From positions 372,001 to 436,000 of the forward strand of contig NW_017265146.1 in NCBI RefSeq assembly GCF_001638985.1: a stretch of DNA of 64,000 nucleotides, read 5' to 3'. This stretch comes from Phycomyces blakesleeanus NRRL 1555(-). Taxonomy: Eukaryota; Mucoromycota; Mucoromycetes; Mucorales; Phycomycetaceae. The notes under the pieces were generated by a model. That model worked only from the letters and a program-made list of their open reading frames with translations. It made no database searches and had not been told where the DNA came from. The position numbers and the translations under genes are program-made. Shown piece by piece: positions 1-64,000 of this stretch (within the stretch, counting starts at the first letter, position 1; each line of letters opens with the position of its first letter).

Positions 1-84
1 ACTGCCGCGAAGGAGCTTAAACAAACACTTAAAGCCAATAAATACATACACAAGGTTGACAATGTATTGCCAGATGTTGAGTAA
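1..84 (+). CDS. C-terminal end of an unknown protein (5'-truncated by window edge)
   Basis: Frame 1 is open from the first base to a TAA at 82-84 and gives 27 codons ending in DNVLPDVE. The piece is hydrophilic and helix-like (KELKQTLKANKYIHK), with a composition typical of coding sequence, and the DNA after the stop becomes AT-rich at once. No domain can be recognised in so short a tail. It could be a chance open frame; the sequence left of the window would settle it. Confidence 0.35.
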   Translation, partial: TAAKELKQTLKANKYIHKVDNVLPDVE

Positions 85-170
85 AGGGAAAGAACACTTG
101 ATTTCTTCGAGAGTCTAGATGCCTACACGTTCAAAGAAGAAATCAGAATGTGCAAAGATTATTCTATAAA

Positions 171-300
171 TGCTATAAAAATCTATGAATTTTGTACGAA
201 TTTTGTACTTTTGTCTTTTGGTGTCCTCAACTACAAATTGATACCATTGGCCAAGATTCACACAAGAATTTGATCGATCAATCTGGCTGAGTACCCCCTA
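171..300 (+). repeat. Dispersed repeat, copy A
   Basis: About 130 bp resembling 12874-12991 (copy B) and, more weakly, 10710-10790 (copy C). Shared blocks in order: TGCTAT, GTACTTTTGT, TTTTGG-GTCCTC, an A/T block, CATTGGC-AA and a terminal TACCCCCTA. No terminal inverted repeats or coding content are visible. It is probably a fossil of a mobile element; the family is not recognised. Confidence 0.55.
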
Positions 301-505
301 TAGCATAAATCAATATTTCTTTTACTCACTTGCCTTTTCATCCGTTTGTCTTGTACGACGTCGTTTCTGGCGGTTTGTGGATATGGTGTAGCGGTGAATC
401 ATTAGTATATCGTCATTGTATTCCAAGTTTGGGTTTTTGAATTGTACCTGCATTCTATCACTCTCTTCTCCTCTCTTTCTCTTTCTCTTTCTCTATCTAC
501 TCATT
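301..505 (+). promoter_or_regulatory. Upstream region and pyrimidine-rich leader of the phospholipase gene
   Basis: The stretch before the ATG at 506 ends in an almost pure CT tract at about 459-500 (repeats of TTTCTC). Such tracts often lie just upstream of start codons in fungi. No clear TATA box is seen. Confidence 0.4.
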
Positions 506-3214
506 ATGTCTCATACTATACTTTCATCAAATACACATAAAATATATAATTCCCATGTCTGGTTTACATCCATCACAATTGTAGCTATAGCAGGTACAAT
601 TTTGTATCAACGCCGGCGAAAACATATTGCCCGTACCACAGAACAACAAGTGAAGGACTATCTTTTGAAAACAAGAGAACCCGAGACGTCTCAAACAAAA
701 TCTACTGAAAATAGTGAAGATGAAGGCGGCCTAGCATCTTACTTAACCTTACCATCTATCGAGAGCGCAGACGAATTCATAAGCAGTTTATTCTCAACAT
801 ATTATCTGCCTTATATTCCATCCGTCGCCATACCTAACATGCCATCACTGGAAGACATTAATAACCGTATATCAGACATGTATCCTGGTTTTATGGGTCA
901 ATTTGAAGCTATAAGAGAGAGCTACACAAATTTCTGGGAATTCCTTTCTTTAGAAGATTTTAGAAAGATGGTAGAAGAAACCCGGAAGGATGACACAAAT
1001 GCGAGTGTGTTCCCAGAGATCGAAAAGGATGCTTCCGTACGGTACGTGCAGGTCAAAAAGAAAGTTGATTGTGGGTTTGTAACAATGATTTTTTGCTTAG
1101 TATGGGGACCGGTCTATCAGAAGATGAGATATCATTCATAAAGGCAAGAAAACTGAAAATTCGGGATGCATTTGCACATTTCATTGGAGTTGATCCATCA
1201 TTAGTTGAAGAAGAAGATGTTCCTGTGATTGGAATTGCGTCAAGGTAAGTAGGCTAGTAATAGAAAGAATATCCGAGCAGATTGGCTAATAATTTAATGC
1301 TTTCAATAGTGGTGGCGGGTACCGTGCTATGGTGGCTAGCTCGGCATATATGAAAGCTATGGACGATACGGGATTGATGGATTGTGTGATGTACATGGCT
1401 GGTGTTTCCGGATCAACGTGGGCTATCGCACAATACTTTAGTTCCTTGACGAATGCATCGTTCTCGGCCCTTCAAGACCATCTCAAGAGTCATCTACACA
1501 CACACATTGCCAATGTATCCAATTTTCTGACTGTTCTGTACGCCTCTGCGCACAACACTAAAGTACTATTACGTGGTGTAATACAACGCTATTATCAGCA
1601 AGAGGGTACACTCAATCTTGTCGATGTCTTTGGACTCTTGCTTGGCGGTACTCTCCTGACTACCATGGAAGAAGTTTCTCCGTCTGATAAAGCCGATAAT
1701 GACATTAATGAAGACCAAGCGAAGGAATACACTGAAAAAATCGAGCCCAAAGAAGTCTCCAAGGAACAACAAAGGGGAACTGAAAAGGGAACCATAAAAG
1801 AAGATGACGGAGCAGAGAAACGGCCTCGATTAATAGGCAGAGCAGATCTGAAGTTATCAAACCAAAGACACTATATTGATGATGGATCGCAGCCAATGCC
1901 GATATATTGTGTTGTACGTCATGAAATAACCTACGCCACAGAAGATAAAGAGGATTCTAATAGTGAAGAGAGTAAGAATGATGTAGAAAAGGAGATTGAC
2001 AGCGTATACCAATGGTTCGAATTTACTCCTTATGAGATGGGTAGCGAAGAAATTAGCGGTAAGATAATACACACAGTATATTTCCGCAGCAATTCCTAAA
2101 GTTTTTATACAACACAGCCTGGATTCCGGTGTGGTCTTTTGGAAGAAGATTTGACAGCAAAAATAATACAGAGAGGCTTCCGGAACAGACCATTGGTATT
2201 CTCATGGGGTAAAGTATATTGTTATGTTGGGTGTTTCTTGGCAGTTACTTATTATGGTATTATTATAGTCTATTTGGTTCTGCATTTGCTGCAAGTCTGG
2301 CTCATTTTTACTATGAGATCCGTGGATTTTTACCTTCGTCTGCCCTACAGACAGCAGATGACACCATATTGCGTTATGAGAATTCCATGTCTACATTTCA
2401 TCCAATCTCTCCTGCCACTTTCCCTAATCCATTTTACAACCTTCCTTCCCGGGAAGACGATAATGTAATCCGATCAGAGTCTCTTGTGAGCTCCGATAAA
2501 CTAAGCTTGATGGATGCCGGTATGGACAACAATATTCCATTTTACCCCCTATTGCGTAAAGGACGTGATGTCGACGTAATCCTGGCATTGGATTTGAGTG
2601 CGGCTATTCAAGAAAACTCGCATTTTGAACGTGCGGAAGGCTATGTTAAGCGTCGAGGGATCCTTGGTTGGCCTCTGGGTGCTGGGTGGCCAAAAAACAA
2701 TATCTCTGATGAACTCGGATCAAAGGATGGTGGAGCAGATAATATGGACGCAACCAATGAAGGTGAAACACTCTGTGGAACAGAAAAACTCAATATGTCC
2801 AAGGATCATAAGCAAGCGCGCGAAGAAATGAAGGAGGCAATTGAAGAGAGTGCTCAAGCAAAGAAGACGCGATATCCTTTGGGTACATGTGCTGTGTTTG
2901 CTACCAGCACATCTGAAACTACATCTCATGAGGAGACTGATGGGGAGCCTTCCACACGTACAACATATCCTAACCACAGCAATCCGATTACATTACTGTA
3001 CTTTCCATTAATCCAGAACGAAGACTATGATGATGGATTTGATCCTCAAACAGCAGAATTCTGTAGCACGTGGAATTTTGTGTATACAAGCGAGCAGGTC
3101 ACAAAACTATCTGGGTTAGCAGAGGCAAATTTTAAAGACAATCTTGCCAAAGTCAAGCAAACACTTGTGGCTGTGTGGGAAAGAAAGAAGAGAGAGAGAC
3201 TGGGAAAATTGTGA
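506..3214 (+). CDS. Membrane-anchored cytosolic phospholipase A2-type lysophospholipase
   Basis: Predicted five exons: 506-1041, 1101-1244, 1310-2058, 2118-2208, 2269-3214 (821 aa); all introns are GT-AG and the frame stays open. One N-terminal TM helix (about residues 14-32) is followed by RRRKH, suggesting a type II or tail-out anchor. The catalytic domain has the oxyanion-hole motif GGGYRAM (228-234), the nucleophile elbow GVSGSTW with Ser260, and the catalytic aspartate in MDAGMDNN (Asp589), which together define the PLA2_B/cPLA2 Ser-Asp dyad family. An acidic low-complexity insert (about 380-440) separates the two halves. Expected reaction: hydrolysis of fatty acyl chains from phospholipids or lysophospholipids. 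Metazoan cPLA2 has a C2 domain; here the TM helix takes its place. Family assignment is firm; substrate and membrane are inferred. Confidence 0.9.
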
Positions 3215-3442
3215 GACACACTTTGGACCTGATGATTATTACAGAATGATATATTGAGACTTTAATAAAATGATAATAAATAATGATAAATATAATAATA
3301 TTGTTATTTTTTTGTGATATTTAAAAAATGAAATATATATATGTGTGTGTGTGAGAGAAATACAAAGAGAATATTTTTTGATTTGATTTGATTTGATTTG
3401 GTGATGGTAAAGGGCAACAATAGAAAGGGTAAGTGTATCGTA

Positions 3443-3691
3443 TTAATTATGTTTGTGTTCCAATTCGTGAAGACGTTCGACTTGTTCTGGAGTTCCTTTG
3501 TTCTCGACTTCACGGATCATGTTTGGATAGAGATCCCAATTGTCTTTGTCTTCAGCCTTGGCTGGCCTGGGCTCGATGATCTCGTCAGGGCTCTTTGAAG
3601 GGGATTTTGCCTTGTTACAGCAAGGGTTTGGGTGGTTGACAGAGTCACGGTAAAGCAGAGGATGAGTAAGTTCTTCGTTGTTTGAGTTCAT
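3443..3691 (-). CDS. Small conserved-looking protein of unknown function (82 aa)
   Basis: Uninterrupted 82-codon frame starting at ATG 3691, with balanced hydrophilic composition (DKDNWDLYPNMIREVENKG, then ERLHELEHKHN). It is convergent with the phospholipase gene and ends 229 bp from its stop. There is no signal peptide or TM helix. The C-terminal half reads as an amphipathic helix, and SPSKSP could be a phosphorylation site. Codon use is more gene-like than the surrounding AT-rich DNA. Family not recognised; function unknown. Confidence 0.6.
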   Translation of the reverse strand: MNSNNEELTHPLLYRDSVNHPNPCCNKAKSPSKSPDEIIEPRPAKAEDKDNWDLYPNMIREVENKGTPEQVERLHELEHKHN

Positions 3692-4861
3692 GATGATAAA
3701 GTAGATGATAATGAAGAAGAAAAGAACGAGTTAAATTCTACTGTTTATATACTACAGTTTTTGACACTTTCGGACAAATTAATAATAGCAACTATGACAA
3801 TTATAATATAATATATATGTATTAGTGTTCATGCTTTAGAGGATTTGTGTGGTTGAGACTGCGATCCAATCGTGTAATGAGTTACCCCGAGGAATCCCTT
3901 GTTCGACTTGTCAGGCAATTCATGACAAAGTATAATCGGATAAAAAAAATGTAGGCTGACACCAGGCTACTTTATTGTATTGTACTGTATTGTATTTTAT
4001 TATGATATATATATATATATATATATAAATTGAATTATATCAACTAGAAAACCTCTTTCAAATGTAACTTGCTTATTTAGAGGTATATATTTGGTGGCTT
4101 TAATGAGACCATTGTTTTATCTGTATTTAATCTGCGTTTGATTAAAAAAGAAACCCTCAAAATGACGTTGTCTTTAGCAAGACCTTTGCTTTCAACACCC
4201 CGACTATGATTTGGAAATTATGTATATGTGTGTGTGTGTGTGTGTGCGTTGTGAGTTCCACGAAATAGGGCTTCCGGTGTGATCCAACTTTGAGACCGAG
4301 GCACCAATGAGAGTTCCAGGACAATCATACGATCCTGTACTGTTTTGAAGTGTATCTATTTGTAGCTCAGTATAGGAATTGTCAAAAAATAATAATGAAG
4401 CTTAGCATATTCCAATAACTTACCATCCTTCGCCGATAGCAATTATATTGCTGTTTTGTTAATGTCTCTGTTTTCGTTGTTTTCGTTTTATTATAGTATA
4501 ATATGTATATATATATATATATATAAAAAGTATTACGTTATTGGCTTATCAAGCTATTATTAAATAAATGTATATTGGTATATGTATAAAAGTAGATATG
4601 TAATAATGAGGAAAGAAGGACGCGTCCGATCTCTTTAATATGATGAGGATTGTGATGAGGATTGTGATGAGGATTATGATTATGATGATTATGATGATTA
4701 TGATTATGATTATGATTATGATTAGGATTATAATGATGAGGTTGAGGATGTGGGTTATTTTTTTTGGAGGGATTTCTGTTTGCAAAGTAATGATGTGTAG
4801 ATGGAGGCACCTTGCATGCCTGGGATATAATTTACAATGAATGGATCAATATGTTATGTTT
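3692..4861. other. Spacer with microsatellites
   Basis: No supportable gene. It holds (TA)n at about 4003-4027, (TG)n at about 4226-4246, (TA)n at about 4503-4524 and the long GATGAT/GATTAT tract listed separately. It must contain the promoter of the 82-aa gene (right of 3691) and the 3' end of the minus-strand gene ending at 4862. Confidence 0.6.
4638..4745 (+). repeat. GATGAG/GATTAT compound microsatellite
   Basis: About 108 bp of imperfect GATGAGGATTGT hexamer pairs passing into GATTAT and GATGAT units. Read in frames it makes long Ile/Met or His/Asn strings, which are artefacts and not proteins. Confidence 0.85.
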
Positions 4862-6076
4862 TCAAGGGGAATCAGGTACGGCATACATTGGCGGTGCGCT
4901 AGGGGTGTATGCTGGGGGTGGGATCTCTGAGACCGTCGCATGATGATGGCAATTGGGACAGGGCGTGGAGTCAGGGAGAGGTTTAGAGCTGCCGTGTTCG
5001 ACCGATAATCCATCTCCACGATGACGGCAACCTTGTTCAGGCTGATCCGCAAGTTCTTTTGCAGGCGGTGCGGATGGCGCCAATGCTGTCTGCGAATGAA
5101 CTGACAGTAGTCGTCGATCAGGTGGTGGGCTCAGCGTAGAAGAGGATGGTAGGCACATATCGTCTATTGAATGTTCATGGTAATGGTTCTGGTGTTGTTG
5201 GTGGATTTCTATCAGCATTGGCGCAGGTGGTGCGGAAGGTATCGGCATAAAAGGGGTTCCATCATCGTCATCACTGTCATGATCAGACCGACCACTTCCT
5301 TTACCAACACCAGCACCTATACCGACTCCAACTCCAACTCCAATACCATCCGTACCCTGATCTCTGTGTTCATCCTCAAGGTCTTCTGCGGCTATTTGCT
5401 CTTCTTCAGCTTTGGCCTTCTTTCGCAATCGCATCCGTGCAAAAATCACTACGGTTGCAACAACGGCTATAAAACCAAAACTGCCGACAAGTGATAGAAT
5501 GGTTACCATGCGCCTCAGTGCCTCCTGATCGTCCTTGAGCTGTTTGGCTAGGTCTGCATTTGTTCCAGAAAAGTCGTTGGGGTCATCATTATCACTACCA
5601 CTATTATTATTGTTATTATTGCTGTTATTATTATTACTGTCACCATTTTGCTGCTGTTGATGAGCATAAGTATCGTTATCCATGTCGTGAAAGACCTTGT
5701 TGGGATCAGGACTGGCCATTATAATGATAGTCGTGATATCTACAAAGATCGTTGTGACCTGATCATGTACTGTAGCGGATGGAGAAGGTCTAGCAGAAAA
5801 TGAATGTAGATTATCTGAATGCAATTGGTGTTTGTGATGCTGATTTAATGATGGTGTGGGTGGAAAAGGTGGTGGGGACCAGTGGGTATCTTGTCGTCTA
5901 GTAGGTGGAAGTAAATTTTTGTCTAATGGGATCATTGTTTGTCTGGCAATGTCAAGTGTCGATCGACTTGCTACTGTTGGTCGAGGAGGAAAAATACATG
6001 TTACCGGAAAGCCAAGAAGAGAAACCCACAGCAATAAGACTTTTATTGCTTTGAGTAGCTGTGCTGAATGTCGCAT
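4862..6076 (-). CDS. Single-pass membrane protein with PSAP and PPxY tail motifs
   Basis: 404 aa if started at ATG 6076, chosen because it begins a signal-peptide-like segment (MRHSAQLLKAIKVLLLWVSL); the same frame runs further upstream only through TA-microsatellite codons. Layout: signal peptide (1-29), Pro/Ser/His-rich ectodomain, Asn/Asp-rich linker (145-168), TM helix (about 190-213) with a basic stop-transfer (RMRLRKKAK), a Gly/Val repeat (243-258), then a proline-rich tail. The tail has three PSAP motifs (280-283, 334-337, 392-395) and two PPxY motifs (PPAY 387-390, PPMY 395-398). Such motifs recruit Tsg101/Vps23 and Nedd4/Rsp5-type WW ligases in other proteins, so a ubiquitin-sorted cell-surface sensor or adaptor is plausible. 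No enzymatic domain seen. A downstream start near Met120 (MASPDPNK) cannot be excluded. Confidence 0.72.
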   Translation of the reverse strand: MRHSAQLLKAIKVLLLWVSLLGFPVTCIFPPRPTVASRSTLDIARQTMIPLDKNLLPPTRRQDTHWSPPPFPPTPSLNQHHKHQLHSDNLHSFSARPSPSATVHDQVTTIFVDITTIIIMASPDPNKVFHDMDNDTYAHQQQQNGDSNNNNSNNNNNNSGSDNDDPNDFSGTNADLAKQLKDDQEALRRMVTILSLVGSFGFIAVVATVVIFARMRLRKKAKAEEEQIAAEDLEDEHRDQGTDGIGVGVGVGIGAGVGKGSGRSDHDSDDDDGTPFMPIPSAPPAPMLIEIHQQHQNHYHEHSIDDMCLPSSSTLSPPPDRRLLSVHSQTALAPSAPPAKELADQPEQGCRHRGDGLSVEHGSSKPLPDSTPCPNCHHHATVSEIPPPAYTPSAPPMYAVPDSP

Positions 6077-6608
6077 AGGTTTAAATGAATTCACCACAAA
6101 CGAACAACACCTTTGTTTTTGTTTTTCGTTTTTGATTATGAATATAAGTATAAAAATATATACATATAAAATGATACAAGTATATAAATATATATAAATA
6201 TATATATATATATACATGTATATATATATATGTATATGTATATGTGTATGTGTATGTGTATGTGTATGTATATGTATATGTATATATATTTAATATTTAA
6301 TATTCAATATTCAATATTCAATATTTAACAGTTAATATTTGATAGTTAATAAAATAGTATAGTATAATATAATTAATATATAATATAATATATAAAGACA
6401 ATAAAGATAGAGGGAGAGATAAAGAGAGGGAGGGAGAGGGAGAATAGAAGAAAGTAAAAGAGAGTTGAGAAGGTGGTTGAAAAAGATCATCAGTTTGGCC
6501 AATCAGTATGTATCTCTTCAACCCATTATGGTATAATACACGCATAACGTCGACACAAAAGAAAACGGGTATATACAAAACAAGGCGGGATAAAGCCAGG
6601 ACTTTTCC
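6077..6608. repeat. Spacer of stacked AT and TATG/AATATTC microsatellites
   Basis: The stretch 6180-6420 is nearly all simple sequence: TA runs, TATGTG and TATGTA units, AATATTC units (6290-6325), then purine-rich GAGAGGGA at 6410-6445. No gene is supportable. It holds the promoter of the minus-strand membrane-protein gene (left) and the 3' flank of the next minus-strand gene (right). Confidence 0.7.
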
Positions 6609-7478
6609 TTAGTTGTCCTTTGGTGTAGTTTGTATTGGGATCTTGTGCAGCCTTCTCTTCTTGCCTATTGTTGACTCTCCATTAACAACACTCAATGTTT
6701 GTTGAGTCTCGTTCTCCAGACCAGGGAAGCTCACCCATTGGACAGAGGCGACTGATTTGCGACTGAGGGAGGAGCATGCAGCCTTCCAGGAACCCATGCC
6801 TCCTCGAAGACTGTTGACGGTCATCTTCTTTCGCCTATACTTCTTGCGCACAGATGCCTCTTTTGGCCCTCTTTTTTCCAGCAAAGAAATGCAGGACAAG
6901 CCAAACGATGTCTTTCTGTGACTAACGCATCTATCTACACCAGTAGATTCAACTGTTGTCCTCAGAGGTTTACTGGGCCGTAAAAATCGACTACCTAGCA
7001 GCAATAACGAAGCTGTTGATCCCCGTCGCTTAGCCGGAATGGGATGATTATCTGAAAATATGTGCTGAGGTATTTCCAACTCTACTTGCACTGCTGATAT
7101 GGCTGATACTATTGGTACTGTTGGTATTGATGGTACTGATGGTACTGTTTGCACTGCTGATGTTCCTGGTAATGTCTGGACTATAGAAAACGTTGGTGAT
7201 GATGGTACTGAGTGAACTTCTACTAATGATGAAGATTCTTGGCCGATATATAGTTTGCTTTCTTTGTCTGGATCATCCAAGCCGTATGAGTCTTTAACGG
7301 AATCAGATACCCTTTTACATTTTTGAGAATAGAGATAATACACTAGTCCAACCAGTCCAATGACCAGTATAAATACAGCGGTGGAGACACAGATAACAAT
7401 GGCAGTGGTTCTGGTGTTAGTGCTTGGAAAGGCTGCTACGCTGCTTGCAAATAACAAGAGAAGAAAAACATACGGCAT
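6609..7478 (-). CDS. Secretory-pathway single-pass membrane protein, unknown function
   Basis: 289-aa intronless frame from ATG 7478. A signal peptide is clear (MPYVFLLLLFASSVAA, cleavage near residue 16-17), followed by a very short ectodomain and a TM helix (about 26-49, IVICVSTAVFILVIGLVGLV) with the stop-transfer SQKCKR. The rest is probably cytosolic: a Val/Pro/Ser/Thr repeat region (about 90-130, units like TVPSVPSIPTVP) and a basic C-terminal half (KKYRRKK, GKKRRLHK). No catalytic motif is seen. It has the same strand and general layout as its neighbour at 4862-6076 (signal peptide, one TM, long disordered tail), though no sequence similarity is visible. Could be a wall or stress sensor; this is inference only. 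Confidence 0.68.
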   Translation of the reverse strand: MPYVFLLLLFASSVAAFPSTNTRTTAIVICVSTAVFILVIGLVGLVYYLYSQKCKRVSDSVKDSYGLDDPDKESKLYIGQESSSLVEVHSVPSSPTFSIVQTLPGTSAVQTVPSVPSIPTVPIVSAISAVQVELEIPQHIFSDNHPIPAKRRGSTASLLLLGSRFLRPSKPLRTTVESTGVDRCVSHRKTSFGLSCISLLEKRGPKEASVRKKYRRKKMTVNSLRGGMGSWKAACSSLSRKSVASVQWVSFPGLENETQQTLSVVNGESTIGKKRRLHKIPIQTTPKDN

Positions 7479-7878
7479 TTTCGTTTGTTCAATATATATT
7501 CCTTTACTTTTTTTTTCAGAAAGTTTAAGAAGCTTGTATCAAATTGCTCCTCGCTATTTTCTTCTTCTTTCAAGATGGCAACTTTGCCCCTATTTCAACG
7601 TTGTACAATTTACAACCTCGGTTATCTCTCTCAAAGTCTAGTTTCAACGTGTATAGATATACTTTTTAAGTGTATACCGTTTGGGTCCGCAGAGATTGTG
7701 ATTTTGTGAGCTTTTCAAGTTTTTTTTTTTGCTCAGCGGGTTCGTTCTCGTCTCACCCTTGTCTGTGCGCTCTTTTTAACTTTATTTTCTTTAGTTTAGA
7801 GTGTAATGGGGGGAATCAAGCTTAGTTTTGTTTGTTGCTTAACAAAATAGTAAGAAAAAAAAAGTAAAGCGATGGGAT
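7479..7878. other. Spacer between two minus-strand genes
   Basis: Contains the promoter/leader of the gene starting at 7478 and the 3' flank of eL22. T-rich tracts occur (7505-7515, 7722-7731). No gene, repeat or clear TATA box is seen. Confidence 0.5.
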
Positions 7879-8329
7879 TTACTCTTCATCAGCCTCCTCC
7901 TCATTGGCAATGTTAAAGTACTTCAGCTCAAAGGTTTGCTTGTCGGTAGCAATGACACGGAGCCAGTCACGGATTTGGTTCTTTTTCAAGAACTTCTTGG
8001 TGAGATACTTGAGGTAACGCTTGGAGAAAGCAATAGAGGCGATGACAGTGATCTTGTTGTCGGCGCCACGGCTGATGGTGACAGAATCAGTCAAGTTGTT
8101 GGTGCGGCCATCAACCTTGATACGGTCGTGAAGATACTTTTCCTGTGAAAAGACATATTAGTAATCCATTTCTTTATTTTGATATATATATATATATAAT
8201 TCATCCTTTTCTTTTTTGGTAACTTACAAAGGCAGCAGCATCAAAGATCTTATCGTTGGCAGGACCAGAGCAGTCGATAACAAACTTAGCCTTCTTGGCG
8301 GCAACGGGGGAGGACTTGATGGGAACCAT
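7879..8329 (-). CDS. RPL22: 60S ribosomal protein eL22
   Basis: Two exons, 8228-8329 and 7879-8142, joined across an 85-bp GT-AG intron (8143-8227) that carries a (TA)n tract; 121 aa, the usual eL22 length. Diagnostic segments are the N-terminal [19 protein letters not shown], then [37 protein letters not shown] and the acidic end NEEEADEE. eL22 is an RNA-binding component of the large subunit on the solvent side near the peptide exit tunnel. ATG 8329 is chosen because the reading frame further upstream is not eL22-like. The intron position between AAAF and EKYL lies early in the gene, as is common for ribosomal protein genes. Confidence 0.96.
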
Positions 8330-9462
8330 TTGTGTGATGGATTGAAGAACAAGATACAGAATTGTTTCGATGTTTCCTATCACTCGTTAAATCATCAATC
8401 CGTAAGCTTATTTCTTCCCTGTCCCCCCCGGAATTTGTGCCATTCAGTAAAATTGCGTATCTATATTATATTTCTCTCCGGAACTGATCGAGTCCGGTGA
8501 TATAATGATTGTGCGTGCTGTGGTGTTCAGAGTATAAATATCGAAAAAATTAAATTTGTTTCAATTCTCTATTAAAAATATTTTCTACTAATAAAAAATA
8601 ATAATTTATAAAATATGACATTTAATTGAGGGTGTCATTTTTGGTTTAAGGTTTTTCTTTATATACCACCTTTTTTTTTCTATATCCTAAGCACAGATGG
8701 TTGGCAATTATGAGTTGTTCGATAACCAGAAGTTTTTCAGACTTGTGACAAAAGGAAAAATGGGCGATTTCTCATGATTTTGTGAAAGATTATTAATTCT
8801 TAAAAGCCTAACTACTCAATGCAATATTGATAGAATTTGTAGTAATTGAAATGATAATACTCTAATTTTGAACGACAAGTTCGTGATGAGACGAAAACGG
8901 AAAATCAAGCTTTAGCGCAAATGTAAAGACATGCAGACAGCTTGTCTCAAAAAATTGAAAGCCCTATTTGGCAATAGATTAAGAATGTTCCTGAACTTTG
9001 TATGCAAATCAAAAGAATATTCTTCTCGTATTCGAATCAAAATGACAAAAGAAAGATACACTAGAGAAACTTTCAAATAAGTTATCAATAGAGCTCTAAC
9101 TCAACCATATAACAATCCCAAGGATCAAGTTTCAGAAGAAGAGAAGACTAGTACTAGCTGACAGTATACTTGTGCCTAAAAGTATAAATCAAATATGAAA
9201 AAGGACAAGAATGTTATTTAGGGAAAGGTAGTCTATTTGAATTAAAAAAAAAGTGTATTCATTTTGAGGGCACAATCGAAACAGATGAGATCTGTACGTC
9301 AATAATTAAGCAGAACTTCTGGACAACTTGTAAACTACCAGGAGAAAATGATCAAGGTAATCCAAAACTAAAAAACAAAAAGTCTTCGGGACGAGAATTT
9401 AACTCGATCGAAGCATTAAACGATACAAAAAAGGGCGTATTTTTTATGGGCTTCAATTGACG
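8330..9462. other. eL22 promoter and degenerate AT-rich sequence
   Basis: The first 200 bp upstream of 8329 must hold the eL22 promoter (C-rich patch near 8421-8431). From about 8700 on the sequence looks like decayed coding DNA, with many short frames broken by stops; it probably includes the 5' part of the Fanzor-like pseudogene that becomes readable from 9463. No intact gene is present. Confidence 0.45.
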
Positions 9463-10628
9463 GGATCGACTTTATTGTACGAAGAGGACAAGCTCACTGG
9501 AGTAAAGGTATTTATTCCAATATACAAAAAAAATGCAGATCAAAACAATCCCGATATTACACTCAATTGCAAACGAACTTAAAGCCCGAGAATGTACGTT
9601 TGGCCGAAAATATGCTTTGCAAGACAAGATCATAAGACGTCAGTCCCTTGCCGTTTGTTGAACATATTAGAACAAAAGTGGAATACAAAGAACTGCTATA
9701 TGACTTTTACGACAATTGGGCAAGAAGCATCAAACAAGCTTTCTGTTCTAATGTCAGGAACGAATTTACTACAAGAAGTTGGTACAATCTGTACTGGGGA
9801 CATCTATTTGTTGTATGTTATACGGGAATATTTCCAAGAAATATTAAGGATGATCAAGACGAGTGTATCAGGTTACAATAAATATTGATCACATTCAAGT
9901 AATGTTGGGCCAAAGGTATGTTAAAGAACGGGTCTCCTAGTATATCGTAGATCGTCTGTCACTCTTTACTACAAAAACATTTCACCTGAGCTTAAGAAAA
10001 TCAGGGATAAAAAGCCTCAAAACAAAAATTTGGCGAGATCCAAAAATTTACCGATTCGTAGCTAGGGTCACTGAATCTTTTGGCCTTTCGCAAAATGCGT
10101 TTCTCAAGTAAGGTGTATTACGAACAGAACGATGCAAATCTGGTTAGAAATTTGAGGCGTAAATTCGGCTCTGATTACGCCCTGGTCCCTAGCGCCTGGA
10201 CAGCTCCGACAGTCAAACTCTATGAGCCTATTATAAGCACGGGTATAATCAAGATGCTAAAGAAAAATGGTTTCACAGCGTTCTATTCATGCCCTGTGTG
10301 GAGAGAAAGGGAATTGAGGGAAAAATTAAGAATATTGGCAGCCCAATACTATTTAAAAAGAAAGAGAATGGCAACCACAATATGCAATCGAATACTAAAG
10401 TGCAATAGCCACCCCCCTTCTAAAATTTGGAATCGATATTTTGCTGCTGTATATTTAGAAAAGCATTTATACGAATTACAGAGCACTGGTAACCGCCCAG
10501 CTTGTTTTAGTTGTTTTACTGATTCTAATTCAAAACTAGAGTTCAAAAGGAGAAAGATGGTACCTTGTCAAACCCCAAGAAAACCAAATATCTTGCTTGA
10601 GAGTTACCGCTCAGAAAATTTAACATAA
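9463..10628 (+). pseudogene. Decayed Fanzor (eukaryotic TnpB-like) RNA-guided nuclease gene
   Basis: Coding-like segments in different frames: 9463-9624 (begins GIDFIVRRGQAHWSK), 9657-9881 (ELLYDFYDNWARSIKQ) and 10080-10628 (182 codons). The last contains KKFG/RKFG-type sequence before SAWTAP, then KLYEPIISTGIIKMLKKNGF, a Cys-containing segment (CNRILKC) and IWNRYFAAV. This order (W-S/T-AP, then EP--G---LLKK-GF, then the zinc-binding part and WNRD-AA) is how I remember the C-terminal half of Mucoromycota Fanzor proteins. The WNRD aspartate, the third RuvC carboxylate, is Tyr here, so it is catalytically dead as well as frameshifted. A second remnant at 59072-59335 keeps NRDLAAVLNFRHI and supports the reading. 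TnpB/Fanzor proteins cut DNA guided by an RNA from the element end. Identification rests on motif memory. Confidence 0.58.
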
Positions 10629-10709
10629 TTAAGATATTCAAATTGAACAACTGTCTATAAATTTTTAGATTTGCGTATTAGAGTATTAGGAATTTTTTTC
10701 CATGTCGCT

Positions 10710-10790
10710 GTAACATTCTTTTTATTTTCGTTTTGGTGCCCTAAACCAAGAAGTAATACGATTGGCTAAATTGATAAGGTTAGATGCTTA
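10710..10790 (+). repeat. Dispersed repeat, copy C (weak)
   Basis: TTTCGTTTTGGTGCCCTAAAC, an A-rich block, ATACGATTGGCTAA: the same order of blocks as copies A (171-300) and B (12874-12991), about 60 percent identical by eye. It lies 80 bp after the stop of the Fanzor-like pseudogene, so it may be part of that element's 3' end. Confidence 0.35.
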
Positions 10791-12220
10791 CATAGAATAT
10801 ATTTAGGTACTCTTTATGTATTAATAAAAGTATATGGTTTATTGGGTTGTATTGTATTCTATTTATAAAGGTAAAGGTAAAGAGAAAGAAAAAGTCTTAT
10901 CCGAATACGCGGATACAAATACAATTTTAAAAGGCGGTACGAACTACTTTGACTTTCATGCAGACAGCAAGATTATATCAATTTAATTCTTTATTCTACA
11001 ACAAACTACATAGCACCGAGCTCACATAGACGTACACAATAGAACGCAATATAATAAAACATAACACAATAGCAAATATGCAGGTATTTTCTTGTGGCCA
11101 ATCTTAAACGTGTTGCTTGAGAATTGGTTCATTTTGATTGGATTAAAGATTAAAGGTTGGGATGATGAGAAGATTTAAGATGCATGCAGGTGTCTTTATA
11201 TAAAATAGATATGTAAGTCCTCGATGGAATATCACGTTTTGTATAGTACAAAGGCTTCTTTTTTTTGTTCAAAAATGGATACAAAAAAAATTAAGATCAA
11301 ATAAAGTCTAATAGTATAGAATACATGGTGAAATACTAGCTAAATTGATTCTTATTATTTTTTGGAGAGCAATTTGGACTTGTTTATTGTAGTTACATTC
11401 TTAAGCTTTGTGAATACAAGCTACGGATTGAAAGTTTGAGAGATAAGAATGAAAGGCAAGCTTAAAGGTCTACCTGGTAATGTATTTATATTCCTGTTAA
11501 ATATATACTGTTTTGGGAGCCGCTGCTGTTGACTTTACGAATGTATATCAATTCTATTTGTGTGGCCTACTTTTATCTTCTCTTTTGTATAATAGCGCAG
11601 GGGGTGAAACTTGTATGTTTGTATTGTGGATGTAAAGGGAAAACATTAGACAGTTTGTTTTTCTCTGGTTGTATTGGAGATTACTCTGTGGTAAACTAAA
11701 AGGAAAACATAGCACGCGTTTGGATCAAGGGATTAATGAATCTACACACTATTCGATTTGAATGTATGATCAGTACCCAAGAAATTGGTCACAAAACTTA
11801 GTTAATAAAGTCCTAGGTAGTCATGATACACCTATTAACAAAACACATATATATGTATTGTATAAGTAGATCCAGTGCTCATCATATATATATATATATA
11901 TATATGGGTGGAACAAATCAAAAGGAGTAATTAAAAGACATTAATTGATTTATAGATATAATCTTGTGCGATAACCCCCCCTCGCAGACCACAAGATTAT
12001 CAAGAGGATGACCTATTAAGAAGATTTCTTTTCTTGTGATGAGCTATTTAAAAAAATAATGAAAACAAGAATCTTGGTATTCTAATCTTTTGCGCTATTT
12101 TTCCCCACAATCACTTGCTATCCTTGTCAATGTGTGCACGTCCTTTCTTGTTTTGTCTTGGTTTAAAATGGCATTCAATATAGTACAAGAAAAATAACGT
12201 TCTCTATCTTTATTATATAC

Positions 12221-12256
<36 letters not shown>

Positions 12257-12873
12257 ATAATAATAATAATAACATTTATTTATATCCCTAAGCCCTTTAT
12301 GTTTCGTTGGTTTTCCAGCGTAGATTATTGTTCAGCTTGTGTTTGTTTGTTTTTTTCTATCTTTAGATTTCTTAAATATTCAATAATGAAATATCTTGCA
12401 TCTGTAGTATCATCTCGTTACTGCAGCCATAAATTGAAATATCTGGTACAAACGGTTCTTAATAATGAAAAACACAATCGACATTTATTACTGTGCAGCT
12501 AGCTAGATTACTATCCTGTAATAGAATGGTATCTAACCATAAAATTATGAAATATAGAGTTACCAGGTTCCTTATTGAATCATACAAATACCTCATTACC
12601 ACATATATTGAATATACTCAATCAGAATAGGCTTACTACTTGGGATTTTAAAACTTTAATCAACATGATTGGACAAATATTCCTTTAGCGCTTCAAAGAA
12701 AGAAAGAAAATTGTATGTCAAACATATAGATTTATACTATATCAAGCGTTACTCTGATTGAACAAGTTTTTATTTTATTTATTTATTTTTTATTTTACCT
12801 TGTTATATGCAATCTATAATAGTTACCTTTTATTTTTTCATTAAATATATAATTAATTAAATAATTAAATAGA
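10791..12873. other. Spacer without recognisable genes
   Basis: AT-rich, with only short frames. Notable content: a C-rich patch (about 11973-11980), (TA)n at about 11885-11904 and the (CTA)n/(ATA)n tract listed separately. The only frames of 60 or more codons (for example at 12299) show no protein-like composition. Confidence 0.5.
12222..12273 (+). repeat. (CTA)n-(ATA)n trinucleotide microsatellite
   Basis: About eleven TAC/CTA units run directly into five to six AAT units. Confidence 0.9.
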
Positions 12874-12991
12874 TGCTATGAAACTTTTGTACTAAAATTC
12901 GTACTTTTGTATTTTGGAGTCCTCGATCATAAAATTATATCATTGGCTAATAAAGGATTTTGAAACATTCGTTTTGATTGTGTACCCCCTA
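12874..12991 (+). repeat. Dispersed repeat, copy B
   Basis: Matches copy A block by block: TGCTAT, TTTTGTAC-AAA-TT, GTACTTTTGTATTTTGG, GTCCTC, CATTGGCTAA and TACCCCCTA at the same spacing to within about 15 bp. No coding content. Confidence 0.55.
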
Positions 12992-13573
12992 CTGATAGTG
13001 AATTATTATTTCTTCTTATATATATATATATATATATTGTTTAAACTTGATAAGAATCTCGTAATACGTGCTACAATAAGCAATTCAGAAAATTTCGTCA
13101 ATGTTTTTTTTTTTGGTTTTGTTTGAAGGCACGGGTGTAAAGCAGCATTTTTGTGTGTGTGTGACGATGAAACATACTTGATTATACAGACATCTATGCA
13201 AGGTACTGCATGTAGATGGTTTTAAAGAAACTGAATAAATACCAAAGTTTCAAAAGAGGAAATACTGGGACAAACTTGTTAGGTATTTTCTAATGGAAGG
13301 CAAAGGATGTGCTTGTCGGTACAAGGATCTGGTCCCCTTGCTTGACTTAAAGTCTGCCAATGATCGTCCAGGGCGGACTCCATGCGCTAGACGACTGGCC
13401 AGTATTACGACTATGTTTGTGTTGGACCAGCATGACTACGGTTAAAACTGAACCATAAAGAACACACTGACAAGCAGATGAGTAACAAACAGAGGCTTTT
13501 ATTTTCAATATTTCTTTATAAACCCCAGTTTGCTTTCAATTTGTTATTTTCTTTTGCTATCCAGCTCTCGATC
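12992..13573. promoter_or_regulatory. Upstream region of the endopolyphosphatase gene
   Basis: Holds (TA)n at about 13019-13037, a T-rich run and (TG)n near 13150. An in-frame ATG at 13478 precedes the chosen start at 13574, but the residues between look like leader sequence. No clear core promoter element. Confidence 0.4.
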
Positions 13574-15254
13574 ATGTATTCACTCACTCTCGTCTTACTC
13601 GGTGGATTTTCAGTGTGCTTAGCCCTGATTTTGATATGTCAGCCACCATCGATCTACCTTCTCCGAGGAATAACCAACGGCCCTCTTGTCAGCCACTCTT
13701 TTGAGAAATGGGAATCACATTTACTACCAGTAAACCCTCTTCCACGTCAACATGGTTATTTCCTTCACATAACCGATATGCATGTAAATTATAAATTATA
13801 AATATATTTAAATATAACCTTTGACCAAGTGAACTCATTTTATATGTATATTTAATTATCATCTCCAGGTAGACGAAAATTATGTGTCAGGAGCAACTGT
13901 AGAGTCCGCTTGTCACAAGTTGGCCAAGGAATCTGATGTCACTTCTCAGGTAGCTGGCCCATTAGGTGCACCTGGTGCCAAATGCGATTCACCTGCTCGT
14001 CTGGCACAAGAAACCCTTGAATGGGTCGCACGCAACTGGCGAGACAAGCTAGATTTTGTAGTCTGGACAGGCGATAGTGCTAGGTAAAAAAAAAAAAAAA
14101 CACCCCAATTTTTTTTTCATGGATCAGATCTAACTATAATTTTGGTTGTTTGGTTTTTTTTTAGACATGATTATGATAAATCCAGAATGAGAAAACGTAA
14201 AGATATTTATACTCTCAACCGCCAAGTGACTGACATGGTCAAGAAAGCATTCTGGTCACCACATCACCCAGTACTGCCTGTCGTTCCCTGTTTAGGAAAT
14301 AATGATGTATTCCCTCACAATGCGATCGATGAAAAAGACCATGATTTGTTATCGTTTTATGAAAAACTGTGGAGACCCTGGATCCCGACTGGTCAGCGAA
14401 AGTCGTTTCGCCAGGGCGCTTATTTTGCCACTCAGGTTGCACCACATCTCCGCGTCCTTTCCGTAAATACTCTCTTATTCTTCAACCGAAATCCGTTAAT
14501 AGAAGACTGTGGTTCCAAAAACCACCCAGGAGATGTCCAACTGGCTTGGATGGAGGATCAGCTCAGACTAGCAAGGCGAGAGAAGGCAAAAGTCTATATA
14601 ATGGGACATGTACCACCCAGTGCGCGTGATTTCCGGCCAACCTGTCTCGATAATTATATGGCTACCGTGTCCCAGTACAGCGATGTCATCATGGGTCAGT
14701 TTTTTGGCCACTTGAACATGGATCATTTTATGCTCTATGACGCCAGTCAGCCAACCAACCAAACCTTCCGACAGACTGACGAGGACAAGGGCGGTGACCT
14801 ACACGCTACAAGAGATATCACCGAGTACGTAAGTTGGCTCCGGGACATGTACTCAGCCTTGGACCCGGTCACAAGCGATCCCAATAAGCTCCCAGACTAT
14901 CCCGCATCTCCCTTGGTAGTCTTGCAAGTGGCTCCGTCTGTTTTACCCATTTACTGGCCCGCTATCCGCATTTACCGGTATGAAACAAACCCTAGTGCTT
15001 CCAATTACGGGACCCTTCTTGGCTACGCACAGTACCACGCAAATCAGGCTTCATACGATGCCGTACCTGGCAAACCACTTGAATACCAGCTCGAATACAC
15101 AACCGACACTCTTTATGGAATGCCTGATCTGTCGCCAAAAAGCTACCATGCGCTGGCAAAAAGGATGGTGATGGGTGATGCCATAGGAAATGCAACCTGG
15201 ACAGCGTATATTCGTAACATGTTTGTTCAAGCACGTAACAATGAATTTAGCTAA
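13574..15254 (+). CDS. PPN1: Vacuolar endopolyphosphatase (PPN1 family)
   Basis: Three exons, 13574-13783, 13869-14083 and 14165-15254, give 504 aa. An N-terminal signal anchor (about 4-24, LTLVLLGGFSVCLALILIC) is followed by a calcineurin-like metallophosphoesterase fold: HITDMH (65-70), VVWTGDSARHD (134-144), CLGNND (184-189), YIMGHVPP (about residue 288) and GHLNMDHF (about 325). These are the metal-binding motifs I, II, III, IV and V, and GDSARHD is typical of the yeast Ppn1/acid-sphingomyelinase-like subgroup. The enzyme cleaves long inorganic polyphosphate chains, and in yeast it works in the vacuole after delivery as a type II membrane protein. ATG 13574 is preferred over 13478 because it places the TM helix at the N-terminus. 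The gene is convergent with the RanGAP gene. Confidence 0.92.
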
Positions 15255-15717
15255 CACCACACAAGTTACCACACACATATATTCATATAGTCATATAGTC
15301 ATATACATCTTCATATACATCTTCATATACGTACATACATACATACCATACATATACACTTATATATATATATATATATATATGCATCTAAATTACATGT
15401 ATTAAAATACCCATTATTCACCCAACACACCCAATCACATACACAAACTACACGTATACAAAATACATACATTTTATATGCTTTAATATATATTTTGTGA
15501 TAATTAATAAATCGTAATTCTTGTATCAAAAATAGAAAAATGTTTAATGTAAAAAAAATAAAATAAAAAAAAATGACCTGTAATTCTTCTTTTTTTTTTC
15601 CTTCTCTAAAAAATACAAGAGGAAAGAAGATATGCACACGGAAGAAAGGTACGAAGAAGAACAAAGAAAGAAGAAGTAAAGATAAAGAAACAAAGGAGTC
15701 GGATATTGGCAAATAAT
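15255..15717. other. Convergent spacer between PPN1 and RanGAP1
   Basis: The 3' flanks of two genes meet here. It contains repeated CATATAGT/CATATACAT units (about 15275-15350), (TA)n at 15361-15383 and A/T tracts. The A-rich stretch 15540-15600 could hold poly(A) sites for both strands. Confidence 0.5.
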
Positions 15718-17025
15718 TTAGATGTGGGTCTTTTCCAACTTCTTTACCAAATCTTCTTCTTCCTTCTTGTCATCTCCCTTGACAGCAGGTTCAGAGTCTT
15801 CGGCCTTTTCTGCCTCTTCAACCAACTCATCCTCAGAATCATCCTCCTCTTCGTCGTCACTGTCAAGTTCCTCCATATCATCCAACTCATCCAGGGCCTC
15901 TTCGTGGTCCCACTCCTTGAGAGCCTCGACAAGAGTTTCTAATTCCTTTTCTTCTGCATCGAATCGGTTACCGTTGAGTTCGAGGTGAACAAGGTCCTTG
16001 AGATGGGATCGGATAGCCTTGGCAAGGACTTCGATTGCATTGGCTTGGATCTCGTTGTATTGGAGGTGGAGGTGGGTCAGGCCGGTGTTGTTACCGCGGT
16101 TGAGAGAAGTAGCGACTTCCAAACCACCTTTCTTTGACAGCAAACAATCACCGACGTTGAGTACCTCTAAAAGAGGCCATTCAACCAAGGCTGATGCCAG
16201 GGCACGACTTCCCTTTGCAGTAAATGTGTTGTCCTGGAGATCCAGATGGCGCAAGTTCTTGCACTGGACAAGTCCACCCATCAGAATCTCGATTCCTTCA
16301 GGACGGATTCCGTTCTGGGGCATACGAACGGTCTCAAGAGTGGCGTGTGCGGCAAAGGCATTTGCGAGTGCCTGAGAAGATCCGTTCTCGAGACGGTTGC
16401 GACCACAGATGATTGTGCGAAGGGAAGAAGGGCGGTTTTCGAGACGAGCTTGATCAGCTGAAGCCTGGAGAGCTCGGGCGATCATCAATCCGCCGCCAAT
16501 TCCAAGGCCGTTGTTGTTGAGACGCAAGGTTTGAAGGGTTTTGGAGTGAGCGATAAATTCGATCAATGGTTCGGCACCAGCAGGACCAAACGCGTTGTCT
16601 GAAAGATCAAGTTCAGTCAACTGGGTCTTTTCAAGAGCATCACACAAGGCCTTAAGAACGGCAGGAATTTCAGACAATAGACGGCCGGTGAAAATATCAG
16701 AGAGAATGGCAACCTAGAATAACACACATCCGCAGTGTACATTTAATGTGTAAATCGCGCAGGTTAGTGTTGTATATTATATTATACTTGCATTACAAAT
16801 ATTCGTTACCTTTAAGGTCTTTCTGGTGCTCAATGCAGCAGCAAGTGCTTTACCGGCCTCGACACCAATTGTGTTTCCACTGAGGATGATCTTTTGAAGG
16901 TTGTCCATGCGCGAGATTGTATCACAGAATAGCTTGACATCTTCAGCAGTATTGAGCTTCAAGCCCTTGCCTTCAATAGAAAAGACAGTGTTGTTTTCAA
17001 GGCAATATTCGTTAATTGCAGACAT
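15718..17025 (-). CDS. RNA1: Ran GTPase-activating protein (RanGAP1/Rna1)
   Basis: Two exons, 16810-17025 and 15718-16713, joined in phase 0 across a 96-bp intron; 403 aa. The protein is a run of ribonuclease-inhibitor-type leucine-rich repeats (TELDLSDNAFGPAGAE, QTLRLNNNGLGIGGG, RHLDLQDNTFTAKGS, THLHLQYNEIQANAI, VHLELNGNRF), and it has the catalytic loop DIFTGR with Arg83, the position matching the RanGAP arginine. It ends in a long acidic tail (about 340-390) as Rna1 proteins do. It stimulates GTP hydrolysis on Ran in the cytoplasm, which sets up the Ran-GTP gradient for nuclear transport. No SUMO-anchored vertebrate-type C-terminal domain is present, as expected for fungi. Confidence 0.95.
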
Positions 17026-17770
17026 TTTGATGTGAAATGAGAATAGGAGAAACAAATTAAAATAATAAAAATAATGGTATTAATAATTTTTTTTGTTGGC
17101 TCTGTAAGTCCCTTTTTTTTTTCTTTGGGTTGCGTGGGCTATATATGTGTGTGTGTGTGCGATTCGCTCTGTGAATTTTTTTTGTTTTTTTGTTTTTCTT
17201 TTCAATTCAATTCTTTCCCAGCACACACACAAAATAATATTTATGTTTCAATTTCTATATACCAGTATGCAGAATTTTGAGTACTTTTCTTATGATCTTG
17301 TTTCAAATCAGTAAGAAATAATTGTAATATCTTCACAGTATGTTTTATAATAGTAATAGTCATTGTATCTAATTCTTCCTTCTTTACTCCCTTTCCCTTC
17401 TCCTCCCTCTTTTCTTCTTCTTTTTCAATACTAGTCTTTTGTGTGAGTGTTAAAATCATATTCCACAAGACATTCCAGGTAGTAAAGTGATAATGATAAT
17501 GATAACTAGGACGAGGATGAGGACAATAATAATAATAATAATAATAGTACAATAGTCACATGTATATTTGACAAAAAAAGAATGAGAGAATGAAAGAGTG
17601 AGAGAAAAAGTATAAATATAGATATAAGTGTAGGTATAAATGTAGGTATAGATATGAATGTAGGTGTATGTGTAGCTGTAGCTGTAGCTGTAGCTGTAAG
17701 TATATATATATATATATATATAATATTCTTCTCTTACTCTTTAGCTTGCTTTGCTTTGCCTTGCTTTGTT
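17026..17770. repeat. Spacer with microsatellites and RanGAP1 promoter
   Basis: Right after the RanGAP1 ATG lies its promoter side with T-rich and (TG)n tracts (17145-17160). Then come (AAT)n at 17525-17545, TAGGTATAAATG-type hexamers at 17610-17660, four TAGCTG units at 17672-17695 and (TA)n at 17700-17722. The pentamer GCTTT/GCCTT (17741-17770) abuts the next gene's end. No gene here. Confidence 0.65.
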
Positions 17771-18618
17771 TTACTTTAACAAAAACAAGCAAAACATTGA
17801 ACGGCGCTTGGAAGAAAGAGTAGATCGTTGCGTGGATATTTGTGGAGAGGACTTAACGGTTGGACTGGAAGAAAGATCAGACCCACTCTCGGCCTGTGAA
17901 ACTCCAGACGAACTACTGAGAGGTGGAACCAGAGAAGCACGGCGGCTTCTCAGAGATGAATCGTCTTTGGACTTAATCTGTTGAATCTTTTGTCGAAAAA
18001 AGTTGGATGATTTTCGTAACATGGTCAAAGGTGCCTCTTGAACAGCCATGTGAAAGATCTCTTCATGATCATTGGTATCACTGCTAGTATTGCTGTCGTT
18101 GGCAGAAAAGATCTCTTGAGGAATAATGTGTTTTTCTTCGACTGGCGTAGGGTGTACTGTGAGTCGCGTGTGCTTGTTTTCTAGAGGACAAGGAGTAGTG
18201 ATCAGTTGAATAGGTTCAAATAAACGAATCGGTTCATCTGGTCCACTGAGGAAATCAGCCAGAGGATCTTCAAAAACCACAATAGACTCTTTAAGTTTAA
18301 GAACCGTGGGTTCCTTGATCTCTTCTTCTTCTTCTTTTTCTTTCTCCTCGACCCTTGGCAACTCGATCTGCCTGTCTTCTTCGGGCTGTAATACAGGAAT
18401 ATCCTATTCATAACACATTAGATTCAATCGAATTTTTCTTTCTTTCTTTCTAATATATCTACATAGATTTGTCTTACGGCTAATGTGAATACTTGGTTAC
18501 GAATTATTGATGTCCTGGTATCAAATTGGTGCATAAGGTCGGCCGAGAAAGAGTCTGTTGGTGCATCGAATGAGATTTGAAAATCAAGAGGTAAAGCGAT
18601 TGATTGAGTTGTAGCCAT
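17771..18618 (-). CDS. Unknown Ser/Glu-rich protein (257 aa)
   Basis: Exons 18478-18618 and 17771-18403 join in phase 0 across a 74-bp GT-AG intron, starting MATTQSIALPLDFQISFD. The N-terminal 47 residues look folded (LDFQISFDAPTDSF), followed by an acidic patch (EEKEKEEEEEIKEP), a conserved-looking stretch (SIVVFEDPLADFLSGPDEP) and a Ser-rich basic C-terminus with possible kinase sites (RSRRASL, SSKRRSM). No signal peptide or TM helix. Likely an intrinsically disordered regulatory or scaffold protein. Family not recognised. The last residues, CLFLLK, run into simple sequence, so the true end could differ if another intron exists. Confidence 0.6.
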
Positions 18619-19576
18619 CTGGTTTAAAACAAAGCAAAAGAGTGTTATAGAGACCAGAATACAGGCTATGAAGCTTACATACTTTTTGGCAACTGTTTAT
18701 AAAAAAAAATTAAATATATATATATGAATATTAAGCAAGAATTATTATTATTATTATTCTTTTGCTTTAAGAAAAAATATATATAAATATAAATATAAAT
18801 ATATATTACTTTATTCCTTCTTTTTCGAAATAAAGGAGATGGTTTAAAGAGGAAGAAAAGGAAGATTAGATGATTTTTATTTTTTTTTGTGGGTTTCTTT
18901 TCGATGACCCTTCTTTTAATGCTGCCATAAGATTCAGGGAGAAGGGATGAGGAGAGAGAGAGAAGAAAGGGGGTAAGTACTCTGGTTTGATCAATTCAGA
19001 CCAAAGAAGCAACATAATTAACAGAAAATGTCCCAACACGCCACTAGACACCCAATCATTTCAATTGGAAACAACCAAACAACCAAACTGGTCAACTAGC
19101 AAGCAGCAAAGATGTATAGGTTTATTGAATGAATGAATGAAAGAAAGAAACACACCGAGAGTCCATTAGAATAAGTACGGCTAGATGAAATCATGTTGCG
19201 TTTGATGTCTTTCTTTCTAATAATCATATATATATATTGCGTTTGATAGGTACATTATCAAGGGGGGGAAAGGGAGAGAAATAATGAAGAATAAAAAGGC
19301 AAAGAAGAGGGGTTGTCTGTTTTTTTTTTGGTGGTAGATTTGGAATAAGGTGGCTATTATTTACAAGACTTGTCTATATCAATCTCTTTCTGTCTTCTTT
19401 ATTATTAAGCATATGTTGTATATAAGACCAATAGAAACCTCGTCTTCATGTAGAGTATTGCAAGGAAATGCTTGGTCTGATAAAGTACATTAATATGTAT
19501 GCGGCATTTATCATTGTTGATCTCGCTCTTTTTTCTTTTTTCTTTTTTCTTTTTTCTTTAATAACACTCTTTATTT
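18619..19576. other. Spacer between two minus-strand genes
   Basis: Contains the promoter of the gene at 18618 and the 3' flank of CHMP1. Simple tracts: (ATT)n at about 18745-18758, GAATGAAT at 19128-19141, G-rich 19261-19268 and TTTTTTC units at 19531-19557. No gene is supportable. Confidence 0.5.
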
Positions 19577-19921
19577 TCATTGCCTCAGAGCCTTGAGACG
19601 TTGGGTCAAGATCTCATCTTGACTAGGCTCACGCTCTTCAACCTGCTGTTGAATGACCTGACTTGGAGCCAACTGTGCCAATTGTTGGTTGAGCTCCAAT
19701 CCATGTTCATCGGCAACCTGCTGCATCAACGAGTCCACTTCTGACTGTGGTGTCATGGTAGATGTTGCACCTGCCATAGCCCCTTCCATGTACTGAGTCT
19801 GTACATCGATATCCTCAAATTGCGACTCAAACTTATCCATTACCATGGAAATCTACAGTTATCCATGTATTATTGAATATTAAGAAAATTAAAGGTATTC
19901 AATTCAATTCATATATATATA

Positions 19922-19955
<34 letters not shown>

Positions 19956-20665
19956 TCTGTAAATATACCTTTTCAAGATTCATAGACTCCATTGCTCTAT
20001 CCATACCCTTTACAACATTAGCCATCGATGCACTAACCTATACATGTTTTGTTTTTAAAAAAAAATTAGTATAATTAGTATAACACGCACACACACATAT
20101 ATATATATTATATTATATCGTACCTTGCGCATCGTAATCGCAGTTTGAACCCGACTCGCAGTGGCATCGATGCGAGACGACAAGCGCAATAGGTTCAATG
20201 CTTCGTTTTTCTTGCGTATCGCATTGGCTGCATATATACGAGCACTTTCTGTATTTCCATCCTGCATTGCCTAAACACATACGCACATACGCACACGCAA
20301 AAGAACCCCCATTCCATATAAGTAAAGAAAAAGAAGAATAAGAATAAGAATAAGAAGGAATTCTATGCATTGCTTGGTGTTTAATTGGAGCCAAATCATC
20401 AAATCTACCTTTTTCAACTTCAACTTCTCAGCAGTTTCTTCCTTTTGGCATCTCTTGGATTGCTTGTTGAGCTGCTTGGCAGTAAACTACACTTGAGCAG
20501 TAAGATTACACTATCGAAACCCGAATCTCAAACGTGAATTCTCGAGCGTAATTATCTAAATGTACCTTTAGTTGGAAAAGGTTATCTATTGAATACAATT
20601 AACAAAAAAGATAGATTGTACGTAATGTTATAATGTGCAATTAACTTACTCTCAAGGCCACTCAT
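19577..20665 (-). CDS. DID2: ESCRT-III subunit CHMP1/Vps46 (Did2)
   Basis: Six exons: 20650-20665, 20566-20585, 20409-20486, 20124-20270, 19969-20037, 19577-19852. The first two are micro-exons of 16 and 20 nt coding MSGLENNLFQLK. The 201-aa product matches CHMP1 along its length: [67 protein letters not shown], and the C-terminal MIM1 helix [13 protein letters not shown] that binds the MIT domain of Vps4. It acts late in ESCRT-III assembly on endosomes, recruiting and regulating the Vps4 ATPase for multivesicular body formation. Length is usual for the family. The join is supported by GT-AG at every boundary and exact frame closure. Confidence 0.93.
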
Positions 20666-20840
20666 GTTGCACTAAGATTTGATTAAATACAAGTAAGAAA
20701 CCTTTATTATGGGATTTATTTTATATATAAAATAAAAATGAAAAAATAAAAATAAAATAAAATAAAATAAAATAAAAATCCAATAAATTGGTTCCTATTG
20801 TAACCACCTTTTGTTTTTCTTCGTCTTCATACTCTCTCAC

Positions 20841-20876
<36 letters not shown>

Positions 20877-21284
20877 CCAAAAGAATCGGAACTGACCCTA
20901 CCTTTCTTTTCTTTTTCTTTTCTTATACTGTGACTCTGAATCATAATGTGGTAGTGGTGAAAATAGACAGAGATACAAACGTTTAATGGGTGTAATATAG
21001 AAATCAGTTAAGACACTCTGTTTTTATAAGCCTGGTTTGATGATAGCTGTAAACCTTTAAGGGTTGTGATTTGGCAGATCTTTTGGTCGATTCAATATTG
21101 GCTTTTAATGATAGTATTGACCAGTAAAATATATAAATCTTACTGGATACCTCTTTGTATTATTTAGAATTAAGTATATATATTTATTTTACTTTTTTAA
21201 AGAAAGAATAATTAATAATCCAATATACATATTACTATCAAATTATATATATATATATATATTCTCTGGGCCTTTATTAACTAT
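20666..21284. other. Spacer: CHMP1 promoter side and SET-gene 3' flank
   Basis: AT-rich; contains AAAAT units (about 20748-20778), a TA-TG microsatellite (20842-20876) and (TA)n at 21246-21262. No gene is seen. Confidence 0.5.
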
Positions 21285-21919
21285 CTATCCATCGCGCTCG
21301 TCAAGTAGTGTCTGGATGTGTTTGCTCAGTTTGAATTTCTCGAGCTTCTTGCGATTCACTGAACTGGCTCCACTGACAAGTCTGATACACTTTGCACACA
21401 AAATTGTATTAGAATTTGTAGTAAAAAAAAAAGGGGGGGGGGGGGGGGGATCTTGGTTTATTTCTCGTTTAAATAACAGTATATAGCTTACCTTTGAGGA
21501 TCCACACCAGCATTCAAATGGTTGAGCTGTATAGAAAGAAAATAAAGATGTTTAAAAATAAAGCATTATATAATTCCCACGCTTAGCTTACCCATTTCCC
21601 ATTCAGTCGAAGGATAAAAGAAGTTGAGTTCGTCGCCAGCCTTGATATCTACAAGGGCTACAATAGCAAATCTATCTACGTCAAGATAGGTTGTTGGATC
21701 ACAGGCGTGGTTGAGGTACAATAGGTCACTGTTGAGTTCGACATGTTCGGTACATGAGACCTGGACAGAAGAGTATCGCTTTGGACCAGGTGTGAGCCCG
21801 GTCAGGTCGGCAATAGTCTCGCCTGCTTTAAAGTCCTTTTCGGCAATAAGCTGAGAAGAAAAGGAGCCTTTGCGATGAATAACCTTGAAAAGTCCGGGAT
21901 GAGATTGCTCTTTTGACAT
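21285..21919 (-). CDS. Small SET/post-SET domain protein
   Basis: Exons 21592-21919, 21492-21526 and 21285-21389 give 155 aa. The core has the SET signature NHACDP (70-75; compare NHxCxPN) and the following ELNFFYP (97-103), and the post-SET cysteines CWCGSSKC (115, 117, 122) as C-x-C-x4-C. SET proteins methylate lysine using S-adenosylmethionine. This one is a minimal version: the N-terminal part is short and the usual tyrosine of the ELxFDY motif is offset (FFY). It may be a stand-alone non-histone methyltransferase or a degenerate member. The last acceptor (GCAAAG) is weak, but it restores both the CxCx4C motif and the frame. Intron 2 carries a 17-G run. Confidence 0.82.
21433..21449 (+). 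repeat. Poly(A)10-poly(G)17 run inside an intron
   Basis: An A run passes directly into about 17 consecutive G within the second intron of the SET gene. On the transcribed (minus) strand it is a C17-T10 tract in the intron. Confidence 0.9.
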
Positions 21920-22635
21920 TACTAAGGAATATAATATATGTATGTGTGTGTGTGTGTGTTTTTCTTCAGGGCCTGAGTGAAATGGGAATATAAAATATTG
22001 TGGGGCTTTAAAATAAAAATCGAGTTGTTAGGATTTAATAATAATAATAAAAAAAAAAGTCAATTTAAAAGCTCTAGATAAATAAATAAATAAATATCAG
22101 TCGTAGAAAGTTTCGCACGTTATTTAGATATATAATATATTTGACTCTGTCATTATTGCTCTTAATTGAACTCAAATAAGAGTAGTCTTTTTTTTTTTTG
22201 AAGAAGAAGAAGCATAAAATCCAAAAACTCGAAAAACCTGAAACAGAACACTACTTGAAACCATTCTTAATATTTCTGTAGGCAATACTTTGTTCAAATT
22301 TGAAACGTCTTTTTTTTTAATAATAATAATAAGGAGGTTTGTTAACTTTGAACTTTGGCACACTTTGTCCACTCTAAAGAAAAGGTAAAAAAAAAAGAAT
22401 CTTTTTTTTTATTTTAAAATTTTGATTGATATATATATATATTGATCTGAAATTTATTACTATTATTATTACTATTATTATTATTTTGTTCAAAAACATT
22501 AGTAAAGAAAGAAGAAAAAAAAAGAGTGTAAATATTGCTGTAAAAAGTGGCCCAGTTTCTGTTGTACCAAGGTCATATGTGTATCATGTAGTGATTGGTG
22601 GTAATAAAATGAAAAAAGGAGACTTTCATATATAT

Positions 22636-22670
<35 letters not shown>

Positions 22671-22881
22671 TGGGCCAGTAAAATCAATGATTTGGGAAAA
22701 TGGTACATAAAAAAAATGGGGTTTGACAGAGGGATATAATATTTGAGTAAATGTGAGAGTGAATGAGTAGGTGAGTAAGTGGGTGGACTGTGTGCTCAAT
22801 TGGTTGATTGGTTGGTTGGTTGGTTGGTTGAGTGATTGAGTGATTGAGTGATTGAGTGATTTAGTGAGTGAGTGAGAGGCC
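21920..22881. repeat. Spacer rich in microsatellites
   Basis: Includes (TG)n at 21940-21960, AATA units at 22078-22094, (ATT)n tracts, (TA)n at 22646-22670, GGTT units (22799-22828) and GAGTGATT units (22828-22873) just before the UBL3 stop. No supportable gene. Confidence 0.65.
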
Positions 22882-23866
22882 TTATAATATAATACAGCAT
22901 TTACAGCGAGATGCCACTTCAAGGCTATTGGCATCTATGAGCATCAGATGAGATTCAAGTAGTATGATTATTGTTTTATTATTTTGTTTACGAGCATCAC
23001 CTTCATTGACCTTTGTAGTATATGGCCGGTAGACTAGGTGAACAATAGTGGCCTGGCCACTTTTAAGGCGATTGGCTTTATACACAAATGTAATATAAAT
23101 TAAAAATAAAATAACAATAACAATAACAATACGATGGACAATAGTGATAGTTATAGTGATGACGATAACACTGTATTTTTGATAAGAATGTATATACGTA
23201 TACGATTATTCCCAGCCAAATGTATATATACACACACTCACTCGCTCACATATGTGTGTAAGAAGAAGATGAAGAAAAGCGAGAAAAAGCAAAAGCAAAA
23301 AGAAATATAAAATACTCACATTCCAGTGTCGAATCATTTTCCAGGAACTTGCCAAGATATACCAAGTGTAGACTTGCCACAGACTGGACATGATCGGACC
23401 AACCTAAATTATAGAATGTTGGTTATCAAATAATGAATATCTATAGTTTTCGAGAGTCTTGATAAATATGATCTTTACCTTGAGGCCAATGCTCGAGTAC
23501 ATGAGCCTTAACTTGTAAAATAGTATTGGTTGGTTCAAATGAAAAGGTGTGTCTACTGCCAGAAACTAGCAATAGAGTCAAGTAAACTTTGTCTGACTGG
23601 ATCTTGTCCTCATCTTCCTCATCAAGGGATGATCCTGCTCTGGTCTGTACTGATGGCAGGAGAGAGTAAGCAAGACTAGGGGGATTAGAAGGGGATCGAA
23701 TGGCCGTTGCTGACCCATTGTCACCCTGCTCCGTTGTGGGCGCAGTGGAACGGTCAGGTTCGATGTGATACGATGACAAGGTAGGGAGAAAGGATGTCGG
23801 CAATGAGGAATGCATAGACGAAGTGAGGTCGGCATCTGCCAAGGAAGATTCTTCAAAACTTTTCAT
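22882..23866 (-). CDS. UBL3: Membrane-anchored ubiquitin-fold protein (UBL3/MUB type) with CaaX box
   Basis: Exons 23479-23866, 23320-23403 and 22882-23075 give 221 aa. A Ser/Pro-rich acidic N-terminal extension (1-92) precedes a ubiquitin-like domain (about 93-165: VYLTLLLVSGSRHTFSF, VLEHWPQGW, HLVYLGKFLENDSTLE, SGQATIVHLVYRP). This order, including HWP--W and TIVHLV, matches UBL3/MUB proteins. The protein ends CKCCIIL, a CaaX box (Cys218-Ile-Ile-Leu; Leu favours geranylgeranylation) with nearby Cys215 and Cys217 as possible palmitoylation sites. MUB/UBL3 proteins are held on membranes by prenylation; they bind E2 enzymes in plants and sort proteins to vesicles in animals. The roughly 90-residue extension is longer than in animal UBL3. 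No diglycine end, so it is not a conjugated modifier. Confidence 0.88.
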
Positions 23867-24420
23867 TCAGTTAAAGGGCCATACGTTTTTTATCTCGCTG
23901 GACTTTTGTATTATTATTTTTTGAGGGGGTTTGTATTTTAGAGTTGTTATTCGTTTGAGCTTGAGCCTGAGCTTGGACTTGGACTTGGACTTGAGCTTGG
24001 GCTTGGGCTTGAGCTTGGGCGTAAATATGAGGGTGTGTGTGAGTGTGGGCGTGAATAGTAGGCCAAAGAAAGAAAGTTGGTCAAACCAAAAAGAAGAGTA
24101 AGAGGAAGAGGAAGAGGAAGAAAAAAAAGAAAAAAAGGGAATTTTTACAATCAATAATTCAAGCCTTTCACACACACTCTCTCTCTCTCTTTATTTTTTT
24201 GGCCCTGTTCAAAAACAATACAGACTCTCACTCACTCACTCACTCACTCACTTATACACAATTGCATATCTACTTACACCTTTTCTCAAAGAAATGTCGC
24301 ATTTTAACAGCTCAAACTGTTGTAGTTTTTTTTTGTTTTTTTTTAAGAAAAAAAAGATGATATCGCATATTTTAAAAGAATTGATGCCGCATAAAATAAA
24401 CTGTCGCAGAAGTCTAGGTC
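23867..24420 (-). promoter_or_regulatory. UBL3 upstream region with GCTTGG/GACTTG hexamers
   Basis: Upstream of ATG 23866 there is an imperfect hexamer array (about 23955-24018, GAGCTTG/GGACTTG units), then AGGAAG units (24100-24120), CTCTCT (24177-24191) and CACT units (24228-24252). It could act as leader or promoter DNA, but no defined site is recognisable. Frames through it (Leu-Lys-Pro-Lys) are artefacts. Confidence 0.5.
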
Positions 24421-27400
24421 AGTAAAGACGCTACACAACATAAAAATCACGTGATAAAATGCCGTACATTTTGTATGCTTAAAAAAGGTACATTATTTTG
24501 GTTGTTTTGTAACATGTATAACCCAAACGCAAAAGAGACTTATTCTAGATTTATTTATTTTTACAAGATATCCAATAGCATTGTATAGTGATGTTACTCA
24601 ACAAAATATACTGCGATAGTATGATATACTAAGGGGCTAATATATTGCACAACAAACACAAAGCCATTAACAGACCCTTGAAAAAAGAAAAGGAAAAAAA
24701 AAGTAGTGTTCTTTACCTTGGAGCAGTATCAGCATACATTAATCAGAATTGCATTATAAGTAGTATTACTAAAACTACTATTAACTCGTTACTACAATAT
24801 ATACACGAGGTACCTATTGCATTAAATATGAGCCAAAAAACCATTCTACATTAGGACTACTAGAATCTAGAATAGTTTTAGAGAATTGTTGCAACAAGTA
24901 GTTCATGCCCCCTTTTTGATGTTAGTAAACCAAGTAATAAGAATATACTCAAATTAGTTGTAAGATAATAGGTCATTAGTAACCGGTACTCAGGACTCAA
25001 GTGAGAAAGATATTCTTGCAAGACTAAGACAAGGGTCTTGATCAAGTGACCAGGTTATGCTAAAGGAATCACTTTAATATGTTACTTTAGTTTATTTTTA
25101 ATTACCTGACTTTTCTTCGTTCTGTCAAAGACTCTGGTTTTCCCGCCCCTGACTGTGGACAAATGTTTCCAAGTGACAAGTAATTTTTTTTTGTCAAACA
25201 TACAGTTCTTTTTAAGGAAAATGATATTGTCTTTATTGAACTTAATGAAAACAAGGTACCTATCTCTGAAGATTTCTAAATAAAATTGGAATTATATGAC
25301 AAATACAATATACTATAAGAGCGTATGATACCATAGCGAACTTGACATAAAAACATATGATAAATAACAATTTCTTTTTCATTTTATTTCATTTATTTAT
25401 AAAATCCTAAAAGATTTTCTTTTGTGATATGTAGCTATATAATATATTGTTTTTTTTTGGAATAGAATTTCAAAGTAAAGAAAATATCTACATTAAACAG
25501 GAATTGATAGAATCTTGCTATAAAAGAAGCCAATAGTATTTAGTTGTACAAGATAAATCCTGTGATGTATTATCTTATACAAATGGAATGATAAAAGATA
25601 AGAGAGCGTGCTAGTGTCTGAATAGAACCTTTTGTCTGCGAAAGACTAAGCCTACATTGTTATCTATAAAAGCCAAAAGATAAAAGAAGGAAGAAAAAGG
25701 CAAGTTTTATGCAAAAGAGTTTCTAGCGTTTATATTTGAAAAGATCCTTCGAATTGCCTCTAAGATTACATTTTTGTTCCCGTAGTCTGTCAATTTTTTG
25801 TAAGCAGGATTGTTCAAACTCGCCTTACAATCTTTCTAGTCAATCGTCTTTTGGCTCATTACGGCCTTATCAAAAGCAGCTTTGTCTAGCATGTTGCTGT
25901 GTATTGCTACTTATATCGGTGTGACTTCTGGTGCTTCAGTAAGTATGATATATGCCATAGAAATAAAATATTTTTACAGAGAAATTTAATTTTTCAAATG
26001 CTAGTAAAAGAAAAGAGAGAGAGAGAGAGAGAGAGAGGGAAGATAAAGTAAAGAAACTATAAAACTACTATGATTAATTTCGTACCAAGTAAAGTGTTTC
26101 TTTTTTTTTTCTTTTAAAAAAAAGAGTTTTGCGACATTTGGTGTGGTCAGCTAAAAACAAAAAAAAAGGATCAAAAAAAAGGAAAGGGGAGATTAAAATG
26201 AGCTCAGCCAAACAAATTAATGTTTTGTCTGTCCATACCAACTGCTTGTAAAATTTAATTTGGTTCGCAGCCAAACATATCATTCTATACTCAATTTTGT
26301 AGCCCTTTTGTAAGCTTAAACAAAGCGTCCGTCAAAAGAAAAACAAGAAGAAAAGGCCGACCAGGTCTGAGGATCGCAAGGCCTCTTTACCTGTCTATAT
26401 GGTCTCTGCTTCTCTTAGGGGTTTTTTTTATTTGATTTGATTTGGATATGATAAAAATCTAATAAAAAAGAAAAGGGCAGTACAGCGGTGGAGGGGGGAG
26501 TATTTAATTAGATTGTACGACCTACAATATAATGTATTTATTTATTTGCATATTCAGAACTCTTTCAAAGCTGCAATTTGATGTTTACAAAAATCTCTAT
26601 ATAGATCAGTATCTTTATCACATGCATTCTGATGAAACTTAAAGCGTTTCAGGCATATTATTCAAATGTACATTTTACAATGGGTAAATGAAAATGTATG
26701 CAAATTTGACATTTGTTTATATATATATATATAAAATACGTGAGGTCAATCTATTGTGCAGAACAAGCCATATTATGTTAAATTTTAATTATACTGCATA
26801 TGTTATCTATTTTGTAATTAATATAGTTATCAATGGATCAAAACTGGTTAATTTAAAATCTGTTGGACCTTTCTTGCTTTGCGAAATTATATATCTATAT
26901 CTGTATCTGTATACAAAAATTGATTAAAAATGAACGATTAAGAGGGATTTGGGTAAATAAAAGATCAAATTTATAATAAACAATTAGAAAAAGCCTACAA
27001 AATACGTACATTTATATTCAATAAATGCCAAGTATGTGATATATGTATCTGGTCACTTTGATTACAAGATTCATCAGGGTGTGTTTCACAGGACATCTTG
27101 CAAACACTATGAGAAAATTCTTGTATCTTGATCTTGACACTCAAAAACAAACAAGGAAGTCCTATATACTGAAAAGTATATTACTCTTATTTCACAAAAC
27201 AGTATGTGTGTACAGAATCAATACAAGTGAAATGGGCTACAATTGATAGAAACTGTTTCTTTGTAAAAATAATTTACAATTTATTCATTTATTCACAATC
27301 TTTGGTGGCTCTAGTGTTCACCCTTGAGACCGTTCCAATATAGCTAGCCGCTTTATGTCCACCACTGACCAAGATATGTTTACTCCTGTATACGTTACTT

Positions 27401-27684
27401 TTTGCACTAGTATACTTATATACATACGTGTATGTCAAAGATAAAAGCTATAACTTTTGTAGAGGTGTCCTTATTTGTTACAAAGCCTTTTCTATATAAT
27501 AATAATGAATAACGTAGCACACAATTATACAAAATCTTTCGGGTGACCAGGTTTTCTAAGCTTTTTTTTTGAACTGGTTTATTTTTCATTATTATTCTTG
27601 ATACTCATTCAATGCACATATTAATACAAAGCTGAAAAGTATGCTTAATAAAGGAGGGGGGAGGGGGGTAAATAGTAAATATTT
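24421..27684. other. Long gene-poor AT-rich stretch
   Basis: No coding sequence is supportable. Contains A/T tracts, (AG)n at 26016-26037, a degenerate MITE (listed) and diffuse AT-rich DNA. From here to about 54 kb the composition differs from the gene-dense left part. Confidence 0.5.
26134..26246. mobile_element. Degenerate MITE, same family as 40914-41072
   Basis: Left end ACATTTGGTGTGGTCAGCTA, right end CTGTCCATACCAACTG; the right end reversed (CAGTTGGTATGGACAG) resembles the left. Between them lie A-rich blocks AAAAAAAAGG. The termini match those of the better-preserved element at 40914. Confidence 0.5.
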
Positions 27685-27750
27685 TCAGCCCTCGATTATG
27701 ACATGGACCTTCTTGGACTGTTCGGCTTGTTCAAGCAAGACCATCTTACT
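27685..27750 (-). CDS. Possible terminal exon of an unrecognised minus-strand gene
   Basis: Behind a good acceptor (TTCTAATTCCAG) lie 22 codons ending in TGA, reading SKMVLLEQAEQSKKVHVIIEG. The composition is protein-like and ends in a GC-richer patch than its surroundings. No convincing upstream exons were found in 27760-28450, so it may be a fossil or a chance frame. Confidence 0.25.
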   Translation of the reverse strand, partial: SKMVLLEQAEQSKKVHVIIEG

Positions 27751-28502
27751 CTGGAATTAGAAGAAAACAAAGGGGTTTGGTTCAAGACATATTCCAGTCA
27801 GGCAGGGGAGTAGGAGGTTAATTTATGACTCAGAACAAGAATTTTTTCTCTACATGTCTTCACTTTGTGCATGAGTATTGGCTGTGCATATTGTGCCACA
27901 GATGTCTTGGAGCACTTCTTTGGCAGTCCATACTAGCCATTTCTACCATCACAGCCAAAATTCTTAGAGGTATGTTTACTTCCAATTTTATGGGTTCTTG
28001 ATCACATATTATCCCTTTCTTGTGCTATACTGTACTGTACTGTACTGTGCTGTGCTGTACTATGCTATGCTATGTTATACGGCCATAAATTAATTCATGG
28101 ATTTAACAAAGTATAAATATAAGTAGTCTTTTTATAGAGAGAGATATAATAGCCGTAAGATTCCAGAACTAATTCTCATTAAAAACCACTTGGTTTGAAA
28201 ATATATTATTTTCGGTGCCATTCTTGTTTATCGTCTATTAAAATGATCAAATTAACCCCCTTTTCTTTCCTTTGGTCAAAGTGACGCAGGGCCAAGCAAT
28301 TTTGGATGGAGATTGTTTCTTGAGTAATAGGTGAGGAATCCCAATTCACCCTCAAAGGCGTAACTAATTTAAATGTCTTTATCATTCATATCACCCCGCG
28401 CCAGAATATTGCTTCGGTCAAAGGCTAAAAGCAATCATTCCAAACGAGAATACAAGACCATATCGTATTCAGAAAAAAAATAGATTTGACAATAAATATA
28501 TA
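27751..28502. other. Spacer before the cysteine-rich peptide array
   Basis: Contains TACTGTACTGTACTGTGCTG units (about 28028-28065) and no supportable frame. It leads into the first TATA box of the array. Confidence 0.45.
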
Positions 28503-28510
28503 TATATAAG
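28503..28510 (+). promoter_or_regulatory. TATA box of cysteine-rich peptide gene 1
   Basis: TATATAAG about 50 bp upstream of ATG 28556, at the same relative place as in the other five array genes. Confidence 0.65.
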
Positions 28511-28555
28511 CACGACATCTTCTTTATATTTCAGGTTATTCACATCTTCATCAGC

Positions 28556-28774
28556 ATGCTTTTCCAAAAGACCATCCTTGCCTCCCTCTTCGCCGTCTTG
28601 GCCTTTGCCTCTGCCACCTCCGCCACTGTTGCTCCTTTTAGTCTCTCCAAGCGTGACTGCGAATATACCTGCCCCGATAACTCTTGTAATGACAAGTGCC
28701 AGGCTGCTTCTGATGGTAGGGCCGTTGCTCCCATTTGCCAGGGAGACACCTGCTATTGTGGCTTCAGCCCTTAA
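28556..28774 (+). CDS. Secreted cysteine-rich defensin-like peptide, array copy 1
   Basis: 72 aa prepropeptide. The signal peptide MLFQKTILASLFAVLAFASA is identical at nucleotide level to the other copies over most of its length. A short propeptide ends in SKR, a Kex2-type dibasic site at 32-33, and releases a 39-residue peptide with seven cysteines. Spacing is C-x3-C-x4-C-x3-C-x12-C-x4-C-x-C. The C-x3-C, C and C-x-C order with GDTC near the end resembles the CSab defensin framework. This copy is the most divergent at the N-terminus: it has extra residues (TVAPFS instead of TPFG) and starts its mature part DCEYTC. Net charge is negative. Secretion is well supported; antimicrobial, signalling or other function is unknown. 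Confidence 0.85.
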   Translation: MLFQKTILASLFAVLAFASATSATVAPFSLSKRDCEYTCPDNSCNDKCQAASDGRAVAPICQGDTCYCGFSP

Positions 28775-28794
28775 CTTATCTTGACATAAGCAAG

Positions 28795-28881
28795 GTAAAC
28801 CATCTTTCTTTTGTTTCTTTACGAGTGTGTGCGTACAACCAAATAATCTAAGCTGACCATTTTTTTTGTTCAATTCGTTAG
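28795..28881 (+). other. 3'-UTR intron of copy 1
   Basis: AAG|GTAAAC to TTCGTTAG|AATC, 87 bp, starting 20 nt after the stop codon. All six array genes have a GT-AG pair in this position. Confidence 0.6.
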
Positions 28882-30760
28882 AATCTATCTCATAACAATG
28901 TTATTGAACTATTTACTCCATTCTCATTCATGACCTTTGCCTACACCCTATATAGCCATGTTGCATTATCAGTTTTTTTTTCTTTGCATTTACTTGGTCT
29001 TTCACGAATAAATAAACAAATAAGGGCATTTGCAATCAATCCCTGTTCAAATAATTTTCAAAATATTGGTACTTTATCTATACAACTAATACAAATATAT
29101 AGAGAGAGAAAAGATACTCAGATATATATATATATATATTATAGTATTTACCAGTGCACAAGCTCTTGGGAGAGTTATAAGAATAGACTCCCAATTGATA
29201 AAAAAAGAATCATTAGCTTCTTTGGTATTATGCCATTTTTAAGTCTCGTCTTATTTGAATTCATGATATTCAAGTAGCAATAAGTATTGCTTGTAAATTC
29301 TAGAGTGAATTATAGTGGAAAACAGCTGGTATATAAATCCTATATTCTAATTCTACAAATACATTGACCTTTTATGTGAGTTATTTTGGCTCAGTCAAAT
29401 CAATACTATATGTCCTTAAAATAATTTCACAAAAATATATCAGACTCAATTCTTAACCTACTCTCTCATGTTTTCCATGGATTATTACCATTCGCTAATT
29501 ATAATATATGGTTTGGAGTTGTGCTTGTCCTTTCTACGCGGATATAGTATAGATCTGTAGCTTAATACAGAAAGAAAAACTGACCCCTTACAAGCTCCAT
29601 TTTTTCTTTCAATTAATTGAGATATTCAAGATCAATATTACATGCTTTTCTTTTTACTATCTATTGCAGTCTATGACTGATAGTATTACTTTGATATTAG
29701 TACATAAAGCTCTCCCCTGAATTGACATGGTAGGAGTAAGGTTGTACGGCTGACGAAAACACGAACCCTTTACCAATATGTCACAATACATCGTATCACT
29801 GTATGTCGTTTCATAAATTTGAATTCAAAAGTAATAAAAATTCCATGTACGCTATTTTATACCATTAATTAAACTACAGAGGCTTGGTAAATGTGCTTAT
29901 TACAGGGTTTGTGTATGTATAAGGCTTCTGTTAAAGTAAAAGGAAATATTAAAATAGTATATCTAGGAGTACAGATTAACTGTTTTATTTTTATGGGTAG
30001 TCTTGAGAAAGAGAGAGAAAGAGATCAAGACATTTGGGGTAGCTAAATTCATATCATATTTATAGAAATTATTATATGTATAGTTTCACGTATTTTAATT
30101 GAAAAGAAACCCTCTTCTAACCATCTAGACCTTCATATGTACCTACTGCGCTGGCGGATAATACAACTTCTCTGGGTTCCAGCCTTTTGGATTTTTTTTT
30201 CTTCTTCTGTTAATATTTTTCAGTCCCCCTTTTAATAAAAGACATTTATCCAAAACTATCATAAAGATTCTATAAACCATTTGAAATGTATATTTTTAGT
30301 TTTCCTATTATTTTTCTTTGGGTAAAAATATTACATGCTGAATACCCAAAATCTGTTGAATGATAGAGACATATATTGTATATGCTGTAAAACATTATAA
30401 GTAATAGCAAGGTTAATGTACAGGTGCTTAATAATTTTTTTAAAAGGTATTTTTAATATTTCTTTACATCTCAACTGAGGTATTTCAAGCAACGCATCTC
30501 GATGAGCATATACACTCTTGGCTTTCTCACTCTACCCCTTGCGTATCCGTCTTGGACACATTTTTTATGGGTATAGAAGGCGACTATCCTTCCTAAGACT
30601 TAAAATAGTTTAAATTACTGAGTAATGCGTTGTACTGTGAACCTACATATGTATACATGATCAGCTAACTTGGTAATACACACCTATTTTTGAAAGGTGT
30701 ACAATGATTATATTGAAGCATTTAATATTGGGGATGTATTATTCTTTTTTTAAAAAAAAA
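28882..30760. repeat. Downstream unit of copy 1 (old duplicate block)
   Basis: No gene. The stretch about 29275-29960 is a diverged copy of 31622-32345 and 42293-43017 (shared order: TTGTAAAT-CT-GAGT, CTCA-TCAAA, AATACT, ATGG--TATTA-C, ACCCCTTA). (TA)n at 29120-29138. Confidence 0.6.
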
Positions 30761-30762
30761 CA

Positions 30763-30770
30763 TATATAAG
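30763..30770 (+). promoter_or_regulatory. TATA box of cysteine-rich peptide gene 2
   Basis: TATATAAG about 60 bp before ATG 30828, followed by the TTCATC-repeat leader. Confidence 0.65.
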
Positions 30771-30827
30771 CATCAAGTTGTGTCTCTGTTAAGGATTATT
30801 CTCATCTTCATCTTCATCTTCATCAAC

Positions 30828-31040
30828 ATGCTTTTCCAAAAGACCATCCTTGCCTCCCTCTTCGCCGTCTTGGCCTTTGCCTCTGCCACCTCTGCCACTC
30901 CCTTTGGCCTCTCCAAGCGTGCTTGTGATTACTCTTGTCCCGACAACTCTTGCAATGACAAGTGCCAGGCTGCTGCTGGTGGCAAAGCCGTTGCCCCCAT
31001 TTGCCAGGATGGTGCCTGCTACTGTGGCTTCAGCCCTTAA
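30828..31040 (+). CDS. Secreted cysteine-rich defensin-like peptide, array copy 2
   Basis: 70 aa: signal peptide, short pro-segment TPFGLSKR, then a 39-residue mature part beginning ACDYSCPDNSCNDKC and ending QDGACYCGFSP, with seven cysteines in the family spacing. The amino-acid sequence of the whole precursor is the same as copy 5. ATG 30828 is chosen because the signal peptide starts there in all copies; upstream codons are the CATCTT leader. The mature peptide is acidic (four Asp against two Lys), unlike most cationic defensins. Confidence 0.88.
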   Translation: MLFQKTILASLFAVLAFASATSATPFGLSKRACDYSCPDNSCNDKCQAAAGGKAVAPICQDGACYCGFSP

Positions 31041-31067
31041 TTTTTTTTTTGATTTAAATATATCAAG

Positions 31068-31135
31068 GTAAATATCTTATAAGCATTCATATAATTTTCT
31101 TTTCATTTACTCAATTCGATTTATTCTTTTTGTAG
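31068..31135 (+). other. 3'-UTR intron of copy 2
   Basis: AAG|GTAAAT to TTTTGTAG|GAAT, 68 bp, starting 28 nt after the stop. Confidence 0.65.
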
Positions 31136-32609
31136 GAATTATACCAGGCTCAATTGTTTTTGAAGCATCGATTCCATTAGCATTTTCTGTCCCTCATTCA
31201 TTATATAGCATGCTTGTCATAGTCTCTCTAGAAATCTGTTTTTTTTCCGATCTATAAAGAAACTATTTACAATCAATTTTTATAATGTTCAATGCTGTGA
31301 TGTTGAAGATATTGGGTGTTTGTATTTGGGTGAACTTTTGATATGTCAATATATCTAAAATAATGTTAGCTTATAGTCAGCTTGAAATCGTACATATTAT
31401 AGACAGCATTAATATGTATGCGTAAAGAGAAGTCATTATAGAGTGTATATATTGGTTTTTATATGTATAAAGACAAATTGACCTTGTATTGTAGCCTAGC
31501 TATGGGAACTATATCGGGTTATTCTACTACCAATAACTTTAAGAATATTGAAACCTCTGATTATGTTAATTTTTTTGGCTGTGAGATTTCTAGGATCATT
31601 TTGTTTGAACTTATAACATTCAATTACCAGTGGTAATTCCTTGTAAATCCTGGAGTAATTTTATAGCTGAAATGGGATCTATATTCAGATATTGTAATTC
31701 TATCTTTCAAGAGACTTGGTCTTCAGTTTGAGTTGCTTTAGCTCAACCAAACGAATACTCTGTATTCTCAAAATAATTCCATGAAACTAGGCCAAGTTCA
31801 ATTATTTAACCTCCCGTTTTTTTTTCTCATGGGCTATTATCCTTTGCCAATTATAATCTACAGATTGAAGTTGTACTTGTTCTTTCTGCGGAGTACATTA
31901 TTTTCTGCAGCTCGTTACACGACACTAACCCCTTATCGAATCCAAAAAAAAATAGCCCTTGTTATTACCTAGCATTTTAATATACACAGATCAAAAATTC
32001 GTGCAAATTGTTACGTTTGATAGTTTTCAACAGAAATACTACTCTAAATCTTTGGGATCTTTGACACTTTTTAATTCAGTGCTACAGAACTGTGCAATTG
32101 TGGTTTACAATTTATGACTAAGTATATTTTCCCAATAATAGTATATTGGGATCTCTCCTGGATTAACAATAATAGGGGTAAAGGTGTAGAGCTTACAAAG
32201 ATATTATACCTTCATAAACAGGTTACAATTTATCTTATTGCTTAATTATATCCTACACACTAGAAATTATAAGCAATAAATGTCTTTTTACACTATCTTG
32301 TACAATAACTAAACTATAAACACTATAACGGTGGCTATTACAAGTTTTGTACATAGCTGAGATGTCTGTCAAAGCAAAGGGAGGCATCAAAGTATCCTCT
32401 GTAGGAGCTTCTACAAGTTATATTAGGCTAATATAAAGTTTAGAAATAGAACACTAGGGTGGCTATTTCTAGGGCAGCTTTGTAGAAGACGTATTATATA
32501 GCAGCTTATATAATTTAATAAGAGCTTTACTGTACCTGTCGATTGAATTAATGACAGAGTATAAATCTAGACGTGTCATACAAATACAGCGTGTGGTAGT
32601 CCACCCGTA
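31136..32609. repeat. Downstream unit of copy 2
   Basis: No gene. 31041-31404 is nearly identical to 39753-40116 (downstream of copy 4), and 31622-32345 to 42293-43017. These are tandem-duplication blocks of the peptide-gene unit. Confidence 0.75.
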
Positions 32610-33268
32610 ATCGATCGCGCCTAGAAGATAAGTTTATTTTAGTCAGAGTATTTACTTTTCCGCTTGGTTGACCGTAAAATACTAGGGATCATGTAACTAG
32701 ATCTATACAGCCCATATTTATCAGGGTCGGTCGTAACTCGTTTGAGATGTTCTTAAGATCCTTGCTTGCTTCAATAATGATATATATATATATATATATA
32801 TATCTGCTAAATAGTCTTTACTAAATTTGTGGGTAATGACGCCAGGGACATAATAATACGCAATACAAGCAAGGAGTCTTTCAATTAATTCAGGGCTTCC
32901 TAGAAATGTGTGTGTGTGTGTCTTTGTGTGTCTGTGTGTGTAAGTGTGTGTGTGTGATTTGTATATTGAGTTATATTACTGCATGTATAAAGTCTTGTTA
33001 TTTTTAGACATTCATAAATCCCAAATCTTAAGCGTAACACTTTATCCCTTTAATATATTCTAGCATCTAGCTCAACGTGTGCAAATGTCTCCTCTGTCTT
33101 AATCAGTCCGTAAATGGGTTTCGATCTTAAAGATCAATATGGTCTTTAAGGAAAAAACATTTCTTCTTCTATTATTACACTATTTTAATTTACTCACTAC
33201 ACATGGTTCATATAAACACAAATGTGCTTAATACAAGGGACTCTTTTGAAGCAGCCAAAATCTAGCAC

Positions 33269-33276
33269 TATATAAG
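33269..33276 (+). promoter_or_regulatory. TATA box of cysteine-rich peptide gene 3
   Basis: TATATAAG about 60 bp before ATG 33334. Confidence 0.65.
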
Positions 33277-33333
33277 AAACAACTTTTTTTCTTATTTTTT
33301 AAATCATTCACTTTCATCTTCATCTTCATCAAC

Positions 33334-33546
33334 ATGCTTTTCCAAAAGACCATCCTTGCCTCCCTCTTCGCCATCTTGGCCTTTGCCTCTGCCACCTCTG
33401 CCACTCCCTTTGGTCTCTCCAAGCGTGCTTGTGATTACTCTTGTCCCGACAACTCTTGCAATGACAAGTGCCAGGCTGCTGCTGATGGAAAAGCCGTTGC
33501 CCCCATTTGCCAGGATGGTGCCTGCTACTGTGGCTTCAACCCTTAA
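33334..33546 (+). CDS. Secreted cysteine-rich defensin-like peptide, array copy 3
   Basis: 70 aa, same architecture as copy 2: signal peptide, SKR processing site, 39-residue seven-cysteine mature peptide. Differences from copy 2: Ile for Val in the signal peptide (FAILAF), Asp for Gly in the central loop (AADGK), and Asn for Ser before the last residue (GFNP). The coding sequence is identical to copy 4. The aspartate makes the mature peptide still more acidic. Confidence 0.88.
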   Translation: MLFQKTILASLFAILAFASATSATPFGLSKRACDYSCPDNSCNDKCQAAADGKAVAPICQDGACYCGFNP

Positions 33547-33572
33547 TTTTTTTTTGATTTAAATATATCAAG

Positions 33573-33640
33573 GTAAATATCTTATAAGCATTCATATAAT
33601 TTTCTTTTAATTTACTCAATTCGATTTATTCTTTTTGTAG
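33573..33640 (+). other. 3'-UTR intron of copy 3
   Basis: AAG|GTAAAT to TTTTGTAG|GAAT, 68 bp, starting 27 nt after the stop. Confidence 0.65.
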
Positions 33641-36600
33641 GAATTATACCAGGCTCAATTGTTTTTTAAGCATCAATTCCATTAGCATTTTCTGTCCCTC
33701 ATTCATTATATAGCATGCTTGTCATAGTCTTTCTAGAAATCTGTTTTTTTTTTCTGATCCATAAAGAAACTATTTACAATCAATTTTTATAATGTCCAAT
33801 GCTGTGATGTTGAAGATACTGTGTGTGTACTCTTTATATTTTGATTGACTCAAAGGAATGTAGACAATAATAAGTTTGGGGACTTGCATGTATATACATA
33901 GTATATGTCAAACACTTTGTGTCTACTAAAATAAATAGCGGCTCATCAATATATATAATTAAAAGTAGAGCTTTTTTTACAAACTTCTAGACATTTATGC
34001 CAGGTGTTTTAAAGCTAGAGAGTTATATTGTTATACACGACATTCATATAGTTTTAGTAAAGACGTTCGGAACTCTTCAAATACTTGAAATAATGTCAGG
34101 CCTTGAAACAAGCTTAATTTCTAGCCTAACACAGAAACTTTATTTTATATGGTAATCGTGTAACACTGGGCTGTCTAAAAATATTAAGATCAATGTATTT
34201 CAAAGATGTATTTTTTACCTTCAAGCTGTGCAAGATATTAAGTAAAGTGAGAAGTAATAGCACAGATAAGGCACTCTAAGTGGTCATGATTCTACAGTCA
34301 TTCTGTAAAATCTATGGTTAAAAGTAAATCGCAAATTAGAGGTGGGTATATTTGTAATAAAACTTTATAAAAACTGGCTTGAGTAATATATAAATACCTT
34401 AAATTGTTTGATATAAGGTCAAATATTAGGCTCGTCTTCAAGGCTTATATTTTTATACATACGTAAAGAGCGTCTTTAATGACTGTTGCTTATACGGGCC
34501 CTCTAAAGCATGTTTACTATGATTTATAGAGATTAGGATTGTAATATTGAATAGACGCTAATACATGTTGAGGTTCCAATGAGGCTTTATTAAATATTGA
34601 CAGTTATATTTTATAAGCGATTGTCTGTTTTGTTTCATCATCCTTTAAATCGTTGGGTATACTCATCAAAGCAAACCAGCCCTATTTTCTTATACAGACT
34701 TTTTTTTATGTATATTAATATCCATAAGAAGCAATTATTCATTTCTCTTGAAAATAAAAGAAATTTTTAATTCATCCAGAATATTAGCTATCCTGTTTTT
34801 AGCTTTGTGCAAAAAGAAAATGAGACCTTCACAGTATAAGGAAATTTCAGCGAAACAATTACTCTATTTCAAGATATTTTCAAGGCCATTTACCATGCAT
34901 GTAACCGTATGCTATTAGGAGCCACTGAGTAATTCGTATATATTACTTTGGGATATTACTATTTGTATGGTTATTGTATCTTGAATAATACCACTTTTTT
35001 CATATATTGAATGATTTTTTTTTTCACCTGCATCTATAACGTGGCCCTTGGTCTTTTGCTTTACATTGCTATTTCTGGTGAATAATCTATAACAGCTTTA
35101 CTTTATGGTATCTTTTTATTAGGAGCTTTCAAAAATTTTGCATACTATTACATAATTTTACATCCTTTTACAGCAGGAATGTTCGATTAGTTATATACCA
35201 AATTAATTTTTTTGGGTAATTGTGTTTGATGCAGTATCTGTAGTGCACCTAGAACCATTTTTCTGGCGCAATAATTTACCCACAAACAAGTACTCCACTT
35301 TTGTCTTCTCCATAAACGGAGAAACGGCGCCTGTTATACGATTTGTCATTAATATACGTATAGTATATAATTTATTTCTTTTATTGACAGCCAAAGGATA
35401 CTGTGATTTTACTTGAATCTAGAAAATATTTTTAACTTTAGCTTACACCTTTCTTTCAAATGATGAAATTGTTTCTGGATCTTGTCCCTCTACAATAATA
35501 TGTGTATTCTGTGGTAGAATACTCTGTACAAGAAATTTTCCTGCTAATAATTGCTACGCCGTACCATGCCAGCTACTATAATATCATTTCAATGCAATAT
35601 AACAATTCCGATATTAAAACAAATTACCTTCTCACAATCTTCCCCCAAATAAGATATTTGAGTACAAACGTGGTCCAAGTATTTCAGGCACTAGAAAGCT
35701 GGATTAAGTATTTGCAATATTATCTTTCTGATTAGTTTTTCTGTCAAGAAAATATTCACACTGATATTTCATTTGCCTTGACTTATAAGCAGTATTATTC
35801 TGGCACTATTGTGTGCCCATTGGTGAACCATTTTCGGTTACAACTCTTTTACAAGCTTATTATTTAATAAGAGACCCTAAATTATCATAAAGTAGATAAT
35901 AACAGAAGTACATGTAGGTTAGATTTTTCATGAAACATAGATTCTCTTTCTCCAACTCCAACTCCAATGATAAGTATGTTCTTTCCAATGATACATACTA
36001 AAGACTGTGACTTTGTTTCTATCAGTTCTTTCACTTTTAGACTTACTCTTGTTCCTTGCTGCTCACTCCCTCTAAGCCCTGCATAATACAGCTTTCACTA
36101 CTCTTGTTAGAGAGCAAAAGCTTTTTACATTTGATTTAAATTTGGACGCTTTACATTAAGGGACATGCGTTTTTTTTTTCTGGCTAAACATTTCAAATCC
36201 CGTATAGCCAATAGATCTTTCACCATTTACCCCTTATTTTCATCAAGCTACCATAAGTCAAAATGGATCCAAATGCCCGCATGGCTTAAAGTAGACTATA
36301 TGCGGGAACAATAGACTGGTAGTATGATCACATATCTAAACCGACCGTTTTTCTGAGACACTTCAACCTAATCTCAGTCAGTTAGCCACCGCACTTACAC
36401 TCGTCTATAAAAAAAATTGACAGCTTCAATCGCACTAACTTTGCCAAACATGCTACACTTGCTGCTACTGCTATATGTATTTCTAATACCTGTTCTCATC
36501 ACTGGTATCTTCCCACCAATGGCAATAGCTCCTTGTAAGCCCATATAGGTCCTTGTCACATTATTACCTACATTCAAGATTAATATAGATAAATAACTTT

Positions 36601-37391
36601 TTCATCCAAATCTCATTGCCACCAAAAACTTTCGTTTTTTCTTACTAGCAATTGGATTATGTGTATATGTCTTTTCACGTCTATAATATTACAATTCTTT
36701 TAAGTGCTCTTAAGTGCGGGAACACTTGAGTGTATTTATAGTCTCTTAATGCTGTGTTTTTGGGTATTTCGCTCCTAGCACACGGTAATTTCTATTTATC
36801 TCTTTTCTTGTGTAGTAGAGCTGCAGCAAGGAAAAATCCCGGCTATTTTTATATAGTAAATACGCTGTGAGAATGAATTTTGTCTATTTGGCCCTCGAAT
36901 TACTATATATCCGGCTGATGTTAGCAAGTTTGATCTGGAATCCCAAATGCCTGTACTTAGGATAAAGTACTAACATTGTCTCTCCTTTTTTCTGTTTTTC
37001 TCCTTGTTTCTTCGAATAGTATACTTCGGAAGTGTATGGTTCTCTGTAGCCTATCAAGCTAGCGCTGCTACTATACTGATCAGATAAAGCATCTATCATA
37101 TTACTTCTTCATTCTCTCTCTCGATCTCCTTGTTTTGAATATTATATATATATATATTGTCTTGGCTCACATATGTAGCCAGAAACGCCACATCTAATAT
37201 ACAGGTAAACATTCACTAATACTATTTAGATTTATCTAGGAGTGTTAAATCGTAAATCAATATTATCGGGTGAAGAGACTTGGAATATTCTATATTAAAG
37301 CAATTGAATACCCCTGTTTATGCTTTTGAGGTTTACTTATTGGATATTATTAACTCATGTCTAAAATACTTTTATGTGTACTTTTCTTTTA
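33641..37391. other. Long spacer downstream of copy 3
   Basis: No supportable gene in 3.7 kb. It continues the copy-3 3' flank to about 33820, then becomes unrelated AT-rich DNA. Short frames at 35203-35416 on both strands and 36395-36577 have no recognisable domain. Confidence 0.45.
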
Positions 37392-37802
37392 AGAGCATCC
37401 GTAGCAGTAGCGTTTAAATTCAGCTTTTCCCGATTTAAATGCTTTTTGGAAATGCTTTTCAAAAAAATCGTCTGCAGCAGTAGCATTTCCGACAGCATGT
37501 ATTTACATGCTCCGTGATTTGTATGAGCTTGAGCATGGAAAAAGATGCTCAATTCAAAAACGTGCCGAGCATTTAAATCGTCTTTCTTATTATTTTTCTC
37601 TTTAAATCGAATGATAGTATATAGCAATACTTACAAAAACTCGCAAAAATTATGCTCACTACAAAGCTGATAGTCTTGAAAACATTTAACTTGTATTTTT
37701 TATATTAAAGATAAAAGAAAGATATCTAATAATAATCAACGTTATATGGCTTATGAGCACTTAATTAAATGCTAATTGAAATGCTACTGCTACGGATGCT
37801 CT
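37392..37802. mobile_element. PIF/Harbinger-like MITE
   Basis: Terminal inverted repeats GAGCATCCGTAGCAGTAGC (left) and GCTACTGCTACGGATGCTC (right), about 410 bp apart, flanked by TAA on both sides (TTTTAA|GAGC ... GCTC|TAAGG), the 3-bp target duplication typical of PIF/Harbinger. Internal sub-repeats GCAGCAGTAGCATTT and GAGCATTTAAATCG echo the ends. It has no transposase, so it is non-autonomous. Confidence 0.72.
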
Positions 37803-38818
37803 AAGGTAGGCTTTTAATTATGTAGCTTTACTATACACTCTTGACTCTTTATACAATTCAAGCAAGAGCTTGTAAATAAGATAAATGAACCTTGCCTAGT
37901 AGTTCATGTTTTTTACTTTTAACTTTCAGCCAATCTTAGATGATTATTTCAAGCATTGTGTGAAGTACATAGACTTAAAAGAATGTGAAGCTATTCGACT
38001 TTACTATTCTTTATGTAAGATATAAAACTATTACATTGAACAAATAATCTAGTACACACAATTAATATCTTATTATGTATGAGTTTCGTAAAAGTATACC
38101 CGAAATAGTTATTCAAGGTATATACACATCTACTTTAAAAGTGCTTGGAATACAATGATGTGTAACAACCTTTCCTTAACTCAAATTTTAACCCGAAAAG
38201 TGCTGAATTGAATTTTTAATGCAATATTAGTAGAGATAAGTATAGTAAATAGTTTCTAAAGGGTTAAAAAGGCAAGGATAACTAAGATATTGAATAAAAG
38301 AATATGATAACGCTTGGGTATATCCAACAGCTGGCATGAGCTTTAAGAAATATAAAAGAAAGGCAACTATTTCAAACAGTATGGCATTAACTATTATGAA
38401 GAGTTATCTACAAGTGAAGGACAATAAATGATATGAGAATAATGGTGCTCAAACGGAAATAAAGATTCAATAGTGATAGAGTTATGCTTCGGTTGATGGT
38501 TTCTAGGAAGCTTTTGTAGTAATAAATTAAATTATATCTACTATAAGCTTTACAAGTGACGTAGACAATAAGGTGTATCACTCAATGTATCACGACGAAA
38601 TCCTGCAAAAAGAAGTTGTATTCTTTTTGAAAGATGTCGCGCTCAAATAGGCCTACAATGCACACACATACACATCATAACAAACATAAACTGTGCTTTA
38701 TAAAAATTGCAGTCCCAATTACTTTACCAAAAACATCGCATAAGATTGTTTCTTTGGCTTTGATGGCAATTGTGCTATTATATAAATGTTTATATGTACA
38801 TTAGCAATGGCTACTACT
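37803..38818. other. Spacer between MITE and second segmental duplicate
   Basis: AT-rich, no frame with protein-like composition and no repeat recognised. Confidence 0.45.
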
Positions 38819-39474
38819 AATCGATCGCACCTAAAATATAAGTTTATTTTAGTCAGAGTATTTACTTTTCCGCTTGGTTGACCGTAAAATACTAGGGATC
38901 ATGTAACTAGATCTATACAGCCCATATTTATCAGGGTCGGTCGTAACTCGTTTGAGATGTTCTTAAGATCCTTGCTTGCTTCAATAATGATATATATATA
39001 TATATATATATCTGCTAAATAGTCTTTACTAAATTTGTGGGTAATGACGCCAGGGACATAATAATACGCAATACAAGCAAGGAGTCTTTCAATTAATTCA
39101 GGGCTTCCTAGAAATGTGTGTGTGTGTCTTTGTGTGTCTGTGTGTGTAAGTGTGTGTGTGTGATTTGTATATTGAGTTATATTACTGCATGTATAAAGTC
39201 TTGTTATTTTTAGACATTCATAAATCCCAAATCTTAAGCGTAACACTTTATCCCTTTAATATATTCTAGCATCTAGCTCAACGTGTGCAAATGTCTCCTC
39301 TGTCTTAATCAGTCCGTAAATGGGTTTCGATCTTAAAGATCAATATGGTCTTTAAGGAAAAGACATTTCTTCTTCTATTATTACACTATTTTAATTTACT
39401 CACTACACATGGTTCATATAAACACAAATGTGCTTAATACAAGGGACTCTTTTGAAGCAGCCAAAATCTAGCAC

Positions 39475-39482
39475 TATATAAG
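39475..39482 (+). promoter_or_regulatory. TATA box of cysteine-rich peptide gene 4
   Basis: TATATAAG about 60 bp before ATG 39540, in sequence identical to that before gene 3. Confidence 0.65.
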
Positions 39483-39539
39483 AAACAACTTTTTTTCTTA
39501 TTTTTTAAATCATTCACTTTCATCTTCATCTTCATCAAC

Positions 39540-39752
39540 ATGCTTTTCCAAAAGACCATCCTTGCCTCCCTCTTCGCCATCTTGGCCTTTGCCTCTGCCA
39601 CCTCTGCCACTCCCTTTGGTCTCTCCAAGCGTGCTTGTGATTACTCTTGTCCCGACAACTCTTGCAATGACAAGTGCCAGGCTGCTGCTGATGGAAAAGC
39701 CGTTGCCCCCATTTGCCAGGATGGTGCCTGCTACTGTGGCTTCAACCCTTAA
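39540..39752 (+). CDS. Secreted cysteine-rich defensin-like peptide, array copy 4
   Basis: 70 aa; nucleotide sequence identical to copy 3 over the whole coding region, so it encodes the same acidic seven-cysteine peptide ending GFNP. Its upstream flank is that of copy 3, whereas its downstream flank has the variants of copy 2 (for example TTTTCATTTA and CTCTCTAGAAATC). It is therefore a chimera from recombination at about the stop codon. Confidence 0.88.
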   Translation: MLFQKTILASLFAILAFASATSATPFGLSKRACDYSCPDNSCNDKCQAAADGKAVAPICQDGACYCGFNP

Positions 39753-39777
39753 TTTTTTTTGATTTAAATATATCAAG

Positions 39778-39845
39778 GTAAATATCTTATAAGCGTTCAT
39801 ATAATTTTCTTTTCATTTATTCAATTCGATTTATTCTTTTTGTAG
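39778..39845 (+). other. 3'-UTR intron of copy 4
   Basis: AAG|GTAAAT to TTTTGTAG|GAAT, 68 bp, starting 25 nt after the stop. Confidence 0.65.
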
Positions 39846-40913
39846 GAATTATACCAGGCTCAATTGTTTTTTAAGCATCAATTCCATTAGCATTTTCTGT
39901 CCCTCATTCATTATATAGCATGCTTGTCATAGTCTCTCTAGAAATCTGTTTTTTTTTTCCGATCTATAAAGAAACTATTTACAATCAATTTTTATAATGT
40001 TCAATGCTGTGATGTTGAAGATATTGGGTGTTTGTATGTGGGTGTACTTTTGATATGTCAATATATCTAAAATAATGTTAGCTTATAGTCAGCTTGACAT
40101 CGTACATATTATAGACATTATGTTAATTTCGGATCTGTAAAATTTCTGGGATTATTATATTGGAACGATTTAACAAATATGAAGCAAAAGGGACGCAGGA
40201 GTGCCCTAGTAGAGGAGCAGCGTGACACTATAATTGCTCAAATTCCCAAATCTACCATTATATTCAACTAAAAGCCAATTTTATCAATGATAGTGCTATT
40301 AAAAAGGTACGGTGTGGGAATAATAAAAGGTAGTCTACAAAAAGAAGTGATTTTTATATAGATGGTCGAACAAAAAAAAGGAGCAATATTATCAAAAGGC
40401 CTATTCCAATGTTGAGGTTGTGGTTGATAATGGGTTTCCTTTGATCAAGATTATCAGGCATGTGTAAGCTTATCTTAGTGTAAATAGTACGTAAGTTAAT
40501 ATTTATTCTTAAGCTTTAGTAGTATCTGCGCTATCTGGAATACATGTCGTCTGAAGTTCTTGGGTGCTTCTCAGAAAACAGTCTTATTGTAAAATTCTGA
40601 TCGACAATTGTAGAGGCCACCTTTTATGGTTCCAGACTTATAATCAACTAGTAAACCCACGTTTGCAAAGTCCAAATGTGATTTGTATTAACTCAGCTCC
40701 TTAAGGTGTAATACAATATCGTTTAGCTAAGATAAAACAAATTTTAATGTGGATCTACGAGTAGTATATTGTCTCACTAACATCAACGACTTTGGGAATA
40801 TTGAGCTCGGCGAAGCCGGCACAGACACATAGGTTCCCGCTGTAAAAGAGATCATGATTTATTTCAAGACAAATTTGACAGTATATCTAAGTACATGCCC
40901 TTTACATTCATAT
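39846..40913. other. Spacer downstream of copy 4
   Basis: Copy-2-like flank up to about 40116, then unrelated AT-rich DNA with many short broken frames (for example 40180-40300, which has a coding-like composition but frequent stops). No gene is supportable. Confidence 0.45.
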
Positions 40914-41072
40914 ACTTGGTGTGGACAGACTAAAAGTTCAAAAAAAGGGCAAAAAAGGGCAAAAAAGGGCAAAAAAGGGACAAAATTAATTAAACTCTCG
41001 CCCAATGATATGACTTAACTTTTTGCTCTTTTTTGCCCTTTTTTGAACGTTTAGCCTGTCCACACCAAGTGT
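40914..41072. mobile_element. Short foldback MITE with AAAAAAGGGC repeats
   Basis: Left end ACTTGGTGTGGACAGACTAA, right end (reversed) ACTTGGTGTGGACAGGCTAA. The inverted repeat continues inward through GTTCAAAAAAGGGC, giving arms of about 45 bp in a 159-bp element. The left arm has four tandem AAAAAAGGGC units. A flanking TA on each side is compatible with a Tc1/mariner-type target. A degenerate relative lies at 26134-26246. Confidence 0.75.
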
Positions 41073-43840
41073 AAACCAACCATTATATAACAGGGATTTG
41101 AATTACAGAAGTTTTAATGGTAGTAGATATAAACACTATTATTTGGATCTCTTTAAATAAATAACACTCTCACAGTATCTACTTTTCACATTTATTGAGA
41201 TACTAAGCTTTTGGTCTTGCCCTCTCAAAGCTCAAATTTGGAGCAAAATTTGCTTTCGATTTCTTACTACGCCCGACTCTCTGATCATTACCCATCTACT
41301 CAAAACATGCCCCCACCCCACCCTCAATATAAGTTTTTAATTCTATCATAGACATTCATATGATCATTGGATGTACATTAAGTGTTATCTGGAGCGCCCA
41401 CTTCCGCCTAGTTTTTGATAATTTAGTATTTGTCCCAAATCCTATAGCAGCCCTAGCTACCCTACACATCTAAGTCTCTAAGCAGAAACAGCACTAGCTA
41501 TTCTCTAGTCCTTTCATATTTAATTTTGCATCTAATAAACAATACAAAAAATGACAATCCCAAATATCTTTCTCCGTCCCAAAAAGACAAGTAATCAACT
41601 ACGAGAAGGTTACATGGCATAACCTTAAAACCCAAGAAAGAATGTAAAAAGTGAATTACCGGGAATAATCTTGCTATAATACAAGAGTATGTGGACCTCA
41701 AACACCTGTTTTTTCAGAGGATCTGTCGCTAATAACTGGGATATGATTATCAGAGGGTCAAAAGCATATGCTGAACTGTGCCTACTATTTGATAACATGA
41801 TGTAAATTGTTCTCTACATCTTTACCAGCTCTCACTTAAGACGGAATTTGCGTATATGTTTTCTTAAGCGCATTATTGAAATGGTAAATATACTTGATTG
41901 CGTTTGGATATGTTTGTGTTAGTAAAATAAGTGTAAGTACAAGTAAATAGATAGCCTGTTGACAGAGTCGATATTTATCTTGCCAAAACTAGTAGCCACA
42001 TTTAATATGTGCTTGAATAATCTCACAGACTTAAAACCATGGTTCAGTTACTACAATCAACTTCACTACATAGTAAATATAACGAGCTTTAGAGAGAAGG
42101 GATTCATATTTCGAGCAGATATTTTAATATATATTAGCTAGACGTCTTTTCATAGATATTATGCAAGAAAAAAAATTCCAAATAAATTGCTGTATATACG
42201 TTGGTAAACTTGTAGAATGAGGTTTCCGTTATTCGACTTAATTAAGTCAAAGTTTACGCTTGATAAGTATATGTAAACAGCCTTTACTGTACCAACAGTA
42301 ATTCTTTGTAAATCCTGGATGAATTTATAGCTGAAATGGGATTTATATTCAGCTATTGTAATTCTATTTTACAAGAGTCTTGGTCTTCAGTTTGAGTTAT
42401 TTTAACTCAACCAAACAAATACTCTGTATTCTCAAAATGATTCCATGAAAATAGGCCAAGTTCAATCATTCACCCTCCCGTTTTTTTTTCATGGACTATT
42501 ATCCTTCACCGATTATAATCTGCAGATTGAAGTTGTACTTGTTCTTTCTACGGAGTACATTATTTTCTGCAGTTCGTTACACGACACTAACCCCTTATCA
42601 AATCCAAAAAAAAAATAGCCCTTGTCATTACCTAGCATTTTAATATACACAGATCAAAAATTCGTGCAAATTGCTACGTTTGATAGCTTTCAACAAAAAA
42701 TACTACTCTAAATCTTTGGGATCTTTGACACTTTTTAATCTAGTGCTACAGAACTGTGCAATTGTGGTTTACAATTTATGACTAAGTATATTTTCCCAAT
42801 AATAGTATATCGGGCTCTCTCCTGGATTAACAATAATAGGGGTAAATGTGTAGAGCTTACAAAGGTATTATCCCCTCATAAACAGGTTACAATGTATCTT
42901 ATTTCTTAATTATATCCTACACACTAGAAATTATAAGCAATACATGTCTTTTTACACTATCTTGTACAATAACTAAACTATAAACACTATAACGGTGGCT
43001 ATTACAAGCTTTGTGCACGTCCAAGCCTTTTACCAAAATAAAGGGAGGTACTAAAATGACATCTCTATAAGTAGCAATGGGTTATAATATACGGTAATGA
43101 AAGGTTTATATATAAAACAAGAGAAATATTTGCAATGGGTATATATAACGAGTTATCTTTTACAATTCATACTATATAGCAGATAATATATTCTTAGTAA
43201 ATACTATTATGTACCCATAAATTTAGTTAATGACATTGTACACTTATACGCTGTATTTTCTACATACAGCGTTCTGGATTCTGCTGGTAGTTGTCTAGGC
43301 CATATTATTAAAATAACTTTATTATTTGGATCATTTTATTTTTAAAGCACTAGATTAATTTATTTTTATCGTACAGACAATACTACTTTAGACACCATCA
43401 AGGGTTAAGTGCATATTATGGATTATTTACACCTTTTATTTATTGTAAGAAAATAAGATTGTAGTTTATTCATGCTCTACCTCACAGATAGAGCAATGCT
43501 ATATAATTGAAAGGGTGTACCACTAGCTCAAACCCTTTTGAAACTACGCATAAGATGTCTTTGCATTAGTGCCGTAGTTGCTGTTTAAACATAGAGGTAC
43601 ATATAGACCTTCTTAGATTCATTATTTTATCCCTTATGTGCTTCAATACACTCTCTTTGATGTAAGTGTTAAATATCCCTTAGAAATCTTAAAGTCGACT
43701 AAACAGCTAAGCAACTGGGAGATAATTGAAGCCATCGAGCTCAAAATCACTCGTTGATTCGGTGGCAAGTGTATTCGCTGACCACTTGTATTAGGTACAT
43801 AGATGTACGTAGAGTCATGGCTCCTTAAAATAAATGAGAG
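41073..43840. repeat. Spacer with a duplicated array block
   Basis: 42293-43017 is about 90 percent identical by eye to 31622-32345, the block downstream of copy 2. The rest is AT-rich DNA without recognisable genes. Confidence 0.7.
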
Positions 43841-43848
43841 TATATAAG
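43841..43848 (+). promoter_or_regulatory. TATA box of cysteine-rich peptide gene 5
   Basis: TATATAAG about 60 bp before ATG 43904. Confidence 0.65.
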
Positions 43849-43903
43849 TACCAGTCATTATTTTCTAATTTTCGAAACTAATTTCATCTTCATCTTCATC
43901 AAC

Positions 43904-44116
43904 ATGCTTTTCCAAAAGACCATCCTTGCCTCCCTCTTCGCCGTCTTGGCCTTTGCCTCTGCCACCTCTGCCACTCCCTTTGGCCTCTCCAAGCGTGCTT
44001 GTGATTACTCTTGCCCCGACAACTCTTGCAATGACAAGTGCCAGGCTGCTGCTGGTGGCAAAGCCGTTGCCCCCATTTGCCAAGATGGTGCCTGCTACTG
44101 TGGCTTCAGTCCTTAA
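43904..44116 (+). CDS. Secreted cysteine-rich defensin-like peptide, array copy 5
   Basis: 70 aa, precursor identical in sequence to copy 2, with only a few synonymous differences at DNA level (for example TGCCCC for TGTCCC and CAAGAT for CAGGAT). Its flanks differ from copy 2, so coding identity exceeds flank identity. The TTCATC leader directly precedes ATG. Confidence 0.88.
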   Translation: MLFQKTILASLFAVLAFASATSATPFGLSKRACDYSCPDNSCNDKCQAAAGGKAVAPICQDGACYCGFSP

Positions 44117-44127
44117 GAGATCTAAAA

Positions 44128-44208
44128 GTAAGTTAAATACCTTTTTACCTATAGAAATATATATATATATAATATTGGATGATGTATGTCTGACTCTATT
44201 TTCTTTAG
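44128..44208 (+). other. 3'-UTR intron of copy 5
   Basis: AAA|GTAAGTT to TTTTCTTTAG, 81 bp, starting 11 nt after the stop; sequence unrelated to the introns of copies 2-4, but the position is kept. Confidence 0.6.
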
Positions 44209-46319
44209 TCTCTTGCATATAAACGGTTTATTTTTTGCCAATATTTTATTGACACACAAGTCGATATTTCATATTGTGCTCAGTTTTATTCAATAAAATA
44301 TTAAATAAATCTACTTCTTCTGCTCATATTGCTACTGTGTGTGTATAGCTTTTAGAAGTATTTCTCATAAAAAATACCTTAGTACTATATTCAATTCATG
44401 TATATTTATTATATATTTAACTCGGTACAAGGAATATTGACTCTACTAATGCGCCTTCCAAAAAATGAGCGCATGGAGGCTTTGAAGAGCTATTGTTTAC
44501 TTTGTTAAAAATGTGGTTACCATTTATGCTTTGATAAAAAATGAGTAAATTTTTCTGATATTCCTAATGTGAACTAGACTATCAATACTTAGTCTAGGAT
44601 GCTACAACAAAATAATAAGCAAACTATACTCACACTCTAACCTTCCTCAATTTTAGAAAAACAAATGGATCGTTACTAAATAAAATGATGTATATCAGTA
44701 TTTGTAATTTTTCAGCAATAATATATGGACTGTATATTTGTAATACTGGTTTCTATCAGGTTGCATGTTTCTTCTTTAATTGGTGTTTATCCTTTGGCTT
44801 GGCTCATGAGCATCATAGATAAATATTTATAATTTTAATTCGGTACTGGCTGCAGACTTTACTTGATTTCTTTTATTTTTGAAAAACAATTGTCTACTCG
44901 TTTCTGCTTAAACCTAAAGAAACATTCAAGCTATGATAAGTATATGCTCTGTAAAAAAAAAGCGCTCGCACTCCTCATATTGCATTTCTCTCTTTTTCCT
45001 TGTTTTCTTCCATAAAATAGTACTTTTAATTTGCTTGTGAAAAGCTCAACCAAATCCCATGTCTGCTCACATTGGTTTTACATTGTTAAAGTTATATATG
45101 ATCTTTCTTTTAAAGACGTTATTAGGGTGGTTTATAAAGAGAATTTTGGATATATTAGTATTCACTTTAAGAACATTTACCGTTTCAATTCAAGCAATTT
45201 CTTTACCAATTTTGCTTAAAGTATGAATAAGAAACGAATATAAAGCATAGTTGTAAATACATGCCTTTAGGTTTTTCTATGCTTTTTATATAATGTATAA
45301 CATCATTTTCTTTTACCTATATATTTTTATTCTCATTTATAATTATATATATGCCCTAAGTTTTAGTGAGTGTTATCACAAATACATGTATATTGACTTA
45401 TCAGATAAAAACTTTTATATCAGATTTACTAATAAAGTTATATAGGTGGTCCAATATATTCTTTACGGTAATATGCACACGTAGTTAAGCTAGTAATACC
45501 AGATTAAAATTCTTAGCGCCGATATGTGGATGAATCTTACAAGTGATATATAGTAAACTTTAGAGCTTATTTATGAGAATAACAGACACAATACCCATTA
45601 CCATTTCATTAATGTGTGAATGCTTTAAGTATACGTAGCACTTCATACGTCAATAAAATAAGCCAATGTTGTGTATATCTTAATTGTGTGAAGAGACCTA
45701 AACTAAAAGCTTATAATTCTGCGATGATCTTCTTTCTCGACGTTTATTGTTATCATGTAACTACGAGCCTATAAAACTTAATTGACTAATAAGATATATG
45801 TTAGTGCCTAACATTTCTACCTCTGATATAAGAATCATACAAGTTTAAAGTAATGTTAAATAATAACTTCCTTCTGTATATAAAAGCTCCCTAATTGCTC
45901 ATAGTAGTATATTAAGGCCTTGTGCTTATATTATCTTGAGCTTTAGTAGTAATTATCATAAATAAATAGCAGTACACCAATATCAATTGCAGGCAGACAT
46001 ACTCTTATATTATTAAGATTTATCAATATATCCGGTTGAAGTAAAACTTTAATTGAGGCCTCTCTAGTGTTCTCGGATGAATTATAATATGATATTTCAA
46101 CTTTGTTTTATATTTAGTTGGCCAAGGTTTATAATAAAATTCGATGTATTTTTTTTGGGTCCTAACCTCTTTAAAGTTTGTTACTCTCCTTGGATCTCGT
46201 CTATTTAAAGCTAAATATTTTAATCTTAGTACCACTGTAATCCAAGATTTGAAATTATTATTATTTTTGGATCATAGTCTTCTTGCAATTTCCCTGTATA
46301 AGACAGCACTTTAGTCGAC
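44209..46319. other. Spacer between copies 5 and 6
   Basis: AT-rich, no supportable gene. Frames at 45031-45219 and 46023-46235 lack recognisable features. Confidence 0.45.
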
Positions 46320-46327
46320 TATATAAA
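46320..46327 (+). promoter_or_regulatory. TATA box of cysteine-rich peptide gene 6
   Basis: TATATAAA about 60 bp before ATG 46382. Confidence 0.65.
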
Positions 46328-46381
46328 CAGCCTATTTTCTTAATTTTTTTTAATCTCTATCTCATCTTCTTCTTCTCAAAC

Positions 46382-46594
46382 ATGCTTTTCCAAAAGACCA
46401 TCCTTGCCTCCCTCTTCGCCGTCTTGGCCTTTGCCTCTGCCACCTCTGCCACTCCTTTTGGTCTCTCCAAGCGTGACTGTAACTACGCTTGCCCCGACAG
46501 CTCTTGCAATGATAGATGCCAAGCTTCTGCTGGTGGCAAAGCCGTTGCTCCCATTTGCCAGGATGGTGCCTGCTATTGTGGTTTCAGCCCTTAA
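46382..46594 (+). CDS. Secreted cysteine-rich defensin-like peptide, array copy 6
   Basis: 70 aa; signal peptide same as copies 2 and 5, SKR processing site, then the most changed mature region among copies 2-6: DCNYAC, PDSSCNDRC, ASAGGK. All seven cysteines and the QDGACYCGFSP end are kept. The leader is CT-rich (CATCTTCTTCTTCTC). Substitutions cluster in the mature peptide between cysteines while the signal peptide is unchanged. Confidence 0.87.
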   Translation: MLFQKTILASLFAVLAFASATSATPFGLSKRDCNYACPDSSCNDRCQASAGGKAVAPICQDGACYCGFSP

Positions 46595-46602
46595 GAGCAC
46601 TT

Positions 46603-46677
46603 GTAAGTATATACTCTTTGCGTTTATTTCATTTCAATGTACATCTAATTAATTATATCTTACGTGTTTAACTTTAG
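46603..46677 (+). other. 3'-UTR intron of copy 6
   Basis: CTT|GTAAGTAT to TTTAACTTTAG, 75 bp, beginning 8 nt after the stop codon. Confidence 0.6.
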
Positions 46678-48374
46678 ATATCATGCCGGTTTATTTTATC
46701 TATTCTCTATTGCTTTTTTGGTTCGAGGGGTATTCATACGAGAACCAGACTTATTGAATAAAGCACAAAATAAATATTTCTTGTTTTCTATTTTCTTTTC
46801 AATTGTATTTACATTTATATATACGTTTTACATGTGTGTATACCCAAGACAACATTAGACGTCTAATTAAGAGCTGGGAGCTTTGTAGAGCCTATATTAT
46901 TACAGTTTATTATAATGAGACTGTGATAGCATAAATATCATAGTATATTACGTGTAAGTAGTTCGTTTTAATCAATTAAATAGTGTTATATAACTATTTA
47001 AATATAGCCAAGTATAATGGAGGGTAAATTTATAAAAGTCTGGTAGTCGATTAAGAATTCAAAATTGAATGAGTTTGACTAACTAATGTAGCTACTTGGA
47101 AGTTTATTCACGTCTTTTTCTTTCCTTTTTAACTTTGGCTACCTTTATCGAGCCGCAACTCATATATAAAATGTTTTATAGAGGTTTTGATACTCTGAAT
47201 TATATATTCCCAATCTAGAGCTATATTAATCGGGGCAGAACCATTTTGATAATACCAAGTATAAAGCTACTGTTATAGTATAATTATAAAATTGGGCTGG
47301 CTTCGATGATCCGTTCAGTATCTGTCTTGACTTTCTATTTTATAAAAAAAACACTCGTTCTGCTTAAAGCGTTCAACAACACTGGCCTTTCTTTATATGT
47401 ATGTCATAAGTATGCAGAGGGCCACAGTTTTGATCTGAAAAGTAATTAAAGGGGTAGTCTTATCAAACCCTCCCTTTTTCAGTATCCCGGTACGGACTGA
47501 AAATACCATTTTGTTACACGTATATTTCTGCTCCATGAAGATATAGTTTGTCTATATATATATTTCGATCGGTACTTTGAATAAAGCTGTGGAACAGAAG
47601 ATTTAATTCTTTATATTGAAGATAGTAGCTAACCACACGTAAATAGAATGCATAAGTAAAGGTACTGAGTATTATAAAATACATTTTAACTGCTCTCTCA
47701 AAAGTATATAATTTGAGTAAGTATTAGCTTTAATGGATATGATCGAAAATCGATTGACTATTATAATTATGTATTGACATGATGCTTTGTGGTAATCGGG
47801 TGTATGTAAAGAAAGGGGGGGGGGGGGGGGGGGGGGTGATAAAGTTCTTCTGTTATTTTTCTTTATCTTGACAGGAGTAATAACCAACAGTATGTGAAAG
47901 CAGATCGCCTTATATTAGCCGTATACTTGTCAATAGCGAGCATTTTTTATACTTTACAGATTGTCCTTTTATTTGGATTATCGAATGATACATATCCTTT
48001 ACACATGGATAAGTTCTTATATATATATGTGTGTGTGTTTTACAAGAGAGTCACTAAGGGTCAAATTCTATATATATATTTGAACCTCTATTCTGGCTTC
48101 AGTGTTAATCAGTACTGGCCGATCAATTGGATCTGACTTGCTTCTATATTGTATGGCGTAATATATTAAATGTTACGCAATACATATGATTCCCCCTTGA
48201 CTTTATAATGCAAAATCTCGATCGTCTAAATATATTTGAGGTACCAAAACATTTAGGGGGCGGAGGTGTAAATCACTCACTGTTGAGCTAGTGTCTAATG
48301 ATATAGAACATCTTTTAAGCCTCCTTTAAAATTGATATAGCTAAATATTTGGTGTGTGCTTATATTTAAGTCTC
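46678..48374. other. Spacer after the peptide array
   Basis: AT-rich, no supportable gene; contains a 22-G run (47815-47836) and (TA)n tracts. The frame at 47894-48136 is hydrophobic but has no recognisable domain. Confidence 0.45.
47815..47836 (+). repeat. Poly(G) run of about 22 bases
   Basis: Uninterrupted G run preceded by GTAAAGAAA. It is a G-quadruplex candidate in otherwise AT-rich DNA. Confidence 0.95.
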
Positions 48375-49384
48375 TTATACTCCTTGATCCACAGTGAGCT
48401 TGATCTTTTGACTTTTTTATAGCAAAAGGAAGACCAACCCATATCGGGAACGACAAGTTAACCATACTAAGATTTTATAGATTCTTCAAAATAATGTCGC
48501 GCCCGAGTTCTTGTCAGTAAATCAGGATGACAATTACACAGAGCTCTCTTTTAAGAACGATGACCAAAGTGATTCCCTTTTACTCAAAAAAGAATTAGAA
48601 AACACATAGCTTAACAAAATTAGAATAGAAACCGAAACAGACATTTATAATGGCTGGGTAGGTTTAGAAAAGATATAAAAGAGGACATTATTTCATTCAA
48701 TAGAGGAGGTGTTATCTAGTGGAAAATTGAATATTTTATCCATTTATAATTTAAACGGCTATTTAATTTCCAATAATTGTTATACGTTTTTCTCGGTTGA
48801 CGCGATTTAGTGGAAAATGTATGTGGAAAATTACGAATTTCATAATTTTCCACTAACATTTTCCATAAAATATTTCCTCAAAATCAAGCTTATTCTCTCA
48901 CTCTCAAATTAAGGTATAGGGTAGCCAGGAGTGTCTATTGTATATGTAATTAATTTATTCGATCTTTAAAGGTCGAATTTATTTAAAAAAAAAGATTGAA
49001 ATTTATGAGGATTTAGTTTTCTTATATTTGACACAGTATGATGTTCTCATCAATTGATAAGTTTCCACAACTGCTTCCGGAGTGCTTTGTTTTTTACTGG
49101 GTTTGTCTAATCTTTATTTTTTAGAAGTCACACTTTTTCCATTAGATAACACCTCCTCTAATAAAAGTTATCTATCTTTCTATCCTCTTTTTATTCTTTT
49201 ATCTTCGTTTACGATTCCCAGTGGGTTTGACCAATTTTGGCTGTGTTATAGCATTGGAAGAACAATCCAGATTGAAAACGACAAGTGAATTGGAAGATAG
49301 CCTGTCGTTCCCGATCTGGGTTGGTCTTCCTTTTACTATAACAAAGTCAAAAGGTCAAACCCACTGGGGATCAAGGAGTATACA
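48375..49384. mobile_element. Foldback element with three related arms
   Basis: About 80 bp at 48375-48460 (ATACTCCTTGATCC ... GGGAACGACAAG) is inverted at 49303-49384, giving long terminal inverted repeats of a roughly 1-kb unit. A third, direct-orientation copy at 49213-49290 lies 12 bp from the right arm and makes a tight hairpin. A second nested pair is AGAGGAGGTGTTATCTAGTGG (48702-48722) against 49139-49160. The inner stretch about 48805-48870 has its own palindromes (TTAGTGGAAAAT ... ATTTTCCACTAA). No transposase frame. Confidence 0.7.
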
Positions 49385-49471
49385 TAAAATCAAAGAGAGG
49401 ATAAAAGATACTTTTTATTGATAGGAATTGAATTGTCTTTAATAGTTTTCTAAACTAATACAGCGCATTAT

Positions 49472-49622
49472 CCGCAGTAAACTATTATACTCTATTTAAT
49501 TACAAGAGAAGTCCTTTTACTGCGGTTGATGCTCAGAAGATGTTACTGTGGTTAATATTTACAAGACATTACTGCGGTTCGTTATCTATGAGGTATCTTT
49601 GACACACAGAACTGCTGCGGTC
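49472..49622. repeat. Interspersed TTACTGCGG motifs
   Basis: TTACTGCGGTT or a close variant occurs at about 49518, 49543, 49569 and 49611, and in inverted form at 49472 (CCGCAGTAA). Spacing is 25-45 bp. It lies just beyond the tRNA 3' end. Confidence 0.5.
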
Positions 49623-49713
49623 AATTATCCCGATTTCTCGGATTCATCAAAATAATGTCCGACAAAGAATTTTGATTGGCTGACAAGAATTCAAGAACAG
49701 TAAAAAGCAAAAC

Positions 49714-49795
49714 TGAAGACTGCGAGATTCGAACTCGCGCCACTTTCGTGAATACGACCTGAACGTATCGCCTTAGACCACTCGGCCAAATCTCC
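49714..49795 (-). tRNA. tRNA-Leu (anticodon CAG)
   Basis: A complete cloverleaf can be drawn: 7-bp acceptor stem (GGAGATT with AGTCTTC, two wobble pairs), D arm GCC...GGC, anticodon stem ATACG/CGTAT with loop TTCAGGT (anticodon CAG), class II variable arm CAC-GAAA-GTG, T arm GCGAG-TTCGAAT-CTCGC and discriminator A. The A and B boxes are normal and a T5 run (Pol III terminator) lies about 8 nt downstream. No intron. Confidence 0.95.
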
Positions 49796-50164
49796 ATATA
49801 CATTCGTTGACAAACAAAATAAAAAAAAGGACAATAAAATGTCCTGTCGTCTAGTCTAATAATATTATTGAAAATATAATTCCAGTAACTTCTTTTTAAT
49901 AAAAGTGTTCTTCAGTATCCTCAGTATATTTTCTAAAAAAAATTAGTATCAGTTTAATGAAAAAAAATAAAAAATATCAGCCATTATTATGATATTAATA
50001 AAAAAATTACAATAATAAATAGCTAATAGAGAATCTGTTATCGTGAAAAATTAGTAGTTTTCTAGTTTTTTAATCCATTTCATCACCAAATTTTTATTAA
50101 GAATTAAGCTTGTTTCTTTACCTTCAAACATAAATATAATATAGTCAAGAGTTGTCTCTATATA
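49796..50164. other. AT-rich spacer
   Basis: Only A/T tracts between the tRNA and the palindromic repeat; nothing recognisable. Confidence 0.5.
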
Positions 50165-50233
50165 TCTACTATAATATTTTAGATACAAACAATAGAAAAT
50201 AATAAATTTGATAATAGAGACATATAGAAATAC

Positions 50234-50862
50234 TGTTGTGAATGAGTATTGATTACTGCTGAATCTGAGAGTAAGACTGAAGGATAAAATAATATTCTCA
50301 GCTATTCCAGTCAAATGGATCTGTCTTTATAATATTCTCTAATACACAGATCATCATACACATAATTGATTATTTATTATTATCACCATGACATAGAATA
50401 TACAAATACATACTCATTATATATATGACATCATCATATTTCATCTATATATTTCTTTTATTATATAAATACTTAATTGAGAGACTACAACTACAACTAT
50501 TTAATATTATGAAACATCACCCAAGTATCTAGGTCAGAATACTAAAATATTACTAATAGTATAAATGCTCTTCTTTACCAAAACTCTTGGACTGATCTGA
50601 CTGGAGAAGTATCATATCAATTGGTCTTTCCAAATCTTTCCAGAAGAACAATACTTCTGGAAGATGACTTATCATGATAAAGATTACTTAAGCACACACT
50701 GAATTACAAATTAGAAAAACATATAAATATCAGTAGATAGTTTTGTATAGAGAAACAATTGAATTTTATTATTCTTGACTTTCTTTGAAATAAACAACCT
50801 ACACAAGTTCTCATGAATTCTTTTGTCTATATTATATTTTACTTTATTTTCTCCCCACAACA
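50234..50862 (+). mobile_element. Solo LTR, family A, copy 1
   Basis: 629 bp beginning TGTTGTGAATGAG and ending CTCCCCACAACA (TG...CA with 7-bp end inversion). Flanks AATAC and AGTAC are a 5-bp target duplication with one mutation. The inverted arm at about 53590-53600 has the unoccupied site ATAAATACTTTGAG. No internal retrotransposon domain follows. Confidence 0.82.
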
Positions 50863-51106
50863 AGTACTTTGAGACCATATATAAGTTATCCTTTATCTAT
50901 AAATAAAAAGTGTTCCTTTTTATAAAAAAATATAATCTGCTCTTATCATTATATCTTAGTTTCTTAAGACTTTCTTTCTTTACTATATTTGGTTATTAGA
51001 ATATATTTATTACTTAACTAGTATAAGTATTACAATTATGACATCAAATCATAAATCATACTCCTTTAGCTCTTAGCTATTCTTTTCTCTTTTACACTAG
51101 AGCTTT

Positions 51107-51497
51107 TGTTGTATCCAACATAATTGTAGATTCAAATAGAGCACATAGATAATAAGACAAAAACATATTGAATAAGTGACCAGTATCAATTATATATTAT
51201 TTCTCACACTATCATTAAATAAAGAATATACCAATAACAAGGTCACACATCTTAGTCAATATCACTAATCACTCAAACAAGAGCGTGGGTAATAACTTAA
51301 CAATATATTATCTATGATATAAGAAAACAGACATCACATGATATACTTATATCATTATCCTAAATATACATGCAATGTCTATATAAACTCACATAGCAAA
51401 TAGCAATAGAAGATCATCTCTTTTTTCATCAATAAACAAAGTCTCACCATACTTCTTGTCTGCACTTTGTTTTTCTTTCTTTTCTAAAAATATAACA
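51107..51497 (+). mobile_element. Solo LTR, family B
   Basis: 391 bp beginning TGTTGTATCC and ending AAAAATATAACA, flanked by perfect 5-bp duplications GCTTT. Contains a TATA motif (CTATATAAAC, about 51378). The other palindrome arm has a single AGAGCTTTAGGACTTCC, the empty site. Confidence 0.85.
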
Positions 51498-51640
51498 GCT
51501 TTAGGACTTCCTACTAAGTTAGCTTCATATTGCTCTGACACAGTTTACCCAGCAGTAGGATATAATTATCTTAACAATCTTTAAGATATTATCTACAGTA
51601 CTAGCTGTAATAATTATTGGTGCGATTACTTAATCATCTA

Positions 51641-52271
51641 TGTTGTGAATGAGTATTGATTACTGCTGAATCTGAGAGTAAGACTGAAGGATAAAATAAT
51701 ATCCTCAGCTATTTCAGTCAAACGGATCTCCCTTTATGATATTATCTAATACACAAATCATCATACACATAATTGATTATTTATTATTATCACCATGACA
51801 TAGAATATACAAATACATACACATTATATATATGGCATCATTATATTTCATCTACATATTTCTTTTATTATACAAATACTTAATTGAGAGACTACAACTA
51901 CAACTATCTAATATTATGAAACATTACCCGAGTATCTGGGTCAGAATACTAAAATATTACCAATAGCATAAATGCTCTTCTTTACCAAAACTCTTGGACT
52001 GATCTGACTGGAGAAGTATCATATCAATTGGTCTTTCCAGATCTTTCCAGAAGAACAATACTCCTGGAAGATGACTCATCGTGATAAAGATTACTTAAGC
52101 ACACACTGAATTACAAATTAGAAAAACATATAAATATCAGTAGATATTTCCGTGTAGAAAGAAAATCGAATTTTATCATTCTTTACTTTTCTTTTGAAAT
52201 AAACAACCTACACAAGTTCTCACGAATTCTTTCGTCTATATTATATTTTGCTTTATTTTCTCCCCACAACA
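51641..52271 (+). mobile_element. Solo LTR, family A, copy 2
   Basis: 631 bp, about 95 percent identical by eye to copy 1, with perfect 5-bp target duplications ATCTA on both sides. The other arm has the empty site TTAATCATCTATATATATTT. Confidence 0.9.
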
Positions 52272-52369
52272 ATCTATATATATTTTATACTGACAAGCTG
52301 ATAGCTACTATGCTATCTCAATATGAATGTGTTTTTATATGGGATAAATTCAACATCCGAGTGTCTGGA

Positions 52370-52562
52370 TCACCACAGAAGATAATGATAAAGAAACAGA
52401 CATTATATGATATCATCATATTATCACCAAGCTAAATACAATGTCTATATAAATGCACAATACAAATAGCAATAGAACATCATATTCTTTCTGATTCTTT
52501 TACTTCTTCTAATAAAATAAAGTCTTGCTGTACTCTCATCTGCACTTGTTTTATTTTATATA
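52370..52562 (+). mobile_element. Truncated family-B LTR in the palindrome spacer
   Basis: About 52395-52555 matches the 3' two-thirds of the family-B LTR, including CAATGTCTATATAAA and CTGCACTT. The 5' part is missing. Confidence 0.6.
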
Positions 52563-53118
52563 TGTTGTGAGAAGAAATAAAACAAAATAAAAATAGGGAC
52601 AAAATGGCTTGTGAGAACTTGTGTAGGTTGTTTATTTCAAAGAAAGTCAAGAATGATAAAATTCAATTGTTTCTCTACACAAAACTATCTACTGATATTT
52701 ATATGTTTTTCTAATTTGTAATTCAGTGTGTGCTTAAGTAATCTTTATCATGATAAGTCATCTTCCAGAAGTATTGTTCTTCTGGAAAGATCTGGAAAGA
52801 CCAATTGATATGATACTTCTCCAGTCAGATCAGTCCGAGAGTTTTGGTAAAGAAGAGCATTTATACTATTAGTAATATTTTAGTATTCTGACCCAGATAC
52901 TTGGGTGATGTTTCATAATATTAAATAGTTGTAGTTGTAGTCTCTCAATTAAGTATTTATATAATAAAAGAAATATATAGATGAAATATGATGATGCCAT
53001 ATATATAATGAGTATGTATTTGTATATTCTATGTCATGGTGATAATAATAAATAATCAATTATGTGTATGATGATCTGTGTATTAGAGAATATCATAAAG
53101 ACAGATCTGTTTGACTGG
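52563..53118 (-). mobile_element. Truncated family-A LTR, inverted copy 3
   Basis: The reverse complement matches family A from about its base 85 to its end, with TGTTGTG (here the element's CACAACA end) at 52563. The first 85 bp are missing and the last 50 bp are diverged. Confidence 0.8.
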
Positions 53119-53129
53119 TGTGGTGATCC

Positions 53130-53655
53130 AGACACTCGGATGTTGGGTTTATCACATACAAAAACATATTCATATTGGGATAGCTTAGTAGCTATCATCT
53201 TGTCAGCATATAAAATATATATAGATGATTAAGTGATCGCACCAATAATTATTACAGCTAGTACTGTAGATAATATCTTATAGATTGTTAAGATAATTAT
53301 ATCCTACTGCCAGGTAAACTGTGTCAGATAGATACGGAGCTAATTTAGTAGGAAGTCCTAAAGCTCTAGTATAAAAGAGAAAAGAATAGCTAAGAGCTAA
53401 GGAAGTACAATTTATGACTTGATGTCATAATTGTAACACCGACACTAGTTAAGCAGTAAATACTCTAATAACCAAATATAGTAAAGGAAGAAAGCCTTAA
53501 GAAACTAAGACGTAATGACAAGAGCAGATTGTGTTTTCTTATAAAAAGGGACACTTTTTATTTATGAATAAAGACAACTTATATACAGTCTCAAAGTATT
53601 TATATACGTCTCTATTATCAAATATTTTATTTTTCTATTGTTTCGTACCTGAAAT
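53130..53655 (-). repeat. Right arm of the palindrome, with three empty LTR sites
   Basis: Reverse complement of the left arm, without the three LTR insertions. Each pre-insertion target appears once and intact. Confidence 0.82.
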
Positions 53656-53860
53656 ACCACATAACCAAATATAGTAAAGAAAGAAAGCCTTAAGAAACTA
53701 AGACATAATGACAAGAGCAGATTGTGTTTTCTTATAAAAAGGGACACTTTTTATTTATAGATAAATGACAGCTTATATACGATCTCAAAGTATTTCTATA
53801 CGTCTCTATTATCAAATTTATTATTTTCTATTGTTTTGTACCTGAAATACTATATATTAT
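53656..53860 (-). repeat. Tandem second copy of the distal 200 bp of the right arm
   Basis: AACCAAATATAGTAAAG..., CTTATAAAAAGGGACAC and CAAAGTATTT-TATACGTCTC recur about 187 bp after their first occurrence at 53475-53640, with few changes. Confidence 0.8.
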
Positions 53861-54305
53861 ACATAATTGCAGTTAGTGAAATATTATACTTTCATTTCTT
53901 TTCTTCTTCTGACAGCAGTATATTTATAGAAATTAGAGAAACATTATAAAGACAATCAAAGAAATATCAAAGTATTTAAAATATCTGTCATATGACTAAT
54001 ATAAGATTGTCTTGATATATATATTGCAGTAGACAAGCGATACTGTTGTATTTGAAGTTGCTGTAAGTAGCTGATAGAAGAATTTCTCTCTCTCTTGGTA
54101 ACACTATTTTTCATATAATAAAGCACGAATTTCAATACAAATTCAATCCAATTTAATACAAGTAAATATATTTTATGTAAAAGTAAGATTAATCCTGTGT
54201 TAATATCATTTGCACACGTAAGCAAATATTTATTTACGTATGCACAAAAGAAAGAAGTAGCTTGTAGTTGATAAATAACGTAAAATAAAAAGATAGTGTA
54301 AATGA
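53861..54305. other. Spacer downstream of the F-box gene
   Basis: AT-rich; the minus-strand frame at 53956-54225 has low complexity and no recognisable domain. Confidence 0.45.
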
Positions 54306-56246
54306 TTATATCAACGCATTGTATTCCTCATCCCAATTATAATCAATGGCGCCTAATTCAAAAGGAAATGAATAATGAATAACAGATCCAAGCTTCAATG
54401 TAACATATCCACGGTAAAGGTCTATCTTCCATCTTTCTCTCAAGTCATTGATATTTTCTGAATTCCCAAATCCGCGATTTACAGGTATCTTCCTTAGAGA
54501 AAAGTTTTCAAAGTATTGTAGAGCTGTTTCAATCTCCATTTGTTCAAGCTGCCACGTGAAATCTCCCATTACACCGTTCCAATTACTTAGATACGATGAA
54601 TAAAACCAAATAGCATCAGATTCAACCTTCGAATGACTTTTTGAAGTAAACGGATTATTGTAGCGAGGGTAAAGAGCGATTTTTTTGTACCACGGTAGTG
54701 ACTTTAGAACTGGGGTAGTTTTTGTATTTTCTCTGCGGTTTGGATATGTACTACTTGCATTTAGGTGTATAAAGTTAATGCTGTTCTCTACACTCTCGAC
54801 AGCGTCTGATACATTGTATCGAACGTTTGAGTGAACAAACGCTTTAAGGTGTGTGTGTGACATATCGATATAAAGATTTCCTGTCTTTGGAGAAACGGGT
54901 CCAGTTATATGTACAAAACTCATGCTCATGTAGTTAATATTTTTGCAGCGTCCGGAGATATAACAGAGAATATTATAGTAAAAATGCGAGTTTTTGATTC
55001 CTAGAATACGGAGTCCGTGCGGTTTTACGATTTCTGCTAAACTTTCGTCAGTGGTAAGTTGATACGAATCGATAAGTAGTCTCTTCAATCCACTATAGCA
55101 ATCCAAAACAGTATCAAGAGGTATTATTGTGTGCCTTGTGCGAAGAGTTAAAGACACCAGATGTGGATATGAATCTAATACTGCTAAAACATCCCAATAT
55201 TTAGAGTGTAGTCCGTAAACATTGACTATAAGCGACTCAAGGAGTTTTCCGTACGAATTTATGCATTGCTTTATAATATTCTCTGCAAAAGGCGGATCGT
55301 TTGTGCCCACTTCAGTGACATTAAGCTCTATATGCTTTAATGGTATGCCAAGAGAAAACACGCGGGTCCAATATGCGAGATAAAAGATTGAGCCGTTTGA
55401 AATGCTTATATCAAGGCTTGTCAGTTGCTTAAATAGATCCTGCGATGTTGAAATAGCTGGCAAATGTACGGGGCTCATACGAAACTGACGGGTTGGGCCA
55501 CTAGAATTTGTTTTTATAGTGCGTAAATTTGGATACTTTGTAGCAAAATAATACATCCACCGATATTCCATGGCGCATATTGGGGTTATTAGTGTCTGTA
55601 AGCTTGTGATAGGAGTCAGCTTTGGATTAAAGCCAAGGCTTGCGTCTGCAATATCCTCAAATTCTAGGTCGAGACTAAGATATTTCAGCTTTTGTAAATA
55701 CTTGTGCAGTATTTCAAGACATTCTGGATTAACACTCTTGACATCCCCGGCTTTATTCTGTACAATTTTTAGCCATGTAAGATGAGGGACACAAGCAAGT
55801 ATCTTTTGGAACTCCAGGTCTGCAATAAAAATATCGACGGTATCCAGGTTCAAACTCATCTCTGTTAAAGACCTCCATAAACTCCAATTCGTATATTTTC
55901 CAAAATCTTCTCCAATAAATGCTTCATATTCAAGGACCAGACGACGTATGTTCGGGAAGCATTTTTGCAAAGCATAGAGCTGAATATCCGTTGCATCAAC
56001 ACAGACTTGTAGCTCTAGTATGTGAACATGGTGACCGTTTGTAATATATACTTTGTTTTTGGGGTTTGATAAATCGCAAATGGTTGCCAGCTTTCTCTGA
56101 CTAGATATCTTTATTTCCTTCCAAATGAATTCTGTAAATTGTGGTAGCCATTGCTTGCAGACTAATGCACATTGAATTTTATCTTTGAGATCAAGGAATC
56201 CTGCAATGACTTCAAATATCTCGAATGGGATTGTGAATTGAGACAT
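54306..56246 (-). CDS. F-box protein with leucine-rich C-terminal region
   Basis: 646-aa intronless frame from ATG 56246. Residues about 4-46 are an F-box (IPFEIFEVIAGFLDLKDKIQ, CALVCKQWLPQFTEFIWKEI). The rest has irregular leucine-rich repeats (RRLVLEYEAF, KYLSLDLEFE, TSLDISISNG, VSLTLRTRHT, KRLLIDSYQL, RILGIKNSHF). F-box proteins bind Skp1 and bring substrates to SCF ubiquitin ligases; the LRR region would choose the substrate, which is unknown. Such F-box/LRR genes are numerous in Mucoromycota. It has a TATATAAA motif about 30 bp upstream of ATG and lies alone beside the LTR nest. It is fully open, so it is probably functional. Confidence 0.88.
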   Translation of the reverse strand: MSQFTIPFEIFEVIAGFLDLKDKIQCALVCKQWLPQFTEFIWKEIKISSQRKLATICDLSNPKNKVYITNGHHVHILELQVCVDATDIQLYALQKCFPNIRRLVLEYEAFIGEDFGKYTNWSLWRSLTEMSLNLDTVDIFIADLEFQKILACVPHLTWLKIVQNKAGDVKSVNPECLEILHKYLQKLKYLSLDLEFEDIADASLGFNPKLTPITSLQTLITPICAMEYRWMYYFATKYPNLRTIKTNSSGPTRQFRMSPVHLPAISTSQDLFKQLTSLDISISNGSIFYLAYWTRVFSLGIPLKHIELNVTEVGTNDPPFAENIIKQCINSYGKLLESLIVNVYGLHSKYWDVLAVLDSYPHLVSLTLRTRHTIIPLDTVLDCYSGLKRLLIDSYQLTTDESLAEIVKPHGLRILGIKNSHFYYNILCYISGRCKNINYMSMSFVHITGPVSPKTGNLYIDMSHTHLKAFVHSNVRYNVSDAVESVENSINFIHLNASSTYPNRRENTKTTPVLKSLPWYKKIALYPRYNNPFTSKSHSKVESDAIWFYSSYLSNWNGVMGDFTWQLEQMEIETALQYFENFSLRKIPVNRGFGNSENINDLRERWKIDLYRGYVTLKLGSVIHYSFPFELGAIDYNWDEEYNALI

Positions 56247-57598
56247 GATGAAAGAGATTTTGGCTTTTTATATATAAAGTATAAAATTAAATTGAATATA
56301 CAAAGTGAAACTGTATTTTATTTCTGCACAGATAGAAATGTAATTATGTGATCAGTTGATTTACAGTGCGGCTGGTAAATTTTGTCCGTTCTTAAAAAAT
56401 AAATGGCGCTACCAAGAAAATGATTGCCCATTTGTTGGCATATGATTGTCGTTTCCGAGATTTCACTTTGTCTTTTTAAAAAAATTCGATTTGTCGGCTT
56501 AATTGTAAGCTTGTCATATATAAGCAAATGTTTATTGAAGTGAGCAGTTAATTAGAAGCTCGTTTTGTTATAGCAGTTAATAATTTGGGCCTTAGAGTAT
56601 CTACAGAATCCATGAAGATTACTGAGGCTTACATTGTTACATGCATCTTCAATTCTTTTACGACAGATTTTCTTCATTCATAAACAATTGATACAATTCG
56701 ATGCAGAAAAGCAGTAGATTATTGTTCAAATACCTTATGATGGGAAATAATCCTGTTTCTGAGTCAAGAGTGTGCAAAAAAATGAATATATTTGACTTTT
56801 TGCTTTTCCAACAGACATGGGTAGGTTTGAGTGCGGAAAAAGCGGTAGGAATCGCCTAGAAAAGTCTTTTAAAACTGCTGTCTATTAAGCTAAAATAAAG
56901 AATTTGCTTGCATAACCTGTACAAAAACTGGTAAAATTAATTTTTATGTATTGCCATAATGCATCCAATGCTGTCTTATTTATCATGTTGCATTTGTTAA
57001 ATTCTATAACACAGCATTCTTTATTCTATATAAAATGATATAGTTTATGAGATTCCTCTCAAACACGTTTGATTGGGCTCATTGAAGCTCTACCATGACG
57101 AAGTGTCATAACAGACATATAGTCGCATTAGGCTACTTTTGGTTTCTACTGTAGCGAATCGAAGATGCAAAAACAACACAATTGAGCCATCATACTAAGC
57201 ATCTGGGTTAAAAGAGCCCGCAGGGCGGCGCCGCAACCAAGCGTAGCGAGATAGAACGGCTAGTATAATATACTTAAATCACACAAAGCTGGAAAATGAT
57301 AATAAGCATTTGCATGTCAAGTATTATACAATGGAGAGGATTGAAAGGAGGTGTTCAAAAAACATAAAAATAGAACAAACTAGGGGTGTGGTGGAGAATA
57401 TATGGACCTTAAATTGTTCGTGTTAGGCCAATATTCTTCTTATGTTAATTTATATAATGTGGGGTTTATCACATCAGTCAGAACAACAGGCATACTCGAA
57501 GAGTATCGGTACTCGGCCTTTTTCTTCATGTGGTCTTCTTTTAAGGCCACAATTTAGTCAATAGAATTCCCCATAATACCCTAAATATACTATAAGCA
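56247..57598. other. Spacer with F-box promoter and a possible Helitron end
   Basis: No gene. The first 40 bp hold the F-box core promoter. The GC-rich patch at 57215-57272 is unlike its surroundings and is listed separately. Confidence 0.5.
57212..57272 (+). mobile_element. Possible Helitron 3' terminus
   Basis: The GC-rich palindrome GCGGCGCCGC (57226-57235) is followed by AACCAAGCGTAGCGAG and then CTAGT (about 57260). A hairpin shortly before CTRR-T is the usual Helitron 3' end, and AGCGTAGCGAG resembles Helitron ends I remember. The 5' end and the Rep/helicase gene are not seen. Confidence 0.4.
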
Positions 57599-57599
57599 A

Positions 57600-58351
57600 T
57601 GTCACGTAAACAGGCTTACTATGATAAAGCGTTTTGCCTTCATGTTCCAACAGAACTGCGCCAAGTCAGGAACAAAGTCATCGTTTTCAGAGAAATCTGG
57701 TATGAGAAGAAGAGAGCCTTCTATCCACATATCAAATATCCTATTTATCTTGAACGAAAGGCTCCAGAGGTGCAACTGTTTGCCTATCGATGTACAAGAA
57801 ATTTATCTTTGTCATACCTAAACACATGCATAATACACACCAACTGCATTCAAGAAGAAGACCTTCACATTTTCAAAGCTTTCAATGGAAGCGCAGGAAT
57901 AATGATCAACGATTGACTTCAACATTGCTACTCCACCAAACATCCCCTTGTGATTGTCAAAGCACAGCCTCTACATGACCTTGCTTTAATAGCAGTCAGA
58001 AACTTCTACCAGAAAGACCCCAATTTCTTTCAAGCCAAAGAGCTTCACTAACCCATCATTTTTATATTGACTTTTCAGGTCAACAAATACTTTTTGAAGT
58101 CTTAATTGACTTGTCATGCTCTCCAGAATGGGCTGACCTTTAAAAAATCCAGCTTTACAATCTTCAGGTTCCAAGTTCCTGGCTACGATATTGACGAAAG
58201 GCTTCACGAGTACCTCGGAGAAAGCATCTTCTGAGCCTTTAAACAAAAAATGCGACGTGTACATATTAGGGGGTTTCATTATATCTTCGGATAAGTTCAG
58301 ATTAGGATTCGGAAGGCGGATTTTAAACCTGTAGCCAATGATAGTAAACAT
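57600..58351 (-). pseudogene. Stop-riddled pseudogene of an unrecognised protein
   Basis: One minus-strand frame is coding-like for about 250 codons. Codons from 58351 to 57986 are open (121 aa, with SHFLFKGSEDAFSEVLVKPF and NIVARNLEPEDCK). The same frame continues through several stops to 57600 with clear protein-like text (KSIVDHYSCASIESFENVK, DFSENDDFVPDLAQFCWN). Such in-frame stops without frameshifts indicate point-mutation decay. I think it belongs to a large Mucoromycota repeat-associated family, but I cannot name it. The plus-strand frame at 57599-57916 is its shadow. Confidence 0.55.
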
Positions 58352-59071
58352 AAAATAGAAATTATTGAGTCCCCCTTTTTAATTAATCGTCTTATTTTTG
58401 TACCTGCTATTTTATTATAAAAAATTAAGTTAATTTCTATCACTTATATTAGGCATTTTGCTTACAAAAGTTTGTATATAAAATAGAAATATGTAAGAGA
58501 GACAAATAAATTGATAAACTTTTGCTTTAAGTCTTTCAAGACGTCAAAATGAGCAATCCTCCATTTCAATCCGAAAGCTTTTTTCTTCAGATTAAATCTA
58601 CACATTTTAAATCTATTCAAATTCTTCCAAGCCAATAATTTCACAATTTAAACACCCGCTTTACGAATCCTAATCTGAATTTCTATACAGAGATAATGAA
58701 ACCCTCTATCGAGTTTTTTCTGGACACGTCATTTTACCCTGAAGAATTAGAGAAAGACACCAGGTCCCGCACATGTAATCAGAATTGCTTACCCTATAGA
58801 AAAAAAATAGGCGATCTTAGTGAATTGTTGCAAGTCTTCCGAGGTTTAAAATGACTTGTACTTGAGTTTTAATTAAGCACCAATTTCTCTCTCGCTCTCT
58901 TTTATATTCTACTTTTTTTTTTACCCCACCATGTTTTTTGCAGTCAAAGCAAAACATCTTTTTCTTAGCTTTTTCAACCCGTTACAAAACTAAATACCAA
59001 GTTATTCAAATCTAATGGCTTACCAGCGGTAGCTTGGGTGGGTCCTAAGCGGTAACCAGGACGGAATTTTT
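58352..59071. other. Spacer, possibly including more of the pseudogene
   Basis: The minus-strand frame at 58462-58644 (60 codons, Lys/Phe-rich) may be the pseudogene's N-terminal part. Nothing else is recognised. 58990-59070 is the 3' flank of the Fanzor-like remnant. Confidence 0.35.
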
Positions 59072-59335
59072 TCATCTTCTTTGAATTCTAGTCAGTCTTT
59101 GTCTCAAACGACGACCCTCCTGGAGATCTTCTTCTGCTTGTCTTCTGATACGTCCAATCCGAATGACACGAGTGAACCTTACAGGTATAATCCCATCATA
59201 TCTCAGATTGTTAAATATATGCCGGAAGTTCAGGACAGCAGCAAGATCCCGATTTCACAAACGATGCATAACCTCTGACCCGTCCATGTTCTCTAAACAA
59301 TTTAGATTGGTACATCTAAAAGGACTTGTTTCTAT
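59072..59335 (-). pseudogene. C-terminal remnant of a Fanzor (TnpB-like) gene
   Basis: The reverse strand reads RCTNLNC (zinc-finger cysteines), then HRL-stop-NRDLAAVLNFRHI, then IIPVRFTRVIRIGR and a basic end RRLRQRLTRIQRR before TGA at 59072-59074. This is the zinc-binding and third RuvC motif of Fanzor proteins as I remember them, with the usual Trp before NRD changed to TGA. The catalytic Asp of NRD is kept. Upstream of about 59335 the homology is lost, so the gene is 5'-truncated. It is opposite in strand to, and distinct from, the remnant at 9463-10628. Confidence 0.62.
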
Positions 59336-60700
59336 TTTTTTTCACAAGGTCTAAAATTATTAAGTCTCTAAAAGGAACACACTTAATAACTATGAAGGCT
59401 AGTATTAATAAAATGCGAATCAGCAAAGTTGACAAAAGAAAGCAATCTGAGAAGAATTAACAGAAAAATATATGCATCAAGTACAATTTGGTTGTCAAGA
59501 TTGCTCGCATGCTCATTAGAAATCTCGGTAGATTTAGAGAATTGCAAGGAATCTGTCTTCTTGTTTTTCAAAAGTAGGAATGAGACATGACAATGTTAAC
59601 ACAAAGCAGGTTTATACTCTTTGATAAAAAAATTAATTAAGCAATATACATGCCTTCATCAATACCATAGTACTTAGATAATAGCCTTTTTTTAGATAAA
59701 AAAAATGTAAAAAGTATCACATAAAAATAGATATATGTATATTATTTAATGAATGTATAGCTTAAGTTGTTACTAAATATCATAAAAAATAGTAATACTT
59801 CTTTCCATACTTCTTTATATTCAACTTGTATTATTTTGATCAATAAAAACTATAAAATTCCAATATAAAACCGTGTATTTGTTGAACCAATTATAAGAAT
59901 AGAGATATCTAAAAAAAGGTATAGATTTGCCATATTTAGAATATTTGATTGGATTATATGCAAAAATGATCTGAAATCCAACGAATTGTACTATCCAAAT
60001 TTGTTATAAAAAGAGAAATATGTACCTAAAAATGGTATAATTTTGCTACTTTAAACGATTTTATTGGATTAGATAAAAAGTAATTTTAACTCCCATAAAT
60101 AGTATTCGCTGTAAATACTTTTAATTTACTAAAGGCCAAGGTTCTATTGGCAGACAATATAACTCCGTGACCGTAGGAATTATACGGTCACGGAGTTATA
60201 ATGTCTGCCATTTACTACAGTGTTAGTCCGATTAGAGAGAAAGGTTGTGCCCCATCAGGAAACGTCGTTCCCGTAAGATTGCTGCAAAGTCTGGCCACAA
60301 CCCAAAAAAAAAATATGTAATCATAAAATATTAATTATGACTGACGTTGCATACGTTCAGGCTGTCCTGCCAGGCTGTCCGTAAGGTTTCCCTTTAAAAT
60401 ATCTTATTGATATTTTGCTTAAAACTATTTCCTGTACACAAGATAAGTCCAATCATTTAAACCGTTGTACAGAGCATGGGGACTGACATAGTAATAAAGC
60501 ATGCCTTTGGGATTAACAACCGAGAGATACTTTAGCCAGCAAAGCAATGCTAGAGGCAAAATACTTTTGTATTTAATTATCTACGGATTCTATTTTTCTC
60601 TCTCGATTTGTTCCCTTTCTCTCTTTCTTTCTTCATATTTATTATTCTTCTTCTTCTTCTTCTGTGGCTGGGATAGCAAGTGGTATTCTTTCACAGCAGT
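59336..60700. other. AT-rich spacer with a snapback hairpin
   Basis: No gene. A near-perfect inverted repeat at 60148-60210 is listed separately. CT-rich and TTC-repeat DNA lies at 60596-60662. Confidence 0.5.
60148..60210. repeat. Snapback hairpin, 28-bp arms
   Basis: The left arm, TGGCAGACAATATAACTCCG continuing to GTGACCGTA (60148-60175), pairs with 60183-60210 with a single mismatch, around a 7-nt loop GGAATTA. It is probably a collapsed foldback transposon or the paired ends of one. Confidence 0.9.
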
Positions 60701-60768
60701 GCGACATTAAAATATCAAAAAAAGGTTTGGATTCAGTAATAAAAATATATATTTTGATAGGCGCTTAC

Positions 60769-60973
60769 CTTGTACACCATGTACGACCAGTACAACCATT
60801 GAAGCCGTCCAATGAATCCGTTTGTTAGCAAAGCAATTATTCACAACTTCGGTTGACCAAAAACCGTCTGTGCGTACCAATGGACAGCTGAAACCACTAT
60901 TAGCATTATTAGCGTTTTTAGTACTGCTGAATATTGCGTATAAGCCTTCGAATGGTACAAAGGATACATACAT
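60769..60973 (-). other. Open frame with donor site, possible gene fragment
   Basis: From ATG 60973 the frame reads FVPFEGLYAIFSS, CPLVRTDGFWSTEVVNNC and NKRIHWTASMVV and ends at a good donor GTAAGCG (60762-60768). The composition is protein-like, but no following exon or family is recognised. May be a fragment of an old element. Confidence 0.3.
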
Positions 60974-62137
60974 AAAGGATCTTGCTACATATATTAGGTG
61001 TAAATACCTTTGGTATTAATCGTATTTAATATGTTTAAGGATAAGTGTATGTATATGTATATTAAGGCCAAAAAAGATAAATTGTAGTCGCGGAAAAAGC
61101 AATTTGTTTGGGAGTTTCTCCCTCCTTCCCTCCCTCCTTTCCTCTCACTCACTCACTCCCTCTCTCACTCTTTCATCCACTATTTCTTTAATATACATAT
61201 ACATACATGTATGTGTGTATATATGTATACATTGGCAGACATAGAAGCGGAGGTTCTTTTTAAGTAGTTGGTAAGATAGAGGTGGTCTGTTCATCTCAAG
61301 AAGTTTGGACTCTAAAAATAGCTTGACAATTAAAGAGGCCCAAGATCTTTAAAAGCAAGATCTAATATTATGGTTCTAGTCGTTCTATTGTGTGAGCCTA
61401 GTTACTTACTAGGTTTAATTGTTCATTTTCGATAGGTTTTATTGTACTTGAGTAATCAACGGTATTTCTTACACAAGACTGTAGTACCAGCTCTGAGTAT
61501 TTCTATAGAACTAGGCAACCCAGTCTGATTGCAATGAAAAACCCCCAATTAACCAATTCCAGCAATCCTTAAATCGATCTATACACAGAACTTCCGTGTT
61601 TGGTTGTGTAATTGACCCTCCAATTGACCTAGTCTAAGAGTTGATTATATACAAAGCCGTTGAATAGAAAGCTACGATACATTGTGCCAAAATCGATTGT
61701 ACTTTGTAATTATTTACAGATATTACAGTGGCAATACTTTTACCCCTGTGAAAAGAAAATATATTTACATTTCAGAAACTAGGTAAACAATAGAGAAAGT
61801 TCGGTCCTACTCAGTGCAAACTTTAAAAATAGCAACCACTTTATAACATTTGCGATATTCAGTCAAGAAAAGAGACCTGAAGATGCTTTAATACGCACAC
61901 GAATTCTGGCAGTTCGATTGTGCGAGCAAGCTAAAGATTGCGCACAGCCAAATACTTGACGTATCCCACTCTAGACTTTAATCTTTTATAAATACAATGC
62001 AATCTGTGGGAACTTGAATCTTCAAAAACTGGGTACCCTTTTTTTTTCAACCGGACCTCTTGGTGGCAATTTTTTTTTATAAATCCGCCAACATTATTAG
62101 TCGATACCTTGTTTCTACATACCTACCTAACTACCTA

Positions 62138-62174
<37 letters not shown>

Positions 62175-62826
62175 ATATAGATATCTATATATCTATATAT
62201 CTATCTAGCTATCTAGCTATCTAGCTATCTTATACATCTCTATATCTATCAATATTTTTGCACTCTTACATATACATACAAACTGATATACTCACAAAGA
62301 GATATATAGATATAAATATTATGTAGTAGAGACATCTTCCTTTGTAGAAATATCATAAACCATGGAAATATCGAAAATTTGATACTGATTTTTTTTAAGC
62401 AAATGGAAAAAAGGGCGTGGGTTCATTGCACACTTGGCTTGTACAACAGTAATAAAGATGACCTTTTATTTTTGCTATCGTCCCCCCTTCTCTATTTTTA
62501 TTTCTTTTTTATCCCTCCCAAATTTCCTATTCTTTCCTTCTCTTTCTCTTTCTCTTTCACACAAAACCAGCGTTTTCCTTTCCTTGCAAAGGTCTTCCAC
62601 CCTACTTTCCTTCACAAACCCCACACATTCCCTACAACCAAATATCCTTCCCTCCTCCCTCAACCTCCACCTTTCATACTCTCTCCCTCTTCAACCTACA
62701 TCCTTCCTTTGCAAGTAGAACCAACCCTTTCTTACAACTTACCTACCTACCTACCTACCTACCTACCATCCCTCTTATCACCCAAACCAAATAACAAAAC
62801 AAATTACTATTGCTAATTTCTAAAAA
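60974..62826. promoter_or_regulatory. Upstream region and CT-rich leader of the bHLH gene
   Basis: Contains microsatellites (CTCACTCA about 61143-61170, (CT)n 62142-62172, TATC units 62180-62230) and a long pyrimidine-rich stretch (about 62470-62810, including CCTA units 62742-62766), which is probably the 5' leader of the gene starting at 62827. Met/Pro/Ser frames through it are artefacts. Confidence 0.5.
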
Positions 62827-63859
62827 ATGGAATCCGACTTTGGTTTTGACGAATACATCATGCCCACCACCTACGCTGGTGTCCCCAAGCTTGAATGCTA
62901 CAACACTCAGCTCTATCCTTCAGGTAAAAAACGGAATACCCCCGATAAAAAAAACATATTAGAATATCTTCTCTTTACTACTACTATATTTTTTACAGAT
63001 GAATCCCCCCTAATTATATAACCAATGACGTCATACTAATACCTTCCTGTTAGTGGGTTACTATGGAAATGACACTGTTGTGTTTGAGAACACTGCAATG
63101 CCCCAAATGATGCCCTCATCCATGCTTTACCCTCAGCCTTCTAGCCCAGACTCTGTCTATTCACGCCTGTCACCTGGCGCCCCCTCACCATTGATGTCTT
63201 GCTCTCCACCTGCCGCTGTCCCTCTGGTGTCTAACTTGGCCCACGCCATCACAGAAAAGATCGCCAAAGCCAACACCCTGCCTGAGTCTTTTTTGCCCGA
63301 GTTTCACCAGTATTCTAAAGAAACATACGAAAACGGTGGAAGCAAGAAGAGACGCCGGGTTCAGAAACAGCAGCAGCAGCAGCAACAGCAACAACAACAA
63401 CAACAGCAGCAACAGCAACAACAGTCCTCATCCTCATCCTCTTGCGACTTTGAGAGTTCATCTTCAGACCAGGAAGATGATATTGATAGCGTATCTGCTG
63501 CTGAAGTTCGCCGCCAAATCCACATCCAGTCTGAACAGAAGCGTCGTGCTCAAATCAAGGATGGCTTTGATGAGCTCCGTCAGCATTTGCCCGGTTGTGT
63601 GAACAAGAAGATGAGCAAGGCAGCCCTGCTACACAGAACCACACAGCATCTCCAACACCTAAAGAATAATCAGACCTCACTTTTGGCCGAGCTGGAAAGA
63701 TTAGTGAACGAGAATGAGCAGTTAAGAAAGTAAGTATCTTTAAGGATTTTATTATATATATATATATGCATTTATTGACTTACGAACCTAAATAGATTCC
63801 AAGAATCAGTATTGCAGAAGCAGACATTGGAGCGAATGTACCAGATGGGAGCAATGTAA
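62827..63859 (+). CDS. bHLH-zip transcription factor, Max/MLX type
   Basis: Exons 62827-62923, 63054-63729 and 63796-63859 give 278 aa. Features: Pro/Ser-rich N-terminal half, basic KKRRRVQK (probable nuclear localisation signal), polyglutamine tract (about 137-158), Ser/Asp-rich acidic stretch, then bHLH at about 184-236 (RRQIHIQSEQKRRAQIKDGF ... MSKAALLHRTTQHLQHL) and a short leucine zipper to about 265. His189, Glu193 and Arg197 form the H-x3-E-x3-R triad that reads CACGTG-type E-boxes. Loop and helix 2 resemble MLX/Max more than SREBP (no Tyr in the basic region). Probably a dimerising regulator of metabolism. Polyglutamine length may vary among strains. The gene is complete. Confidence 0.88.
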
Positions 63860-64000
63860 AGAAGATTAAGATGGTCTTTAATGGATATTTAGATTCTTAT
63901 TCCTGATACTTGTCTCTTTCTCTTACATTTATTCTTATACTTATTTTGCGCTTCAATTTGTCCCTATGTTTTACTATTCTTTCTTTGCATGCCCTCATAC
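63860..64000. other. 3' flank of the bHLH gene
   Basis: T-rich DNA to the window end; nothing else recognisable. Confidence 0.5.

Follow-up and report, generated by a model that had tools for sequence, protein, structure and literature searches.

Defensin-like peptides from early-diverging fungi have so far been described in few cases. The CSab defensin framework is given as C...CX3C...C...CX1C (PMC5234102). Licosin of Lichtheimia corymbifera is encoded by an intronless gene as a 68-aa precursor with a 20-aa signal and a 41-aa mature peptide, and was assigned to CSab by CD and modelling; its 7-aa propeptide ends in KR according to the introduction of that paper, from which the abstract differs (PMC13199095). 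Phycomysin of Phycomyces blakesleeanus, one of the fDEF6 peptides, has 50 residues and a charge of +9.4, fDEF6 being without a propeptide (PMC4165938). The same source records four and seven malpisin genes on two contigs of Mortierella alpina, duplicated defensin genes in Rhizopus microsporus and six Pyronema pyronesins under a single accession (PMC4165938). AfusinC of Aspergillus fumigatus is an anionic CSab defensin with Gram-positive activity by assay (PMC6181372). Pechrysin and anisin-1 are named as fungal defensins that no longer have antibacterial activity, and the anisin-1 gene has been linked to the fitness of Aspergillus nidulans (PMC5234102). Here, six adjacent Phycomyces genes are described for which the preferred reading, held at a probability of roughly 0.45, is that they encode acidic seven-cysteine 39-mers, predicted to be secreted, KR-cut and CSab-folded, whose likely targets are competing microbes outside the hypha.

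Layout of the six genes

The window (i.e. the whole 64,000-nt stretch of P. blakesleeanus DNA that was analysed) contains six ORFs of one family, all on the + strand within 28556-46594. The initial annotation had described six same-strand genes for precursors of 70-72 aa with a KR site and a 39-residue mature peptide, and the ORF coordinates and translations bore this out. Gene g1 (28556..28774) encodes 72 aa, with a mature part that starts at codon 34 and has a charge of -4. The remaining genes each encode 70 aa, i.e. g2 (30828..31040; mature charge -2), g3 (33334..33546; -3), g4 (39540..39752; -3), g5 (43904..44116; -2) and g6 (46382..46594; -2). The most divergent copy is g1, which is also protein P0003 in the protein searches; g2 and g5 specify the same protein and the CDSs of g3 and g4 are identical. 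All six precursors consist of a hydrophobic N-terminus, then LSKR, then 39 residues to the end. Judged by eye, the leader MLFQKTILASLFAVLAFASATSA combines a basic start, a hydrophobic core and small residues. Each mature peptide has two basic residues, the net charge ranges from -2 to -4 across g1-g6, and the mature parts of g2-g5 are no more than two residues apart. The cysteine spacing initially reported was exact in 6/6 genes, with cysteines at mature positions 2, 6, 11, 15, 28, 33 and 35 (i.e. C-x3-C-x4-C-x3-C-x12-C-x4-C-x-C). A scan of the window for ATG ORFs 40-160 aa long and containing five or more cysteines listed 15; six are the array family and the other nine looked accidental by eye.

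A TATATAA word precedes each gene on the + strand by 53-65 nt to the ATG (6/6), at 28503..28509 for g1, where 28503 is the start of the finding as first described, and starting at 30763 (g2), 33269 (g3), 39475 (g4), 43841 (g5) and 46320 (g6). We infer that these words are TATA boxes. Downstream, a GTA-type donor-like word occurs 9-28 nt 3' of the stop codon in all of g1-g6 and an acceptor-like word, TTTTTGTAG, is present in g2-g4; a putative intron 3' of the stop codon is our guess. The g6 product and the deposited protein PHYBLDRAFT_146558 (P0004) agree through ICQD and then diverge, the likely reason being a mispredicted intron. The deposited model is without the last two cysteines, suggesting that annotation can overlook such peptide families.

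Similarity among copies and relatives

Protein identity to g3 was 84-100% (g1, g2, g5, g6 and g3 itself compared, the g4 CDS being that of g3). Within the mature part, synonymous changes far outnumbered replacement changes (Fisher P = 7e-5, 3e-4 and 5e-4, for three of the 15 pairs), and the mature peptide is under purifying selection. Duplicated blocks are also present. A 1.2-kb block with g3 (32608..33826, + strand) has a second, 98.5% identical copy at 38818-40031 that holds g4, and a block upstream of g3 (31633..32350, + strand) recurs at 42298-43014 upstream of g5 with 93.6% identity. For some copies, identity ends at or close to the coding ends, and this confinement to coding parts suggests gene conversion. 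Conversion among the copies would likely preserve similarity in the coding parts and leave the flanks to diverge, and near-identical copies would supply more dose rather than more variety.

Relatives were sought at the DNA level in the Phycomyces genome, the one eukaryote genome covered in this way, and at the protein level. Searches of the Phycomyces genome with g3 and with Spinellus protein P0006 each found the same six places, all in the array, and protein P0007 found five of these six; no distant paralogue elsewhere in the genome was detected with any of these three queries. Three protein searches, which detect only relatives with common 5-residue words, returned two Spinellus fusiger proteins and the 81-aa P0007 as family relatives and no others; these relatives are known here as protein sequences alone. 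All nine intact family proteins, which amount to seven distinct ones (g2 = g5, g3 = g4) with P0004 excluded as a truncated g6 model, are acidic and have seven cysteines. The more distant P0007 has CX4C where the array has CX3C. The protein identity, the synonymous excess in the mature part and the presence of the family in S. fusiger together indicate that the array is not due to chance. Repeat structure alone would fit non-functional repeats with accidental open frames, but this explanation, of negligible probability, was rejected because pN in the mature part lies far below pS, 6/6 copies keep an exact reading frame and a second genus, Spinellus, has intact relatives. A bacterial or archaeal origin was also rejected, as one peptide pattern run over genome contigs gave seven stretches of which tblastn confirmed none.

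Family assignment and predicted fold

Pfam searches at E<=10 gave no family for five of the six precursors (g4 being equal to g3) or for both Spinellus proteins, and three matches for P0007, each below its cut-off; NCBIfam gave none for g1, g3, g6 and P0005, the four sequences queried. For the sequences queried, this lack of above-cut-off matches rules out a known Pfam or NCBIfam family. Array precursors did not reach the curated cut-offs of Defensin_2 (PF01097), Gamma-thionin (PF00304) or Defensin-like (PF24552), and the array was not among the best candidates scored in genome searches with these three profiles. The plectasin likeness proposed in the initial annotation is weak: the mature charge is negative (-2 to -4), the spacing between the first two framework cysteines is four residues, there is a seventh cysteine and no Pfam match was obtained. 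In plectasin, the corresponding spacing is longer than four residues. A profile comparison of the array with L012, L013 and L014, defensin-like ORFs with six cysteines elsewhere in this genome, likewise gave no match (probability 0.7%), and homology with these loci was rejected.

In all six genes, mature cysteines 6, 11, 15, 28, 33 and 35 follow the CSab framework. When one mature peptide was shuffled 200,000 times, 3,464 of the products (1.7%) fitted a loose CSab pattern, and the framework by itself is weaker evidence that the array is real. AlphaFold models of the precursor (pLDDT 60.8) and mature peptide (pLDDT 74.3), built on only 6 and 7 sequences, predicted a helix followed by two strands. 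Foldseek found no significant match for either model (best E values of 0.26 and 2.9). The weak PDB neighbours from a second look were CSab peptides in 15/16 rows for one model and 10/10 for the other, and PDB sequence searches at E<=10 gave 2 and 4 matches, none of them plectasin-type entries. The HMM and structure searches that had been proposed as a check on the CSab reading hence yielded no family, and structural neighbours that were weak and nearly all CSab. Framework and predicted helix-strand-strand order speak for that reading, the non-significance of all Foldseek matches against it, and a CSab fold for the array peptides is plausible but unproven.

A small secreted cysteine-rich protein that is specific to the lineage and has a different fold, for example one in which the two CX3C-spaced pairs are bonded differently and all seven cysteines and a partner are used, is distinctly unlikely. 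It would accommodate the count of seven cysteines and the additional N-terminal C-x3-C, the lack of significant fold and sequence matches, the CX3C deviation of P0007 and the rate of chance framework matches, but both AlphaFold models have the helix-strand-strand order and the second-look rows are nearly all CSab. The structural rows also placed Noxiustoxin second of 16 and first of 10, as might be expected of a secreted channel- or enzyme-blocking peptide akin to scorpion potassium-channel peptides, and the Mucorales peptide licosin blocks hKv1.3 (PMC13199095). Licosin, however, needs two lysines for this, whereas the array peptides are net negative with two basic residues each, making such a blocker very improbable.

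Proposed action and comparison with described peptides

Under the preferred reading of a secreted CSab-like peptide acting on competing microbes, the leader would direct the precursor into the secretory path and a Kex2-type protease would cleave after KR. Predicted disulfides 6-28, 11-33 and 15-35 (mature numbering), corresponding to the Cys1-Cys4, Cys2-Cys5 and Cys3-Cys6 bonds of CSab defensins, would tie the helix to the last strand, leaving the seventh cysteine, at position 2 beside the new N-terminus, free to join two peptides. The position of this spare cysteine close behind the cleavage site suggests a covalent dimer. A broader proposal, which we regard as somewhat doubtful, is that this CSab family, seen so far in the Phycomycetaceae and one further relative, forms covalent homodimers via the conserved cysteine that Kex2 cleavage would release. 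It would then be an acidic seven-cysteine defensin class dosed by the array, in which gene conversion maintains similarity almost exclusively in the coding parts.

Alternatively, the secreted CSab-like peptide could be aimed at the fungus itself as a growth, developmental or stress peptide. Acidity in 9/9 intact family members, strong sequence constraint with copies homogenised instead of diversified, and the precedent of lost antibacterial activity in pechrysin and anisin-1 (PMC5234102) point this way; a secreted weapon would equally predict copy amplification, and a self-directed role is considered unlikely. If the array peptides are bactericidal, they constitute an additional anionic scaffold; if not, the array points to self-directed roles for the defensin fold. 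A fairly uniform acidic seven-cysteine set has been found in a classical model mould.

Compared by description rather than alignment, licosin resembles the array peptides in coming from a Mucoromycotina mould and in its KR-ended propeptide and short mature peptide, but has three disulfides and a lysine-dependent channel block, and an array is not among the features described for it (PMC13199095). The fDEF6 peptides are likewise secreted Mucorales peptides and are duplicated in Rhizopus (PMC4165938). Their signal is directly joined to the mature part, whereas in 6/6 array precursors the leader is followed by a KR-ended stretch, and the mature part has 39 residues and a charge of -2 to -4. L012 (on C11) and L013 (on C6) share with the array a small size, a leader and the framework C...CX3C...C...CX1C, but are scattered single ORFs that, unlike the array, score above the Defensin_2 cut-off in the genome search. 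AfusinC is, like the array peptides, an anionic fungal peptide, its activity being shown by assay and theirs putative. The initial annotation knew of no such array in the Mucorales. No published description of the Phycomyces array was found in the literature searched, most subscription papers lying outside its reach, but malpisins and pyronesins are also fungal defensin-like genes in clusters (PMC4165938). The array arrangement by itself is no novelty, since clustered defensin genes are published for M. alpina and duplicated ones for R. microsporus. Malpisin lengths span 33-48 aa and their charges -3.5 to +5.4 (PMC4165938), and the array is far more uniform in this comparison; the published tables omit cysteine counts, and a member with seven cysteines may exist among those peptides. 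What is new is an acidic seven-cysteine family with a spare cysteine by the cleavage site, purifying selection on the mature part and coding-bounded identity between some copies.

Genes and surroundings of the array

Six open reading frames of 70-72 codons (g1-g6, numbered along the window) lie on the + strand at 28556-46594 with a spacing of 2.3 to 6.2 kb. Translation of all six bore out the initial annotation of six same-strand genes for precursors of 70-72 aa with a KR site and a 39-residue, seven-cysteine mature part. Each prepro part comprises 31 or 33 residues with LSKR at its end, and each 39-residue remainder carries cysteines at positions 2, 6, 11, 15, 28, 33 and 35 and a net charge of -2 to -4 (K, R, D and E counted). 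We take the KR to be a Kex2-type site. No coding differences were found between g3 and g4, and the proteins of g2 and g5 are identical. In all six genes a TATATAA word, presumably a promoter word, is situated 53-65 nt 5' of the ATG; that of g1 coincides with the start of the feature as initially annotated.

The window (G000:C13:372001-436000) belongs to a contig of 1,324,230 bases. With g3 as query, the 53.5-Mb genome yielded at least six places (such counts being lower bounds), every one inside the array. The deposited hypothetical protein PHYBLDRAFT_146558 follows g6 (46382-46594) as far as ICQD and then continues into an unrelated tail, lacking the last two cysteines; this model is therefore likely to be misspliced through a mispredicted intron.

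A GTA-type splice-donor-like word occurs 9-28 nt behind the stop codon of all six genes (e.g. in 31041-31140 behind g2) and an acceptor-like word, TTTTTGTAG, behind g2-g4, which together suggest a putative intron in the 3' untranslated part. Between g4 and g5, at 40911-41073, lies an inverted repeat whose 54-nt arms are 81% complementary and separated by 55 nt. Neighbouring ORFs match a lysophospholipase (PLA2_B; 1293-3211, +), an acid sphingomyelinase C-terminal region (14088-15251, +), leucine-rich repeats (15721-16713, -), a SET domain (21569-22027, -), an F-box-like domain under its cut-off (54309-56267, -) and a bHLH domain (63029-63733, +). None of the eight ORFs scanned indicated a peptide-processing or export cluster beside the array.

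Relatives of the array peptides

Relatives were sought in about 5.8 billion proteins. Beyond Phycomyces, these comprised two proteins of Spinellus fusiger, also in the Phycomycetaceae, and an 81-aa protein (P0007) on a 1,025-base contig. The Spinellus genes (tags 1808410 and 1808412) are each on a contig of 353,563 bases and, given this equal size, are likely neighbours. Two protein clusters (P0001, n=5; P0002, n=4) have longest contigs of 1,247,512 and 1,193,462 bases, neither of which is the array contig; such genes are likely present in other assemblies as well. The first match of P0007 was weak (E 0.38), and the value of 4e-19 obtained once P0007 itself was in the query proves nothing, as the protein was part of its own query. 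As a genome query, P0007 matched five of the six array genes (best E 1.2e-5). It shares the KR site, seven cysteines and the DGACYCGFSP end with the array; six of the seven cysteines align in both family alignments, the third being displaced with CX4C replacing CX3C. All nine intact proteins are acidic (Phycomyces, -2 to -4; Spinellus, -3 and -2; P0007, -5). A scan of bacterial and archaeal genomes with one pattern gave zero confirmed relatives.

Outside the array, a Pfam Defensin_2 search of the genome detected two ORFs, each encoding a leader followed by six cysteines: L012 (locus positions 1399-1584, +, on G000:C11; confirmed by Pfam scan) and L013 (locus positions 1492-1704, -, on G000:C6). 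Both score over a cut-off that 0 of 14 control genomes exceeded. A six-cysteine defensin-like ORF on contig C14 (L014) fell under the cut-off, and a weaker match (L015) had no convincing ORF. No profile-level match was observed between the array and L012, L013 or L014; Phycomyces therefore probably has ordinary defensin-like peptides and, separately, the seven-cysteine set.

Constraint and probable exchange among the copies

Some copies are alike in the coding part only. The g2-g5 match (98.7% across 234 nt) runs precisely to the stop codon, and the flanks show no further similarity at a blastn E of 1e-10. Matches of g1 and g6 to other copies likewise begin no more than about 60 nt upstream of the ATG and finish no more than 10 nt from the stop. 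A 1.2-kb block is 98.5% identical between g3 and g4, and some 280-365 nt of the 3' flank of g2 are common to both, the result of plain recent duplication.

Over 15 copy pairs the mature part is constrained (pS 0.318, pN 0.062), and both values are lower in the prepro part (0.057 and 0.013). Fisher tests on three non-independent pairs with rounded counts gave a synonymous excess in the mature part (P = 7e-5, 3e-4 and 5e-4 for g1-g2, g1-g6 and g2-g6, respectively) and, compared with the mature part, too few synonymous changes in the prepro part (P = 0.011, 0.0007 and 0.037). Prepro identity is 29-31/31 within Phycomyces and 29/31 within Spinellus, as against 23-26/31 between them. Mature parts are as dissimilar between g1 and g2 (30/39 identical) as between g1 and the Spinellus protein P0005 (29/39) or between P0005 and its companion P0006 (30/39); P0006 is more distant from the Phycomyces peptides (24-25/39). 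The simplest reading would be partial gene conversion homogenising the leader half within each species; the rival is that nucleotide-level constraint, not conversion, has kept this half alike.

Proposed function and known systems

The peptides are predicted to be secreted, cleaved at the KR and folded as CSab (helix plus beta-hairpin). Each would contain three framework disulfides, leaving cysteine 2 unpaired. As this cysteine is kept in 9/9 intact proteins and lies close behind the KR (as the third residue in P0007 and the second in the Phycomyces and Spinellus proteins), it is expected to link peptides as a covalent dimer rather than remain a loose thiol. Rattusin is described as a disulfide-linked dimeric defensin (PMC5366907), although it is alpha-defensin-related and hence of another superfamily than the CSab reading of the array. 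Our favoured reading, with modest confidence, is that the peptides act on competing microbes, since AfusinC is reported as anionic yet antibacterial (PMC6181372), while for Zymoseptoria anionic charge has been read as an argument against an immune role (PMC5234102). The main rival is a role directed at the mould itself.

Published clusters of fungal defensin genes include six pyronesins, three abisins, two Mortierella alpina contigs carrying 4 and 7 malpisin genes, respectively, and four copies of rhimisin in Rhizopus (PMC4165938). The single Phycomyces peptide in the same table, phycomysin (50 residues, +9.4), is plainly a different molecule from the array peptides (39 residues, -2 to -4). 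Licosin of Lichtheimia is described with a precursor plan in common with the array (PMC13199095). Membership of the CSab defensin-like fold initially proposed is likely, short of proof. Given the published clusters and licosin's like precursor plan, the array is best filed with fungal defensin-like peptides, as a variant new among them.
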